Assembly: GCF_018448905.1 (NCBI RefSeq)
Contig: NZ_RCWA01000003.1
Span: forward strand, 154,708-218,707
Length of the DNA: 64,000 nt
Source: Photorhabdus heterorhabditis
GTDB taxonomy: Bacteria; Pseudomonadota; Gammaproteobacteria; Enterobacterales; Enterobacteriaceae
Direction of reading: 5' to 3'
Shown here: one piece after another, positions 1 through 64,000 of the stretch
Position numbering within the stretch: position 1 is the stretch's first letter
Layout of the letters: each line of letters begins with the position of its first letter
Program-made: the position numbers and the translations under genes
The notes under the pieces: generated by a model
What the model was told of the DNA's origin: nothing
Seen by the model: only the letters and a program-made list of their open reading frames with translations
The model's database searches: none

Positions 1-185
1 TGTTGGGAGTTAATGCTATTCGTTTGCTGACAAACAACCCTAAAAAAGTAGAAATTATGAACGAAGCAGGTATTAACATTGTGGAACGCGTTCCGCTAAT
101 TACCGGGCGTAACCCTAAAAATGCTTATTATCTGGATACCAAAGCCAAAAAAATGGGGCATTTATTACCTAAAGATATTACCTAA
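1..185 (+). CDS. ribA: GTP cyclohydrolase II, C-terminal end (5' end outside window)
   Basis: This is the last ~60 residues of GTP cyclohydrolase II, which opens GTP to start riboflavin synthesis. The frame is open from the window edge, so the gene begins upstream and its catalytic part is not visible. The tail contains [18 protein letters not shown] and NIVERVPL, as in E. coli RibA, and ends in a normal TAA. It converges with acnA, with a shared hairpin between them, which is the E. coli arrangement. Identity is firm from the tail alone. Confidence 0.93.
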
Positions 186-221
186 GAACTTTAAATTGTT
201 TTTTCACTCACTTAAACAAGC

Positions 222-252
222 AAAGACGACGCCAATATCAGCGCCGTCTTTA
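222..252. terminator. Bidirectional hairpin between ribA and acnA
   Basis: An imperfect inverted repeat (AAAGACGACGCC ... GGCGCCGTCTTT as read on the opposite strand) lies between two converging genes. It has A/T-rich flanks and probably ends both transcripts. Confidence 0.6.
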
Positions 253-265
253 TACCGTGTAAAAA

Positions 266-2941
266 TTATTTCAACATATGACGGATAACATAATGCAAAA
301 TACCGCCATGACGGAAATAATCCAATTCAGTCCCGGTATCAATACGACATCGAGCATTAACAATTTCCTTGCGTCCATCAGCATAAGTCATTTTTACCGA
401 CACAGTTTGACCCGGCTTGAGATTATTCATCCCTTCAATATCAATCGTCTCATCACCTCTCAGATTCAACGTCTTACGGTTTATACCCTGAGTAAACTCT
501 AGCGGTAATACCCCCATACCAATCAGGTTCGAACGGTGAATACGTTCAAATGATTCCGCAATAACCACCCGAACTCCCAATAACCGGGTTCCTTTCGCAG
601 CCCAGTCTCGGCTCGAACCAGAACCATATTCTTTACCCGCAATCACAACTAATGGTATTTTTTCTTGCTGATAACACATGGCCGCATCATAAATCGCTAA
701 CTGTGTCTGTGATGGTATATGACGGGTATATCCTCCTTCTACGCCAGCAATCATTTCATTACGGATACGGATATTAGCGAAAGTGCCACGCATCATAACT
801 TCATGGTTACCACGTCTTGATCCATAAGAGTTAAAATCTTTAGGAGCAACGCCATGCTCCTGAAGATAACGCCCTGCTGGGCTGTCAGCTTTGATATTTC
901 CCGCAGGAGAAATATGATCCGTGGTTACAGAATCCCCAAGAATAGCCAGTATATTTGCGTCATGAATATCCGTTATAGCTTCCGGCTCTACTGTCATATC
1001 ACTAAAGAATGGCGGGTGACGAATATAGGTAGATTCAGGCTGAAAGTCATAAGTTGCAGAACTTGCGACTTCCAGTAACTGCCATGTCTCATCACCATCA
1101 AATACTTCGGCATATTCTTTGTGAAACATATCGGTTTTAACTTTATCAACAGCTTCAGCAATTTCTTTTCTGTTAGGCCATATGTCTCTCAAATAGACAT
1201 CATTACCTTGCTGATCCTGACCAATCGGTTTTTTAGTCAGGTCCTTTTTCATACTGCCGGATAAAGCATAAGCCACAACTAATGGCGGTGATGCCAGCCA
1301 GTTAGTCTTTATCAGAGGATGAATACGACCTTCAAAATTTCGGTTGCCAGAAAGGACCGCACCGACAGTCAGATCGGCTTGCCTAATTGCAACTTCAATA
1401 GGTTCAGGCAATGGCCCAGAGTTACCAATACAAGTTGTACAGCCATAACCGACCAGATTGAAACCAAGTTTCTCCAGATATGGCATAAAACCCGCCAGTT
1501 CAAGGTAATCAGTTACCACTTTCGAACCCGGTGCCAGTGAGGTTTTTACCCATGGCTGGCATTTTAGTCCCCTCTCAACCGCTTTCTTCGCCAGCAAGCC
1601 AGCGGCCATTAGAACACTAGGATTAGATGTGTTAGTACAGGATGTAATCGCGGCAATCACGACAGCACCATCTTCTAACTCATACATGCGGTTATCCAAA
1701 TTAATCGGTGCGGAAGCGACTTTCCCCTGAGCTTTATTCATCTCCAGATCAATGGCTGACTGAAATGCCTGTGGTACTCGCGCTAAAGCGACGCGATCCT
1801 GTGGGCGTTTAGGCCCTGCAAGACTGGCTTCCACTATCGACATATCCAATTCGAGACTACTGGTAAATATCGGTTCATCACCTGGATTTCGCCACAATCC
1901 TTGGATCTTAGAATATACTTCAACCAGAGCAATCTGCTCTTCTGTACGCCCCGTCAAACGCATATAACTCAGGGTAATATCGTCTACCGGAAAGAAACCA
2001 CAAGTTGCCCCATATTCTGGTGACATATTGGCAATTGTTGCCCTGTCAGCCAATGGCAGGTCAGCTAATCCATCACCATAAAATTCAACAAATTTCCCGA
2101 CTACGCCATGCTTACGCAACATCTGAGTCACGGTCAGCACTAGGTCTGTCGCTGTAATACCTTCGCGCAACTTGCCAGTAAGTTTGAAACCAACGACATC
2201 AGGGATAAGCATGGAAACAGGTTGCCCTAACATAGCCGCTTCCGCTTCGATACCACCCACACCCCATCCCAAAATACCAAGGCCATTGATCATTGTGGTA
2301 TGAGAATCAGTACCAACCAAAGTATCAGGATAAGCCAGCTCTCTGCCATTATGCATTTCATGCCAAACTGTTTTACCCAAATACTCCAAATTTACCTGAT
2401 GGCAGATCCCTGTTCCTGGCGGTACCACACGAAAACGATTAAATGCTTTTTGTCCCCAGCGTAGAAATAAATAGCGTTCATAATTACGTTCCATTTCTAA
2501 TTGAACATTTTGTTCAAACGCATTTTCCGTACCAAATTTATCCACCATAACTGAATGGTCAATAACCAAATCAACTGGCGACAGCGGATTAACCTGTTCA
2601 ACATCTCCACCAAGGCGCAGAATGGCTTCCCTCATAGCGGCTAAATCAACAACAGCAGGCACACCAGTAAAATCTTGCATTAATACACGTGCTGGCCGGT
2701 AAGCAATCTCCCTATCTGCATGGCCTGTATTTTGCCAATCAATAATAGCTTTTAAATCATCAACAACAACAGAATTGCTATCAATATTGCGAAGAAGATT
2801 TTCCAGAAGAACTTTCATTGACTTAGGCAAGCGGGAAATATCACCTAAATGTTTAGCAACCAGTGGTAAACTGTAATAATCATACTCTTTACTTGCAGTG
2901 GAAAGTGTTGAAACACAAACCTTTTTCAAATCAAACGACAT
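266..2941 (-). CDS. acnA: Aconitate hydratase A
   Basis: Aconitase interconverts citrate and isocitrate in the TCA cycle, using a [4Fe-4S] cluster in the cytoplasm. The 891 aa match the E. coli AcnA length exactly. Visible signatures are the first cluster cysteine in [13 protein letters not shown] (about residue 435), the other two in [17 protein letters not shown] (about 501 and 504), and the swivel-domain motif [13 protein letters not shown]. AcnA is the stationary-phase or stress isozyme in E. coli. The start is preceded by a strong AAGGAGG-type site, and an ERIC element lies just upstream. Confidence 0.97.
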
Positions 2942-2965
2942 AACTCCTCCTTCTTATTATGCTGG

Positions 2966-3050
2966 TATATACCTGTTATCTTTCAAGTTGCCTCTTTGTT
3001 GGCTGCGCTCCCTTGCCGTCGCGATCCATCTTGAAATCTATTGGGTATAA
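2966..3050. repeat. ERIC repeat (internally deleted form)
   Basis: It runs from TATATACCTGTTATC to CTATTGGGTATA, with the core CAAGTTGCCTCTTTGTTGG and CTTGCCGTCGCGATCCATC. About 85 bp, against 127 bp for the full ERIC; the central hairpin segment is missing. It lies upstream of acnA. Confidence 0.85.
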
Positions 3051-3269
3051 CTTAAAGCCATCTTAACGATGATGACATAAATTAAACATAACATATAAGC
3101 AGGTATTTATTTTTTATTACCACACAATTTGTCAATTCAGCGTATCTATCATAATTTCAGTAATAAATTTTGATAATTTAGTCAGGTAAACAATCGAATG
3201 ATAATCGTATAGAATTCGTTTTCCATCAAATTGGATTTAAATGATTAATTAAAAGAATAAGGATAAATT

Positions 3270-4097
3270 ATGGATATGAAAAACTCAATTACAAATCACC
3301 AGGAACATATCGAAAAAATCAATGAAGCCAATAAGTTCTTTCACATTGATGAAGCTTATTTTAATATAGAGAACACAAACAAATATAATGAAAAAGATGG
3401 TTTGGTGCAATTCATTGTAGCAACACAATTATCTGATCAAAAAGACGTTTTAGAAAAAACCAATAGTTTAAGTCAGACATTGATTGCCTTATCCTCCATC
3501 GTCACTAATTATGTAAATAAATATGCAGAAAAGCATGGAGAGCAATATAAGACAGATATGGCATTCTGGAGTAAAGCAGTAAGCAAACTGCCTTTAATGG
3601 GTACTAACAAAGTTGAGTCTAAAAGCTACACAGATTCATTAAATGGTTTAAGTATTTCAAAAAGTTTCCTGCATTTTATTATGAATGTTGTTGTATTTGA
3701 AAATACAGATATGCTGGCAGATTTCTCCCATTTTCTTACAAAACAAGGAGAAACGATTCGTTTAGGTATACGGAAAAATAAAGGCTTCTATTCTACTGTA
3801 ACGTTGGCAATTGCCATCGATACCTTAGTTGTAGGAGAGAAAACCGTGTATATTCCTAAATTGAAGCTTTACCAAGTTAATTTTGATAGCAGTAATGCAA
3901 ACTTTTTATCAAGTTGTGCTTCTAATGAAAATGTCAATGTTGATTTCAAATATTCATCTTTAGTATCGGTATTCGACTATGAAGCTCTCGATCATCCTGA
4001 TGTTAAAGCCAGTTTTGATAATTTTATTAATAAGCAAAGAAAAACATCAATAGAAGAGTCAGATGATTTCTTCAGTGGTGAATTTGACGCACTCTGA
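3270..4097 (+). CDS. Uncharacterised 275-aa protein
   Basis: I do not recognise this protein. It has no signal peptide or clear transmembrane segment. It is rich in Lys, Asn and Ser, with an acidic tail (EESDDFFSGEFDAL). Residues 60-100 look helical, and the second half (about 125-240) looks beta-rich. A purine-rich site (AAGGATAA) precedes the ATG, and a strong inverted repeat follows the stop, so it looks like a real single-gene unit. It lies between acnA and cysB, where E. coli carries ymiA/yciX, and is more AT-rich than its neighbours. It is probably a lineage-specific acquisition; function unknown. Confidence 0.75.
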   Translation: MDMKNSITNHQEHIEKINEANKFFHIDEAYFNIENTNKYNEKDGLVQFIVATQLSDQKDVLEKTNSLSQTLIALSSIVTNYVNKYAEKHGEQYKTDMAFWSKAVSKLPLMGTNKVESKSYTDSLNGLSISKSFLHFIMNVVVFENTDMLADFSHFLTKQGETIRLGIRKNKGFYSTVTLAIAIDTLVVGEKTVYIPKLKLYQVNFDSSNANFLSSCASNENVNVDFKYSSLVSVFDYEALDHPDVKASFDNFINKQRKTSIEESDDFFSGEFDAL

Positions 4098-4109
4098 TAA
4101 ATAAATTCC

Positions 4110-4144
4110 GGGAGATAACGGCCATCATTATCTCCCTCACCTTT
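4110..4144. terminator. Bidirectional terminator between the unknown gene and cysB
   Basis: A perfect 9-bp stem GGGAGATAA / TTATCTCCC with a 9-nt loop, followed by a short T-rich run, lies between convergent genes. Confidence 0.7.
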
Positions 4145-4146
4145 TA

Positions 4147-5190
<1,044 letters not shown>

Positions 5191-5343
5191 CTATTTATTA
5201 TAACTAATAGAAATAATTTTATCGTCGCATATAACCACTATAACACGATTATATATTTATATAACGAATAATTGAAAAATCATAATGAAAGTTATAGCTG
5301 TATTTCAATTCAAATATTTTAAGATTCTGTTGATAGATGAAAA

Positions 5344-5366
5344 AAGCCAACCTAATAAGGTTGGCT
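5344..5366 (-). terminator. topA terminator
   Basis: The stem AGCCAACC / GGTTGGCT is followed on the minus strand by a T run. It lies about 60 bp downstream of the topA stop. Confidence 0.75.
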
Positions 5367-5425
5367 AATAGAAGAAAATGACTTCTTTTTGAGAAAAAAG
5401 AGAGGGTTAATTCTCTCAATAATTG

Positions 5426-8026
5426 TTACTTTTTATCTTTCTCAATCCATTTTCCATCAACATAGAACACGCTCCACCCCGTTGCCTTGCCATTTTTCTC
5501 TGAAGAAGCATATTGCTGTTTAGTTTTACGACTGAAACGGATAACAGTTTTATTACCCTCAGCATCAGCCACAGGCGCATCAGCCAGATAACGTAATTTT
5601 TCCGGCAGGCGGTCTTTGAAGAGAGCCAATTCTTCTACCAATGGTGCCCTCGTTTCCCTAGATTTAGGGAAAGTATTAGCAGCGAGAAATACACCGGCAG
5701 CGCCATCACGCAAAACAAAATATGCATCAGACTTTTCACAAGGCAACTCTGGTAATGGTACGGGATCTTCTTTTGGTGGAGCGACTTCTCCACTACGCAA
5801 GATTTTACGGGTATTTTTACACGTTTCGTTAGTACAACCCATGTATTTACCAAAACGTCCCATTTTTAGGTGCATTTCAGAACTACATTTATCACATTCA
5901 ATAATCGGGCCGTCATACCCTTTAATGCGAAACTCACCTTCTTCCACTTCATAGCTATCACAAGCAGGGTTATTACCACAGACATGCAATTTACGTTGGT
6001 TATCGATGAGATAGCTGTCCATTGCTGTACCGCATTTTTTACAACGGCGGCGAGCACGCAACGCGTTTGTTTCCGCTTCATCCCCTTCCAAAATATTGAG
6101 AATTTCATTTTCAGGAATAAGGTTGATCGTCTGTTTGCAACGTTCTTTCGGTGATAGTGCATAACCCGAACAACCCAGGAAAACCCCCGTAGTTGCAGTT
6201 CGAATTCCCATAGGACGATCGCAAGTCGGGCACGCAATGGACGTTATCACCATAGGATTAGGCCGCATCCCCCCATCTTCCGGGTCTTTATTTGCGACGT
6301 CTAGCTGTTCACTAAAATCAGTGAAAAACTCATCCAGAACCCCTTTCCATTCCGCTTTATTACTTGCAACCTGATCAAGCTGATCTTCCATCCGTGCGGT
6401 AAAATCATAACTCATCAGCTCGTTGAAATTTTCCTCCAGCCGATCAGTAACAATCTCACCCATTTTCTCCGAGTAAAAGCGACGGCTTTCGACCCGAACA
6501 TAACCACGATCTTGAATCGTAGAGATAATAGAAGCATAGGTAGATGGACGACCAATACCGCGCTTTTCCAACTCTTTAACCAAAGATGCCTCACTGTAAC
6601 GTGCTGGTGGTTTGGTAAAGTGCTGGCTCGGAATCAGTTGTTGTAAGTCAAGTTCAGTACCAACCTCAACAATAGGCAATGTGTGATCTTCATCACCTTT
6701 ACGCAACGCAGGCATCACTTTTGTCCAGCCGTCAAAACGTAATGTACGGCCTTTAGCTCTCAGCTCAAAATCATCAGCTTGTACGGTCAGCGTCGTGGAA
6801 TCGTATTTTGCCGGTGTCATTTGACAAGCAACAAACTGACGCCAAATAAGCTGATAAAGCTTTTGTGCATCGGCATCCATATCTTTCAGTTGTTCAGCCA
6901 CGACATCAACACTGGAAGGACGAATCGCTTCATGCGCTTCTTGTGAATTTTCTTTACTGCTGTAGGTATTCGCTGCTTTCGGTAGGTATTTGTCACCAAA
7001 ATTATCACTGATATAACCACGAACCATATCCAGCGCATCCTGACTCAGGTTAGTTGAGTCAGTACGCATATAAGTAATATGTCCAGCCTCATACAAACGC
7101 TGAGCCATCATCATGGTCTTTTTAACACCAAACCCTAAACGCGTACTGGCAGCTTGTTGCAATGTGGATGTGATAAACGGCGCACCAGGTTTACTGGATG
7201 TCGGGCGATCTTCACGATCAATAACCTTATAGCGGGCTTTTTCCAGTAAAGATACGGCAGCCTGAGTTTGTTCACTATTGACTGGCTTAAACGGTTTACC
7301 CCGTTTATGACTCACTTCCATATGCAGTGAAATTTCACCTTTCGCCAGCAAATCAGCATGTAACTGCCAATACTCTTCTGGTACAAATGCTTTAATTTCA
7401 CGCTCTCTTTCTACAACAAGACGCACTGCTACGGACTGCACACGACCAGCAGAAAGCCCTCTCGCAACTTTTTTCCACAACAGTGGAGAAACCATATAAC
7501 CAACCACCCGATCCATAAAACGACGGGCTTGTTGGGCATTTATCCGGTCAATATTCAATTCACCCGGCTTATCAAACGCCTGCTTAATAGCGTTTTTAGT
7601 AATTTCGTTAAAAACAACCCGGCTAAAACGATCACTATCGCCACCAATCACCTCTCGCAAGTGCCATGCAATGGCTTCTCCTTCACGGTCAAGATCCGTT
7701 GCGAGATAAACATGATCTGCTTTTTCAGCTAGTGATTTCAGCTCTGCCACAACTTTCTCTTTACCTGGCAAAATCTGATAATTAGCTTCCCAGTCGCGGT
7801 ATGGATCAACCCCCATACGGTTGACTAACGCCGCTTTCTCATCCTTTTTAACTTTCTTCTTAGACTTATCGCTAGATGAGTTTGAACTCTTTTGGCTGGC
7901 TGAGCCACTGGTCGGCAAATCACGGATATGACCGACGCTGGATTTCACCACGTAGTCACTTCCCAGATATTTATTGATTGTTTTGGCTTTTGCCGGGGAC
8001 TCCACTATTACAAGAGCTTTACCCAT
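5426..8026 (-). CDS. topA: DNA topoisomerase I
   Basis: Type IA topoisomerase that relaxes negative supercoils; 866 aa, like E. coli TopA (865). The Toprim domain at the N-terminus shows [13 protein letters not shown] and, further on, [13 protein letters not shown]. The catalytic tyrosine lies in [14 protein letters not shown] (about residue 320). Three C-terminal zinc-ribbon repeats follow (CPTCDRPMG...[10 protein letters not shown]...[10 protein letters not shown]...C), then a basic tail. A Ser/Lys-rich insert sits at residues 40-65. The gene order topA-cysB-acnA matches E. coli. Confidence 0.98.
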
Positions 8027-8334
8027 AGTTATCTTTACCTAGTTATCTTTTCAGATGATGGAATTCACAGAGCCATATCACGGTATTTAAAACCTCTTTT
8101 TATATTGCGATAGATTCTCAATATATCAACTTATTTTTATCCAGTTGATTTGCCCGAACTCAAAACACGTTGAATTATCTAAGGTATTTTAGATACCGCC
8201 CATGGGCTATGCAAATGAATGAAACGATCATCGTAAACAAAATCTTCCATCTGCATTACGAAAAGTCCACACTCTACCTGATAAAAAATGATGCGCAACA
8301 AATTATTTTTGACAAGGACAGACAAACGCAAAAG

Positions 8335-8577
8335 AGAACGACATCGATTAAACGTAAGCAATTATTAGAAAAAACCAACTTTATTATCCGCCAACATGAG
8401 GATTTTATTGATGGTATGTATGCAAACAGTGCGGAACAAAAAGGAGAAATCTTCGTGTCCAGTGGTGAATTTTCTCTAAATGAAAATGGTTGACCAACGA
8501 CCAAAAGTCCAGCTGCTTTTAATATGTTCAAGCATCTGACACACATCCTGCCAGGCTAATATCATCTCGAAAATTAA
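8335..8577 (+). pseudogene. yciN: yciN remnant with lost start and two in-frame stops
   Basis: Read through its stops, this frame matches the small conserved protein YciN (83 aa in E. coli): IKRKQLLEKTNFIIRQHED, then EFSLNENG, stop, PTTKSPAAFNMFKHLTHIL, then PG, stop, YHLEN. The TGA at 8491-8493 stands where a Leu codon (GLPT in E. coli) is expected, and the TAA at 8557-8559 where Lys (SEKYHL) is expected. The codon aligned with the usual start is AGA. The position upstream of and divergent from topA is the yciN locus of E. coli. The open frame running back to 8170 is not family sequence. Family identity is firm; the annotated 5' end is approximate. Confidence 0.82.
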
Positions 8578-8674
8578 TAATAAAAACCTATTGACCAACA
8601 AATAGGCAGATATATGAAATTCATATAAGAATATATCTGCCGGGCATAGTTAGACGAGAAACCCCAGATATCCC

Positions 8675-9505
8675 TTATACTTCCAGAGTAAGATCGGAGA
8701 AAAAACCTGCCATCAGGGTATTAAACAACTCCGGCGCTTCCCAAAATGGTCCGTGACCAAGATTGAGCAAATTATATACTTGACCAGTCCAAAGATTTTT
8801 GTAAGTAATTCCATTTATGTAGTCGATATTGACAAATAAATCGTCTACACCATTGACAATCGCCAGTGGAGTTGGATTGGTTTCAACTAACAATCGCTGA
8901 TCCATGACATCCGGTAAAATAGATGATTCAGACATATATTGCCGAGCTAAACCATCAGTCCGTGCAACTGCGGCTCTAAGAAATGGCTCACAAAGCGCAT
9001 TTTCTCCATACAACGCAAGGGTATAATCGGTAATTTCTTCTTCAGTCAGTGAAGCTTTACCGGATATTGCCATAAACCGGTTTGATTTAAATCCAAGACT
9101 GACATTCTCTGGACCCGGACTAACCGGAGGCGTACCACAAATCATCAACCCTACAATGCCTGAAAACCTCGGGATCATTTCCAAACCAATATGTCCCCCC
9201 AGTGACCAGCCGAAAACAGCAACTTTGTTGATGCCTAATTTTTCCAATACTTCAATAATACAGAGGGCATAACCGGATATCGAATAAGTCCGACGCGGGT
9301 CTACTGCATTCGATGAAGCACCATGCCCCGGTAAATCGATAGTCAAAACCCGGTATTCGTCACCAAAGCAGTTAACTTGATGGCGAAAAATGTCTTTACA
9401 ACTTGAATTACCATGTATAAGGAGCACCGGTAACCCGTCACCACCAGTATCAGTAATAGAGATGACAGCGTGACTGGTATGAATATCGTATTGTGAAATA
9501 GCCAT
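8675..9505 (-). CDS. Alpha/beta-fold hydrolase
   Basis: A 276-aa alpha/beta hydrolase of unknown substrate. Visible parts: the oxyanion-hole motif LLIHGNSSCKDIF (about residue 27), the nucleophile elbow GWSLGGH (Ser near 100), a probable catalytic Asp in NGVDDLF and the His in LGHGPFWEAPELF near the C-terminus. There is no signal peptide, so it is likely cytoplasmic. It is inserted between the yciN and sohB loci and has no operon partner. Related families include haloperoxidase-like esterases and lactonases; these cannot be separated here. Confidence 0.85.
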   Translation of the reverse strand: MAISQYDIHTSHAVISITDTGGDGLPVLLIHGNSSCKDIFRHQVNCFGDEYRVLTIDLPGHGASSNAVDPRRTYSISGYALCIIEVLEKLGINKVAVFGWSLGGHIGLEMIPRFSGIVGLMICGTPPVSPGPENVSLGFKSNRFMAISGKASLTEEEITDYTLALYGENALCEPFLRAAVARTDGLARQYMSESSILPDVMDQRLLVETNPTPLAIVNGVDDLFVNIDYINGITYKNLWTGQVYNLLNLGHGPFWEAPELFNTLMAGFFSDLTLEV

Positions 9506-9940
9506 AACACCTTATTTCCTTATGAGTATTTATTATAAGTCGCAATTTTTCGTGGAGTTACATAATACGTTTAAGTGTGTCGGCCAATAGAGCTATGCAA
9601 AAGTGATTTGTATTTGTTTTGAATATCCACCAAATAAAACACATAAACGCGAAGTCAGAGTATCAATTATTGGTGTAGAAAAGCCTGCTTCTCATCACAC
9701 AGGAGAAGGGGACGTGAAGCAAATTATGTAATGCCTGTAATATTTTGAAAGGAGCAAAATCTCTGATTTTTAGGGAAATGACATTGTAACAATAAATGAA
9801 AAATGAGGATCGATCTGTTCAATTAGGACATTAATCAGGCAATTTATTGGAAATAATATCAAGGCGCCTCTAAGCATCAAGATAAAACGCCATTTGAGGT
9901 ACGCCGAGATACTATTATTCATAAAAACAGCGGTATTTTA
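9506..9940. other. Non-coding stretch
   Basis: 435 bp between the hydrolase and sohB, both on the minus strand. AT-rich, without a supported ORF, repeat or clear terminator. It should contain the hydrolase promoter and the 3' end of the sohB transcript. Confidence 0.5.
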
Positions 9941-10987
9941 TCAAAACAGAGGTTTTTCTCCTCTTTGCCACCAGCGTAATAATAACTTATCAATACTTTC
10001 CATTGTGCTGCTGGTGAAACGTTCTACCATGCGCTTACGACGTGAATAAGTGACACCAATCACTTCACAATTATCTATTTGAGCAATTAACAGATCATCA
10101 CTGACACCAATTTCATCAATCAATCCTTTCTCTTTCGCTTGAGTGCCATACCAGTATTCGCCTGTAGCCACATTTGCCACATCAAGTAATGGACGATGTG
10201 TATGAATAAACTCTTTGAATAATTCGTGAGTCTGGTTGAGATCTTCCTGAAACTTTTTCCGACCTTGCTCTGTATTTTCACCCAAAAAAGTCAGCGTGCG
10301 TTTATATTCACCCGCCGTATGCAGTTCTACATCGATATCATTCTTTTTCAATAGCTTATGAATATTTGGGATCTGAGCGACCACCCCAATAGAGCCAATA
10401 ATGGCAAATGGTGCAGCAATAATGCGATCAGCAACACAAGCCATCATATAACCACCACTGGCGGCAACTTTGTCCACAGCAATAGTCAAGCGAATCCCTT
10501 TCTGACGCAAACGGGCAAGCTGAGAGGCAGCAAGCCCATAGCCATGAACCATTCCTCCGGGGCTTTCAAGACGCAACAACACTTCATCTTTTGCATCAGC
10601 AACGGCTAAAATCGCGCTAATCTCTTCACGTAATGAATCGACCTCATGTGCATCCATACTTCCTTTAAAATCCAGTACATAAAGACAAGGTTTCTGTAAC
10701 CCTTTCTGGCCAGTTTTAGCTTGACTCTTCTTCTGCTTAGATTCGAGCTTTTGCTGCTTATTAAACTCTTTCTGCCAGATTTTTCTCTCAGCTTCCGTCA
10801 TACGCGCTCGCTGCATTTGACGCTGTTTATCCCGGTGCACCTCACCAAGATCTGTTAGCTTCAACTCTCCTTTTGGCAAGGATTTACGCATTCCTATGCC
10901 AATACCAAATATAGCCAGAACAATCACAGCCAATACTAGCGTTACCACTTTGGCTAAAAACAACCCATAAAGAGATAAATACTCCAC
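9941..10987 (-). CDS. sohB: Inner-membrane S49 peptidase SohB
   Basis: SohB is a signal-peptide-peptidase-A-like serine protease of the inner membrane. It is 348 aa (349 in E. coli). A transmembrane helix lies near residues 10-30, then a charged Lys/Gln-rich linker (40-95). The S49 core contains the catalytic Ser in AASGGYMMACVAD and the following SIGVV loop, with the probable catalytic Lys around TAGEYKRTLTFLGE. It keeps its E. coli position between yciK and topA, apart from the inserted genes on either side. Confidence 0.95.
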   Translation of the reverse strand: MEYLSLYGLFLAKVVTLVLAVIVLAIFGIGIGMRKSLPKGELKLTDLGEVHRDKQRQMQRARMTEAERKIWQKEFNKQQKLESKQKKSQAKTGQKGLQKPCLYVLDFKGSMDAHEVDSLREEISAILAVADAKDEVLLRLESPGGMVHGYGLAASQLARLRQKGIRLTIAVDKVAASGGYMMACVADRIIAAPFAIIGSIGVVAQIPNIHKLLKKNDIDVELHTAGEYKRTLTFLGENTEQGRKKFQEDLNQTHELFKEFIHTHRPLLDVANVATGEYWYGTQAKEKGLIDEIGVSDDLLIAQIDNCEVIGVTYSRRKRMVERFTSSTMESIDKLLLRWWQRGEKPLF

Positions 10988-11221
10988 AAATCCACCTTTT
11001 TTTCACAATAACTAAAAATAAATATATTTCATTATTTTCATTTAAAAACAAAATATTATAATAAACTCATATTCAATCAAAACAAATATGTACAAATAAA
11101 AAATATCCAGTATATCGGGCTTAGTAACTAATTCTACACCATTAGACAGAGAAATGGGGATCAGTTCAAAAATGAGAGAAATCATTGAACAGTGAAAAAG
11201 CCCGTTATTATCGCTGTAAAC

Positions 11222-11243
11222 AATAAGGGCCAAATGGCCCCAT
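11222..11243 (-). terminator. Terminator of the tail-collar gene
   Basis: A compact GGGGCCA / TGGCCC hairpin lies directly after the stop codon on the minus strand and is followed by a T-rich stretch. Confidence 0.55.
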
Positions 11244-11245
11244 CA

Positions 11246-12004
11246 TTATGCTGCCCTTACAATGTAGTTAAATGCGATATTGCGAGGGCGATTCTCTGAG
11301 GCTACAGGGACAACCCTTGACGCCTCAAATCCAAAGCCGTATGGAGTATCTGGGTTAAAATTATTTACCGATTTAAAACTGCCGTCTGTCCCTATTCCAA
11401 CAACTTGACTAGCATAAAAAGCCCCTCTTGTTGCCAAATGATAGTTTGGTGCTATCGTGCTGGCGAATGAACCCTGAATGTTTCTGATGGCATCCCCCTG
11501 ATGAGTTAGAATTCTACGGTTATTATCAACACCCCGGCCATCATCCCAACCTCGAATAAATTCCCCTCTTAAATCGGGTAATCTACCATCAGGATAAGCC
11601 TCTGCTAATTTCGGAAATTTCGACTTATCAAAGACCGAACCATTACACTGCAACCACCCAGCAGGTGGTATGGTAGTCGGCCAGGGAACAGGAACACCTA
11701 CAGGAATGTCAGAGCTATTTGAGATATTTGAAATTTTTTGTTCTAATGCTTCATTTAATTGAGCAGTAAGCTTGGTTATATCACCATTATCCAAAATATC
11801 CTCGCCAGATTGTTCCGCAATAAAATTAGCTACGATAGCTGATATAGTTGATGATTGACGCAATACTTTATTTAACAAATGAGTGGAAATATCATTTGGA
11901 GAAAATCCTGTCTGCAACCCCGGACTAACTTCATATCTCTCTTGACTCACTACATTAACATTATCATTAATAGAAAAGGCTTTAAAATCATTTCTTTGGT
12001 TCAT
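11246..12004 (-). CDS. Orphan phage tail-collar/tail-fibre-type protein
   Basis: A 252-aa protein with a phage tail collar domain at about residues 95-160: PVGVPVPWPTTIPPAGWLQCNG, FPKLAEAYPDGRLPDLRGEFIRGWDDGRG. These motifs occur in short tail-fibre tips and receptor-binding proteins. The N-terminal 90 residues are helical and hydrophilic; the C-terminus ends NIAFNYIVRAA, as in many collar proteins. No other structural phage genes, integrase or att repeats lie nearby, so it is a solitary fibre gene. It may be a prophage relic or a spare tip for a tailocin or contractile injection system; which is unknown. Confidence 0.85.
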   Translation of the reverse strand: MNQRNDFKAFSINDNVNVVSQERYEVSPGLQTGFSPNDISTHLLNKVLRQSSTISAIVANFIAEQSGEDILDNGDITKLTAQLNEALEQKISNISNSSDIPVGVPVPWPTTIPPAGWLQCNGSVFDKSKFPKLAEAYPDGRLPDLRGEFIRGWDDGRGVDNNRRILTHQGDAIRNIQGSFASTIAPNYHLATRGAFYASQVVGIGTDGSFKSVNNFNPDTPYGFGFEASRVVPVASENRPRNIAFNYIVRAA

Positions 12005-12019
12005 ATACCTTCCTTAAAT

Positions 12020-12101
12020 TATACTCAATAGATTTCAATTTGCAGCGCGGCGGCCAGTGAACGCAGCCAGCAAAGCAGCAGCTTGAAAGATGAAGGGTAT
12101 A
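12020..12101. repeat. ERIC repeat, short divergent copy
   Basis: TATACTCAATAGATTTCAA at one end and GCTTGAAAGATGAAGGGTATA at the other, with the centre deleted (about 82 bp). It lies in the promoter region of the tail-collar gene. Confidence 0.75.
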
Positions 12102-12357
12102 AATAATACCATTTCATAATCAACATATTTAAATCATTGTAAAAATAATCTCTCTGCCACTCACGCCAATCAAAGTCTAGTTTAGAAAAAGAATAATGCA
12201 GTGTTCTTATTACTTATAAGATTAACTATTTTTATATAATTGCCAGCAATAAGTCATTCAACATTTTGGAACCGAAAATATAGCCAAAATACTTGTACTT
12301 AACATGTAGAAACTATATTTATCTCTCTTTTCCTGCAATTCCATCTATTTGATGAGG

Positions 12358-12484
12358 TATATACCCAATAGATTTCAAGATGGATCGCGACGGCAAGGGA
12401 GCAAATCCCCGGGAGCATAGATAACTCTGTGACCGGGGGGAGTGAGTGCCGCCAACAAAGGGCAATTTGAAAGATAACAGGTAT
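12358..12484. repeat. ERIC repeat, full length
   Basis: About 127 bp with both ends (TATATACCCAATAGATTTC and TTGAAAGATAACAGGTAT) and the central hairpin (CCCCGGGAGCATAG / CTCTGTGACCGGGGGG). Confidence 0.9.
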
Positions 12485-12657
12485 GAGTAATTGAACAGAT
12501 TTAACTAAAGACAAATACCAACGCCTTCAATGTTTCACCGTTTATCTCCTAAGCAATAGACTTTGACGAATTTGACTCAGTACATAATTTTCTGTTTTGA
12601 TAACCAGAGTTACTCTGACGGCAACAAACCGCCCCATCAATAATAGGAAATCTTCAA

Positions 12658-13422
12658 ATGTTACATTACCAACCCAAACATGACCTCCTACAGCAACGTA
12701 TTATTCTGGTTACAGGCGCTGGAGATGGTATTGGTCGTGAAGTGGCGTTGACTTACGCCCGTTATGGCGCGAAAGTAATTCTGCTTGGCAGAACTACACA
12801 TAAACTGGAAGCCGTCAAAAAAGAAATCGAACAAGCAGGTGGAGCCTCTGCCACTATCTACACCCTGGATCTACTCACTGTCACAGCCGAAAAATGCAAA
12901 GAATTGGCTGATGATTTAGCAAAATATTATCCGCGTCTGGATGGCATTTTGCATAACGCCGGATTACTGGGCGCTGTTGCCCCAATGGTAGAACAGCCGG
13001 TTCAGTTATGGCATGATGTTATGCAAGTTAACGTCAATGCGACTTTCATGTTGACTCAAACGTTGCTTCCACTGTTACTGAAATCCCCTGACGGCTCACT
13101 CATCTTTACCAGTTCAAGTGTTGGCCGAGAAGGTCGCAGTGGCTGGGGAGCCTATTCTGCCTCTAAATTTGCCACCGAAGGCATGATGCAAGTTCTAGCT
13201 GAAGAATATAAAAACAGTTCCCTACGCGTTAACTGTATCAATCCCGGTGGAACACGCACAAATATGCGTGCCAACGCATTCCCTAACGAAAATTCTGCTA
13301 AACTGAAAACTCCAGCAGAGATTATGCCACTGTACCTTTATTTAATGGGCAGCGACAGTCTGCATAAAACAGGCATCAGTTTTGATGCGCAACCCGGACG
13401 CAAAGCAGGACCAGCCGAATAA
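12658..13422 (+). CDS. yciK: Short-chain dehydrogenase YciK
   Basis: A 254-aa classical SDR oxidoreductase with the NAD(P) motif TGAGDGIGREVA (about residues 20-31), HNAGLLG (about 100), the catalytic Ser region FTSSSVGREGRSGWG, and the YxxxK pair in YSASKFATEGM. The substrate is unknown. The stop overlaps the btuR start by one base (TAATG), so the two are translationally coupled, as in E. coli. Confidence 0.94.
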   Translation: MLHYQPKHDLLQQRIILVTGAGDGIGREVALTYARYGAKVILLGRTTHKLEAVKKEIEQAGGASATIYTLDLLTVTAEKCKELADDLAKYYPRLDGILHNAGLLGAVAPMVEQPVQLWHDVMQVNVNATFMLTQTLLPLLLKSPDGSLIFTSSSVGREGRSGWGAYSASKFATEGMMQVLAEEYKNSSLRVNCINPGGTRTNMRANAFPNENSAKLKTPAEIMPLYLYLMGSDSLHKTGISFDAQPGRKAGPAE

Positions 13423-14018
13423 TGACAATAAATGACAACCAACACCAAAGAAGGCAACAACGTCTGAAAGAAAAAGTAGATTCCCGCATTGAAGCCGCAC
13501 TGTTAGAACGGGGAATCCTCATCATTTTTACCGGCAATGGTAAAGGTAAAACCACTGCGGCTTTCGGCACGGTCACCCGTGCAGTAGGTCATGGACGGCG
13601 TGCCGGTGTTATTCAATTTATAAAAGGCAAATGGGAGAATGGTGAAAAAAATCTCCTAGAACAGCATGGTGTAAATTTTCATGTTATGGCAACCGGTTTT
13701 ACCTGGGAAACCCAAAGCCGAGAAACGGATACCACCGCTTGTCATCAGGTATGGCAGCACGCGCTGGAGATGTTATCCGATCCTAATTTGGATCTGGTTG
13801 TACTGGATGAGCTGACTTATATGGTGAGTTATGGCTATCTTCCTCTCGAAGATGTTATAACCGCCCTAAACCACCGACCAGAGCACCAATCCGTTATTAT
13901 TACTGGCCGCGGTTGTCATCGTGAATTATTGGAAATGGCGGATACCGTCACAGAGATGCGCCCGGTAAAACATGCTTTTGATGCTGGCATTAAGGCACAA
14001 AAAGGCATCGACTGGTAG
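13422..14018 (+). CDS. btuR: Cob(I)alamin adenosyltransferase
   Basis: BtuR/CobO transfers the adenosyl group of ATP to cob(I)alamin and corrinoids. It is 198 aa (196 in E. coli). The P-loop GNGKGKTTAAFGTVTRAVGHG (about residues 36-56), QFIKGKWENGEKN, and the Walker-B-like LDLVVLDELTYMVSYGYL are all present. It is co-translated with yciK. No B12 synthesis genes are nearby, so it likely serves salvage. Confidence 0.96.
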   Translation: MTINDNQHQRRQQRLKEKVDSRIEAALLERGILIIFTGNGKGKTTAAFGTVTRAVGHGRRAGVIQFIKGKWENGEKNLLEQHGVNFHVMATGFTWETQSRETDTTACHQVWQHALEMLSDPNLDLVVLDELTYMVSYGYLPLEDVITALNHRPEHQSVIITGRGCHRELLEMADTVTEMRPVKHAFDAGIKAQKGIDW

Positions 14019-14087
14019 GAAAAAGGCCCCGTTATTACACGAGGCCCACAGGAATAGCAATTAACCAGAAATAGAAAGAACTAGAAA

Positions 14088-15020
14088 TTAACGGCCTTTT
14101 GATGCCGTTGTACGACCTGCATTCTGGCGGGAACTACCCGGACGTTTTCCTGCCGATGGACGTGATGCCACTTGAGCATGACGTTTAACCGCACGGCGGA
14201 TCTGGTTGGATTTCATACGACGTTGATCACGTTCGACCGCCACCTTGGAGACAGTCTCTTCGTTTAAACCAACTAATTGACGCAGATAGTTAGTTTGTTC
14301 CAGACCAAGCTCTGTCCAACCTCCACGTGGTAAACCTTTTGGCAAACCAATATCACCATAACGCACGCGAATAAGACGGCTTACTTGTACACCAACAGCC
14401 TCCCAAAGACGACGAACTTCACGGTTACGCCCTTCTGTCAGCGTCACATTATACCATTGGTTCATCCCCTCACCGCCTTTAAAAGCGACGGTGAGGAATG
14501 CTGCTGGACCATCTTCCAGCTGGATACCTTTAGCAAGTTGCTTCAATTTGGCATCATCAACTTCACCAAAAACACGAACGGCATATTCGCGTTCCACTTC
14601 ACGGCTTGGATGCATTAAACGATTAGCTAACTCCCCATCCGTAGTAAATAGCAACAAACCACAGGTATTTACATCCAGACGCCCTACAGCTATCCAACGG
14701 GAACCCAGTAATTTAGGCAGACGATCAAAAACGGTTGGCCGTCCTTCCGGATCGTGGCGGGTACAAAGCTCACCTTCTGGTTTGTAATAAGCCAGCACAC
14801 GGCAAATCGCTTTTTGTGATTCTTTGATGTTTAATATCCGGCCATCAAGGCGGATTTTTGTCGCAGGCTGTACTTCAATACGATCACCTAAAGTCGCAAT
14901 CTTGCCGTCAACACTGACGCGCCCTTGTTGAATATAGCCTTCTATTTCGCGGCGGGAACCGTGGCCGGAACGCGCGAGAATTTTCTGTAACTTTTCAGAT
15001 TTTTGTGTCTTACCGCTCAT
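14088..15020 (-). CDS. rluB: 23S rRNA pseudouridine synthase RluB
   Basis: RluB makes pseudouridine 2605 in 23S rRNA. The 310-aa protein has an N-terminal S4 RNA-binding domain ([22 protein letters not shown], about residues 9-30) and the catalytic Asp in [19 protein letters not shown] (about 118). The motif [13 protein letters not shown] is typical of the RsuA/RluB/E/F group. The tail is Arg/Ser/Gly-rich and basic. It converges with btuR; E. coli also has rluB beside btuR. Confidence 0.95.
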
Positions 15021-15626
15021 TGAGCAACCTCTGTTGTCGCCTTCACAGGCGTCGTGTTATATATCGATCAATACGTTATAATAAAATTTTCTTATAACAA
15101 ACTGATTTTAATACATTTTATAACATAGAATGTGAAAAAACAGGTCATACACTCTAGTTCGTGGCCGAACATTCTACACTAATTTTATAATCAATGATTC
15201 CAATAAATCACTCAGTCAGCTGAATGTGCTTAAATTCGTCGTAATAACACAAATATATTATTGTGGCAATCAGTTGAAACATGATACTTAAAGATATGAA
15301 TATCCATGATATTCAAAAGATAAGAAAATTCCTAAATACGACAAAATAAACAACGACCGACAGCTGTTAATTATCGAAATTCCAGCCAGCATTCTTTCGA
15401 AACAAATTCACGTTGAAATATCAAAACCAAGATAAACCAAGATGAAAGTGGTCATGAGATATTAATCCACCCCACCCGCCACACTTTATCAAACTCTAAT
15501 CTTTATCATTCCTGAATTGATGACAAATTTGCAATACTTTTCAGTGAATCAGGGACTGTTTCTCTGAGATTAATAATTCAAAATTAACAATAACCATTTC
15601 GATTAAATTAAAAAACCAAAAATATA
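15021..15626. other. Non-coding stretch upstream of rluB
   Basis: About 600 bp of AT-rich DNA with no supported ORF. It should hold the rluB promoter at the left end. Nothing else is recognised. Confidence 0.5.
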
Positions 15627-15651
15627 AAGCCTGCGTATAACACAGGCTTTA
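15627..15651 (-). terminator. Terminator downstream of yciO
   Basis: The stem AAAGCCTG / CAGGCTTT has a 9-nt loop and is followed on the minus strand by a T-rich run. It lies beyond an ERIC copy that follows yciO. Confidence 0.6.
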
Positions 15652-15791
15652 TACTCGTCATCTTTCAAATTGCCTCTTTGTTGGCTGCACTCACTCACCC
15701 CGGTCACAGAGTTCTCTATGACATAGTTATCTCTGCTCCCGGGGATTCGCTCCCTTGCCGCCGCGGTCCATCTTGAAATCCATAGGGTATA
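15650..15791. repeat. ERIC repeat, full length with small internal insertion
   Basis: It runs from TATACTCGTCATCTTTCAA to CATCTTGAAATCCATAGGGTATA, with the central hairpin (CCCCGGTCACAGAG / CTGCTCCCGGGG). The loop is lengthened by a duplicated CTATG-like stretch. Confidence 0.88.
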
Positions 15792-15817
15792 AATTCTGAA
15801 AATAATTACTACTTAAC

Positions 15818-16438
15818 TTATAAAAATGGAGTTATATTTCCTGCTCCTTCGCGTATTACAACCGGCGTATCATCAGTTAAATCAATTACAGTTGTAGGTT
15901 GTTGCCCTAAATAACCACCATGAATAATCAAATCAACCAGTTTCCCCAAATTATCTTTAATTTCTTCGGGATCAGATTCAGCAAAATCATTACCTGGTAA
16001 AATCAGACTGGTGGACATCAATGGTTCACCCACTTGTTCAAGCAGAGCCAGAGCAATGGGATTGGATGGAACACGTAACCCTATTGTTTTCCGTTTATCA
16101 TTCATCAAGCGACGAGGAACTTCTTTAGTCGCACGCAAAATAAACGTGTAATTGCCCGGTGTATTATTCTTAATCAAACGGAAAGCTGAATTATCGACGT
16201 AGGCATAGGTCGATATTTCTGATAAATCCCGGCACATCAAGGTAAAATTATGATGACTATCCAACTGACGAATACGACATATTCGTGTCATCGCATCTTT
16301 ATCTTCCAAACGGCAACCAATCGCATAACCAGAATCAGTCGGGTAAACAACGACTCCACCTTTCTTAAGCACATCCACACTTTGCCCTATTAGGCGTGGC
16401 TGCGGATTATCAGGATGAATATAAAAAAACTGGCTCAT
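15818..16438 (-). CDS. yciO: YrdC/Sua5-type protein YciO
   Basis: A 206-aa member of the YrdC/Sua5/YciO fold, which binds nucleotides and double-stranded RNA; the paralogue TsaC makes threonylcarbamoyl-AMP. Motifs: GGVVVYPTDSGYAIGCRLEDKDA (about residues 28-50), the KRKTIGLRVPSNPIAL segment, and EPLMSTSLILPG. YciO's physiological role is less certain than that of TsaC. It lies 27 bp downstream of rnm on the same strand, probably one operon, as in E. coli. Confidence 0.92.
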   Translation of the reverse strand: MSQFFYIHPDNPQPRLIGQSVDVLKKGGVVVYPTDSGYAIGCRLEDKDAMTRICRIRQLDSHHNFTLMCRDLSEISTYAYVDNSAFRLIKNNTPGNYTFILRATKEVPRRLMNDKRKTIGLRVPSNPIALALLEQVGEPLMSTSLILPGNDFAESDPEEIKDNLGKLVDLIIHGGYLGQQPTTVIDLTDDTPVVIREGAGNITPFL

Positions 16439-16465
16439 AAATTACCTCTTAATTTTATGCAGCCC

Positions 16466-17326
16466 CTACAGTGACCAGTTGCGCCATATTGGTACCACAT
16501 CACCGGGTAACCACAATTTACGCCCTAACTCTATCCATGCACAAGGCTGGTGAAAATCAGAACCCAACGAAGCCATCAAATCATATTCCCGTGACAATTG
16601 ACCAAGATATTGCCGCTCGTTAGGCGCCTGCTGGCACTGTGCAACTTCCATTGCATCACCACCATGTTGCTTAAACCAGATAATCAAACGTTTCAACCAT
16701 TTAGTAGATAAATCATACCGCCCCGGATGCGCAATGACTGCCTGTCCACCTGATTGATGAATGACATCAATAGCTTGTTCAATTGTACACCATTGCGGTG
16801 GAACGTATCCGATTTTTCCCTTTGCCAAATATTTTTTAAATACTTTCGCAATCGTTGGCTCTTTACCTATTTCGATTAAATAGCGGGCAAAATGGCCTCG
16901 TGTCACTTGCCCACCATTCGCTAATCGGTTTGCCCCTGCCCAAGCATCTGGAATACCTACCCTTGCCAGTCTGTGGCCTATTTCAATTCCTCGTTCTTTC
17001 CTAAGTTCAGATTGTTTATTAAGTAATTCAATCATTGCATCTGACTGAATATCAATGTTCAACCCCACAATGTGAATCTCTATATTTTGCCACAGAGTCG
17101 ATATCTCAACGCCTGATATGAGTTTCAATGGCAAATTGTGTTGGCTAATATGCTCATGGGCTAACGGAATAGCGTCCGTCGTATCATGATCAGTCACGGC
17201 CAATACATTAACGCCCATTGCTACCGCGCGTTCGACTAACTCCGATGGTGAAAGTGAACCATCCGATACAGTCGTATGGCTATGAAGATCATAAATTGTC
17301 ACCAACTCAGTGACTGAATTTGTCAT
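16466..17326 (-). CDS. rnm: PHP-domain 5'-3' exoribonuclease / nucleotide phosphatase (RNase AM, YciV)
   Basis: A 286-aa PHP phosphoesterase. Metal-binding motifs in order: DLHSHTTVSDGSLSP (HxH, about residues 14-28), LAVTDHDTTDAI, GVEIST, VIAHPGRYD and LGSDFHQPCAW near the C-terminus. E. coli YciV (RNase AM) hydrolyses 3',5'-bisphosphates and trims 5' ends of 5S and 23S rRNA. It starts the rnm-yciO unit and lies upstream of trp in the opposite direction, as in E. coli. Confidence 0.93.
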   Translation of the reverse strand: MTNSVTELVTIYDLHSHTTVSDGSLSPSELVERAVAMGVNVLAVTDHDTTDAIPLAHEHISQHNLPLKLISGVEISTLWQNIEIHIVGLNIDIQSDAMIELLNKQSELRKERGIEIGHRLARVGIPDAWAGANRLANGGQVTRGHFARYLIEIGKEPTIAKVFKKYLAKGKIGYVPPQWCTIEQAIDVIHQSGGQAVIAHPGRYDLSTKWLKRLIIWFKQHGGDAMEVAQCQQAPNERQYLGQLSREYDLMASLGSDFHQPCAWIELGRKLWLPGDVVPIWRNWSL

Positions 17327-17652
17327 TATCTCTTTCTCTGCCTGAATAGATTTGGAACATATGAGACGATAGCTTAACGGTAAATAGCAGCATTTTACAT
17401 CAAAAACAAATAAATCTATTTAAAATCAATCTAATAATTAAAAATAAGAATTAAATCTACACCATAAAACACTAAGTTTCACGCTAAATAGATCAATAGT
17501 AACAGATAAGCTTACAGAGATTGGGAAAGTACTGATGATGAGTTTCAACGTTGAGAAAAAACCGGGGTTGATTCCGGCTTTCAATATAATTTTGTTTCAG
17601 TTCTAAGGGTAGAATGAATTATTTTTTACTGTAGTAATATCATATTTTTATA
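17327..17652. other. Non-coding stretch
   Basis: About 325 bp between rnm and the small fibre-like gene. AT-rich, with no repeat or ORF recognised; presumably the rnm promoter region. Confidence 0.45.
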
Positions 17653-17946
17653 TTAACTACCTATAGCAAACCAGAAAGCTACTGTTTCACCATCTCCAGC
17701 ACAATATGTAAACCCTGATGCTGATACATTCTTCGCCCTTACAGGAGCCACATTATACCCATTATCATCAACTGCTTTCAATGTCAGTTGCACATTGTAA
17801 CAGACATTAGGAAATGGCATGGGGAAAAGGACTGGTGTTTTATCTGCTACTCTGGTGACTATTCCCCATTGTTGAATGACTTGGGGGTCGCTATCCTTTT
17901 GCCAACTAGCTATGGCTACTAATTCTTCATCGCTATTATTATTCAT
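17653..17946 (-). CDS. Small orphan protein resembling a phage tail-fibre C-terminal domain
   Basis: The start at 17946 is chosen because a GAGGAAAG site lies 5-7 bp upstream; the frame is open to 18000. The 97-aa product contains VIQQWGIVTRV, LFPMPFPNVCYNVQLT, GYNVAPVRAKNVSASGFTY and a terminal FWFAIG. This order (QWG, PxxFPN, GFT, WxAIG) is that of the Gp53-like C-terminal domain of phage tail fibres. No phage genes are adjacent. It may be a detached fibre tip or a domesticated protein; expression is unknown. Confidence 0.7.
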   Translation of the reverse strand: MNNNSDEELVAIASWQKDSDPQVIQQWGIVTRVADKTPVLFPMPFPNVCYNVQLTLKAVDDNGYNVAPVRAKNVSASGFTYCAGDGETVAFWFAIGS

Positions 17947-18406
17947 ATACTTTCCTCGAGGTAAATAGTTAACATTTCTCGGAAAAAACCTAATGATCAA
18001 ATTATTTTATAAAAGATTTAACCACATGAATTAAGCATTGATAAATAATTTTTAAGTCAAAAAAATATACCAAGCTATTTATACACAGTATCAAAAAAAT
18101 ATCTATCAATCTACTCCCGAACTCATATTTTTATAGCAAAGATTAGCGCTCAGATATAAAATATCGAACTGAGCATTATCATTTTAAGCGTTAAAGACTA
18201 ATCAGAATTCTTCCTTATTTCACCAATAGATTTCAAATAATAGGGCTTACCCGGATTATAAATAAGGTGGATAAAATAGTTAATTTGGAAAAATTTAGGG
18301 GTAAAACACCCAATGAATTATTTAAAAGAATACGGACATGTTTACTTCCAGAGTAACGATGTTGCACTTATTATGTGAATCTACCTAATATTTTTTTCAT
18401 CCCCCC

Positions 18407-18450
18407 TTGACATATCAACATCGCTCCAGTTTACTAGTACACAAGTTAAG
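18407..18450 (+). promoter_or_regulatory. trp promoter and TrpR operator
   Basis: The -35 TTGACA (18407-18412), a 17-bp spacer and the -10 TTTACT (18430-18435) match the layout of the E. coli trp promoter. The segment TTACTAGTACACAAGTT over and after the -10 closely matches the TrpR operator half (ACTAGTACGCAAGTT in E. coli). Repression by tryptophan-bound TrpR is inferred. Confidence 0.85.
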
Positions 18451-18462
18451 GCAATGTCGTCT

Positions 18463-18495
18463 TATATACCCTATGGATTTGATGACGGGTATATA
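18463..18495. repeat. Collapsed mini-ERIC in the trp leader
   Basis: The two ends of ERIC (TATATACCC and GGGTATATA) are joined by only 15 bp (TATGGATTTGATGAC), which are themselves ERIC end sequences. The result is a perfect 9-bp stem. It lies between the trp promoter and trpL, so it should be transcribed as a hairpin in the leader RNA. Confidence 0.72.
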
Positions 18496-18523
18496 CTCTC
18501 TCAATACTAAAGAGGCACTGAAA

Positions 18524-18595
18524 ATGACTATATTTATGATGACTATCCGTTGGTGGCACAACTTCCCATTAAGGGCGGAATGGTCACGCACATAA
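18524..18595 (+). CDS. trpL: trp operon leader peptide
   Basis: A 23-aa leader with tandem Trp codons at positions 10-11 (18551-18556) and a third at 20 (18581-18583); E. coli TrpL is 14 aa with two. The sequence around the key codons is TIRWWHNF. An AAAGAGG-type site precedes the ATG. Ribosome stalling at the Trp codons would leave GGCGG (18574-18578) free to pair with CCGCC of the terminator stem. Completing the peptide would cover it. Confidence 0.88.
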   Translation: MTIFMMTIRWWHNFPLRAEWSRT

Positions 18596-18602
18596 ATCAT
18601 CA

Positions 18603-18642
18603 GTGCCAAATTACCAAAACCCGCCACAAGGCGGGTTTTTTG
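18603..18642 (+). terminator. trp attenuator
   Basis: The terminator stem is CCCGCC (18620-18625) / GGCGGG (18630-18635), followed by six T. Upstream, GTGCCA (18603-18608) can pair with TGGCAC (18554-18559), which overlaps the second Trp codon. This gives the usual choice between protector, antiterminator and terminator. Confidence 0.88.
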
Positions 18643-18670
18643 TATACGTAATTCATTATCAGGATAAAAA

Positions 18671-20239
18671 ATGGCGGATAAACAACCAAAACTAATCATA
18701 ATTGAGCAGGAAACCGCTTATCAGCCCGATCCTGCGCAGCTATTCAATCAACTCTGCGGTGAACGTCCGGCAACGTTATTGCTGGAATCTGCGGAAATTA
18801 ACAGTAAAAAAAGCGTGAAAAGCCTACTAATCATTGACAGTGCCTTGCGTGTCAATGCAAATGGCAATACGGTCACTTTTGATGCTCTGACAGAAAATGG
18901 TCGAAATCTATTACCTTTTCTCGCCCAAAAATTTACCAAAAACATTCAAGCCGAAATTACGCGCGATTCTCTTCAATTAATCTTTCCTAAGACCAACCAC
19001 AATATGATGGATGAAGATAATCGACTGAAAGCTATGTCAGTATTTGATGCATTACGCGCCCTTCTTTCTCTAATGGAAGTGCCATCACAATATAATGCAG
19101 AGGCTATATTCGTTGGCGGTCTTTTTTCCTACGATCTAGTGGCCGGGTTTGAACCGTTACCAACAGTAAAAACGGTTCAGCGCTGTCCTGATTTTTGCTT
19201 TTATTTGGCAGAAACTTTACTGGTGATCGACCACCAGAATAAAAATGCCCGTTTGCAAATTAGTCTCTTTAGTGATTCTCAAGAAGAAAATCAACGCCTT
19301 AAACAGCGTCTGAAAATACTCACAGAATTGATCACCGAACCCGCTCAACCTATAAAACAAATCGCTGTGCCTGCAATGAAAGTTTCGTGTAATCAGGATG
19401 ACAAGATATATGCAGAAATAGTCGCACGGTTACAACAATCTATCCATCAAGGCGATATTTTTCAGGTAGTTCCATCACGACGCTTTTCTCTACCATGTCC
19501 AGCACCGCTTAATGCTTATCAAAAACTTAAACATCGTAATCCAAGCCCTTACATGTTTTTCATGCAGGACAAAGATTTCTGCCTGTTTGGTGCTTCCCCT
19601 GAGAGCGCTCTTAAATACGATGCATCCAACCGCCAGATTGAAATTTATCCTATTGCCGGCACACGCCCTCGTGGACGCGATGCCACCGGAGAATTAGATG
19701 CAGATCTGGACTGCCGGACAGAACTCGAGATGCGTACAGATCACAAAGAATTAGCTGAGCACTTGATGCTGGTTGATTTGGCTCGCAATGATTTGGCCCG
19801 TATTTGTGAACCCGGCAGCCGCTATGTCGCCGACCTGACAAAAGTGGATCGCTATTCCTTTGTTATGCATATGGTTTCCCGCGTCGTGGGAACACTACGC
19901 CATGACCTGGATATTTTTCATGCTTATCAAGCCTGTATGAATATGGGAACTCTCACTGGTGCACCAAAAGTACGGGCCATGCAACTTATCGCCCGTTATG
20001 AAAATGAACGTCGGGGCAGCTATGGTGGTGCTGTCGGCTATTTCACCAGCAAAGGTGATATGGATACTTGCATCGTTATCCGCTCTGCCTACGTGGAAGA
20101 TGGCATAGCGACCGTTCAAGCTGGCGCGGGTGTAGTACTGGATTCTGTACCTTTGTCAGAGGCTGAAGAGACTCGCAATAAAGCGAGAGCCGTCATTCGC
20201 GCAATTGCGGAAGCTCATCAAGCAAAGGAGATTTTCTAA
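18671..20239 (+). CDS. trpE: Anthranilate synthase component I
   Basis: TrpE turns chorismate into anthranilate with ammonia supplied by TrpG. It is 522 aa, close to the E. coli length. N-terminal feedback-site residues include [11 protein letters not shown] (about residues 36-46). The chorismate-binding domain shows [12 protein letters not shown], the SPYMFFMQ segment, [26 protein letters not shown] and [11 protein letters not shown]. First structural gene of the operon; its stop overlaps the trpG start by one base (TAATG). Confidence 0.98.
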
Positions 20240-20817
20240 TGGCAAATATTCTTCTGCTCGATAACGTGGATTCGTTCACCTATAACCTCGTCGATCAATT
20301 ACGCAGCAATAATCATCAGGTTGTTATCTATCGCAATACCGTTGCAACCGAAATCATTATGGAACAATTCAGAATACTACCATCTCCGTTACTGATGCTT
20401 TCACCGGGACCCGGCAAACCGTCTGATGCAGGATGTATGCCTCAGTTACTCCAGCAAATAATCGGCAAAATTCCGGTGATTGGCATCTGCCTTGGACATC
20501 AGGCAATTATTGAAGCATATGGTGGAAAAATTGGCGCTGCTGATGAAATCCTACATGGTAAAGCCTCTCTGGCAGAACATGATAATCAGGCCATGTTCGC
20601 TAATCTGGAAAATCCTTTGCCCGTTGCACGTTACCACTCGCTGACAGGTAGCAGAATTCCATCTGAACTGACTATTTCGGCACGTTGTGGCAACACTATT
20701 ATGGCTGTTCGCCACGACAAACATAAGGTTTGTGGATTTCAGTTCCATCCAGAATCTATTCTCACAACACATGGGGCCAGATTACTTGAACAAACTCTGA
20801 CCTGGGCACTGAATTAA
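20239..20817 (+). CDS. trpG: Anthranilate synthase component II (glutamine amidotransferase)
   Basis: TrpG releases ammonia from glutamine for TrpE. It is a stand-alone 192-aa class I amidotransferase, unlike the TrpG-TrpD fusion of E. coli. Motifs: [18 protein letters not shown] at the N-terminus, the nucleophile Cys in GICLGHQAI (about residue 84), and the His/Glu pair in [10 protein letters not shown] (about 170). It is translationally coupled to trpE, and trpD follows after 7 bp. Confidence 0.97.
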
Positions 20818-20824
20818 AAGGAGT

Positions 20825-21829
20825 GTGAAAATGCAGTTTATTTTCGATAAATTGTTCAGTGCGCAGATACTGACACAGCAAGAAAGCCAGCAACTGTTTT
20901 CAGCCATAATTCAAGGAAAATTAAGCGAATCACAACTTGCGGCTGTACTTATCAGCATGAAATTACGGGGCGAACAGCCAGAAGAGATCGCGGGGGCCGC
21001 TCAAGCGTTGCTGGAAAATGCCCTGCCATTTCCACGGCCCGACTACACTTTTTGCGATATTGTCGGAACCGGTGGTGATGGCACCAACAGTATCAATATA
21101 TCGACCGCTAGTGCATTTGTCGCAGCGGCTTGTAATATCAAAGTTGCTAAGCATGGTAACCGCAGTGTTTCCAGCCGTTCAGGTTCATCTGATTTGCTGT
21201 CTGCATTTGGTATCGCACTTGATATCAGTGCAGAATGTGCACGCAACGCTCTGGATGAAATCGGCGTCTGTTTTCTTTTTGCTCCCCAATATCACATTGG
21301 ATTCCGCCACGCAATGCCGGTACGCCAGCAACTAAAAACCCGGACTCTATTCAATGTGTTAGGTCCTCTGATCAATCCGGCACGTCCGCCGTTAGCATTA
21401 ATTGGCGTTTACAGCCCCGACTTGGTTGACCCCATAGCCCGCACCTTGCAAGTTCTGGGTTATCAACGAGCAGCCGTTGTTCACAGTGGTGGAATGGATG
21501 AAGTTGCCCTACATGCACCAACAAAAGTTGCAGAGCTTAATGGTGAGGAAATCACCCGTTACCAATTAAATGCTGAAGATTTTGGTTTACAAAATCATCC
21601 AATGGATGCATTAAAAGGAGGTTCACCAGAAGATAACCGCGAAATGCTCAGTCTATTGCTACAGGGCCGAGGTGAAAAAGCCCATGCTGATGCTGTTGCC
21701 GCTAACGTTGCCCTTCTGATGAAAATTCATGGACAGGAAAATTTACGTCACAACACACAACAAGCTCTTGAAACTATTCATAGTGGCCGAGCTTATGAAC
21801 GAGTCACTGCACTTGCAGCAAGGAGTTAA
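20825..21829 (+). CDS. trpD: Anthranilate phosphoribosyltransferase
   Basis: It joins anthranilate to PRPP. At 334 aa it is the free-standing form. The PRPP motif [21 protein letters not shown] (about residues 77-97), [17 protein letters not shown], the GIGFRHAMP-like segment [12 protein letters not shown], and [12 protein letters not shown] are all present. It lies between trpG and trpC with only 2 bp to the next start. Confidence 0.97.
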
Positions 21830-21831
21830 CA

Positions 21832-23193
21832 ATGCAAGCTACCGTTTTACAGAAAATTGTTAATGATAAAGCAGAATATCTTATTGGACGTAAGCGGCAA
21901 CAACCACTGGAAAGTTTTATTGATTCCATTGTTGCCAGCAACCGCAGTTTTTATCAAGCACTAAGCAATAAACAGACCGTTTTTATTCTGGAATGCAAAA
22001 AGGCATCTCCTTCAAAAGGACTCATTCGCCAGAATTTCGATCCAATCCAGATAGCAAAAACTTATCAGCCTTATGCCGCCGCAATCTCAGTATTAACTGA
22101 TGAAAAATATTTTCAAGGTCACTATGACTTCCTTCGGTTGGTGAGTGATGCTGTTCATCAGCCAGTATTGTGTAAAGATTTCATTATCGACCCTTATCAG
22201 ATTTATCTCGCTCGTTATTATCAGGCAGATGCAATTTTATTGATGCTTTCTGTCCTTAATGACGAACAATATATTACGCTGTCTGAACTTGCACATAGCC
22301 TAAATATGGGCGTGCTGACTGAAGTTAGTTCAGAGGAAGAACGAAGCAGAGCTGTTACACTAAAAGCCAAAGTGATTGGTATCAATAATCGTGATCTGAG
22401 AGATCTTTCTATTGATTTGAACCGTACCAAACAACTTGCTCCACCATTACCGCAAGGAACCATTGTTATTAGCGAGTCAGGCATTCACCAACATCAGCAA
22501 ATTCGTGAACTCAGTCATTATGTCAATGGTTTTCTAATTGGCAGCGCTTTGATGGCTCAGTCCGATTTAGATCTGGCATTACGCCAATTAATTCTGGGTG
22601 AAAATAAAGTTTGTGGGTTAACCCGTCCACAGGACGCCAAAGCCGCGCTACAAGCCGGTGCTGTATATGGCGGTTTGATATTTGTTGAACACTCCCCGCG
22701 TAAAATTAATATCAAACAGGCCCAACAAATCATCAATGCAGCTGCTCTCAAATATGTAGGAGTGTTCCAAAATCAATCATCTGCATTCGTCAGCCATACC
22801 GCCCATACCCTTTCTCTGACGGCGGTGCAATTGCATGGGGCAGAAGGCAAAATTTACATTCAAGAACTTCGAAAGATATTGCCTGAAAATTGCCAAATAT
22901 GGAAAGCCATTGAGATGTCAAAAGATACATTCCACACCAAAATCGGAAACATTGATTGTTATCTGCTTGATAACGGCAAAGGTGGAACCGGCAAGACTTT
23001 TGACTGGCAATTAATTGACAAACAATCACTCAATAACATCATTCTGGCAGGTGGATTAAATGAGGAAAATTGCCAGCAAGCAGCAAAATATGGCTGTCTC
23101 GGACTTGATTTTAACTCTGGTGTCGAAAGCTCACCTGGCATCAAAAGCAGTCATAAATTGAATAAAGTTTTTCAACGTTTGCGCTGTTACTAA
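21832..23193 (+). CDS. trpC: Bifunctional indole-3-glycerol-phosphate synthase / phosphoribosylanthranilate isomerase
   Basis: A 453-aa fusion of TrpC (about residues 1-255) and TrpF (256-453), as in other enterobacteria. IGPS motifs: FILECKKASPSKGLIR (about 50), PVLCKDFIIDPYQI, GINNRDLRDL and VISESGIHQHQQI. The PRAI half starts at KVCGLTRPQDAKAA with its catalytic Cys, and ends with LDFNSGVESSPGIKS. trpB follows after 42 bp. Confidence 0.97.
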   Translation: MQATVLQKIVNDKAEYLIGRKRQQPLESFIDSIVASNRSFYQALSNKQTVFILECKKASPSKGLIRQNFDPIQIAKTYQPYAAAISVLTDEKYFQGHYDFLRLVSDAVHQPVLCKDFIIDPYQIYLARYYQADAILLMLSVLNDEQYITLSELAHSLNMGVLTEVSSEEERSRAVTLKAKVIGINNRDLRDLSIDLNRTKQLAPPLPQGTIVISESGIHQHQQIRELSHYVNGFLIGSALMAQSDLDLALRQLILGENKVCGLTRPQDAKAALQAGAVYGGLIFVEHSPRKINIKQAQQIINAAALKYVGVFQNQSSAFVSHTAHTLSLTAVQLHGAEGKIYIQELRKILPENCQIWKAIEMSKDTFHTKIGNIDCYLLDNGKGGTGKTFDWQLIDKQSLNNIILAGGLNEENCQQAAKYGCLGLDFNSGVESSPGIKSSHKLNKVFQRLRCY

Positions 23194-23235
23194 GTAGCAG
23201 CAATTTTCCGATTAATTACATGGATAAATAAAATA

Positions 23236-24426
23236 ATGAGTAAACTTAACCCCTATTTTGGTGATTTCGGTGGACAATTTGTCCCACAGATCCTTATTCC
23301 AGCCCTTGATCAATTAGAAGCGGCATTTATTACTGCTCAGAAAGATCCTGAATTCCAACAAGAGTTTCAGAATCTCCTGAAAAATTATGCGGGTAGACCC
23401 ACTGCATTAACTTTATGCCGTAATCTGACCAGAGGCACTAAAGCTCGCCTTTATCTGAAACGTGAAGATTTATTACATGGCGGCGCTCATAAAACCAATC
23501 AAGTACTTGGTCAAGCGTTACTGGCCAAACGTATGGGTAAAGATGAAATTATTGCAGAAACCGGTGCTGGCCAGCATGGCGTAGCAACCGCCCTTGCCTG
23601 CGCACTTTTAAACATGAGATGCCGTATTTATATGGGGGCTAAAGATGTGGAACGCCAATCCCCTAATGTCTTCCGCATGCGTCTGATGGGAGCCACCGTT
23701 ATCCCGGTCTACAGCGGCTCTGCAACTCTGAAAGATGCCTGTAATGAAGCACTGCGCGACTGGTCTGGTAGCTATGACAAGGCTCATTATTTATTAGGTA
23801 CTGCCGCAGGCCCTCATCCCTATCCAACGATGGTTAGGGAGTTCCAACGTATGATTGGTGAAGAAGCCAAATCCCAGTTTTTAGCAAAAGAGGGGCGTTT
23901 GCCCGATGCCGTGTTGGCCTGTATTGGTGGTGGTTCAAATGCCATTGGCATGTTTGCGGAATTTATTCCAGAAACCTCAGTACGGCTGATTGGTGTTGAA
24001 CCCGCCGGACACGGTATTGAAACAGGTAAACATGGTGCCCCGCTGAAACATGGTAAGCAGGGTATCTATTTTGGTATGAAATCACCAATGATGCAGACAA
24101 ATGAAGGCCAGATTGAAGAATCTTATTCTATTTCAGCAGGCTTGGATTTCCCTTCAGTTGGTCCTCAACATGCTTATCTAAATAGTATCGGGCGAGCTGA
24201 CTATGTTTCTATCACTGATGATGAAGCATTAGAGGCATTCAAAACGCTTTCTCGCGAGGAAGGCATTATTCCAGCTCTCGAATCCTCTCATGCACTGGCT
24301 TATGCTTTGAAAATGATCCATCAATCTCCAGATAAAGAGCAATTATTGATTGTTAATCTATCCGGTCGTGGTGATAAAGACATATTTACTGTTCATGATA
24401 TTTTAAAATCAAGGGGGGAAATCTAA
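23236..24426 (+). CDS. trpB: Tryptophan synthase beta subunit
   Basis: TrpB condenses indole and serine using PLP. It is 396 aa, near the E. coli length (397). The PLP lysine is in [20 protein letters not shown] (about residue 87). [12 protein letters not shown], the phosphate-binding [12 protein letters not shown] and the C-terminal [12 protein letters not shown] loop are present. The stop overlaps the trpA start by one base, which fits equal production of the alpha2-beta2 complex. Confidence 0.98.
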
Positions 24427-25232
24427 TGGAACGTTACAAGCAACTATTTAAAAAGCTGGAAAACCTTAAACAAGGTGCTTTTATCCCCTTTGTCACACTG
24501 GGCGATCCAAATCCAGAATTATCGTTGGAAATTATTGATGCATTAATTGCCGGAGGTGCTGATGCGCTTGAGTTGGGTATTCCTTTTTCTGATCCATTAG
24601 CTGATGGCCCAACAATTCAGAATGCCAATCTGCGTGCTTTCTCCTCAAACGTCACCCCCACCCTTTGTTTTGAACTACTCGCAAAAATCCGAGCAAAACA
24701 TCCTGATATGCCAATTGGTTTATTAATGTACGCGAATCTGGTTTTTCACAATGGGATAGACGAATTTTATCGCCGCTGCAAAGATGCCGATATTGACTCG
24801 GTATTAGTTGCAGATGTTCCTATATCAGAATCACGGCCATTCCGTACCGCAGCAATGAAACATGGAATTGCCCCTATTTTTATCTGCCCACCCAATGCTG
24901 AAGATGAGTTATTATGTGAAATCGCTTCTCATGGTCGGGGATATACCTATCTATTATCCAGACCTGGAGTTACCGGTACAGAAAGACGCGCTGAACAGCC
25001 TTTAGATCATCTAGTCAATAAGCTACGAGAATATCATGCAGCACCACCATTACAGGGATTTGGTATTTCAGAACCCACGCAGGTAAAAGAAACGTTAGCC
25101 AGCGGAGCGGCAGGAGCAATTTCCGGATCTGCAATAGTTAAAATTATTGAAGACAACCTTTCTCAGCCAGAAATAATGCTGAAAAAATTGACTGAATTTG
25201 TATCAAAAATGAAATCTGCCACCCAAATTTAG
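24426..25232 (+). CDS. trpA: Tryptophan synthase alpha subunit
   Basis: TrpA cleaves indole-3-glycerol phosphate to give indole, which is channelled to TrpB. It is 268 aa, as in E. coli. The catalytic Glu and Asp lie in [19 protein letters not shown] (about residues 46-64). The loop [15 protein letters not shown] and the phosphate-binding GFGISEP and [10 protein letters not shown] are present. Last gene of the operon. Confidence 0.98.
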
Positions 25233-25241
25233 CGCAAAAAA

Positions 25242-25262
25242 TGGGGCAAAATTTGCCCCATA
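25242..25262. terminator. Terminator between trpA and ompW
   Basis: A 19-bp perfect palindrome TGGGGCAAAATTTGCCCCA. On the minus strand it is followed by a T run, so it is strongest as the ompW terminator; it may also end trp mRNA. Confidence 0.7.
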
Positions 25263-25291
25263 ATTTCCATATCAAACAAACTCTGTTCTCA

Positions 25292-25933
25292 TCAGAAATG
25301 ATAACCCACACCAAACATAAATACCCACGGATCAAGCCGGGTGTCAATTTTATATTGCTGGTCACCTGCTTTGAATTTTACATCCGTTTCAACATTTACC
25401 CACCACACAGAAGCATTCAGCATCCAGTTCTGATCTAACTCATAATCCAGACCAACGTGTCCCGCAACACCCCAAGAATCTTTTAAATCTAGACTATGTA
25501 AGTTAATATCTTTAACAGCTGAATTACCATTGAATTTTTCATTAAAGAAAGTGGTATAGTTCAAACCAATACCAACATAGGGGCGAAATTGACTTTCTTT
25601 AGAACCGAAATAGTATTGTGCCATTAATGTCGGCGGCAGATGTTTTACCTTAGCAATATCACCAACACCCGGTAAACTTACCTGATGTTGGAACGGTGTC
25701 GCTGCCAGTAATTCAACACCTATATTATCGGTAATCATATAACTGAAGGTTAAACCCATCTGAGTATTATTATCCGCACTAAAAGAACCCACCCCTAATA
25801 CATTATCTGAGCCAGTATTAGGTCTTAACGTCGCAGTACCCGTGCGGAAAATAAAATCGCCTGCTTCATGAGCAAGAACAAACGATGGTGCTAAAGTTGC
25901 CGCTGCCAATACAAATGCAGAAAGTTTTTTCAT
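25292..25933 (-). CDS. ompW: Outer membrane protein W
   Basis: A 213-aa, eight-stranded outer-membrane barrel of the OmpW family (colicin S4 receptor; hydrophobic channel). The signal peptide is about residues 1-21 (MKKLSAFVLAAATLAPSFVLA), followed by HEAGDFIFRTGTATLRPN, typical of mature OmpW. It ends DPWVFMFGVGYHF with the terminal Phe that BAM recognises. A consensus FNR site lies about 150 bp upstream, in line with FNR control of ompW in E. coli. It converges with trpA. Confidence 0.95.
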   Translation of the reverse strand: MKKLSAFVLAAATLAPSFVLAHEAGDFIFRTGTATLRPNTGSDNVLGVGSFSADNNTQMGLTFSYMITDNIGVELLAATPFQHQVSLPGVGDIAKVKHLPPTLMAQYYFGSKESQFRPYVGIGLNYTTFFNEKFNGNSAVKDINLHSLDLKDSWGVAGHVGLDYELDQNWMLNASVWWVNVETDVKFKAGDQQYKIDTRLDPWVFMFGVGYHF

Positions 25934-26079
25934 TATTCATCCCATTCCTGTTATTTAAAGTAGACCGAAATATACCGATATATTTCAAATTATGATCCAA
26001 GACAGATCACATCTTTTAAATAATTTAAGTAAGATCGCATACTTGCAATATTATTATTTCAAAAATAAATTATTTTAAA

Positions 26080-26093
26080 TTGATACAAATCAA
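26080..26093. promoter_or_regulatory. FNR box upstream of ompW
   Basis: TTGATACAAATCAA is a perfect match to the FNR consensus TTGATnnnnATCAA. It lies in the 430-bp ompW/yciC intergenic region, where nothing else is recognised. Confidence 0.75.
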
Positions 26094-26364
26094 TGTTTAT
26101 TATTAATTAGAGTTTTTTCATACTTATATACCAATGCCAATATTTTACATTTCATCTAATTATATTTCCATTATGTTTTAACAAGGTTAAATTTATGTTT
26201 ATTTTTATGTTGAAAATATCATATGAAGAACTCTTTTCTCTCATCAACCATTACAATCAGCTATTAATTTATCCATGTAATCTCCTTTCAACTATCCACA
26301 TTTGTCCATACAGAGTACAATTGACCATTATGTATCATTGTTTAACCTGATGGGAGCTGTCTTC

Positions 26365-27129
26365 ATGCCAATCACGGCGAATACCCTGTACCGTGACAGT
26401 TTTAACTTTTTCAAGAATCAACTGTTAAGTATTCTGACTCTGGCCATCCTTGCGGCCTTGGTTACTACCCTATTAGGGCATCTGTTTATCCCTGATAGCG
26501 AACAGATGAAGCTGCTAACAGAAGCAGAATTCACTTTTGCAACATCGGGCAAGGCAGGTATTCAGGATTTAGTGTCTCAGATGACACCAGAACAACAGTC
26601 AATGATTATGCGTGCGGGAATAGGAACTATTTTCTCAAGTATGATTGGTAATGTACTGCTCGCGGGTGGTGTGCTGACATTGGTCGCTGCAATTTCAGCC
26701 GGAAACCGTATCTCTTCATTACAAGCAATCGGTTTATCAGCAAGCCAATTACCGAAGTTGTTTCTGCTACTGCTGATATGTACCCTGCTAATTCAACTTG
26801 GTTTGATGGCAATGCTGGTGCCAGGAATTATTTTATCTATCGCACTGGCCTTGGCACCCGTTATTGTGACCGTTGAGCGTAGTGGTATTTTTGCTTCAAT
26901 GAAAACAAGCTGGAAACTGGCATTTGCCAATATTCGTTTACTGATTCCAGCAATTCTATTATGGCTGACTGCAAAACTCTTGATAGCATTCATTATTGAT
27001 CGTCTGACATTCATTCATAATGAGATGGCAGAAATCACTCTTGGCGTATTGAATAACTTGATCTCCGCTATTCTGCTGATCTACTTATTCCGCTTATATA
27101 TGCTAGTTACTTCTTCACAGCAAAAATAA
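26365..27129 (+). CDS. yciC: UPF0259 inner-membrane protein YciC
   Basis: A 254-aa membrane protein (247 in E. coli) of unknown function. The start at 26365 (MPITANTLYRDSFNFFKNQ) is chosen by family alignment; the frame is open to 26302. About six hydrophobic segments are visible, e.g. ILTLAILAALVTTLLG, NVLLAGGVLTLVAAIS, LFLLLLICTLLIQLGL and a C-terminal LISAILLIYLFRLYMLV. It lies between ompW and yciB as in E. coli, although an Ail-like gene, a TA relic and a SulP gene have come in between. Confidence 0.92.
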   Translation: MPITANTLYRDSFNFFKNQLLSILTLAILAALVTTLLGHLFIPDSEQMKLLTEAEFTFATSGKAGIQDLVSQMTPEQQSMIMRAGIGTIFSSMIGNVLLAGGVLTLVAAISAGNRISSLQAIGLSASQLPKLFLLLLICTLLIQLGLMAMLVPGIILSIALALAPVIVTVERSGIFASMKTSWKLAFANIRLLIPAILLWLTAKLLIAFIIDRLTFIHNEMAEITLGVLNNLISAILLIYLFRLYMLVTSSQQK

Positions 27130-27134
27130 ATATA

Positions 27135-27165
27135 AATTCCCTGTCACAAGACAGGGAATTTTTTC
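27135..27165 (+). terminator. yciC terminator
   Basis: An 11-bp stem AATTCCCTGTC / GACAGGGAATT with a 4-nt loop and a following T run, just after yciC. Confidence 0.85.
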
Positions 27166-27207
27166 AAAATAGTGCTAACTAGGTTAAATATAAATTAGCA
27201 AATTTGA

Positions 27208-27744
27208 TTAGAACCGATAACCAACACCAACTACCCAAGTGCCTACTTTCAAATCACCCAGATCTGCAAAGCCACCCAGTTTTGAATATTCATAGGACGT
27301 ATCAATCGTCCAATTTGGCATAGGGTTAAATTGCAATCCCAGTCCATAGCTAATAGATGTCTTACTCTTTTCAGCGCTCACACCCAATAAAGACACTTTA
27401 GCCTTTCCATGTGCAGCACCAACCATACCATACACACTAACATATTCATTAAAACGATATGCAGGCCCAGCCATCAGGGAATAATAGTCTACATCAAATT
27501 TAACAGGATTTTCTTCTAAGCTCTTATGTGTATATGTAAATGAGCTAATAACACCAAAATTATTATCCAACTCGTAGCGGTACTTCAAGTTGAAACCCTT
27601 TGGATTGTCATCAAGCTTATCACTATTGAATTTAACATGACTCTGAGCATAGCCACCAGAAATAGTACTCTCACCCGCATTTGCTGCAAACGCGAATACA
27701 GATAAACTAACTGCTACCACTGAGGCTACCAATGTTTTTTTCAT
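27208..27744 (-). CDS. Ail/OmpX-like outer membrane protein
   Basis: A 178-aa Ail/Lom/OmpX family barrel. The signal peptide is residues 1-23 (MKKTLVASVVAVSLSVFAFAANA). The mature part starts GESTISGGYAQSHVKF and ends VGTWVVGVGYRF with a terminal Phe. Strands such as KGFNLKYRYELDN, DYYSLMAGPAYRFN and SISYGLGLQFNP match the family. Ail and PagC proteins mediate serum resistance and adhesion; OmpX is more general. Which role applies here cannot be told. It has no operon partner. Confidence 0.88.
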   Translation of the reverse strand: MKKTLVASVVAVSLSVFAFAANAGESTISGGYAQSHVKFNSDKLDDNPKGFNLKYRYELDNNFGVISSFTYTHKSLEENPVKFDVDYYSLMAGPAYRFNEYVSVYGMVGAAHGKAKVSLLGVSAEKSKTSISYGLGLQFNPMPNWTIDTSYEYSKLGGFADLGDLKVGTWVVGVGYRF

Positions 27745-28054
27745 TGAAAATCCCTAATATTGTATAAATTATAAAAACAACTAATTGCGAGCCGGTATTG
27801 TTTATCAACCATTAATAGAAAACAACTAAATCCTGTTTATTGTTAATTTATCGTTTAATAAAGAGAAATACTATAATTGTGGTCATTTCAGCAGAAAACC
27901 GTATTTACTTATCATAGATAATTGATTTATTAGTAAGCCAACTCGCGAAATGGTCCCCACTACTACTTATATACCTTATAGTAGATATTCGCCAATATTC
28001 GCTTGCTGGTTTATACAATTCGATTATAACTGACCAAAAAATTATTATAGGTAC
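27745..28054. other. Non-coding stretch upstream of the Ail-like gene
   Basis: About 310 bp, AT-rich, with no supported ORF. It includes the promoter region of the Ail-like gene and runs into an ERIC fragment. Confidence 0.45.
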
Positions 28055-28114
28055 TTATACTTGGGGATGCGTTCTCTTGCCGCCGCACTGCAACTTGAAA
28101 TCTATTGGGTATAT
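28055..28114. repeat. ERIC repeat, one half only
   Basis: CTTGGGGATGCGTTCTCTTGCCG through CAACTTGAAATCTATTGGGTATA matches the right half of ERIC. The left half is missing. Confidence 0.75.
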
Positions 28115-28231
28115 GCTAACTGCCTTTTCATAGCAAAAATAAACATAAAATCACTACCCAAACAAACCCCATAGTTATAAAAACTATGAGGCTGACAGGC
28201 CATAGGCTCACATTGTATTAGATGTGCTACT

Positions 28232-28633
28232 TCAAGCCGCTATATTCTTAGCTCCACAAGATGACATAACCCTTTCAACGGTTTCTTGCTCAATTTTTAT
28301 TTCAAAATCAGTAAACAACGCCTTTGGTTTTACATTTCTGCCGTTTTTTTCCAAAGCCACAAAACCGTGTCGATTCAGCGTCTTTAATGTAGCTGACAAG
28401 TTGCTTGGCTGCCTTCCAGACAGCTTGGCCAGCTCTGCGATTGTCTCCGGTTTCTGTTCATTGATTAGACGTAAAAGAACAATATTATCACTACTAAGTA
28501 CTTGAGCCAGAGCAATCATAGAGGTAAACCAAATCTTAGGTTCACCCGGCTGAATAACATATTCACCTTTAACTATAGCCAGTGTGCGCCTGCGTATAAG
28601 CTCTTCATTCATTACGCCAATGAGTGCTTTCAT
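28232..28633 (-). CDS. Winged-HTH antitoxin/regulator of a TumE-type toxin-antitoxin pair
   Basis: The start at 28633 (MKALIGVMNEELIRRRTL) is chosen because of its GAGGG site and its spacing of 4 bp after the toxin stop; the frame is open to 28696. The 133-aa product has a winged HTH at about residues 60-115 (LLRLINEQKPETIAELAKLSG, SNLSATLKTLNRHGFVAL). This matches the HVO_A0114-like regulators that follow TumE/DUF6516 toxins. The antitoxin is intact while the toxin upstream is broken. Assignment is from domain pattern and context. Confidence 0.68.
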   Translation of the reverse strand: MKALIGVMNEELIRRRTLAIVKGEYVIQPGEPKIWFTSMIALAQVLSSDNIVLLRLINEQKPETIAELAKLSGRQPSNLSATLKTLNRHGFVALEKNGRNVKPKALFTDFEIKIEQETVERVMSSCGAKNIAA

Positions 28634-28637
28634 CGTA

Positions 28638-29000
28638 TTACCCTCTTTTTTCGCGTTCAGCGATAATTTCATCAATTTTAGTAAAAAAATCCTCAATTAA
28701 CTGATATGCAGAAGTAAATTCATACGGAACACCCTTATCTATAGAGTTCTATGAACATGGTCATACACTAATCGCCCCCGGTACTGATCTTTTCTTGATG
28801 GCGTAATTGCGTGCGCATTATCCATACCAAATACTCTTGTATTGTATTTGTCATGCAACGTTAAGTTATAACGGATACCATGCGGAATGAAATTCGTTGG
28901 CTGGACTGCCCACACCTCAATTTTCCACCAATAACCAATCCCTATTGACTCGCTGACCATGCAACTCAAGTAAGACGTTCAAACCTGAATCAAATTGCAT
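28638..29000 (-). pseudogene. TumE/DUF6516-like toxin with two frameshifts
   Basis: The gene starts at ATG 29000 after a strong GGGAGG site. Frame 1 gives MQFDSGLNVLLELHGQRVNRD and then breaks near 28937 by one extra T. Frame 2 gives GYWWKIEVWAVQPTNFIPHG, RYNLTLHDKYNTRVFGMDNAHA and RGRLVYDHVHRTL, and stops near 28739. Frame 3 gives DKGVPYEFTSAYQLIEDFF and ends at 28638, 4 bp before the antitoxin start. Joined, this is a full-length (about 118 aa) protein resembling DUF6516/TumE toxins. Two separate indels make it non-functional. Confidence 0.72.
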
Positions 29001-29083
29001 TACTAAAAACCTCCCTGTTTATTATGACCTAATCATATGTTTTTATCCAATGAACTTCAAGTTCAGTGAACAATTATGAACCA

Positions 29084-30796
29084 TTATCTTTTGATGTAAT
29101 TAGAGTACCACTCAGGCTTACTTTGAATCATTCGTACCGCAAAATAGAGATCGGGCACCACAATCAGATCGTCGTCACTACTTTTCAGTTTGTTCTGCTT
29201 TATCCAACGAGTAAGTTCTGTCCGACGACCAGCGAGCACCAGTGTGATACCTTTCACTTTCAATTCAGTAATCAATTCATCAATAGCCGCAAATACACTG
29301 ACATCATCATGGGTGAAACTAACAGCAGCATCGACAACTAACCAACCTGGACGTTTTTGCACTCTGTCAACATGCTGTAACAGCCGCTTTTTAAAATAAC
29401 TGACATTGAAATAAGTCAATGGTGAGTTAAACCGGTACAACATCACACCGTCTATCGGTTTAATCTCATTACCCTGATTAATTGAATGGATCATCCCTTG
29501 TTCATTAACACCCAGGAGTTGATCTGTCGGGCGGAATATAATTCGCAAAAACTGCAATAAACCCAGCAGAACAGCAAAACCTACCCCATTAATCAAACCA
29601 ACCACCACCACTGCAATCAGTGTAAATAATGACAGAGTAAATGCCTGACGATTTCGTTTCCTCAATGACAGAATCGCCCGCAGACTCAACAGTGACGATG
29701 CTGAATAAATAAGCACCACACCAAGAGATGACAACGGAATATAATTCAGGAAATCTGTCATAAACAACAAAACTAACAAAATAATAGAGGCGGCAATGAC
29801 AGAAACCAGTTGAGTTTTCCCGCCTATAGCATCATTAACTGCGGTACGGCTGCTAGCAGCACTGACCGCAAACCCCTGCGATAAAGCAGAAGCAATGTTC
29901 GCAATGCCCAACGCCCTAAGCTCAGAATCCGCATCGATCTGATAGCCATTTTTACTGGCAAAGCTACGAGCAGTCATCATAAAACTAACAAAACTGATAA
30001 CAGCGAGGTTCAGAGATGGAATAACCAGCTCACGCATAATTCCAGGCTGAAAATCTGGCACGGGTACAATGGGTAATCCCTTACCACTAACACTACCAAC
30101 AATCTGGATACCATATTTTTCAAGCCCAAATTGCCAACTTATATAAGTCGTTAATACCATAGCCAATAGAGGCCCAGGCCAGGCAGGACGTAAGAAACGC
30201 ACAGTTAATAAAATCAACACCGTTACAACAGACATTGCTAACGTTGGTAAATGCGTACTCATTAGTTTGGCTGGCAATGCTATCACCCGTTCAATCAACC
30301 CAACGGGTACGCCGGCAAAGCCAAAGACTTTAGCCAACTGATCCACAATGATTGTCAATGCAACACCGTTCATTAACCCTTTAAGGATCGGTCTTGAAAG
30401 AAAATCAGTAAATGCACCTAATCGAAAATGACTCGCGAGAACACACCATATCCCTGTCATTAAAGTCATCACGATCGTAAGCTGCCAACGTACATCTTCA
30501 TTACCCAAAGCCAAAGGCGCAACTGCTGCTGCAATGACAGCGCACGTTGCTGCATCCGGCCCGACAATCAACTGTTTTGAAGTCCCAAATAATGCATACA
30601 CGAACATAGGTAAAATACAGGCATAAAGACCTATAATTGCACTTATCTCCATTAATTCAGCATAAGCAATAGCAACAGGTAGAGCGACAGCAGCCACAGA
30701 AAACCCGGCTCTTAGATCATGACTAAACCACTCCTTACGATAATGAGAGAAATTGCCTAACCCTGGCATCCAACGCTGTAGTTTTTTCCACTGCAT
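29084..30796 (-). CDS. SulP-family anion transporter with STAS domain
   Basis: A 570-aa SulP (SLC26-like) inner-membrane transporter. The membrane domain (about residues 25-420) contains DLRAGFSVAAVALPVAIAYAELM, the signature region VGPDAATCAVIAAAVAP and the FAVSAASSRTAVND segment. The C-terminal STAS domain (about 440-560) includes DGVMLYRFNSPLTYFNVSYF and WLVVDAAVSFTHDDVS. The substrate (sulfate, bicarbonate or dicarboxylate) cannot be read from sequence. Single gene, divergent from yciB. Confidence 0.9.
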   Translation of the reverse strand: MQWKKLQRWMPGLGNFSHYRKEWFSHDLRAGFSVAAVALPVAIAYAELMEISAIIGLYACILPMFVYALFGTSKQLIVGPDAATCAVIAAAVAPLALGNEDVRWQLTIVMTLMTGIWCVLASHFRLGAFTDFLSRPILKGLMNGVALTIIVDQLAKVFGFAGVPVGLIERVIALPAKLMSTHLPTLAMSVVTVLILLTVRFLRPAWPGPLLAMVLTTYISWQFGLEKYGIQIVGSVSGKGLPIVPVPDFQPGIMRELVIPSLNLAVISFVSFMMTARSFASKNGYQIDADSELRALGIANIASALSQGFAVSAASSRTAVNDAIGGKTQLVSVIAASIILLVLLFMTDFLNYIPLSSLGVVLIYSASSLLSLRAILSLRKRNRQAFTLSLFTLIAVVVVGLINGVGFAVLLGLLQFLRIIFRPTDQLLGVNEQGMIHSINQGNEIKPIDGVMLYRFNSPLTYFNVSYFKKRLLQHVDRVQKRPGWLVVDAAVSFTHDDVSVFAAIDELITELKVKGITLVLAGRRTELTRWIKQNKLKSSDDDLIVVPDLYFAVRMIQSKPEWYSNYIKR

Positions 30797-31021
30797 CTGG
30801 TTTATGCCCTCTTATTTTTCAATGGGTCTTGGTTATAATGCTGTGTTATATGTTTACTGACAACAGGAAGTTAATTACGCCGCCCTTTATGGTAAAATTG
30901 TGCGAAACGGATCGATAAATTTCTTTTTTTATTGATAATTAAAGTCATACTGTTGCCGCTTGGTACACTTAATCACCAACATCAGGCACAGTCAGATATC
31001 GGAATTACGATAGGTTCAAAC

Positions 31022-31558
31022 ATGAAACAACTTTTAGACTTTTTACCTTTAGTCGTGTTTTTTGTTGTATACAAAATGTATGACATTTTCTACGCTTCCG
31101 GGGCCTTAATTGCAGCGACTGGTTTAGCTGTAGCCATTACTTATCTCATCTACCGAAAAGTAGAAAAATCCTCCCTGATTACTTTTGTTATGGTTGCGGT
31201 TTTCGGCACCTTAACTTTGGCTTTCCACAGTGATCTATTTATTAAATGGAAAGTCACAGCAATTTATGGTTTGTTCGCATTAGCTTTGCTAGGCAGCCAA
31301 TGGTTCATGAAAAAACCACTTATTCAGAAAATGCTAGGAAAGGAGTTGATTTTACCGGATTTTGTCTGGAATAAACTAAATATGGCGTGGGCGCTATTCT
31401 TCATTGCTTGTGCACTGGCTAATATTTATGTCGCATTCTGGTTACCACAAGATGTCTGGGTCAACTTTAAAGTATTTGGTCTAACTGCCCTGACTCTGGT
31501 TTTCACCGTGCTCAGTGTAGTATATATTTATCGCCATCTGCCACGCGAACAGAAGTAA
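31022..31558 (+). CDS. yciB: Inner-membrane septation/cell-envelope protein YciB
   Basis: A 178-aa multi-pass membrane protein (179 in E. coli). It is involved in cell-envelope integrity and interacts with elongation and division proteins. The start at 31022 ([21 protein letters not shown]) is fixed by family alignment. Conserved segments: [36 protein letters not shown] and [21 protein letters not shown]. yciA follows after 77 bp on the same strand, as in E. coli. Confidence 0.94.
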
Positions 31559-31635
31559 CCATATTCAAATGAATACCTGTCTTCTGTAATCTGTAGGCAG
31601 GTATTGTCTTTTCATCAAATAAAGTAAAGTTTTCA

Positions 31636-32067
31636 ATGACACAACAACAATTACCCAACGGAGAGTTAGTACTCCGCACACTGGCTATGCCTGCCGATAC
31701 CAACGCAAATGGAGACATTTTTGGCGGATGGTTAATGTCACAAATGGATATTGGGGGCGCAATTCTAGCAAAAGAAATTGCAGAAGGCCGCGTTGTCACT
31801 GTCAGAGTAAATGGTATTACTTTCCTAAAACCTGTCGCTGTTGGTGATGTAGTATGCTGTTATGCACATTGTCTCAAAACTGGTAACAGCTCGATTACCA
31901 TTAATATCGAAGTCTGGGTGAAGAAAGTAGCATCTGAGCCTGTAGGTCAACGCTATCGTGCAACCGAAGCTGTATTCACTTATGTTGCTGTTAATGAGGA
32001 TAATACTCCACGCCATTTACCAGAAGGTAAAACCCAATTCCAACTAGCCAGCAGCACTTGCGAATAA
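31636..32067 (+). CDS. yciA: Acyl-CoA thioesterase YciA
   Basis: A 143-aa hotdog-fold acyl-CoA thioester hydrolase. The motif TLAMPADTNANGDIFGGWLMSQMDIGGA (about residues 16-43) holds the catalytic Asn/Asp region; GRVVTVRVNGITFLKPVAVGDVV and GQRYRATEAVFTYVAV are also typical. It lies downstream of yciB and is convergent with tonB, as in E. coli. Confidence 0.95.
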   Translation: MTQQQLPNGELVLRTLAMPADTNANGDIFGGWLMSQMDIGGAILAKEIAEGRVVTVRVNGITFLKPVAVGDVVCCYAHCLKTGNSSITINIEVWVKKVASEPVGQRYRATEAVFTYVAVNEDNTPRHLPEGKTQFQLASSTCE

Positions 32068-32081
32068 ACCTGGTACGGATG

Positions 32082-32116
32082 AAAAAAGGAGCATCTTAAT
32101 AATGCTCCTTTTTCTT
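32082..32116. terminator. Bidirectional terminator between yciA and tonB
   Basis: The stem AAAAAAGGAGCAT / ATGCTCCTTTTT with a short loop has T runs on both strands. Confidence 0.85.
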
Positions 32117-32125
32117 TTCCAATAA

Positions 32126-32815
32126 TCAGGATTGAGTTATACCAGTAATTCTAAATTCTACTGTTGTAATATAGCCAACAGCGGGTATTTTTTCATAGCG
32201 CCATTTTCTCATCGCTTTTTTTACTTCCCTGTCAAAAACATTCGGTGGATTGGCACCAATCACTTCTATATTTTTTACCCTGCCGTCTTCATCAATATCA
32301 TATTTGACTTTAACATAACCTTCGGTCCCCAATGCTGAAGCTCTTGATGGGTAAATAGGCAAAGATTTACTTAATGCTTTTGGGCCTCTCTGCGGCTTAA
32401 TCACCGTATCATTCCAACTATTATCGACACGGTCAGCCTGTGTATTCTGGTTGAACAATGGTTTTTCCGATTGATCTGCTTTCTTCTCAACGGGTTCAGA
32501 TTGCTTTTTAACAACCTTTTTCTTCACTTCTGGCTTCGGTTTTTTCACCTCTGGTTTTAGGATCACCGGCTCTGGAACAGGTTCAGGTTCTGGTGGTTCC
32601 TCTGGTTCTGATACAGGTTCCGGTGCAGCAGGTTCTGATACAGAAACTTCTTCAGCAGCTAACTGAATCATAGCTACAGACATAGGTGCAACATCAGGCT
32701 GTCTTTCCGGTATCACAGTACCAAAAAGTGCGGCAGCAACAGAGATATGTAAACAAACTGATAAAAATACTGGCCAACGTATCCAGCGCATAAGAAAGTT
32801 CTTTATTAGCAGCAT
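32126..32815 (-). CDS. tonB: TonB energy-transducing protein
   Basis: TonB couples the proton motive force, through ExbB/ExbD, to outer-membrane receptors for iron chelates and B12. The start at 32815 (MLLIKNFLMRWIRWPVFLSVCLH) has a GAGG site upstream; the frame is open to 32860. The single N-terminal membrane helix contains the SxxxH motif (SVCLHISVAAALF). A Glu-Pro/Lys-Pro-rich spacer follows (about residues 65-125). The C-terminal domain includes YPSRASALGTEGYVKVKYDID and MRKWRYEKIP. Confidence 0.96.
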   Translation of the reverse strand: MLLIKNFLMRWIRWPVFLSVCLHISVAAALFGTVIPERQPDVAPMSVAMIQLAAEEVSVSEPAAPEPVSEPEEPPEPEPVPEPVILKPEVKKPKPEVKKKVVKKQSEPVEKKADQSEKPLFNQNTQADRVDNSWNDTVIKPQRGPKALSKSLPIYPSRASALGTEGYVKVKYDIDEDGRVKNIEVIGANPPNVFDREVKKAMRKWRYEKIPAVGYITTVEFRITGITQS

Positions 32816-32848
32816 AATAGTCAATCCTCGAATAACTGCTATTTTAAA

Positions 32849-32880
32849 TGCAAATAGCAATCATATTCAATAAAGATTGT
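32849..32880. promoter_or_regulatory. Candidate Fur box upstream of tonB
   Basis: GCAAATAGCAATCATATTC matches 12 of 19 positions of the Fur consensus GATAATGATAATCATTATC, about 35 bp upstream of the tonB start. tonB is Fur-regulated in E. coli. The match is only moderate. Confidence 0.4.
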
Positions 32881-32916
32881 AGATGAGCGTGAATATAAGG
32901 CCAAAAATACTATTTT

Positions 32917-33099
32917 TTAATGCATCCATTCACCATACTGAACGAATAATAAAGCACGACGTTGTTTATAACCATTTAATTTACGTAGTGAATAAATTCG
33001 CAAATTACGTCTTGATTGCCCCACCAGCCACCGGCGACGATGGTGGGAACTCTGGCGTAACATCCGCCACCTCCCTACTTCATTCCTGCTATGTCTCAT
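32917..33099 (-). CDS. yciY: Small basic protein YciY
   Basis: 60 aa, very rich in Arg. RHSRNEVGRWRMLRQSS, RRWLVGQSRRNLRIYSLRK and the tail KQRRALLFVQY align along the whole length with E. coli YciY (57 aa; KRSRTEVGRWRMQRQAS, LEGQSRRNMRIHSIRK). Function is unknown. An AGGGG site precedes the ATG. It lies between tonB and clsA, the E. coli neighbourhood, although yciI, which E. coli has there, is absent. Confidence 0.85.
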   Translation of the reverse strand: MRHSRNEVGRWRMLRQSSHHRRRWLVGQSRRNLRIYSLRKLNGYKQRRALLFVQYGEWMH

Positions 33100-33130
33100 A
33101 AAATACCCCTGTAAAAATAATCCCGCTCAT

Positions 33131-33240
33131 TATATACCCAATAGATTTCAAGATGCATCGCGACGGCAAAGGAGCAAATCCCCGGGAGCATAGCAAAGAG
33201 TTCAGCCAACAAAGAGGCAACTTGAAAGATAACAGGTATA
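33131..33240. repeat. ERIC repeat
   Basis: It runs from TATATACCCAATAGATTTC to CAACTTGAAAGATAACAGGTATA, with part of the central hairpin (CCCCGGGAGCATAG) but not its partner arm. About 110 bp. Confidence 0.88.
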
Positions 33241-33451
33241 AGCCTTTAAAAATGATATCCAAGACGTATCTGGATAGTACTTTTTATATCAATAATGCGA
33301 AATGACTAATATCAAGTATGATGCTTGCAGTATATTTGCGGATTTTTTGGTAAATTCATCAGATTAATAGATCGTTTATATCCCGTGCCTCTGGGAAAAC
33401 GAGTTAAACGCCACCAAAGATGTCTGAACAAAACAGGATTGATTGCCGAAC

Positions 33452-34912
33452 ATGACAACCTTTTATTCCGTCCTAAGTTGGCTTGCTATTTTCTTCTATT
33501 GGCTGATTATTGCCAGTATTACCTTACGCATTTTGATAAAGCGCCGACCTGTAACTTCCGCTATGACCTGGCTATTGATTATTTATATCCTACCTTTAGT
33601 TGGAATTATTGCTTACCTGTCATTTGGTGAGCTGCATTTGGGGAAACGTAGAGTTGAACAGGCAAAAGCCATGTGGCCATCAACAGTCACATGGCTTGAA
33701 GAATTGCGCAAATCTCGCCATATCTTTGCCACAGAAAACAGTGAAGTAGCAACACCTTTATTCCAGCTTTGCGAGCGGCGACAAGGGCTTGAAGGTGTTA
33801 AAGGTAACAAGATCCAACTGTTGACAACCTATGACACTTCATTAAAAACCATCATCAAAGATATTGATAACGCCAAACACAATATTGAGATGATGTTTTA
33901 TATCTGGCAATCCGGCGGCTTGGTCGAACAAGTCACTGATGCCCTCATGGCCGCGGCACGCCGAGGGGTCAGATGTCGCGTCATGGTAGATTCAGCGGGA
34001 AGTTGGTTATATTGTCGCAGTCAATACCCAGACATCATGCGCCAAGCAGGAATTGAATTTGTTGAAGCTTTGCAGGTTAATATCTTCCGTTTATTTTTAC
34101 GCCGGATGGATCTGCGCCAACACCGCAAAATCATCTTGATTGATGATTATATTTCTTACACTGGCAGCATGAATATGGTCGATCCACGTTTCTTTAAACA
34201 AAATGCCGGTGTTGGGCAGTGGATTGACATCATGGTAAGAATGGAAGGGCCTGTCACCACGACTATGGGGGTTATTTACGCCTGTGACTGGGAAATGGAA
34301 ACGGGTCAGCGTATCTTCCCGCCATCACCAGATAACAACATTATGCCATTTGAACAGGCCAGTGGGCACACGACTCAGATTATTGCATCCGGTCCAGGAT
34401 TCCCTGAAGAGTTGATTCAACAATCTTTAATGACCGCTATTTTCTCTGCCCGTAAGCAATTGATTCTGACTACCCCTTACTTTGTTCCCAGTGATGACCT
34501 CATGAATGCTATTTGTACCGCAGCCTTACGGGGTGTAGACGTCATTATCATCGTTCCCCGTAGAAATAATTTTTTCCTTGTCCGTTGGGCAAGTCGGGCA
34601 TTCTTCTCTGAACTATTAAACGCAGGGGTTAAGATTTACCAATTTGAAGATGGTTTATTACATACCAAAAGCGTTTTGGTTGATGGTCAGCTCAGCATGG
34701 TTGGTTCAGTTAATCTCGATATGCGTAGCCTGTGGCTAAATTTTGAAATTACCGTGGTTATCGATGATGAAAACTTTGGCCATGACCTAACTCTGGTGCA
34801 ATACGATTACATTTCCCGTTCTACATTGTTGGCAGCCAATGAGTGGGAGCAACGACCTCTGTGGCATCGAATTATTGAACGTATTTGTTACTTCTTTAGC
34901 CCGCTACTGTGA
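33452..34912 (+). CDS. clsA: Cardiolipin synthase A
   Basis: ClsA condenses two phosphatidylglycerols into cardiolipin at the inner membrane. The start at 33452 ([17 protein letters not shown]) follows E. coli ClsA and gives 486 aa, the same length. Two N-terminal membrane helices lie at residues 5-60. Two phospholipase-D motifs are present: [19 protein letters not shown] (about 220) and [20 protein letters not shown] (about 400). It ends in the conserved CYFFSPLL. Confidence 0.96.
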
Positions 34913-35024
34913 TCAATCCCCTCGTCTTGTAAAGACGGGGGTACCAATCAATGCGTCATCATGTTTTAATTCCTCCTTCATGACTCACGCATAAATCAAT
35001 ATGGACAACAGGCCCCCGCAAACT

Positions 35025-35354
35025 ATGAATTTAGATCTCAATAACCGAATGACAGAAGACGAAACTCTTGAAAAGGCGTATGACATCTTTCTTGAGCTGG
35101 CCCCATCCAATCTTGATCCTGCTGATATTCTGTTATTTAGCTTACAATTCGAAGTACGTGGCGGTGCCGAACTATTAAATCCTTCTGATGAATGGCTTGA
35201 ACATGTAGATTTCGATCTGAACCCTGACTTCTTTGCCGAAGTCATTATCGGGCTAGCAGAATCTGAAGATACAGAGATTAATGATATTTTTGCCCGTATT
35301 CTTATTTGCCGGGAAAAATCTCACCAAATTTGCCATATTTTGTGGAAAGAATAG
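35025..35354 (+). CDS. yciU: UPF0263 acidic protein YciU
   Basis: A small acidic protein of the YciU/HI1450 family, which has a DNA-mimic-like fold and no firm function. Starting at 35025 ([20 protein letters not shown]) it is 109 aa, the E. coli YciU length; an upstream ATG at 35001 is possible. Neither start has a clear ribosome-binding site. [19 protein letters not shown] and [21 protein letters not shown] are strongly conserved. It lies downstream of clsA on the same strand, as in E. coli. Confidence 0.92.
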
Positions 35355-35486
35355 AAAAACAAAGTTAGTCATCTCTATCACGTTGCCCCACCTGCTCCCA
35401 ATACAAAATACCGTTACAGCACAAATTTTACCGGCGAAAAACTTTCTGTATTATGTTTCAAAATAATAAACATTACTCAACAACCA

Positions 35487-35550
35487 CCGACTAAAGTCGG
35501 CTGTCTTTTATACAGAAGTCCTTCACATGATGTGAAGGACTTTTTTTTAA
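35487..35550 (+). terminator. Two hairpins after yciU, the second a strong terminator
   Basis: CCGACT / AGTCGG (35487-35500) followed by TTTT, then GTCCTTCAC / GTGAAGGAC (35518-35540) followed by eight T. The second is a clear intrinsic terminator. It marks the left edge of the accessory segment. Confidence 0.8.
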
Positions 35551-35606
35551 ACTAAATGCTTAGCTCACGATCAGATCCTTAACGGATTTAATTGAGGGTT
35601 TCTGAG

Positions 35607-35768
35607 ATGATAAAAAGTAATAATGAATGGGCTAAAGAACAATTTGGGCACGCTAAACTTGGTGATCCAAGAAGAACGGCTAGGCTCGTTAAAATGGCGT
35701 CAGACTTAGCTCAGCATCCCGGTAAATCGGTAGTAAAATCATCTCCTTCACCAGCCAACAACGGATGA
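35607..35768 (+). pseudogene. N-terminal fragment of a Tn5/IS4-type transposase
   Basis: 53 codons starting NNEWAKEQFGHAKLGDPRRTA and continuing RLVKMASDLAQHPGKSVV. This is the N-terminal DNA-binding segment of Tn5-like transposases (WAxxxFGxAxLGDxRRTxRLV). At about 35745 it runs directly into an unrelated IS110 fragment. The DDE catalytic domain is gone. Confidence 0.75.
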
Positions 35769-36153
35769 CACCGCCCAGCGTCTTATGACCATCCCGGGTG
35801 TTGGTCCAATCACAACTAGCTTACTTTCTTCACAGTTGGGAGATGGCCGACAATATGCCAAAAGTCGTGATTTTGCCGCCTCAACGGGATTAGTCCCCAG
35901 GCAATACAGCACGGGAGGAAAAAATACCCTGCTGGATATCAGCAAACGAGGCAATAAGAACTTGCGCAGATTACTGGTGCAATGTGCATGAGTATTTATA
36001 CAGCGATTGGATCATTATTCAGGAAAACTGGCTGACTGGGTCAGGCAGCAGTTTGAACGAAAACATTCCAATGTAGTGACCTGTGCACTGGCGAATAAAT
36101 TTGCCCGGATAGCTTGGGCAATCACGACACAGCACACGATATTTGACGCCTGA
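35752..36153 (+). pseudogene. C-terminal fragment of an IS110-family transposase with a nonsense codon
   Basis: DDTAQRLMTIPGVGPITTSLL, FAASTGLVPRQYSTGGKNTLL and SKRGNKNLRRLLVQCA form the Transposase_20 domain of IS110 elements. A TGA at 35989-35991 replaces the Arg expected after QCA. The frame then continues FIQRLDHYSGKLADWV and HSNVVTCALANKFARIAWAI to the natural end. The N-terminal DEDD catalytic half is absent. Confidence 0.82.
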
Positions 36154-36234
36154 TTCTGCGTCATTATGAATAAATTTAAACGTTACCCCACTGGTTTTGC
36201 GAAGACTGATAATTGATGACATAAACGGCCTATC

Positions 36235-36655
36235 GGCCTGATGAGAAACCTTCTCAAGCAAAGTGGCAAGGTTTATACCCGGCTAATACCTAACGCGAAG
36301 TCCGATACGTTAATGCCGATAATCACGGCGAAAATCAAGCCTAACAGGCTGATCTACATAGACAATTTTGCCAACTATGATGTGTTAGATGTATCCGATT
36401 TTAAACACTATCGTATCAACCATAGTACAGAGTTTGTAGACGCTAAAAATAATCAAAATCATATCAATGGAATAGAGAATTTTGGAACCAGGCCAAACGT
36501 CATCTGCACAGATTTAATGGCATCCCAAAGGAGCATTTTGAGCTCTTTCTCAAGGAATGTGAATAAAGGTTTAATACACCGGGTGTAAAATACCAATTAC
36601 ATATTCTAAAACAAATAGTTAAAGGAAAAATATAATCGTTATCTAGGACAGCCCC
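36235..36655 (+). pseudogene. IS1595-family transposase remnant with frameshift, nonsense codon and right end
   Basis: GKVYTRLIPNAKSDTLMPII, YDVLDVSDFKHYRINHSTEF and NHINGIENF match the ISXO2/IS1595 DDE domain. A missing T near 36480 shifts the frame; the next frame reads FWNQAKRHLHRFNGIPKEHF and FLKECE, then TAA where Trp is expected. CTAGGACAGCCCC at 36643-36655 looks like the terminal inverted repeat and marks the right end. The N-terminal part is missing. Confidence 0.78.
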
Positions 36656-36865
36656 AAAAACATTATTCACAACTTATATTCTGTAGTGACAAATTGATTC
36701 AAGAAAAGATATTTTCTTTGATTGATCTACATCTAAGACAGCAATGCGCATATATTCCTCCTTTTATTTTTCCAACAGGATATTTCTGCAAAAAAGACAT
36801 ATCCGAAGAAACTCTCATGACTATAGGTGAATATATAACACGGAAGGAAAATTTAAATGATATAT
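36656..36865 (+). pseudogene. C-terminal remnant of an unidentified gene, cut by the IS1595 element
   Basis: One frame stays open from the IS end to a TAA at 36863-36865. It includes KHYSQLIFCSDKLIQEKIFS, CAYIPPFIFPTGYF and EETLMTIGEYITRKENLND. It overlaps the start of the next gene by 9 bp, the overlap typical of coupled operon genes. It is therefore probably the last ~68 residues of the first surviving gene of the cluster. I do not recognise the family. Confidence 0.55.
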
Positions 36866-37831
36866 AAACTTAACGCATCTGTAATAATGAAAAATAATTC
36901 ATTGCTTCTTCATGGCAAGAATTCTTATGAATTAAAAATCCAATAGAAATCAGAGAAAATAATTTCTTTTATAGAGTTTTTAAGCAAAGGAATAGATGAA
37001 GAACATATAAAAAAACTTGTCAGCAAAGATAATTTAATCAAAAAAATTTATAATAAACTAAAAGATACAAAATTGATTATTTCATATTTGGATGATTATA
37101 AAGAAACATCAATGGAAAAAAGCCATGAATTTTTAAATTATCATTTATCCACTGTCGAAGCTCCCTTTAAATTTAAAAAAGACTTACACGCTCTTATTAT
37201 TGGTTGTGGTGGAATTGGATCTCATATTGCTATCTGTCTTGCCACATCAGGTTTTAGTGAAATAACGCTGATAGATTATGACAAAGTTGATATAACTAAT
37301 TTAAACAGACAATTCGCATTTGATAAATACGACATTGGTGAATTCAAGGTAACAGCACTTAAAAACAAACTGAAGAAAATAAATTCAGAATTAAAAACAA
37401 ATATCCATATCAAAAAATTAGACTCAGAAGAATCCCTTGATTTTTTCTCAAAAAAGGTAGATATAATAATTTCAGCCATAGACACCCCTGTTATCATGTC
37501 TTCTATATATACAGCCGAATATGCATTAAAGCACAACATTCCAATTATCTATGGAGCAGTTGGTTATGATATCGTTAGTGCAGGGCCCTTGCTAGACAAC
37601 ACATCATCTATAGAAAATTAGATATCATCAATATCAGAATACAAAAAAATAAAAGCCACTACAATTAAAGGCTCTATCGCTTCAACTAATTCTTTACTTG
37701 CATCAATATTAGCGAATAGCATCATTAGCTATTTCTACCCTTTTGCTCCTGTAGAATTACTCAACAAAAGAAAAGTATTAAATCCTACGAGTTTAGAACT
37801 AATTGGAGAGCAATATTATGACTGTCACTAA
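36857..37831 (+). pseudogene. MccB-like ThiF/E1 adenylating enzyme with two in-frame TAG stops
   Basis: 325 codons in one continuous frame from ATG 36857, interrupted by TAG at 36944 (codon 30) and 37619 (codon 255). The N-terminal 95 codons are small and Lys/Asn-rich, in the position of the peptide-clamp domain of MccB. The adenylation core follows: HALIIGCGGIGSHIAICLAT, ITLIDYDKVDITNLNRQFAF and IIISAIDTPVIM. Compared with MccB of microcin C7 (350 aa; VILGCGGIGNH, LIDNDQIENTNLTRQ), order and spacing agree, but the CxxC zinc cysteines of MccB are missing. MccB attaches AMP to the C-terminus of a heptapeptide; the target here is unknown. Very AT-rich. Its end overlaps the next gene by 14 bp. 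Confidence 0.75.
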
Positions 37832-38927
37832 ACGCGAACTTTTTTCTATCATAATTAATAAATATGTGATAGATTTTCAGGTTGATCTCTGGAACAAATA
37901 TCAGCAATCTAGCTTAAATTCAATTAATTGTGATACTGCTTTGCTAGATAATAAAGGAAAATAATGGAAAGAAAAAGTAAAATTATACTCATTAAAAAAT
38001 AAGAGTAAATATGACCATATCATAAAATTAATCAGCAGTAATATGGTTGAACAAAATGATAGCTTATCACAATTCGAATATTGTGATAACGAATGGACAT
38101 ATAAAAAGACTCTAGTGGCAATAAATAACATTTGTATGAGTAATGAAAATTTATCTTATGCAATGAATTTGTATATTAATGATATTTTGATTGTGAAATG
38201 TGATAATTTTATCGCATCCTCTTCAATTAAATTTCTCGGAACCATTATTATAGCACCCAAGAAACACTGGAAAATAATTGATTATATGGAAAATTTAATT
38301 CATGAAATGTCTCATATTGATCTGTATATCAAACAATTAGTAGATCCATTAGTAATATCAAAAAATTTAATAAAAAGTCCATTTAGGAACTATAATAGGC
38401 CAGTAATAGGTGTATTAATTTTAATGACTGTTCCAATTTTGTTGGTTCCTTATACCAATGAAGTATTACATGCTGGTACAGATACGTTTGCCGCTCTCGA
38501 AGCACTGTATTCAGCTGGCGTTCTGCTTGGTGGCTTCTTCTCGCCTATTTTATGCCGCATAATATCCATGAAGAACACCATTTTTTGCCTGTTGGTAATA
38601 ATGGCATTTTCATTATTTTTCTTATCAAAAAACTCAAACACCTTTTTGGCATATCCTATTTATTTCCTGGTTGGGTTTGGTTTATCCAGCTGGGCGCTAT
38701 CAATTACCCTGGCTCAAATAATGAGTGATCCAGCCTATCAAGGGAGACTACAATCAACGTTCAATGGTCTATCCGGCATAGGCATATTAACCATATACTT
38801 ATTAATGAATTACCAGGGTAAAAATATTGATGTCCAAAACATCTATTTTTGGGAATTCTTACTGGCTATTTTTGCTGCAATATTTGTGATTTTTTTCAGG
38901 AATAAAGAGGCTGTTCATGAAAAATAA
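37818..38927 (+). pseudogene. HExxH peptide-hydroxylase-like domain fused to the C-terminal half of an MFS exporter; one in-frame TAA
   Basis: 370 codons from ATG 37818, with TAA at 37962-37964 (codon 49). Codons 1-190 end with IIIAPKKHWKIIDYMENLIHEMSHIDLYI and LVDPLV. An HExxH motif (HEMSH) followed by a DPL segment is the pattern of the alpha-ketoglutarate HExxH peptide beta-hydroxylase family found in RiPP clusters. From about codon 195 the protein becomes six hydrophobic helices, e.g. VIGVLILMTVPILLVPYTNEV, AGVLLGGFFSPIL and YFLVGFGLSSWALSITLAQI, like the second half of an MFS exporter. An in-frame deletion probably joined two genes. The family call for the HExxH part rests on the motif. 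Confidence 0.68.
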
Positions 38928-40680
38928 GAATCAAACATTCATTACTGCTGAAAATATACATTACCACAGCTCAAAAAACGATCTGTTTAAGGGGTTGTCT
39001 GTATCGTTAAACCAGAATGATAAAGTAGGTCTGATCGGGTTTAATGGCTCTGGCAAATCTACTTTGCTAAAAATTATTTCTAAAAACCTTTCGCCTAATA
39101 GCGGTACAGTAACACATGCCAATAACCTGAAATTCTATATGATTGAGCAACATTTTCCCGATTCTTTATTGGATTTCAGTCTACTAGACGCTACATTATC
39201 CGTGTTGCCTTGTGATGAACGTTATTCCAGTGGCTGGAAAGCTGAAACTGTACTTACTGACATTGGTTTCAGAAGTGAGCATTTTCATATAAAATGTTCA
39301 AACTTGAGTGGTGGACAAAAAACGAAAATTTTGATTGCACGGGCTTTGCTTCTGGAACCAAATACTCTTTTACTAGATGAACCATCCAACCATCTTGATT
39401 TACCCACTATGCTTTGGCTTGAACAATTTTTATCAACCTGGAAAGGGTGCTTAATCACCGTGTCACATGACCGTAGATTGCTAGACAACGTAACAAATTG
39501 CAGCTGGATTATTTCCAATAATACCCTTTATAAATACGGCTATCCATGTAGCAATGCACTAATCGAACACCAAAAACTTGAAGACACCTTACAATTACAA
39601 CATGCCGCTGAAGAGCAAGAGATACGCCGACTTGAATCAAGCGCAAAACAGTTGGCTATATGGGGTAAAAACTATGACAGTAACAGCCTTTCCAGAAAGG
39701 CTCAATCTATGTTTAAAAGAATTGATAAATTAAAAGAGCAACAATGCGAAACGATAGATGACTATCCTTGGTATTTAACATTCCTAGGGAGATCTCTCCC
39801 CGCCAACAAGATTATTGATATAAATAATTTTAATGTCCAACTTAAAAACAGCACATTAAAATTATTCAATATTACTGACTTTACCGCAGCATCAGGTGAT
39901 CGTATTGCCATTCTTGGTGAGAATGGATGTGGGAAATCTACCTTTTTAGAATATGTTTGGCATAATTATGTTACTCTTGCTGATAATACTTCAGAAATCC
40001 AGATCCATCCTAAAGCAATAATGGCCTATTACGATCAGGCGTTAAACAGACTCGATGATAAATATTCATTAATTGATGCTTTAATAATGTACTGTGATTT
40101 TGCTGGCGTATCAGTTGATAATGAAACCTGCAAGAAAGCGTTAATAAAAGCCGGATTCACCTATAACCGTTTATTTTCCAAGATTGAAACATTAAGTGGT
40201 GGCGAAAGAGCTCGTGTCCTATTATTGGGAATATCTCTAATTGATAGTCATATCATTATGCTGGACGAACCAACTAATCATCTCGATTTTATTGGCAAAA
40301 CTGAGCTGGCAGAACAACTTCGAGCATATCGAGGAACTCTCATTTTGGTTTCCCATGATCGTGAGTTTCTGGAAAAAGTGTGTAACCGTTTTTTTGTCAT
40401 CAATAACGGTAAACTTATCGAGTACAACGATTCAAATTCAGCTTACAAAAGTATGTACTCAGACTCGTCTATCAATAATCACTACGAACCCCAAAATTCA
40501 TCAGTTCAGTCTGTGCCAGTTAATGACAAGAACGACGATGAGTTATTAAAACGCCTTTTTGTGCTTGAAGAATTATTGCAAGAAGATAAAAGACGAAAGA
40601 ATAAGCATCAAAAACCGGCTCTTCAAGCTATTTGGCATAAGGAAATCAATGAAATCAATAAATTACTGAATTTGAATTGA
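38917..40680 (+). CDS. ABC-F family ATPase
   Basis: 587 aa with two ABC ATPase domains and no membrane segment, the ABC-F architecture. Domain 1: GFNGSGKS (about 41-48), LSGGQKTKILIARALLLEP, LLLDEPSNHLD. Domain 2: GENGCGKS (about 337), LSGGERARVLLLG, IMLDEPTNHLD. A charged linker lies near 215-270, and a coiled-coil-like Lys/Glu-rich tail at 535-587. ABC-F proteins act on the ribosome, and some give antibiotic resistance by target protection. It is intact, overlaps the preceding broken gene by 11 bp, and is the last gene of the cluster, so self-immunity is a reasonable inference. Confidence 0.88.
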   Translation: MKNKNQTFITAENIHYHSSKNDLFKGLSVSLNQNDKVGLIGFNGSGKSTLLKIISKNLSPNSGTVTHANNLKFYMIEQHFPDSLLDFSLLDATLSVLPCDERYSSGWKAETVLTDIGFRSEHFHIKCSNLSGGQKTKILIARALLLEPNTLLLDEPSNHLDLPTMLWLEQFLSTWKGCLITVSHDRRLLDNVTNCSWIISNNTLYKYGYPCSNALIEHQKLEDTLQLQHAAEEQEIRRLESSAKQLAIWGKNYDSNSLSRKAQSMFKRIDKLKEQQCETIDDYPWYLTFLGRSLPANKIIDINNFNVQLKNSTLKLFNITDFTAASGDRIAILGENGCGKSTFLEYVWHNYVTLADNTSEIQIHPKAIMAYYDQALNRLDDKYSLIDALIMYCDFAGVSVDNETCKKALIKAGFTYNRLFSKIETLSGGERARVLLLGISLIDSHIIMLDEPTNHLDFIGKTELAEQLRAYRGTLILVSHDREFLEKVCNRFFVINNGKLIEYNDSNSAYKSMYSDSSINNHYEPQNSSVQSVPVNDKNDDELLKRLFVLEELLQEDKRRKNKHQKPALQAIWHKEINEINKLLNLN

Positions 40681-40775
40681 TTACGGCTAAACCAGCGAGA
40701 GTTGCTAATCTAGATGTATGCCTGAATCCCAAGCAGAACCAAAAAAACAACTCTCATATTTATGGTTTATAGAGA

Positions 40776-40802
40776 TGCCTCAATGTAAAACCCAGTGAGG
40801 CA
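40776..40802 (-). terminator. Terminator of the opp operon
   Basis: TGCCTCA / TGAGGCA stem just beyond oppF on the minus strand. Confidence 0.55.
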
Positions 40803-40832
40803 CACCATCTAATATGACAACGTCACCAACCA

Positions 40833-41834
40833 TCACAATGGATCAACTTTCAAACAAGACACCGCATGGCGGAAACTTCCCTCCATCAATGGTCGGGTTT
40901 TAGCGCATTCAGGATCTGCCATCGGGCAACGTGTACGAAAAACGCATCCTGACGGCGGATTAATGGGTGATGGTAATTCTCCTTCCAACAGCTCAATGTG
41001 TTTATTTCGCTCTTTATCTGGATCAGGCACGGGTACCGCCGACATCAACGCTTTGGTATAAGGGTGCTGTGGATTATGATAAACCTCATCATAAGTTCCC
41101 AGTTCCACCGCATGCCCAAGGTACATTACCAATACACGGTCAGATATGTGTTTAACCACAGCAAGATCATGAGCAATAAAAATCAGCGACAATCCCATTT
41201 CACGCTGTAATTCCTGTAACAGGTTAACTACCTGAGCTTGAATGGATACATCAAGTGCGGATACCGGCTCATCACAAATCACTAGTTTAGGTTCAAGGAT
41301 AAGCGCCCGTGCAATCCCGATACGCTGACACTGACCACCAGAAAATTCATGAGGGTAACGGTTAATCAGGTTAGGCAATAATCCAACCTTCATCATCATT
41401 GCGCTTACCCGGTCTTTGATTTCCAGCCTTTTCATCTTGGGATGATAAGTACGCAATGGCTCAGCGATAATATCGCCTATCGTCATTCTCGGATTCAACG
41501 ATGCTAATGGGTCCTGAAATATCATCTGGATATCACTGCGAATATCTCGCCACTGCTTATCATTCATATCCAGCAGATTTTGCCCCAACCAAGTTACTGA
41601 ACCACCAGAAGATTTAACCAATCCGATAATTGCACGAGCAAAAGTCGATTTTCCACAACCGGATTCACCAACCACACCAAGGGTTTCGCCTTCATACAGC
41701 CTCAATGTGACACCATCGACCGCTTTCAGCGTTTTTGCTGGTTGCCAGAACCATTGTTTACCATCTTTAATATCAAAGTGAACTTTCAGATCTGCTACTT
41801 CCAGCAGCACGCGTCTTTCTTCAATCGGATTCAT
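40833..41834 (-). CDS. oppF: Oligopeptide ABC transporter ATPase OppF
   Basis: Second ATPase of the oligopeptide permease, 333 aa. Walker A GVVGESGCGKSTFARAIIGL (about residues 54-73), signature FSGGQCQRIGIARALILEP, Walker B LVICDEPVSALDVS, and the C-terminal oligopeptide-transporter segment with four Cys near GCVFRTRCPMADPECAKTRP, which in related proteins binds Fe-S or metal. The start overlaps the oppD stop by 4 bp (ATGA). Confidence 0.97.
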   Translation of the reverse strand: MNPIEERRVLLEVADLKVHFDIKDGKQWFWQPAKTLKAVDGVTLRLYEGETLGVVGESGCGKSTFARAIIGLVKSSGGSVTWLGQNLLDMNDKQWRDIRSDIQMIFQDPLASLNPRMTIGDIIAEPLRTYHPKMKRLEIKDRVSAMMMKVGLLPNLINRYPHEFSGGQCQRIGIARALILEPKLVICDEPVSALDVSIQAQVVNLLQELQREMGLSLIFIAHDLAVVKHISDRVLVMYLGHAVELGTYDEVYHNPQHPYTKALMSAVPVPDPDKERNKHIELLEGELPSPINPPSGCVFRTRCPMADPECAKTRPLMEGSFRHAVSCLKVDPL

Positions 41835-42829
41835 ACCAATTCTCCCGGTGCTTTAAAACAAGCTCGCAAGCGCCCGTTGCCAAAGGTTTCTAATTTTGGT
41901 TCACAATCCACGCAATGACTTACTGAAAACTGGCAGCGTGGCTGGAACGGACACCCTTTCGGCAACCGCAATAAGTTGGGCGGATTCCCCGGGATCGTTA
42001 TCAATGATTCTTCATGACCATCAAGACGGGGAACAGCACCAAGAAGACCAATAGAATAAGGATGAGTTGGTTGATAAAACACGTCACGGGCTGAACCATA
42101 TTCCATCGTTCTCCCTGCATACATTACGAGCACTTTGTCACAAATACCTGCCACGACACCCAAATCATGGGTAATCATAATAATCGCGGTATTAAATTCC
42201 CGTTTCAACTCATTCAAGAGGGTCATAATCTGAGCCTGAACCGTTACATCAAGTGCGGTTGTCGGTTCGTCAGCAATAAGTAATTTTGGTCGGCATAACA
42301 ATGCCATTGCGATCATTACACGTTGACGCATACCACCAGAAAATTCATGAGGATACATGCTCATACGCTTACGCGCTTCCGGCATTTTAACCGCATCCAA
42401 CATCCGAATTGACTCAAGATACGCTTCACTTTTACTCATATGTTTATGCAACATCAATACTTCTGTCAGCTGATCACTGACGCGCATATAGGGATTGAGA
42501 GAAGTCATTGGGTCCTGAAATATCATCGATATTTCTTCCGCTCTCATACGGTTTAGTTCTTTTTCTTGCAGATTAAGAATTTCCCTGCCATTAAAAATAG
42601 CAGAGCCGCCAGTTTTCCCGTTTCTGGCAAGCAATCCCATCAGAGCAAAAGCTGTTTGTGATTTCCCAGAACCAGATTCCCCTACGATCCCCAATGTTTC
42701 CCCGGCCCGTAAATCAAAATTTAACTTATTCACTGCGGTAACATCCCCTTCCGGGGTGCTAAAAGTCACGTTCAAATCTTTAACAACCAACAACGGCTCA
42801 GAGCTATTCTGGTTTTTAACGCTGTTCAT
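41831..42829 (-). CDS. oppD: Oligopeptide ABC transporter ATPase OppD
   Basis: 332 aa. Walker A GIVGESGSGKSQTAFALMGLL, the Q-loop region MIFQDPMTSLNPYM, signature FSGGMRQRVMIAMALLCRP, Walker B LLIADEPTTALDVTVQAQ, and the C-terminal cysteine cluster GCPFQPRCQFSVSHCVDCEP. It pairs with OppF to power the OppBC channel. Confidence 0.97.
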   Translation of the reverse strand: MNSVKNQNSSEPLLVVKDLNVTFSTPEGDVTAVNKLNFDLRAGETLGIVGESGSGKSQTAFALMGLLARNGKTGGSAIFNGREILNLQEKELNRMRAEEISMIFQDPMTSLNPYMRVSDQLTEVLMLHKHMSKSEAYLESIRMLDAVKMPEARKRMSMYPHEFSGGMRQRVMIAMALLCRPKLLIADEPTTALDVTVQAQIMTLLNELKREFNTAIIMITHDLGVVAGICDKVLVMYAGRTMEYGSARDVFYQPTHPYSIGLLGAVPRLDGHEESLITIPGNPPNLLRLPKGCPFQPRCQFSVSHCVDCEPKLETFGNGRLRACFKAPGELV

Positions 42830-42838
42830 GTTACCTCC

Positions 42839-43747
42839 TTAACGATCTTTCGGATCGAGGGCATCACGCAAGCCATCGCCGATAAAGTTAAAACAAAACA
42901 GTGTCACCACCAGAAAACCGGCTGGAAACAACAGCAACCACGGGGAAACTTCCATCGAATTCGCACCATCACTTAACAATGCTCCCCAACTGCTTAACGG
43001 TTCTTGAGTTCCCAATCCCAGAAAACTAAGAAACGACTCAAACAGGATCATGCTTGGTACTAACAAAGATGCATAAACCACCACCACCCCCAATACATTA
43101 GGGACGATATGGCGCAACACAATGTGACGGGTTGATACACCACACACCAGCGCTGCTTCAATAAACTCCTTACGTTTCAAGCTCAGCGTCTGACCGCGGA
43201 CAATACGTGCCATATCCAGCCATGACACCATACCGATAGCGACAAATATCAGTAAAATATTCTGCCCAAAGAAAGTCACCAATAGGATCACAAAAAACAT
43301 GAATGGAAATGAATTAAGAATTTCCAACATACGCATCATAACTGAATCGGTTTTTCCACCCAGATAACCGGATAATGATCCATATAAGGTTCCGACGACT
43401 ACCGCAACCAAAGCGGCTGCCACCCCAACCATCAATGAAATGCGCCCCCCAATGGCAACACGCACCAGCAAATCACGACCGGAAGAATCTGTACCAAAAT
43501 AGTGACCTGATTCAAAATCAGGTGGCATCGACATCATAGCCCAGTCAGTATCATCATAAGTAAATTGCGCTAACATCGGTGCCAGGATCACAAACAAGGT
43601 AATCAAAGATAACAAACACAAGCTGGCAATCGCCGCCCGGTTGTGAATAAAACGACGTCGTGCATCCTGCCATAAACTACGACCTTCAACTTCCAGTTGC
43701 TCAGAGAAATTTTCCAGAGCTTCGCTGTTTTGTTTATTTACTATCAT
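42839..43747 (-). CDS. oppC: Oligopeptide permease OppC
   Basis: 302-aa inner-membrane permease subunit. The N-terminal hydrophilic segment (1-40) is followed by six helices. FGTDSSGRDLLVRVAIGGRIS and the EAA loop EAALVCGVSTRHIVLRHIVPN are characteristic. It lies 9 bp upstream of oppD. Confidence 0.97.
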   Translation of the reverse strand: MIVNKQNSEALENFSEQLEVEGRSLWQDARRRFIHNRAAIASLCLLSLITLFVILAPMLAQFTYDDTDWAMMSMPPDFESGHYFGTDSSGRDLLVRVAIGGRISLMVGVAAALVAVVVGTLYGSLSGYLGGKTDSVMMRMLEILNSFPFMFFVILLVTFFGQNILLIFVAIGMVSWLDMARIVRGQTLSLKRKEFIEAALVCGVSTRHIVLRHIVPNVLGVVVVYASLLVPSMILFESFLSFLGLGTQEPLSSWGALLSDGANSMEVSPWLLLFPAGFLVVTLFCFNFIGDGLRDALDPKDR

Positions 43748-43761
43748 TGCGCGCTCCAGTT

Positions 43762-44682
43762 TTAATAACGGATCTTCGGATCGATAACGGCATACAGCAC
43801 ATCAACAATCGCATTGAACAGAATAGTCAGGCCACCAACCAAAATAGTTAGGCTTAATACCAATGAATAGTCACGGTTCAATGCTCCATTAACAAACAAC
43901 TGCCCTATTCCCGGCAAACCGAAGATCGTTTCAATGACCATCGAGCCAGTGATAATGCCGACAAAAGCAGGTCCCATATAAGAAATAACCGGTAACAATG
44001 CGGGCTTCAAAGCATGGCGGAAAATAATGATGCGCAATGGCAACCCTTTGGCTCGCGCAGTACGAATAAAGTTAGAGTGCAGCACTTCTATCATTGAACT
44101 ACGGGTAATACGGGAGATACTGGCAATATAAGCCAAAGACAATGCCACCATTGGCAATATCATGTACTTCGGTGCTCCGCCATTCCAGCCTCCTCCCGGT
44201 AGCCATTTAAGGTGAATAGCAAATACCAGCACCAGTAACGGTGCCACAACAAAGCTTGGGATAACAACCCCCGTCATGGCGAAACCCATCACTGTATAAT
44301 CCCACTTTGTATTCTGATTAAGTGCAGCAATCACCCCAGCACTGACTCCCAACACAACCGCCATAATAAATGCCGCAGCACCTAACCTGGCAGATACCGG
44401 AAATGCCACGGCGACCAGATCGTTAACGGTATAATCCTTATATTTAAAAGAAGGCCCAAAATCCCCCTTAGTAAGCTGGATTAAGTAATCAAAATATTGT
44501 TTATAAATTGGATCATTTAGATGATATTTCGCTTCAATGTTTGCCAGTACTTCTGGTGGCAACTTCCGTTCACCGGTAAATGGACTGCCTGGCGCCAACC
44601 GCATCATGAAAAACGAAATAGTAATGAGAATCAAAAGTGTCGGGATCGCCTCTAAACAACGACGTAAAATAAATTTAAGCAT
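43762..44682 (-). CDS. oppB: Oligopeptide permease OppB
   Basis: 306-aa permease, E. coli length. N-terminal LKFILRRCLEAIPTLLILI, then MMRLAPGSPF; the EAA loop is TARAKGLPLRIIIFRHALKPA. It ends in YAVIDPKIRY, as in the family. It partners OppC as the transmembrane pore. Confidence 0.97.
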   Translation of the reverse strand: MLKFILRRCLEAIPTLLILITISFFMMRLAPGSPFTGERKLPPEVLANIEAKYHLNDPIYKQYFDYLIQLTKGDFGPSFKYKDYTVNDLVAVAFPVSARLGAAAFIMAVVLGVSAGVIAALNQNTKWDYTVMGFAMTGVVIPSFVVAPLLVLVFAIHLKWLPGGGWNGGAPKYMILPMVALSLAYIASISRITRSSMIEVLHSNFIRTARAKGLPLRIIIFRHALKPALLPVISYMGPAFVGIITGSMVIETIFGLPGIGQLFVNGALNRDYSLVLSLTILVGGLTILFNAIVDVLYAVIDPKIRY

Positions 44683-44768
44683 TGTCCGTTCCTATGTGTT
44701 GGCCCTTAACCCTGGCCTTAAAATAATCTGCCACTAAAAGCAGCCATTTCCAGGCTGCCCTACAACCA

Positions 44769-46409
44769 TTAGTGTTTGATAATATAAAGCTCTTTGGTGC
44801 GTAAATTACCCAAAGGATCTTTCCCTGTATAGCCGCCAACATAGGGCTTCACTAACCGGGTATTCACATAGTAGTAAAGGGGAACAATAGCCGAATCTTT
44901 ATCTAGTTGCTCTTCTGCTTTTTGGTAAACGGCGGTACGCTCATCATCAGTTTTTACTTGCAGGGATTCTTTCATCAGTTTATCAAATTCACTGCTCTTA
45001 TAATGAGCCGTGTTATTACTACTATAAGAAATCATTGAATTTAAGAATGAAGAAGGTTCGTTATAATCAGCGCACCAGCCCGCACGAGCTACGTCATAAT
45101 TGCCCTGATGTCGGGTATCAAGAAACGTTTTCCACTCTTGGTTTTCTAAACGAACATCAGCTCCTAAATTCTTCTTCCAAATAGAAGCTACCGCAATGGC
45201 GATTTTTTTATGTAGATCAGAGGTGTTGTAAAGCAAGTTAAACTTCAATGGATTATCTTTAGTATAGCCAGCTTCAGCCAGTAATTTTTTGGCTTCCTGG
45301 TTGCGCTGTTCCTGACTCCAACCAGTAAACCACACTGGCTTTATTTCTTTCATACCATCAGTAAACGGCGGTGTATAACCTGAAGCCGGGATATCACCCT
45401 GTGCTTTAACTTTATTGGTCACAATGTCTCGATCCATAGCCAATTTCAGTGCAGTACGGACGCGGAGATCATTAAATGGGGGTTTTTCGTTATTAATTTC
45501 GTAGTAATAAGTACATAAAAGTGGGCTAATGCGTAATTCGTCCGGGATCTCTTTCTTCAGCTTCTGGAATAGCTCAATCGGCAAGTTGGTATAAGTCATA
45601 TCAATTTCACCACTGCGATAACGGTTTACATCCGTTACTTCTGAGGAAATTGGCAGGAAAGTGACCTGATCAATAATCGTATTTTTGTTATCCCAATATG
45701 TCGGGCTACGCTCCATCACAATACGCTCATTGACTATCCAGTTTTTCGGTTTGTAAGCTCCATTGCCGACAAAATTCTGTGGCTGAGTCCATTTCTCACC
45801 ATACTTTTCCACTGTAGCTTTATGCACCGGCGACATGGGTGAATGAGCCAAAAGTTTTACCAAATAGGGAACCGCTTCGCTCAATGTTAGCTGTAATGTA
45901 TAGTCATCTAGCGCCTTTACACCCAGAGTGTCCGGTTTCTTTTTACCACTGATAATGTCATCAATATTCATGATATGAGCATACTGGAGAAAACTTGTAT
46001 AGGGAGAAGCCGTATTGGGATCAGCCAGACGTTGCCAACTGTAAACAAAATCCTGAGCAGTGACAGGGTCACCATTAGACCACTTAGCATCTTTGCGCAT
46101 ATGGAATGTCCAGACGGTGAAATCTTTATTTTCCCAACTGATTGCAGAACCCGGCAAAATTTCACCATTTGGTCCAACAACAGTAATGCCTTCGAACAGA
46201 TCGCGAGACAAATGTGACTCTGGCACCCCTTCAATCTTATGCGGGTCCAGCGATTGCGGTTCAGAACCGTTATTACGAACTAAAACCTGTTTATCCGCTA
46301 ATTGAACACCATCAGGCACTTGTGCAGCAAAGACCTGACTTGCCATTACCATACTCAGTGCAGCGCTAATGCTGGCAGTAAGTAATTTCTTTTTAGTTGT
46401 GTTTATCAT
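44769..46409 (-). CDS. oppA: Periplasmic oligopeptide-binding protein OppA, copy 1
   Basis: 546-aa SBP family 5 lipid-free binding protein. The signal peptide spans about residues 1-28 (...ALSMVMASQVFAA), followed by AQVPDGVQLADKQVLVRNNG. The family signature YSWQRLADPNTASPYTSFLQY and WCADYNEPSSFLNSM are present. It lies directly upstream of oppB, the normal oppA place, and 135 bp downstream of a second oppA-like gene. Both copies look intact. Confidence 0.95.
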   Translation of the reverse strand: MINTTKKKLLTASISAALSMVMASQVFAAQVPDGVQLADKQVLVRNNGSEPQSLDPHKIEGVPESHLSRDLFEGITVVGPNGEILPGSAISWENKDFTVWTFHMRKDAKWSNGDPVTAQDFVYSWQRLADPNTASPYTSFLQYAHIMNIDDIISGKKKPDTLGVKALDDYTLQLTLSEAVPYLVKLLAHSPMSPVHKATVEKYGEKWTQPQNFVGNGAYKPKNWIVNERIVMERSPTYWDNKNTIIDQVTFLPISSEVTDVNRYRSGEIDMTYTNLPIELFQKLKKEIPDELRISPLLCTYYYEINNEKPPFNDLRVRTALKLAMDRDIVTNKVKAQGDIPASGYTPPFTDGMKEIKPVWFTGWSQEQRNQEAKKLLAEAGYTKDNPLKFNLLYNTSDLHKKIAIAVASIWKKNLGADVRLENQEWKTFLDTRHQGNYDVARAGWCADYNEPSSFLNSMISYSSNNTAHYKSSEFDKLMKESLQVKTDDERTAVYQKAEEQLDKDSAIVPLYYYVNTRLVKPYVGGYTGKDPLGNLRTKELYIIKH

Positions 46410-46544
46410 CTTTTTCTACTCCAATTTTACATCGCCAGACTTTTATAAGTTGACGGCCCAGAAATAAGGGGCGGATTATCACCTGCATTCAAAAGGAACG
46501 ATTTTGTTTGCAGGACCAGTAACTCTTTTGAGTAAAACTAGTGT

Positions 46545-48182
46545 CTAGTTTTTTATCATATACAGTCGCTTAATATCCATATAATCCAATGGGTCTTTCC
46601 CTGAAAACCCTCCCACTGATGGGCTGACAAGCCGTACACTCACCCGGTAATAAACGGGAATCAATACCGAGTCTTTATCGAGTTGAAATTCAGCCTGCTG
46701 GTATAATTTCTTACGCTCAACAGCATCTTTAGTGATTAACGCCTGCTCCAGATAGTCGTCGAAATTTTTATTCTGATAGAAAGTCGTGTTGTTACTGCTG
46801 CTTGAGAGCAGCATATTTAAAAATGCAGTAGGTTCATTGTAATCAGCACACCAAGTCGCTCTGGTCACCTCATAATTCCCCTCATGGCGGCTTTCGAGAG
46901 AGGTTTTCCATTCCTGATTTTGTAAAATCACATCAGCTCCCAGATTCTTTTTCCACATAGAAGCTGCGGCAATAGCCTGTTGTTTATTTTGATCCGATGT
47001 GTTGTATAACAATGTGAACTTCAGAGGATTTGCTTGATTAAAACCAGCCTGCGCCAATAATTCTCTGGCACGTTTATTACGCTGTTCCTGTGTCCAGTTA
47101 GCCCACTCTGGTTTAGAAAAATCGCCCCCCCCAATAAACGTTGGTGTAAAACCATAAGCGGGTATTTGCCCCTGCCCCATAATTTTTCTAGCAATAATAT
47201 CTCTGTCGAGGCTTAACTTGACTGCTTCACGGACTCTCACATCAGTAAATGGTGGCTTTTTATTATTAATCTCGTAATAAAATGTACAAAGATAAGGACT
47301 AACGCGAACCTGATCAGAGATATCTTTCTTCATTTTCTGATACAGATTAGGAGGAATGGCGTTGTTGGTTATATTTATTTCCCCACTACGATAACGATTA
47401 ATACCGCTAGTTTCCGACTGAAGAGGCAAAAGAGTAGCTTGTTCAATCACTGTCTTCTCGTTATTCCAATATTGTGGGTTACGCTCAAGTACTATTCGCT
47501 CATTCACCACCCACTCTTTCAACCGATATGCCCCATTTCCCACATAATTTTCTGGCAGTGTCCATTTATTGCCAAACTTTTCGACGATATCCTTTTTCAC
47601 GGGTTTCATTGCTGTATGACTGAGCATATTGACAAAATAAGGCACAGGATGCGTCAAAATAACTTGTAAACGATGGTCATCTAGCGCTTTAACACCCAAC
47701 TGATCGGGAGATTTTTTACCCTTCAGAACATCATCAATGTTTTCAACGTAAGCATATTGAAGGTAACTGGCATAAGGTGATCCCACATTTGGATCAGCCA
47801 ATCGTTGCCAGCTATACTCAAAATCGTGTGCAGTGACCGGCGTTCCATCACTCCATTTAGCGTTATCACGCAGATAGAAAGTCCATACCGTGTCACCTTG
47901 ATTTTCCCAATGGCTTGCAACTGCCGGAACGATTTCCCCTTCGGGACCGGTACTCACCAACCCTTCTAATAGATTAAGAATAATGTTGGTTTCCGGCACA
48001 CCTTCAACTTTATGTGGATCAAGTGAGGCAACTTCTACGCCATTATCTACAGTAATCTGCTGTTGATCGGCAAGTTTCACCCCCTCTGGTACCTCAGCAG
48101 CAAACACCGCCGTAACAGGAAATGCCAATAATAAAAATATATTGGAAACAAACTTATATAATTTTAATTGTTTGATCTTCAT
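46545..48182 (-). CDS. oppA: Periplasmic oligopeptide-binding protein OppA, copy 2
   Basis: 545 aa, clearly paralogous to the downstream copy along the whole length: YSWQRLADPNVGSPYASYLQY, GNGAYRLKEWVVNERIVLERN and WCADYNEPTAFLNMLL. The signal peptide is about residues 1-28 (FVSNIFLLLAFPVTAVFAA). Many substitutions separate the copies, so the duplication is old or the copies have diverged in peptide specificity. As the first gene of the operon it probably carries the main promoter. Confidence 0.93.
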   Translation of the reverse strand: MKIKQLKLYKFVSNIFLLLAFPVTAVFAAEVPEGVKLADQQQITVDNGVEVASLDPHKVEGVPETNIILNLLEGLVSTGPEGEIVPAVASHWENQGDTVWTFYLRDNAKWSDGTPVTAHDFEYSWQRLADPNVGSPYASYLQYAYVENIDDVLKGKKSPDQLGVKALDDHRLQVILTHPVPYFVNMLSHTAMKPVKKDIVEKFGNKWTLPENYVGNGAYRLKEWVVNERIVLERNPQYWNNEKTVIEQATLLPLQSETSGINRYRSGEINITNNAIPPNLYQKMKKDISDQVRVSPYLCTFYYEINNKKPPFTDVRVREAVKLSLDRDIIARKIMGQGQIPAYGFTPTFIGGGDFSKPEWANWTQEQRNKRARELLAQAGFNQANPLKFTLLYNTSDQNKQQAIAAASMWKKNLGADVILQNQEWKTSLESRHEGNYEVTRATWCADYNEPTAFLNMLLSSSSNNTTFYQNKNFDDYLEQALITKDAVERKKLYQQAEFQLDKDSVLIPVYYRVSVRLVSPSVGGFSGKDPLDYMDIKRLYMIKN

Positions 48183-48747
48183 TTCTTTCCTCCAGATTTA
48201 GTGAATCTTCTCATTCACTCTGCATATATCCCATAAAGACTGGCATCTTCGCGTTATACACCCCAAAGTAAAATACTTACGGATTAAATATTAAAGACTG
48301 CTTATCATACCAGTTGTTAAATATTCCTTTCATATTGCAAAGATTGACCTTACAAACAACTTATTACAACCTATTACATTAATTGGCAAAAGATCCCAAA
48401 TCACACAACAATACATTGATATATAAAGATTTTTACACAATATGATTAACTAAAACAGGATATAAAGGTAAACCCAAATGAAAATAAACATAATTTTAAC
48501 AAATTGCAATCAATGCAAATTAAAAACCTACATTCATCACAAAACCATGGTGGAAGCAGCCAGTTACACATTGTATAAACAGACCAGAATAATTTAAAAA
48601 ATATTGGATTATTTGTATAAAATTCAGGAAGTACCGATAAAAAAAACGAGAAAAGATGATAAAACAAGCTTTATCATAAAAATGATAAGAATATTATAAT
48701 TTATAATTTGACTAGAAAAAAATTCACCTCTTTTCTCGCAAGTCGTA
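48183..48747. other. Non-coding stretch upstream of opp
   Basis: 565 bp, very AT-rich. It contains the opp promoter region on the right flank of oppA and, near 48657-48678, a TGATAAA / TTTATCA hairpin with a T-rich minus-strand tail that may terminate the MarC-family gene. Nothing else is recognised. Confidence 0.45.
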
Positions 48748-49392
48748 TCAGATTAGCCCCGGAAATAATGCCCTAATCCCTGTCACAATCAGCTCGATTC
48801 CTAAAGACATCAACAACAGCCCCATAATACGGGTGATAACGTTAATTCCCGTCTGCCCAAGGTATTTGACCACTAAAGGAGCGGCTCGAAATAATAACCA
48901 GCAGCAAAAAGCAAACAACGCGCTGGTTAGCGCAAGTCCAATAAAATTTTGCCACCCCTGGTAGCGAGAACTCCAAACAATACAAGAACTGATTGCACCA
49001 GGACCTGCCATTAACGGTAATGCCAATGGCACAACCCCGACACTCTCTCTGATCGCTGTTTCTGATTTTTCCTGCTTATTTTGCTTATCTTCCCCAAGCT
49101 TACCGTTAATCATCGACATAGCGATAGTCACAACAAGAATCCCACCAGCAATACGGAAAGAATCAATGGAAATACCAAACATACGCAGGATCGAATCACC
49201 TAACAGCAAAGCTGTCCATAAAATGATGGCAACAGAAATATTGGCTATAAAATTAGTTTTATTACGGGCAGATTGAGTCTGGTAATGAGTCATGCTAATA
49301 AAAACCGGCAAGATACCAACGGGATTAACTAGCGCAAACAATCCAACAAAAAACTTAATGTAACCAGGAAGATCCAGTAGCAAGTCACTCAC
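48748..49392 (-). CDS. ychE: MarC-family inner-membrane protein YchE
   Basis: 214-aa MarC/YhgN-type multi-pass membrane protein (six helices). FFVGLFALVNPVGILPVFISMT (about residues 14-35), RIAGGILVVTIAMSMI, and VGVVPLALPLMAGPGAISSCI are the family's conserved blocks. Function is uncertain; MarC is not actually needed for multiple antibiotic resistance. It lies between opp and adhE, exactly the ychE place in E. coli. Confidence 0.92.
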   Translation of the reverse strand: MSDLLLDLPGYIKFFVGLFALVNPVGILPVFISMTHYQTQSARNKTNFIANISVAIILWTALLLGDSILRMFGISIDSFRIAGGILVVTIAMSMINGKLGEDKQNKQEKSETAIRESVGVVPLALPLMAGPGAISSCIVWSSRYQGWQNFIGLALTSALFAFCCWLLFRAAPLVVKYLGQTGINVITRIMGLLLMSLGIELIVTGIRALFPGLI

Positions 49393-49667
49393 AAATAACT
49401 CCTCATTGAGCTACGCAGTATTAGTAAGTCTGTTTCCATATGGTCATCCACCAGAATATTATGGAAAACTTAATTTTTTCTTTACATTATACCGATAAGA
49501 TTTCGGTTTCTATCCACTATAACCCATTTTTTAATTAATAATTTCTTATATAAAAAGTTGTTTACTCGATATTTTCGCCAAGTTAATAACTTAATCTTAT
49601 TCACTCTTTTGCCATTCAATTCATATTATCACCCATCAAAGCTGAAAGGAGTCAGCTTTGCATTTGT

Positions 49668-49681
49668 GTGATTAAGATCAA
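49668..49681. promoter_or_regulatory. Candidate FNR site upstream of adhE
   Basis: GTGATTAAGATCAA differs from TTGATnnnnATCAA at one position and lies about 120 bp upstream of the adhE start. adhE is an anaerobic fermentation gene. The 409-bp intergenic region shows no other clear element. Confidence 0.5.
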
Positions 49682-49801
49682 TATATATTTAATACCAAAT
49701 GGTAACCTGTAGCTATCATAAAATCACCAGACTAAATAGTCTGTAAAATACTTTTTTACCTAATATTAAAGATTTTTAATATTTATCAGGAGTCGTTTTT
49801 T

Positions 49802-52462
49802 ATGACTGTAACTAATGCTACTGAACTGAATGAAATGGTTGCCAGAGTAAAAAAAGCGCAACGTGAATTTGCTAACTTCTCTCAAGAACAAGTTGACAAA
49901 ATCTTCCGAGCTGCCGCTCTTGCGGCAGCCGATGCACGTATTCCTTTAGCAAAATTAGCCGTGACAGAATCGGGTATGGGTATTGTCGAAGACAAAGTCA
50001 TCAAAAATCACTTTGCCTCCGAATACATCTATAACGCATATAAAGATGATAAAACTTGTGGCATTTTGTCCGAAGACCAAACATTCGGCACTATCACTAT
50101 TGCTGAACCTATAGGCTTAATTTGCGGCATCGTGCCAACCACTAACCCAACATCTACAGCTATTTTTAAGGCGCTAATCAGCCTGAAAACCCGTAACGGT
50201 ATTATTTTCTCACCACACCCACGAGCTAAAAAAGCAACCAACAAAGCCGCTGAATTGGTCCTACGTGCTGCAATTGAGGCTGGCGCACCTGAAGATATTA
50301 TTGGCTGGATTGATGAACCCTCTGTTGAACTTTCTAATGCGTTGATGCACCACCAGGATATCAACCTGATCCTCGCTACCGGTGGCCCAGGTATGGTAAA
50401 AGCGGCATACAGCTCAGGTAAACCCGCAATCGGCGTTGGGGCGGGTAACACCCCCGTCGTCATTGATGAATCAGCTGATATTAAACGTGCCGTTGCATCT
50501 ATTCTGATGTCCAAAACGTTTGACAACGGCGTTATCTGCGCTTCAGAACAGTCCGTTATCGTAGTGGATTCTGTTTACGAACAGGTACGTGAACGATTCT
50601 TTACTCACGGCGGTTATTTGTTACAAGGCAAAGAGCTGCAAGCTGTTCAGGATATTATCCTGAAAAACGGTAACCTGAACGCAGCAATTGTTGGTCAGCC
50701 TGCAACTAAAATTGCCAAAATGGCAGGCATCAATGTTCCTGAAAAAACCAAAATACTCATTGGGGAAGTCAGCCAGATTGATGAAACTGAACCTTTTGCT
50801 CACGAAAAACTGTCTCCACTGCTCGCTATGTACCATGCAAGCAGTTTTGAAGATGCGGTAGAAAAAGCAGAAAAACTGGTTGAAATGGGCGGTATTGGTC
50901 ACACCTCCTGCCTGTATACCGATCAAGATAATCAAGCAGCAAGAGTCAAGTACTTTGGCGACAAAATGAAAACAGCACGCATCCTGGTGAATACACCCGC
51001 ATCTCAAGGTGGTATCGGTGATCTTTACAACTTCAAACTTGCTCCATCTCTAACACTAGGTTGCGGTTCCTGGGGAGGAAATTCCATCTCCGAAAATGTG
51101 GGGCCAAAACATCTCATCAACACCAAAACCGTGGCGAAGAGAGCAGAAAATATGTTATGGCATAAACTTCCAAAATCAATTTACTTCCGTCGGGGTTCCC
51201 TACCTGTCGCATTAGGGGAAGTGGCAACCGATGGTGCAAAACGGGCCTTTATCGTAACAGACCGTTTCTTATTCAATCATGGTTATGCTGATCAAGTCAC
51301 TGATGTGCTGAAATCCCACGGGATAGAAACAGAAGTTTTCTTTGAAGTTGAAGCTGACCCGACATTGAGCATCGTTCGTAAAGGTGCTGAACAAATGCAT
51401 TCATTCAAACCAGATATCATTGTTGCACTAGGGGGGGGTTCTCCAATGGATGCCGCCAAAATTATGTGGGTAATGTATGAACACCCTGAAACGCATTTCG
51501 AAGAATTAGCCCTGCGATTTATGGATATCCGTAAACGCATCTACAAATTCCCGAAAATGGGCATTAAAGCTAAAATGGTAGCAATTACCACAACTTCCGG
51601 CACAGGCTCTGAAGTGACACCATTTGCCGTTGTCACTGATGATACCACCGGTCAAAAATATCCATTGGCTGACTATGCCCTGACTCCAGATATGGCTATC
51701 GTTGATGCTAATCTGGTAATGGATTTACCAAAATCACTGTGTGCTTTTGGTGGCTTGGATGCTATCACCCATTCTCTAGAAGCTTATGTATCTGTGCTGG
51801 CAAACGAATACTCTGACGGACAAGCACTTCAAGCACTAAAACTACTAAAAGAATTCCTTCCAGCCAGCTATCACGAAGGTGCAACTAATCCTATTGCCCG
51901 TGAACGGGTTCATAATGCTGCAACCATTGCTGGCATTGCATTTGCTAACGCCTTTCTGGGCGTATGTCACTCTATGGCACACAAACTGGGTTCTGAGTTC
52001 CATATCCCGCACGGCCTTGCTAACGCATTGCTGATTTGTAATGTTATCCGTTATAACGCTAACGATAACCCAACTAAACAGACTGCATTCAGCCAATATG
52101 ACCGTCCACAGGCACGCCGTCGTTATGCTGAAATTGCAGATCATCTTGGCTTATCTGCTACCGGGGACCGTACCGCAACAAAAATTGAAAAACTGCTAGC
52201 ATGGCTGGAAGAGATGAAATCTGAACTGGGTATCCCAACCTCTATCCGCGCCGCCGGTATTCAGGAAGCGGACTTTTTAGTAAAAATTGATAAATTGTCT
52301 GAAGATGCTTTCGATGACCAATGCACTGGCGCGAATCCTCGCTATCCTCTGATTTCTGAGCTGAAACAACTCTTGTTGGATTCATACTATGGACGTGAAT
52401 TCACAGAAACAACTGTCACACAGGAAACAACAGAGCCAGCACAAAACCCGGGCAAAAACTAA
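49802..52462 (+). CDS. adhE: Bifunctional aldehyde-alcohol dehydrogenase
   Basis: AdhE reduces acetyl-CoA to acetaldehyde and then ethanol during fermentation, and forms spirosomes. It is 886 aa (891 in E. coli). The N-terminal CoA-acylating ALDH has its catalytic Cys in DNGVICASEQSVIV (about residue 246). The linker precedes an iron-type ADH: ALGGGSPMDAAKIMWVMYEHP, ITTTSGTGSEVTPFAV, and the metal ligands in HSMAHKLGSEFHIPHGLANA. A GGAGT-type site precedes the ATG. Confidence 0.98.
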   Translation: MTVTNATELNEMVARVKKAQREFANFSQEQVDKIFRAAALAAADARIPLAKLAVTESGMGIVEDKVIKNHFASEYIYNAYKDDKTCGILSEDQTFGTITIAEPIGLICGIVPTTNPTSTAIFKALISLKTRNGIIFSPHPRAKKATNKAAELVLRAAIEAGAPEDIIGWIDEPSVELSNALMHHQDINLILATGGPGMVKAAYSSGKPAIGVGAGNTPVVIDESADIKRAVASILMSKTFDNGVICASEQSVIVVDSVYEQVRERFFTHGGYLLQGKELQAVQDIILKNGNLNAAIVGQPATKIAKMAGINVPEKTKILIGEVSQIDETEPFAHEKLSPLLAMYHASSFEDAVEKAEKLVEMGGIGHTSCLYTDQDNQAARVKYFGDKMKTARILVNTPASQGGIGDLYNFKLAPSLTLGCGSWGGNSISENVGPKHLINTKTVAKRAENMLWHKLPKSIYFRRGSLPVALGEVATDGAKRAFIVTDRFLFNHGYADQVTDVLKSHGIETEVFFEVEADPTLSIVRKGAEQMHSFKPDIIVALGGGSPMDAAKIMWVMYEHPETHFEELALRFMDIRKRIYKFPKMGIKAKMVAITTTSGTGSEVTPFAVVTDDTTGQKYPLADYALTPDMAIVDANLVMDLPKSLCAFGGLDAITHSLEAYVSVLANEYSDGQALQALKLLKEFLPASYHEGATNPIARERVHNAATIAGIAFANAFLGVCHSMAHKLGSEFHIPHGLANALLICNVIRYNANDNPTKQTAFSQYDRPQARRRYAEIADHLGLSATGDRTATKIEKLLAWLEEMKSELGIPTSIRAAGIQEADFLVKIDKLSEDAFDDQCTGANPRYPLISELKQLLLDSYYGREFTETTVTQETTEPAQNPGKN

Positions 52463-52484
52463 CCATCAACTAACTTAATATCAC

Positions 52485-52513
52485 TTAAAGGGTGCTGATA
52501 TCAGTACCCTTTA
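52485..52513 (+). terminator. Putative adhE terminator
   Basis: TTAAAGGGT / ACCCTTTAA stem with a GCTGATATCAG loop, 22 bp after the stop. It has no strong T run. Confidence 0.5.
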
Positions 52514-52584
52514 ACTCATGCCATAAAAACGCCGACTCAATCCTAATAAGCCCTCAAACGTCCTCTGGAAGCTTTAAAAAATTA

Positions 52585-53193
52585 TTAACTACCGCTGTAT
52601 TTTCGTTTTTCCTTAGCTTCATTGATAACATCCGTATAGTGTTTGCGGCAAACAGACACATATTTTTCATTACCCCCGATATCAATCTGCTTACCATCAT
52701 AAATGGCCACACCTTCACTATCAAAACGTAATACACGGCTTGCTTTACGTCCACAATGGCAAATAGTTTTCAGCTCAACCAACTTATCAGCCCATGCCAA
52801 AAGATATTGGCTACCGCTAAAAAGCTCCCCTCTAAAATCAGTTCTCAACCCATAACATAGGGCAGGAATATCATCGTAGTCAGTCACTTTACACAGCTGT
52901 TCAACCTGTTCTTTTGTAAGAAACTGACATTCATCAATCAACACACAATGCACTTTCTCCCGCTTATTTTCATTTCTGATCAACTCACCTATATCCGTCT
53001 GTTGGCTAAACAGGAGTGCACCAGCGGATAATCCAATCCGAGAACTGACTTTTCCTTTTCCAAACCGAGTGTCAATTTCTGCGGTAAAAATCAGCGTCCT
53101 CATCCCCCTCTCATTATAGTTATATGAAGACTGCAACAGAGATGTCGATTTTCCAGCGTTCATTACAGAGTAATAAAAATAAAGTTGAGCCAT
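52585..53193 (-). CDS. tdk: Thymidine kinase
   Basis: 202-aa type II thymidine kinase of the salvage pathway. P-loop [20 protein letters not shown] (about residues 7-26), [19 protein letters not shown] (Walker B and catalytic Glu), the lasso region [15 protein letters not shown], and zinc cysteines in CHCGRKA and VCRKHY. It lies between adhE and hns as in E. coli. Confidence 0.97.
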
Positions 53194-53834
53194 AGGCCCT
53201 ACCCCTTAACAAAATTTATAAAGCCATATAGTCAGATGAGTTTACCATAAACTTTAGTAGTGATTATCCATCTCAGTAAGCTACATCCGTTGATATCGTA
53301 AAATATTTAGCTTAGTGATGTCTTAATCATTCATGATCATTATTACATCACATGGGCAATTAAGACTCATCTGCGTGGCAAATGCTCATGTTTAAATTAA
53401 GCAAATGAAAGATTGATTGATTTGTTGCATATTGTATGCAAATTAATAAACTGCGTGATTTACTGTCAGAAAATGACAACAGAAAATCAAGGATAACTCA
53501 TGGATTAGTCATAAGTTTTTTTAAACTTAGTATTATTCTTCCTTAACTGGTATGATAAGAAACAGTTAAAATTACTTACCGATTTAGTATATAGATGGTT
53601 TATAAATTAGAGAGATAATCATGTACCCTCTTAAAGGTACTTTGAACATGTTATTGGTGAATGACAATCAAAATAGCTGTATAAAAAGCGCTATATAACT
53701 TTTGTAAAGAAATTACGTTTAAAAAAAAGAGTCATTTTATCGGAATATGAGAAATTGACTATTGCAGAAAATAAAATAGCATTCTATTATTATATCCACA
53801 TCAGCCATCATCATTATAATTTGAGACCAGGACA
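53194..53834. other. tdk-hns intergenic region
   Basis: 641 bp, very AT-rich, between divergent tdk and hns. It holds both promoters, and such curved AT-rich DNA fits H-NS autoregulation (inference). No ORF is supported. One exact dyad at 53425 is listed separately. Confidence 0.5.
53425..53441. promoter_or_regulatory. Perfect 7-3-7 dyad in the tdk-hns region
   Basis: TTGCATA TTG TATGCAA is a perfect inverted repeat with a 3-bp centre, 230 bp from tdk and about 390 bp from hns. It has the form of a dimeric regulator site; no regulator is proposed. Confidence 0.35.
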
Positions 53835-54239
53835 ATGAGCGATTTAAAAACCTTAAATAACATCCGTACTTTACGAGCTCAGGCAAGAGAATGTGACCTT
53901 GAGTTCTTAGAAGAAATACTAGAAAAACTGACCGTCGTTGTTGAAGAACGCCGTGAAGAAGAAAGTCTGGTACAAGCGGAATTAGAAGAACGCACACGTA
54001 AATTGGAAGAAGTTCGTAAAATGATTCTTGAACAAGGAATTGATCCAAGCGAATTGCTCCAAACAATGAGTACTGGCAAATCTGCTGGTAAAACAAAACG
54101 TGCTGCACGTCCAGCTAAATATCAATATGTTGATACAAACGGTGAAACTAAAACCTGGACTGGCCAGGGACGTACACCAGCTGTTATCAAAAAAGCAATT
54201 GAAGAGGAAGGTAAAACTCTGGAAAGCTTCTTGCTGTAA
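53835..54239 (+). CDS. hns: Nucleoid-associated protein H-NS
   Basis: 134-aa xenogeneic silencer that binds AT-rich, horizontally acquired DNA. The N-terminal oligomerisation helices (about 1-65) contain [20 protein letters not shown] and a Glu/Arg-rich coiled coil. A flexible Lys/Ala-rich linker follows, then the DNA-binding domain with [24 protein letters not shown]; the QGR AT-hook-like loop is intact. It is followed by a strong terminator. Confidence 0.97.
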
Positions 54240-54265
54240 CTTGTTGTTTTTGAATTGATTTAATT

Positions 54266-54302
54266 AAAAACACCCTTTCAAAATAGAAGGGTGTTTTTAT
54301 TA
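54266..54302 (+). terminator. hns terminator
   Basis: AAAAACACCCTT / AAGGGTGTTTTT-type hairpin with T run, 27 bp after the stop. Confidence 0.85.
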
Positions 54303-54510
54303 TTTAAATTGTTTAAATAACAAAAGAATTAACAGCTATCATATCAATTTGTTTGAGTATCATTGACAAGGATTTAATCAAGTTGTGCGTTTTTGTATCA
54401 TTCTTTTGTGATAAAGCAGAGCTAGTTGTAACCTAGCTAATGCCAAGGCAAATAATAATCAAACAGACACAACTATTTACTTCTTTTGGTAACTGTCGTT
54501 GATCCAATAG

Positions 54511-54535
54511 AAAAGGAGCCAACTGGCTCCTTTTC
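54511..54535 (-). terminator. Terminator of the UDP-sugar gene block
   Basis: AAAAGGAGCCA / TGGCTCCTTTT hairpin immediately downstream of the epimerase stop on the minus strand. Confidence 0.8.
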
Positions 54536-54536
54536 C

Positions 54537-55550
54537 TTATTTAGATTTATGATAAAAACTCAAATACCACTCTACGAACTGCTTCACACCATGCCTGACC
54601 GAAGTATTGGGTGCAAATCCTATTCTTTGAAAAATGTCACTGGAATCGGCACAGGTCGATAGAACATCACCATCTTGCATAGGCATAAAATTTTTCTTGG
54701 CCTGAATGCCTAATGACTCTTCTATCGCTTCAATAAAATCACCTAATCTAGTTGGTTGACCATTACCAATATTATAAATACAGTAAGGAGCAGAACTGGT
54801 AGATATTTGCCCATCCTCAACCACCCAGCTCTCATTTGGCACAGGAATGATGTCTTGTAATCTGATTATTGATTCAACGATATCATCTATATAAGTAAAA
54901 TCTCTAACCATATTGCCGTGGTTATACACATCAATAGGATGCCCTGATAACATAGCCTTAGTGAACTTAAATAAAGCCATATCAGGACGCCCCCATGGGC
55001 CATATACGGTGAAAAAACGCAAACCTGTCGTTGGCAACTGATAAAGATGAGAATAACTGTGAGACATTAATTCATCTGATTTTTTAGTTGCCGCATATAA
55101 CGAAATTGGATGATCAACAGAATCGTTTGTAGAAAACGGTTGCTTTCTATTTAGCCCGTAAACTGAACTGGAAGAGGAATATAATAAATGCTCAACATTA
55201 TTATGACGACAAGCTTCCAGTATATTGATATGCCCTATTATATTCGAATCAATGTAAGCCATTGGATTCTGCAATGAATAGCGAACACCAGCCTGAGCCC
55301 CCAGATGGATAACCCGCTGAAATTGATGTCGCTCAAAAAGATCGGGAATAGCTATTCTGTCAGCTAAATCCAGTTTTTCAAATTTAAAACCTGGCTTGCC
55401 AAGTAATAGGTCTAACCGTGCCTGCTTGAGATTCACATCATAATAGTCATTAAGGTTGTCGATACCTACAACCTCATACCCCATTTGCAATAACCGCTGA
55501 CTCACATGGAAACCAATAAAACCAGCAGCACCTGTCACTAAGAGTTTCAT
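54537..55550 (-). CDS. UDP-glucuronate 4-epimerase-type NAD-dependent epimerase
   Basis: 337-aa extended SDR. Rossmann motif TGAAGFIGFHVSQRLL (about residues 7-22), GIDNLNDYYDVNLKQARLD (typical of UDP-uronate epimerases), SSSSVYG (about 125), and YxxxK in LYAATKKSDELM. The likely reaction is UDP-glucuronate to UDP-galacturonate. It lies 8 bp from the ugd stop and follows ugd and galU on the same strand, which would give UTP + Glc-1-P to UDP-Glc to UDP-GlcA to UDP-GalA for LPS or capsule. Confidence 0.9.
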   Translation of the reverse strand: MKLLVTGAAGFIGFHVSQRLLQMGYEVVGIDNLNDYYDVNLKQARLDLLLGKPGFKFEKLDLADRIAIPDLFERHQFQRVIHLGAQAGVRYSLQNPMAYIDSNIIGHINILEACRHNNVEHLLYSSSSSVYGLNRKQPFSTNDSVDHPISLYAATKKSDELMSHSYSHLYQLPTTGLRFFTVYGPWGRPDMALFKFTKAMLSGHPIDVYNHGNMVRDFTYIDDIVESIIRLQDIIPVPNESWVVEDGQISTSSAPYCIYNIGNGQPTRLGDFIEAIEESLGIQAKKNFMPMQDGDVLSTCADSSDIFQRIGFAPNTSVRHGVKQFVEWYLSFYHKSK

Positions 55551-55558
55551 CGTATTAC

Positions 55559-56902
55559 TCAGATAACTGGGTTAATGGATGCACCACGACCAATCCCATA
55601 ATAAATAAAACCTCGGGATTGCAGGCGTTCAGGATCATAGAGATTCCGGCCATCAAAGATAACCGGGGTCTTAAGAGACTCTTTGATGACATCAAAATCC
55701 GGTGCACGGAAACTTTGCCATTCAGTACAAATAATCAGGGCATCCGCTCCCTTAAGAGCCGCCTCTTTAGTACCCATTAATGACAAATCATCACGTTGAC
55801 CATAAATACGTTGGGCTTCCTGCATAGCTTCAGGATCGTAAGCCTGTATTTTTGCACCGCCCTGCCACAATGTTTCCATCAAAACACGACTTGATGCTTC
55901 ACGCATATCATCGGTATTCGGTTTGAACGCTAATCCCCAAACAGCAAATGTCTTACCGGATAAATCTTCACCAAAGTGACGTTTTACAAAAGAAGGTAAT
56001 TTACTCTTTTGCTGTTCATTCACTTGTTCTACCGCATGAAGAATTTTAGGCTGATAACCAATTTGCTCCGCAGTACGAATTAACGCCTGTACATCTTTCG
56101 GGAAACAGGAGCCACCATAACCACAACCCGGATAAATAAAATGATAACCAATACGAGAATCAGAACCAATTCCTTGACGAACATGTTCAATATCAGCTCC
56201 CAGCATTTCAGCTAAGTTAGAGATCTCATTCATAAAGCTGATTTTTGTTGCCAACATACAGTTTGCGGCATATTTCGTCAGTTCTGCGCTGCGGATATCC
56301 ATCACAATCATACGATCATGATTACGGTTAAATGGTTCATACAATTCACGCACCAGATCAATGACTCTTTCGTTATCACACCCAATAATGATTCGCTCAG
56401 GACGCATACAATCTGCAATAGCGGCCCCTTCTTTCAGGAATTCTGGATTAGAAACCACATCAAATGGAATATCAAGATTGCGCTGACGCAGACTCTCATT
56501 GACAACAGCATTAACTTTATCGGCGGTACCAACAGGAACCGTGGATTTATCGATAATAACTTTATAACTCTCCATGTACTCCGCTATAGTACGGGCAACA
56601 GCGGTTACATATTTCAAATCTGCTGAACCATCTTCATCAGGAGGCGTTCCTACAGCAATAAACTGTAATTTACCGTGTGCAACACCGGCCTTTGCATCTG
56701 TACTAAAATTCAGACGGCCTTCTTCATAATTCTTCTTAACCAGCGGTGCCAAGCCAGGTTCAAAAATAGGGATCTGACCATTTTTCAAGTTTTCAACTTT
56801 ATTTGCATCTACATCAATACAAAGTACATCATGCCCTACTTCAGCTAAAACCGTAGCCTGCACCAAGCCAACATAACCAATACCAAATACCGTAACTTTC
56901 AT
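55559..56902 (-). CDS. ugd: UDP-glucose 6-dehydrogenase
   Basis: The start at 56902 ([21 protein letters not shown]) fits the family and has a purine-rich site upstream; the frame is open to 56923. The 447-aa enzyme oxidises UDP-glucose to UDP-glucuronate. NAD motif GIGYVGL (residues 7-13), [11 protein letters not shown], the catalytic Cys in [17 protein letters not shown] (about 260), and the C-terminal [20 protein letters not shown]-GlcA also feeds L-Ara4N modification of lipid A. Confidence 0.96.
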
Positions 56903-56925
56903 ATGATACCTAAATTTCCGCAAAA

Positions 56926-57849
56926 TTATTCTTTAGTCTGATTCTGTAAAGCCACTAGCCCTAACCAATCAGTAAACTCTTTGCCTAACTCATAGTGTTT
57001 CATACCATACCGAACAAACGCCTGCATATATCCAAGCTTATTGCCACAATCATGGCTTAAACCCTGCAAGTGGTATGCTTCCACGGGTTCCTCTTCCATT
57101 AACATAGCAATCGCATCGGTAAGTTGAATTTCATCGCCGGCCCCTGGTGCTGTTTTTGCCAATAACGGCCAAATTCTTTCAGACAGCACATAACGGCCAA
57201 CAATAGAAAGGTTTGATGGTGCTTCTTCCGGTTTAGGTTTTTCAACTACACGTTTGATTGGCTTACTATCACCTGGTTGAAGACTTGCTCCCTGGCAATC
57301 AACAACACCATAACTGGAAACTTCTTCATGAGGCACAGGCTCTACTAATATCTGGCTGGCACCGGTTTCATTATAACGAGCCAACATCTCACTCAGATTA
57401 TATTTAGTTAGGTCTGTACTATACTCGTCAAGAATAACGTCAGGGAGTATCACAGCAAAAGGTTCATCACCAATTAAAGGCTTCGCACATAACACAGCAT
57501 GTCCTAACCCTTTAGCAATTCCCTGCCGGGTTTGCATAATAGTGACATGGCTTGGGCAAATAGACTGAACTTCATCCAATAACTGACGTTTCACCCTTTT
57601 TTCAAGGATCGCTTCCAGCTCAAAACTGGTATCAAAATGGTTTTCGATTGAATTTTTCGATGAATGAGTAACCAAGATAATTTCATTAATGCCAGCGGCA
57701 ATACACTCATTAACAACGTACTGAATAAGGGGCTTATCCACTAAAGGTAGCATCTCTTTAGGAATCGCTTTCGTGGCGGGTAACATTCTGGTTCCTAATC
57801 CCGCGACGGGAATAACGGCTTTCTTAACTACTTTGTTTACTGATGGCAT
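56926..57849 (-). CDS. galU: UTP-glucose-1-phosphate uridylyltransferase
   Basis: 307-aa enzyme that makes UDP-glucose. The nucleotide-binding motif is [24 protein letters not shown] (about residues 11-34), then [39 protein letters not shown] and the [12 protein letters not shown] segment. An AGGAGATAA site lies upstream. First gene of the three-gene sugar-nucleotide block. It lies between hns and rssB as in E. coli. Confidence 0.97.
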
Positions 57850-57954
57850 TAATCTTATCTCCTGCTGTTTTTGGTTGAAACAAATCCGTCTTCAACTCAA
57901 AATCAGTGCTAACTCTTTCAGAACCTATTCCAATAAAGCATTATTATCTCTCAC

Positions 57955-58082
57955 ATATACCTGTTACCTTTCAAGTTGCCTCTTTGTTGGCTGCACTCAC
58001 TCACCCCAGTCACAGAGTTATCTATGCTCCTGGGGATTCGCTCCCTTGCCGTCGCGATGCATCTTGAAATCTATTGGGTATA
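57955..58082. repeat. ERIC repeat, full length
   Basis: It runs from TATACCTGTTACCTTTCAAG to CATCTTGAAATCTATTGGGTATA, with both arms of the central hairpin (CCCCAGTCACAGAG / TATGCTCCTGGGG). It lies in the 490-bp galU-rssB intergenic region, where nothing else is recognised. Confidence 0.92.
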
Positions 58083-58340
58083 GTACGCCGCTTCACTCGC
58101 TCTTTTTGGACTAGATTAAGCACGTCCAAAAGCCAGTGCTTTTATCTAAGCACTAGCAAATCCACTTTTTACTACAAAGAACAGCCAATAAATATAGCCT
58201 AATGAGATAGGTTCCAGACGTAATGGGCTGAGTATACCAGCTAATTCTATCCGATAAACAGCACCGTAATGTTTAATTACATCACCGTGACTTGATGTTT
58301 AATATCTGCTTTTTTAAGCAAAATGTCACTCTGGTAATAT

Positions 58341-59366
58341 TCATCTGGAACACATTGAAGAAAGCATCAATTTTATTTGACTATCTGTATTCCAAATCCG
58401 GCATTGCCATTCAGCACTATGAGAACAAACTTGGTTCGAACAAATCGTTCGCAATGTTCCAAGCGGAACACCACTATCTAATTGAATTTGGCGATTACCC
58501 GATTTAATACTGGCATGTAACCCCGCAGAAGTAAGCAAAACCGTTTTATTAACGGTATGATAATACCCGAGCAACAGTGGAAATTGCCCTTGTAGCCCTG
58601 CATTCTCCAACAAGTTATTAATCCTGTTCAAAATACCTGCCATGCTGGGTAAACGCCGAGAATGATGGATGATATGTTCTTGTAATAAGCTATTAAATAC
58701 AACTCTTAGTAATAATGCTGAAATCACACCATACTCTTTTGAACGGCTAATATCCAGACAATAAAAAGCTAATTCATTATCAGACAATGCAGCCATATCG
58801 AGAATTAACCCTGGTTTATCAATCATATTTAATTTTCGGTAATTGACCCTACAGTGAGCAATCACCTGTGAAACCGGGGGTTGCAACTGCTTAAGCATAT
58901 TTAATGCTTCATCTGAATTATGTTTTAACGTTAACCAATCTTTATTCAAATTATTCTGCTCAATCGCACCGGACATAAAGACCGCAGGATGCAAATAGGC
59001 CAACACAGCCTTTTTGATCTCATTGAGATCTGAAACGGGTTTTAATAAAACATCTTTTGCACCTAAACGAAGTACTTCATCAACTTCTGCCATCTTGTTG
59101 GTTGCTGAAATAATAATAACTGGAATACTCACACCCTCATTAGTCAATTTGGCAACAAATTCAATACCATTCATAACCGGCATATCTAAATCACATAAAA
59201 TAAGTTCAATATGCGCTTCGCTTCCCAGCATCTGTAATGCAACAGCACCATTAGATGCAACCAACACCCTAGCACCCAACGTTCGCAAATACCCTGCCAG
59301 CAAAGAACTAAAAACAGGTTCATCCTCTACAATCAAAATTTCTTTGCCTGCCAGTGCTTTTTCCAT
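58341..59366 (-). CDS. rssB: RpoS-degradation adaptor RssB
   Basis: 341-aa response regulator that delivers sigma-S to ClpXP. The receiver domain (1-120) has EILIVEDEPVFSSLLAGYLR, the phospho-acceptor Asp in LILCDLDMPVMNGIEF (about residue 58), IISATN and the Lys in DVLLKPVSDLNEI. The C-terminal half resembles a degenerate PP2C phosphatase domain, as in E. coli RssB (337 aa). Its place between galU and ychJ/purU supports the name. Confidence 0.9.
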   Translation of the reverse strand: MEKALAGKEILIVEDEPVFSSLLAGYLRTLGARVLVASNGAVALQMLGSEAHIELILCDLDMPVMNGIEFVAKLTNEGVSIPVIIISATNKMAEVDEVLRLGAKDVLLKPVSDLNEIKKAVLAYLHPAVFMSGAIEQNNLNKDWLTLKHNSDEALNMLKQLQPPVSQVIAHCRVNYRKLNMIDKPGLILDMAALSDNELAFYCLDISRSKEYGVISALLLRVVFNSLLQEHIIHHSRRLPSMAGILNRINNLLENAGLQGQFPLLLGYYHTVNKTVLLTSAGLHASIKSGNRQIQLDSGVPLGTLRTICSNQVCSHSAEWQCRIWNTDSQIKLMLSSMCSR

Positions 59367-59524
59367 AAACGCGCTCCCTTACCTTAATATTGCGACTTTC
59401 ACCTTTATCTTAGGTACTATCAATCATATTAGTTCAATTGAGTGACTATCATTTGTTCTCTTACGTTTCTTTGCAATAGAAAACGCATAAAATGGTATTT
59501 CACCCTTAAAAAATTGGAGTTATT

Positions 59525-59986
59525 TTGACAGAATTATGTCCTTGTGGTAGTGCAATAACTTTTGCAGATTGTTGTTCTCCTTATCTGCAAAACATAAAAT
59601 TTGCTGCCAACGCTGAATCATTAATGCGTTCCAGATACAGTGCTTATGTAAAACACAATGTCGATTATCTTATTACCAGTTGGCATCCTGACTGTCAGGC
59701 TGAAAAGTGGCGTTTAGATATAGAACAAAGTTTTATTGCAACTCAATGGATCGGGTTAAATGTAATCGCGACTGAAAAAGGCAAAGACGACAACGAAGCC
59801 TATGTTGAATTTTCAGCTTGCTTTCTTGATCAGAAAGCTCAAGATAAACAACTTATCCATGAACGCTCACGTTTTCTTCGTATAGATCGGCGTTGGTACT
59901 ATATTGATGGTGTAAAGCCTCAAACTGGCCGTAATAATCCTTGCCCATGCGGTTCGGGTAAAAAATACAAAAAATGTTGTGGTTAA
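59525..59986 (+). CDS. ychJ: SEC-C motif protein YchJ
   Basis: 153 aa, UPF0225. The start is TTG at 59525, with GGAG 7 bp upstream; no in-frame ATG fits the family N-terminus ([16 protein letters not shown]). There are two zinc-binding SEC-C-type motifs: CPCGS...CC at the N-terminus and [16 protein letters not shown] at the C-terminus. The centre has [18 protein letters not shown] and [14 protein letters not shown]. Function unknown. It lies upstream of purU as in E. coli. Confidence 0.93.
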
Positions 59987-60047
59987 AAACCACAGACAAA
60001 AACCAGATAAACAAGAAACGAAAAAGATTTAAGGAATCATCTCATTC

Positions 60048-60896
60048 ATGCCACACCAAAATATACAAAAGAAAATTCTGCGTACTATTTGCCCTGATGC
60101 GAAAGGATTAATCGCTAAAATTACCAATATCTGCTACAAACACCAACTGAATATAGTTCAGAACAACGAATTCGTCGATCATTGCACTGGCCGTTTTTTC
60201 ATGCGCACTGAACTTGAAGGAATCTTCAACGATGAAACATTTCTGGCTGATTTAGATGACGCACTTCCGGTTGGATCTCAACGGGAATTAAACTCTGCGG
60301 GTCGTCGTCGGATCGTTATTATGGTGACAAAAGAAGCGCATTGTCTTGGGGATTTACTCATGAAAAGCGCTTATGATGGACTTGATGTTGAAATTGCGGC
60401 AGTTATTGGCAACCACGCAACATTGCAATCATTAGTTGAGCAATTTGGTATTCCTTTTCATTTAATCAGTCACGAAGATTTAACCCGTGAACAACACGAC
60501 GAAAAACTGATTGCCCAGATCGATCAATACAAACCTGATTACGTGGTACTAGCCAAATACATGCGGGTACTGACACCAGAATTCGTTCAACATTATCCAA
60601 ATCAGATCATTAACATTCACCACTCCTTCTTACCTGCATTTATAGGGGCCCGTCCTTATCATCAAGCTTACGAGAGAGGTGTAAAAATCATAGGAGCAAC
60701 AGCTCACTACGTGAATGACAATCTGGATGAAGGTCCAATTATTACTCAGAACGTCATTAACATAGACCATACATACACAGCGGAAGACATGATGAGAGCG
60801 GGCCGAGACGTTGAAAAAAACGTCCTAAGTCATGCTTTATACTGGGTTCTTGCTCAACGTGTTTTTGTTTATGGGAACCGCACTATAATTCTTTAA
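60048..60896 (+). CDS. purU: Formyltetrahydrofolate deformylase
   Basis: 282-aa enzyme that releases formate from 10-formyl-THF, supplying PurT and balancing folate pools. N-terminal ACT domain (about 8-85; CPDAKGLIAKITNICYKHQL), then the formyltransferase-like domain with AVIGNHATLQSLVEQFGIPF, the catalytic region NIHHSFLPAFIGARPYHQAY and GATAHYVNDNLDEGPIITQ. Directly upstream of the tRNA-Tyr array, as in E. coli. Confidence 0.97.
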   Translation: MPHQNIQKKILRTICPDAKGLIAKITNICYKHQLNIVQNNEFVDHCTGRFFMRTELEGIFNDETFLADLDDALPVGSQRELNSAGRRRIVIMVTKEAHCLGDLLMKSAYDGLDVEIAAVIGNHATLQSLVEQFGIPFHLISHEDLTREQHDEKLIAQIDQYKPDYVVLAKYMRVLTPEFVQHYPNQIINIHHSFLPAFIGARPYHQAYERGVKIIGATAHYVNDNLDEGPIITQNVINIDHTYTAEDMMRAGRDVEKNVLSHALYWVLAQRVFVYGNRTIIL

Positions 60897-60954
60897 AATT
60901 AAATCAATTGGGACATAAGAGCAGCATTCAATAATTTAATTTTCAAACATATGT

Positions 60955-61031
60955 TTTACAGCGGCGGTTCATTTGATATGACTCCGCCCGTTGTAACCGA
61001 CAATGATACATTTCAAAACTTGATGGGGTTC
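60955..61031 (+). pseudogene. Unit 0: tyrT-like promoter with tRNA deleted
   Basis: TTTACA (60955-60960), 16-bp spacer, TATGAC (60977-60982), leader ending TTTCAAAACTT, then ten bases of the tRNA 5' end before unrelated sequence. The tRNA body is lost. Confidence 0.75.
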
Positions 61032-61097
61032 TATTTGTTCATAGGCTCAATATAAGGATAAAAAAACGGCATACGGTCACTTATTTTCAAAATAGAC

Positions 61098-61125
61098 TTT
61101 ACAGCAGCAGCTCATTTGATGTGAT
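61098..61125 (+). promoter_or_regulatory. Promoter of tRNA-Tyr unit 1, altered -10
   Basis: TTTACA (61098-61103), 16 bp, TGTGAT (61120-61125). The -10 has G where the intact unit has A (TATGAT), which should weaken it. Confidence 0.7.
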
Positions 61126-61164
61126 TCTGCCTGCTGTCATCAACAGTGATACATTTCAAAACTT

Positions 61165-61323
61165 GGTGGGATTCCCGGACGGCCAAAGGGAACAGACTGT
61201 AAATCTGCCGTCACAGACTTCGAAGGTTCGAGTTGAGCGCAGCGAAACAACAATGCGGCGCTTGCGACGCGTTGGCCCGCAGGGCGAGGAACGCAGTGAC
61301 GAGTCATCCTTCCCCCACCACCG
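61165..61323 (+). pseudogene. tRNA-Tyr copy 1 interrupted in the T loop by a 74-bp insert
   Basis: The 5' part runs from GGTGGGATTCCC through the GTA anticodon loop (CAGACTGTAAATCTG) to GAAGGTTCGA. A 74-bp insert (61232-61305) then separates the T loop from ATCCTTCCCCCACC. Other differences from the intact copy are G7 to A (breaks the last acceptor pair), changes in the D arm, and CCG in place of the encoded CCA. It is unlikely to give a working tRNA. Confidence 0.85.
61232..61305 (+). repeat. 74-bp insert in tRNA-Tyr copy 1
   Basis: It starts GTTGAGCGCAGCGAAACAAC and ends GGAACGCAGTGACGAGTC. It has a GC-rich, partly palindromic centre, unlike the AT-rich surroundings. The motif GA(G/A)CGCAG(C/T)GA occurs at both ends in the same orientation. 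It is not ERIC. Confidence 0.75.
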
Positions 61324-61405
61324 GCAAACAGACTCCTTATTTGCTCACAACCGGACCAATTAAGGATAAAAAAACGGCATACGGTCACTTATTTTCAAAA
61401 TAGAC

Positions 61406-61433
61406 TTTACAGCAGCAGCTCATTTGATGTGAT
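61406..61433 (+). promoter_or_regulatory. Promoter of tRNA-Tyr unit 2, altered -10
   Basis: TTTACA (61406-61411), 16 bp, TGTGAT (61428-61433). It has the same A-to-G change as unit 1. Confidence 0.7.
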
Positions 61434-61472
61434 TCTGCCTGCTGTCATCAACAGTGATACATTTCAAAACTT

Positions 61473-61631
61473 GGTGGGATTCCCGGGCGGCCAAAGGGAA
61501 CAGACTGTAAATCTGCCGTCACAGACTTCGAAGGTTCGAGTTGAGCGCAGCGAAACAACAATGCGGCGCTTGCGACGCGTTGGCCCGCAGGGCGAGGAAC
61601 GCAGTGACGAATCATCCTTCCCCCACCACCG
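61473..61631 (+). pseudogene. tRNA-Tyr copy 2 interrupted in the T loop by the same insert
   Basis: Nearly identical to copy 1: same insertion point after GGTTCGA, a 74-bp insert (61540-61613) with one base difference near its end (GAATC for GAGTC), A at position 7, and CCG for CCA. The D arm reads CCCGGGCGG. The near-identity shows that the unit was duplicated after the insertion. Confidence 0.85.
61540..61613 (+). repeat. 74-bp insert in tRNA-Tyr copy 2
   Basis: Same element as in copy 1, at the homologous position and orientation. Confidence 0.75.
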
Positions 61632-61713
61632 GCAAACAGACTCCTTATTTGCTCACAACCGAACCAATTAAGGATAAAAAAACGGCATACGGTTACTTAT
61701 TTTCAAAATAGAC

Positions 61714-61741
61714 TTTACAGCAGCAGCTCATTTGATATGAT
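61714..61741 (+). promoter_or_regulatory. Promoter of the intact tRNA-Tyr gene
   Basis: TTTACA (61714-61719), 16-bp spacer, TATGAT (61736-61741), then a GC-rich discriminator (TCTGCCCGCTG). This is close to E. coli tyrT and typical of stringent stable-RNA promoters. Confidence 0.82.
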
Positions 61742-61780
61742 TCTGCCCGCTGTAATCAACAGTGATACATTTCAAAACTT

Positions 61781-61865
<85 letters not shown>

Positions 61866-61946
61866 CCGCTTAATATGCACTCAAGCATTCCAAAGAAACT
61901 AATAACAGCATATTCCCCATTCAGGGGAAGGTCGAGAACCTTCGCC

Positions 61947-61975
61947 AAGGTTCGAGTTGAGCGCAGCGAAACAAC
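61947..61975 (+). repeat. Partial copy of the T-loop insert with tRNA-derived flank
   Basis: AAGGTTCGA (the tRNA-Tyr T-arm sequence) followed by GTTGAGCGCAGCGAAACAAC, the first 20 bases of the 74-bp insert. It then switches to the ltnD-like fragment. It marks the junction where tRNA-linked sequence meets the truncated operon. Confidence 0.7.
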
Positions 61976-62171
61976 ATCCTCCGTAGATATTTTCGTCAAA
62001 GATCTGGGATTAGTATTAGAGACAGGCAAGGCATTGAGATTCCCATTACCTCTATCAGCCACAGCACATCAAATGTTCCTTGCTGCTACTAACGAAGGTT
62101 TTGGTCAATGGGATGACAGCGCAGTTATCAAAACTTTTAAAGGTATCACTTTACCGGAGAAAGAATTATGA
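61976..62171 (+). pseudogene. C-terminal fragment of L-threonate-type dehydrogenase (LtnD/YgbJ)
   Basis: About 63 codons: SVDIFVKDLGLVLETGKALRF, PLPLSATAHQMFLAATNEGFG, DDSAVIKTFKGI. This is the C-terminus of the beta-hydroxyacid dehydrogenase YgbJ/LtnD (SAVDIFVKDLG, DDSAVIKIFSG in E. coli). The Rossmann domain is gone. The stop overlaps the next start (ATGA), preserving the original operon coupling. Confidence 0.8.
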
Positions 62172-62740
62172 CCATTAAATTAGGTGTTATTGCCGATGAC
62201 TTTACCAGCGCAACCGATATCGCAAGTTTTATGGTGCAAAGCGGCTGGCGGGTTGTTCAGTTACTGGTTGCACCTGATGAAAATACAGTCGTCCCACAGA
62301 ATATTGATGCCATTGTTATCAGCCTAAAAAGCCGCTCTTGCCCGGTAGATGAAGCGGTGAACAACTCACTAAAATCCTGCCGCTGGTTACGCCAAAAAGC
62401 AGGCTGTCAGCGAATATTCTTCAAATACTGCTCAACATTTGATTCCACCAGCAAGGGTAATATCGGGCCAGTAACAGATGCTCTGATGGGGGAACTGAAC
62501 ACAGATATCACGCTGATCTGCCCTGCACTGCCGGTTAATGGGCGTACCGTTGTGCATGGACATCTGTTTGTTAACGGGCAACGGGTCAATAAAAGTGGTA
62601 TGCAACACCACCCAATAACACCCATGAAAGACGCTAATCTAATACGCCTGATGGAGCAACAGGCCCAGGGAAAAACAGGTCTGGTAGATCTGACTTCCTC
62701 TGGTGAAATATCTACCACCAGGCGACGAGAAAATCGGTGA
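62168..62740 (+). pseudogene. N-terminal part of four-carbon acid sugar kinase (OtnK/YgbK)
   Basis: 190 codons of a ~420-aa kinase. It starts TIKLGVIADDFTSATDIASF, with KYCSTFDSTSKGNIGPVTDAL and CPALPVNGRTVVHGHLFVNG, all typical of the N-terminal substrate-binding domain of DUF1537 kinases. From about residue 178 (DLTSSGE) it leaves the family and meets otnC sequence in another frame. The C-terminal ATP-binding half is deleted, so it cannot be a working kinase. Confidence 0.85.
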
Positions 62741-62951
62741 GGAAATTGCGAAGCTGGCCGCAAAACACAACGCAATTCTGCTTTCTAACCACGGACCTGT
62801 TGTCGGTGGCAAAACTTTACGGCAAGCTTTTTTCAATGCGGAAGAATTGGAAGATACTGCCCGGTTGTATCTGACATTATTACCATACGGTTTCACCACC
62901 TTAAATAAAGGGCAAGTGCAGGAACTTGAAACTCGTTATCCCAAAAACTGA
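62703..62951 (+). pseudogene. C-terminal part of aldolase OtnC/YgbL
   Basis: About 80 codons: YLPPGDEKIGEEIAKLAAKH, NAILLSNHGPVVGGKTLRQAF and NAEELEDTARLYLTLL. This is the C-terminus of class II aldolase/adducin-type OtnC (about 212 aa). The N-terminal ~130 residues are missing, through the same deletion that cut otnK. The join lies near 62703. The natural stop remains, 16 bp before the next gene. Confidence 0.82.
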
Positions 62952-62967
62952 ATAAAAGGAATTCATC

Positions 62968-63747
62968 ATGGCTGAATTTGCGGCAAACCTAAGTACGATG
63001 TTTAACGACGTTCCTTTTAAAGAACGTTTTGCCCGCGCAGCCAAAGCTGGATTTAAAGGCGTTGAATATCTGTTTCCTTATGAAGAAACCGCTGAAAACC
63101 TGGCTGTCCTGTTAAAACAGCATCAATTAACACAGGTTCTGTTCAACATGCCTGCCGGAAACTGGGCGGCGAACGAAAGAGGGATAGCCTCTGTTCCTGG
63201 TCGTGAAAAAGAATTTGCCGAAGGTGTACAGACCGCTCTGAAATATGCATTGGCTCTGAACTGTAAGCAAATTCATGCTATGGCAGGAAAACTGGATGAA
63301 CAATTTACACCAGAACAACAACGTGAGTGTTATATCAGAAATATTCAACATTCCGCTGATGTGATGGCGGAACATAACATTAACGTATTAATTGAACCGA
63401 TTAATAATCGTGATATGCCAGGTTATTTTCTGACAACTCAGCATCAGGCTGAAATATTGCTTAAAGAAATTAACCGCCAAAATGTTTTTATTCAGCTAGA
63501 CCTTTATCACTGCCAGATTATGGAAGGTGATTTACTTCGCACCATTGAACGTTTATGGGGAAAATTCAGTCATATCCAGATTGCCTCCGTACCGGAACGC
63601 CATGAACCTGATAGTGGCGAAGTGAACTACCCATGGTTATTTAATAAACTGGATGAAATGGGCTATCAAGGCTGGCTAGGTTGTGAGTATCACCCCATCG
63701 GCTACACTGAAAATGGTCTGGGTTGGTTGATCAAGGCACAGAAATAA
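62968..63747 (+). CDS. Hydroxypyruvate-isomerase-like sugar isomerase (OtnI/YgbM)
   Basis: 259-aa xylose-isomerase-like TIM barrel. It starts AEFAANLSTMFNDVPFKERF, with NVLIEPINNRDMPGYFLTT (metal-binding Glu), FIQLDLYHCQIMEGDLLRTI and GWLGCEYHPIG. It is full length and matches YgbM/OtnI (2-oxo-tetronate isomerase, 258 aa in E. coli). An AAAGGA site precedes the ATG. Its pathway partners upstream are broken, so its present role is doubtful. Confidence 0.9.
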   Translation: MAEFAANLSTMFNDVPFKERFARAAKAGFKGVEYLFPYEETAENLAVLLKQHQLTQVLFNMPAGNWAANERGIASVPGREKEFAEGVQTALKYALALNCKQIHAMAGKLDEQFTPEQQRECYIRNIQHSADVMAEHNINVLIEPINNRDMPGYFLTTQHQAEILLKEINRQNVFIQLDLYHCQIMEGDLLRTIERLWGKFSHIQIASVPERHEPDSGEVNYPWLFNKLDEMGYQGWLGCEYHPIGYTENGLGWLIKAQK

Positions 63748-63758
63748 CCGGAAAAAAT

Positions 63759-64000
63759 ATGCTCCCATCAGAGCGCAGAGACTTTATTTATCGCTATGTA
63801 CATGAATATCGCACAATTTCCATCAGCGCCTTGGTTGAACTGATGAACGTTTCGCATATGACAGTACGGCGGGATATCCGCACTCTGGAAGAGGAAGGCA
63901 AAGTCATTAATGTCAGTGGCGGTGTGCAACTCAGTGATGTTCTACGCCAAGAATTACCCTGGAATGAAAAAGCCCAACTTAATCATCGGCATAAACGAGA
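63759..64000 (+). CDS. DeoR-family transcriptional regulator, N-terminal part (runs off window)
   Basis: Starts ATG at 63759. The N-terminal HTH of DeoR regulators is clear: ERRDFIYRYVHEYRTISISA, LVELMNVSHMTVRRDIRTLE, EEGKVINVSGG. It is probably the YgbI-type regulator of the four-carbon sugar-acid operon, although in E. coli ygbI is divergent rather than downstream. The 3' end is outside the window. Confidence 0.85.
   Translation, partial: MLPSERRDFIYRYVHEYRTISISALVELMNVSHMTVRRDIRTLEEEGKVINVSGGVQLSDVLRQELPWNEKAQLNHRHKR

Follow-up and report, generated by a model that had tools for sequence, protein, structure and literature searches.

Positions 36656–40680 of the window (the whole 64,000-nucleotide stretch of Photorhabdus heterorhabditis DNA that was analysed) hold the remnant of an eight-gene cluster whose insertion site in Photorhabdus lies between yciU and opp. 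We consider it probable, at roughly three chances in five, that this was a horizontally acquired cluster of the RiPP type, now decayed, which would have oxidised and activated the C-terminal His-Arg-Cys of a precursor to yield a translation inhibitor, and from which the immunity gene stayed.

The interval is AT-rich, with 27–38 % GC at 36500–40499 against 38–47 % in the other 500-bp steps of 30000–46000, and its features are listed in Table 1. In a blastn comparison with the intact locus of Photorhabdus caribbeanensis (G004), 36656–38415 matched as one ungapped block of 1,760 bp (93.8 % identity) and the match restarted at 38416 (94.4 %), past 1,757 bp that are absent from the window. This deletion fused the HExxH remnant and the MFS half in frame. 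The precursor gene, JmjC-A and most of the SBP_bac_5-type gene have been lost, and only the ABC-F gene is whole. When each piece was searched separately, PF00899 (ThiF) matched the open piece 37073–37618 (5.7e-36), TIGR04267 (mod_HExxH) matched 37965–38372 with 19 bits, under the cut-off of 40 (E=0.0011), MFS_1 matched 38373–38924 (3.8e-9) and ABC_tran matched the ABC-F (9.5e-42). The frames, AT-richness, HEMSH motif, MFS half, whole ABC-F and yciU/opp location reported in a preliminary description of this DNA are all present. Of the overlaps given there as 9, 14 and 11 bp, the last two stand and the first is 11 bp on recounting, while the start of the interval, taken there as MccB-like, belongs to a different gene and is the C-terminal end of an SBP_bac_5-type protein.

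Table 1. Features in and directly upstream of the cluster remnant (window coordinates)
Feature	Position	Strand	Basis or comment
Mobile-element debris, in the place of the missing 5' part of the cluster	35592..36588	+	Absent from G004 here
Tnp_DNA_bind piece	35592–35765	+	Pfam match
IS116/IS110/IS902 transposase piece	35785–35988	+	Pfam match
115-codon ORF resembling the end of an IS1595-type transposase	36241–36588	+	By eye
SBP_bac_5-type protein, C-terminal remnant (69 codons + stop)	36658..36867	+	Alignment with the 458-codon G004 gene
MccB-like ThiF/E1 pseudogene, in-frame TAG at 36944 and 37619	36857..37831	+	PF00899; intact homologues 322–324 aa
aKG-HExxH hydroxylase pseudogene, TAA at 37962, HEMSH kept	37818..38415	+	TIGR04267; 3' part bearing GV[YF]HxAFV deleted
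Junction of the 1,757-bp deletion (relative to G004)	38415..38416	.	Lost with it: 3' end of HExxH, whole JmjC-B, first MFS part
MFS exporter, C-terminal part (~169 of 409 codons)	38416..38927	+	MFS_1; alignment with the intact 409-aa gene
Whole ABC-F ATPase, 587 aa, ribosomal-protection type	38917..40680	+	NF000355; orthologues in the genus

A scan of 84,980 species genomes located three intact loci with the same gene order, in P. caribbeanensis HG29, Salmonella enterica subsp. arizonae CCUG 6322T and Pantoea sp. Mb-10. The order is precursor, JmjC-A, SBP-type protein, MccB-like ThiF, aKG-HExxH enzyme, JmjC-B, MFS exporter and ABC-F; several of the genes overlap, the flanks differ among the three genera, and the cluster proteins are 36–76 % identical in pairwise comparisons. 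At 31, 39.5 and 42 %, the GC content of the clusters is below that of their surroundings (41, 51.5 and 54 %), which fits horizontal transfer. Related genomes thus keep the genes together, though rarely, and the earlier proposal that a peptide-modifying cluster was lost here and left an immunity-type gene agrees with the intact counterparts elsewhere and the broken remnants in the window. Unrelated genes might instead have collected at an insertion hot spot marked by IS debris, as IS remnants lie directly upstream in the window and an IS1595-like ORF adjoins the G004 cluster, but three genera, with differing flanks, share eight genes in one order, several of them overlapping. The pieces in the window also keep the order and register of the intact clusters, and hence their grouping is more than chance. 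The genome scan and the three intact loci refute such an assembly, which has next to no likelihood.

Other searches were largely negative. The DNA of the Salmonella cluster had no match among 20,395 E. coli records. The HExxH protein matched in six of 394 genomes of the order, and ORF lists at three of the seven places were without this cluster. JmjC-A had no match in 394 genomes of the order and the SBP-type protein none in 274 genomes of the class, both samples being without any genome known to match. There was no match to JmjC-A in viral contigs and a single one among plasmids (28 %, Nostoc), the precursor matched no plasmid, and plasmid relatives of the ThiF (383 records) were all <60 % identical, with the five contexts opened being other systems. 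A function tied to the neighbouring opp operon was set aside because the Salmonella and Pantoea clusters sit beside other genes.

The first gene in all three intact clusters is an ORF of 48–49 aa that is preceded by a Shine–Dalgarno-like AGGAG and conserved at the protein level, with 29 of 50 alignment columns invariant, a conserved N-terminal D-F-E-S-K-E-F-R-S-Y and the C-terminus LLLA[V/T]HRC. Comparison of the Salmonella and Pantoea genes shows 17 silent codon differences and four that are not silent, with 5/1/16 base differences at the three codon positions, and the His, Arg and Cys codons at the end vary only silently. One defining trait of a RiPP cluster, a precursor encoded beside modifying enzymes, is found in all three, and the product is presumably a RiPP. 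A small ORF upstream of the E1 gene had been predicted for intact clusters; each does have one in front, though it precedes JmjC-A and is not directly before the E1 gene. When the three precursors were compared to the whole window (tblastn, E<=1) there were zero matches and, with the precursor gene first in the intact clusters, the earlier suggestion that it may have been removed with the 5' part is supported. The core of pantocin A reads EEN (Glu-Glu-Asn), and a Glu-Glu-Asn core of that type is absent from all three precursors.

Among solved structures, the cluster ThiF is closest to MccB (7.5e-26), followed by MoeB (4.6e-18), PaaA (6.7e-16) and ThiF (2.6e-14). In a tree of 24 rows that we chose, the cluster proteins form a separate clade (99/99), outside the thi-operon ThiF clade and also outside the MccB clade (100/100), which is made up of E. 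coli MccB and two Photorhabdus rows. Hence the enzyme is not a plain ThiF/MoeB, a reading ruled out by the structure ranking together with the tree, and the description MccB-like is apt as to the nearest solved structure, but the cluster proteins form a clade of their own and lack both CxxC pairs of MccB in all three clusters. Other enzymes lack CxxC as well; of the 24 rows, it is missing from the three cluster rows and from six others. As to a leader-recognition domain (RRE), the N-terminal ~100 residues look winged-helix by eye, though a profile comparison with the recognition domain of MccB gave no match (probability 0.2 %).

These findings bear on whether the product is a Trojan horse like microcin C, with the ThiF adding a nucleotide to the peptide C-terminus, entry by peptide transporters, an aminoacyl-tRNA synthetase as target and the ABC-F a bystander or helper. 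The ranking of MccB fits this, as does an MFS exporter downstream, likewise present in the E. coli MccC7 plasmid record. The microcin C precursor, however, has 7 residues and ends in Asn (PMC12250964, in the part available), whereas those of the clusters are much longer and end in Cys, the ThiF is without the CxxC pairs and outside the MccB clade, no MccE- or MccF-like gene was seen, and the ABC-F is part of the cluster at all three intact loci, as are the three oxygenases and the SBP-type protein that MccA/MccB/MccC do not include. Precursor end and length, missing CxxC and tree position rule out standard microcin C membership, and we regard the broader Trojan-horse mechanism as unlikely. A peptide-nucleotide product, also raised in the preliminary description, is at most possible since the precursor ends in Cys and not Asn.

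The segment with HEMSH had earlier been placed among the peptide hydroxylases, and the intact proteins agree; at the two of three loci scanned, those of P. caribbeanensis and Salmonella, they exceed the TIGR04267 cut-off of 40 with 45.8 and 56.9 bits. With E values up to 1, ChlH (8s5f, 2.2e-7) is the sole relative of solved structure, and HEMSH and GV[YF]HxAFV are found in all three intact copies. Two JmjC/Cupin_8 oxygenases and the SBP-type protein are members of the cluster that were invisible to the preliminary description. HxD...H iron ligands are present in all three copies of both JmjC-A and JmjC-B, and the four JmjC proteins scanned match Cupin_8 (9.7e-14 to 9e-12, with 2.6e-10 as the weakest value). 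The best solved relative of JmjC-A is JMJD6, with JMJD5, named as an arginyl-hydroxylase, among the next, and those of JmjC-B, all weak, are JMJD5 and the histidyl-hydroxylases MINA and NO66, whose targets are ribosomal proteins.

The SBP_bac_5-type protein matches PF00496 (4.7e-23 and 4.6e-11). By eye none of the three has a signal-like N-terminus, no permease gene is present in the clusters, and no role in RiPPs for such a binding protein was found in the literature. An oxidised HRC end that binds metal or acts as a signal, with an ABC-F unrelated to ribosomes, might be considered, as His and Cys are metal ligands and the SBP_bac_5 family includes peptide- and nickel-binding proteins. Yet the three intact clusters include no gene for a receptor, permease or regulator, an export signal is not evident in the binding protein and the ABC-F is without a membrane part, and a metallophore or signal peptide is quite improbable.

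The window ABC-F (420 bits) and that of P. caribbeanensis (421 bits) pass the NF000355 cut-off of 380 for ribosomal-protection ABC-F proteins and in this resemble antibiotic-resistance ABC-F proteins, while those of Salmonella (341 bits) and Pantoea (340 bits) lie under it. The window protein falls far below the cut-offs of the named Msr, Vga, Lsa, Sal, OptrA and CplR groups and is not a member of any. Two further Photorhabdus genomes hold orthologues that are 96 and 94 % identical to it; the ABC-F in G007 (45 % identical) is a solitary gene with no such cluster around it. The intact MFS exporter was identified by PF07690 (2.9e-31, P. caribbeanensis) and the other two by alignment. Resemblance of the ABC-F to the housekeeping proteins YheS, YbiT and Uup, and the MINA and NO66 relatives of JmjC-B, would suit a ribosome-modifying or regulatory system, not an antibiotic, whose oxygenases and ThiF act on a small protein that is itself the final form and works on the cell's own ribosome via the ABC-F. 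This we consider very unlikely, as the operon holds an efflux-type MFS transporter and the cluster is sporadic (3 loci), AT-rich and differently placed in the three genera, as with dispensable secondary metabolism, and has been lost wholly or mostly in two further Photorhabdus genomes.

Several known systems share part of this gene content. Pantocin A (PaaP/PaaA/PaaB/PaaC) likewise unites a precursor, ThiF, Fe/2OG oxygenase and exporter, but in the portion of PMC12250964 available its core is two Glu inside the precursor (E16, E17, N18) and its exporter EamA-type, whereas the clusters have a conserved C-terminal HRC, an MFS exporter and three JmjC/HExxH-type oxygenases, and PaaA is a weaker match to their ThiF than MccB. 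RiPPs of the GRC type (GrcA/GrcB) combine a ThiF with a Cys-ending precursor, GrcB linking Glu35 to the C-terminal Cys39 according to the same excerpt (PMC12250964). GRC clusters also carry a pair of radical SAM enzymes and a recognition element encoded on its own; the three clusters have neither, no radical SAM enzymes being among their genes, and three Fe-type oxygenases instead. The aKG-HExxH peptide hydroxylases (ChlH, BipH and PflC/PosC) are related through TIGR04267 and ChlH; published members act by hydroxylating Asp and His or by backbone cleavage (PMC12636437, in part), though the partners named in the accessible reports are radical SAM, MNIO or TldD-type proteins and not ThiF. In the biphenomycin cluster a JmjC enzyme, BipG, which hydroxylates ornithine, and the HExxH enzyme BipH act on one precursor beside an MFS transporter, but that cluster has a B12-radical-SAM enzyme, MNIO and TldD-type peptidase, it has no ThiF, and ABC-F is not mentioned in the available part of the account (PMC12707348). 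Within the library searched, no paper was found that joins ThiF with HExxH, or a RiPP with ABC-F and ThiF.

Under the preferred reading of a RiPP-type pathway, pathway proteins would bind the precursor and modify the His-Arg-Cys at its C-terminus; the aKG-HExxH enzyme and both JmjC/Cupin_8 oxygenases may hydroxylate these residues or cleave oxidatively beside them. The ThiF would activate the C-terminal carboxylate with ATP, giving a nucleotide conjugate, a thioester/thiolactone or an amide. The SBP_bac_5-type protein, taken as cytosolic because it has no evident export signal, may hold the precursor or product. A short modified peptide would then be released, though there is no peptidase gene in the cluster, and exported by the MFS pump to hit the ribosome, with the ABC-F shielding the ribosomes of the producer. 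A more specific version, which we put forward as doubtful, is a new RiPP class whose mature product would be a very small His-Arg-Cys peptide with many oxidations, which ThiF activates or caps, perhaps so that it imitates the tRNA end as an aminoacyl-nucleotide. The peptide would bind in the catalytic centre or the exit tunnel of the ribosome, a dedicated ABC-F would counter it, and the cytosolic oligopeptide-binding-type protein would serve as chaperone for precursor or product. If true, three oxygenases would converge on a three-residue end in a ThiF-type RiPP family, a solute-binding-type protein would have a role in peptide maturation, and a RiPP would be protected by an ABC-F, which would indicate the ribosome in advance of the product itself. 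As whole clusters are present in three named strains, this is directly testable.

In the window, deletions and nonsense changes would have stopped production and left the ABC-F whole, possibly retained for immunity. Values of dN/dS were 0.11–0.20 for the ABC-F, 0.09 for the MFS half and 0.18–0.29 for the other remnants, and did not separate the ABC-F from the remnants as the one gene kept under selection; hence a recent date of the decay may be the simple explanation. Promoter-like sites numbered 21, with 22.5 expected by chance. The window would thus represent a producer that lost synthesis and kept its probable self-protection gene, one route by which resistance-type ABC-F genes could end up alone; in the related genome G012 the ABC-F is also kept, and only the final stretch of the MFS gene remains.

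The AT-rich stretch that fills the gap between yciU (35001–35354) and the opp genes (40833 onwards, minus strand) carries five gene pieces in its right part, at 36656–40680. When the pieces were taken apart and searched against protein families, the ThiF piece matched the ThiF family (5.7e-36) and the MFS piece MFS_1 (3.8e-9); the ABC-F matched ABC_tran (9.5e-42), and the HExxH piece matched NCBIfam mod_HExxH at 0.0011, below the cut-off. The segment 36658–36867, searched alone, was without a family match and is, as seen in intact relatives, the end of a gene for an SBP_bac_5-type (SBP-type) protein. These matches and the intact relatives uphold the gene pieces reported in the preliminary description. 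Its reading of them as a decayed peptide-antibiotic-type cluster was broadly correct, with some parts wrong or incomplete.

The whole cluster was found in Photorhabdus caribbeanensis HG29 by reading outward from its ABC-F orthologue. Searching 295 family genomes with ThiF added one further strong match (6.2e-60; next best genome 2.7e-20), in Salmonella enterica subsp. arizonae CCUG 6322T, and that locus also holds the whole cluster. A scan for the first JmjC oxygenase (JmjC-A) using two short peptide patterns and one genome per species (84,980 species), which reaches close relatives only, so that distant versions may exist, recovered three loci: these two and Pantoea sp. Mb-10, where gene content and order are identical to those of the other two. 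Only CCUG 6322T was positive for JmjC-A among five genomes of the genus Salmonella. This is a rare RiPP-type cluster with clear intact relatives.

Genes of the intact cluster in P. caribbeanensis, S. enterica subsp. arizonae and Pantoea sp.
Gene	Position	Length (aa)	Intact clusters
Precursor	first		3/3 (order kept)
JmjC-A	second	311–312	3/3
SBP-type protein	third	446–458	3/3
ThiF	fourth	322–324	3/3
HExxH	fifth	274–278	3/3
JmjC-B	sixth	268–278	3/3
MFS	seventh	406–415	3/3
ABC-F	eighth	533–587	3/3

Pairwise protein identity ranges from 36 % (HExxH, Photorhabdus–Salmonella) to 76 % (MFS, Salmonella–Pantoea). Inspected by eye, the flanks differ: the Photorhabdus cluster sits between cls/yciU and opp, the Salmonella cluster has a glycosidase/sugar-symporter pair and a fumarase-like gene as neighbours, and the Pantoea cluster has a two-component system and arabinose genes. 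The GC content of the cluster is 31.4, 39.5 and 42.0 %, respectively, compared to 41.4, 51.5 and 54.3 % for the remainder of each locus.

The precursor reads MQDFESKEFRSY...LLLAVHRC in Photorhabdus and MNDFESKEFRSY...LLLATHRC in Salmonella and Pantoea; 29 of 50 alignment columns are invariant among the three sequences, and a Shine-Dalgarno-like AGGAG precedes the ORF at all three loci. Of the codon differences between the Salmonella and Pantoea genes, 17 are silent and 4 non-silent (5, 1 and 16 bases at the first, second and third codon positions), and the final His, Arg and Cys codons vary between species only silently. As the Photorhabdus gene differs from the other two by 11–12 silent and 15–17 non-silent codons, only the closer pair gives clear evidence of selection on the precursor. 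A precursor search of the 295 family genomes matched CCUG 6322T alone, and the plasmid records searched gave no match.

The solved structures nearest to the cluster ThiF are MccB (7.5e-26), a TcdA-type dehydratase (9.1e-21), MoeB (4.6e-18), PaaA (6.7e-16) and ThiF (2.6e-14). A tree of 24 rows places the three cluster enzymes in their own clade (99/99), separate from one of the thi-operon ThiF with seven others (100/100) and from a third of Escherichia coli MccB with two Photorhabdus rows (100/100); support for the deep branching order is low (69/64). Profile comparison with two MccB proteins aligned 239 columns (probability 99.2 %) and left the N-terminal domain of the cluster ThiF unaligned, and none of the cluster enzymes has a CxxC pair, whereas E. 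coli MccB has two. Both intact HExxH copies scanned exceed the TIGR04267 cut-off, and ChlH is the sole solved relative up to E=1. JmjC-A lies nearest to JMJD6, followed by JMJD5 and several lysine demethylases; the best matches of JmjC-B, to JMJD5, MINA and NO66, are weak. That arginyl-, lysyl- and histidyl-hydroxylases head these lists is consistent with modification of the His-Arg end, but is no proof of it, given the low scores and the breadth of the fold. The SBP-type protein matches oligopeptide-binding proteins (6npo, 3.3e-12), and no signal-like stretch was seen by eye at its start.

Hydroxylation of Asp, His or Gln is described for HExxH enzymes, which can also cut the peptide backbone (PMC12636437); the JmjC enzyme BipG hydroxylates ornithine in a pathway in which the HExxH enzyme BipH also works (PMC12707348); and RiPP ThiF enzymes adenylate C-terminal carboxylates, leading to nucleotide conjugates, thiolactones, imides or amides, with GrcB acting with a C-terminal Cys (PMC12250964). 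Based on this chemistry, the leader of the precursor would be recognised, its His-Arg-Cys end oxidised and the C-terminus activated by ThiF, and the product would be released through HExxH cleavage or by host peptidases and exported by the MFS pump. Its target may be the ribosome, since the presumed self-protection gene is an ABC-F. The window ABC-F scores 420 bits against the NCBIfam ribosomal-protection ABC-F model (cut-off 380); the Photorhabdus proteins pass this cut-off, those of Salmonella and Pantoea fall below it, and housekeeping ABC-F proteins come close in score.

In the literature searched, which mostly excluded subscription papers, nothing was found that joins a RiPP with ABC-F and ThiF, or ThiF with HExxH, and nothing related to SBP_bac_5 in a RiPP biosynthetic gene cluster. 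ThiF, JmjC and a precursor peptide together retrieved only PMC12710340, the available text of which concerns other matters; combinations of JmjC, Cupin_8, HExxH, RiPP, solute-binding protein and Photorhabdus led to the biphenomycins as the relevant matches. The ABC-F in the accessible part of PMC12724294 is an ordinary resistance gene. As far as searched, the cluster is undescribed, a description in the subscription literature being possible, and its novelty lies in the combination of parts rather than in their kind.

The window copy is broken in several ways. Window 36656–38415 aligns with P. caribbeanensis without gaps (93.8 %), 1,757 bp of the latter are then absent, and alignment resumes over 38416–41200 (94.4 %). 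The deletion took the portion of HExxH bearing the conserved GV[YF]HxAFV motif, JmjC-B in full and the beginning of the MFS gene. Upstream of 36656, transposase pieces stand where the missing precursor, JmjC-A and bulk of the SBP-type gene would be expected, and tblastn found no precursor trace in the window. ThiF contains two in-frame TAG codons and HExxH one TAA; the ABC-F frame is whole.

ABC-F orthologues (96 and 94 % identical) occur in two of 12 other genus genomes searched, P. caribbeanensis and a further Photorhabdus genome (G012) in which the whole ABC-F and the final stretch of MFS, starting at the equivalent of window 38834, are all that is left beside yciU. Eight of the ten without an orthologue at this place have an empty site, with yciU directly by opp; the other two (G006 and G011) have no yciU within the stretch examined. 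The ABC-F dN/dS values (0.11, 0.20 and 0.12 in three pairs) are not set apart from those of the remnants against P. caribbeanensis (ThiF 0.18, HExxH 0.29, SBP end 0.27, MFS half 0.09), so the one observation that speaks for retention is survival in three genomes, in two of them with everything else lost.

Remnants of three different transposases crowd window 35592–36588, the space that separates yciU from what is left of the cluster; P. caribbeanensis has a further transposase ORF at the corresponding border (L026 11145–12095). From these, the yciU-side border is an insertion-prone spot.

Elsewhere in the window's genome, a microcin-C-like cluster (L032 8200–10521, G000:C4:43199–45520) has a 7-codon, Asn-ending ORF, MISIASN, behind a GGGAGGGG ribosome site, and an MFS gene overlapping that for an MccB-like ThiF, which has CxxC pairs and groups with E. 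coli MccB (100/100); a close relative of this ThiF is in G006 (L009). A second aKG-HExxH gene of the same genome (L045 543–4735, minus strand, contig C56; TIGR04267 74 bits, cut-off 40) lies beside thiC, has an MFS-type gene and two unnamed ones after it, and is perhaps part of another peptide pathway; ORFs of at least 30 codons just upstream included no obvious precursor. Judged by eye from gene content, L044 641–8346 (genome G316) is another RiPP-like cluster, with a HExxH-type gene beside a YcaO-looking gene, an acetyltransferase, a flavin reductase and a peptidase-type ABC exporter with its partner. The Pantoea ananatis plasmid pOC5aB (L072 5746–8651) carries consecutive genes for an MFS transporter, an AAA ATPase and a ThiF family adenylyltransferase, the last being the best plasmid relative of the cluster ThiF by E-value among the 30 matches listed (1e-25, 33.7 %).
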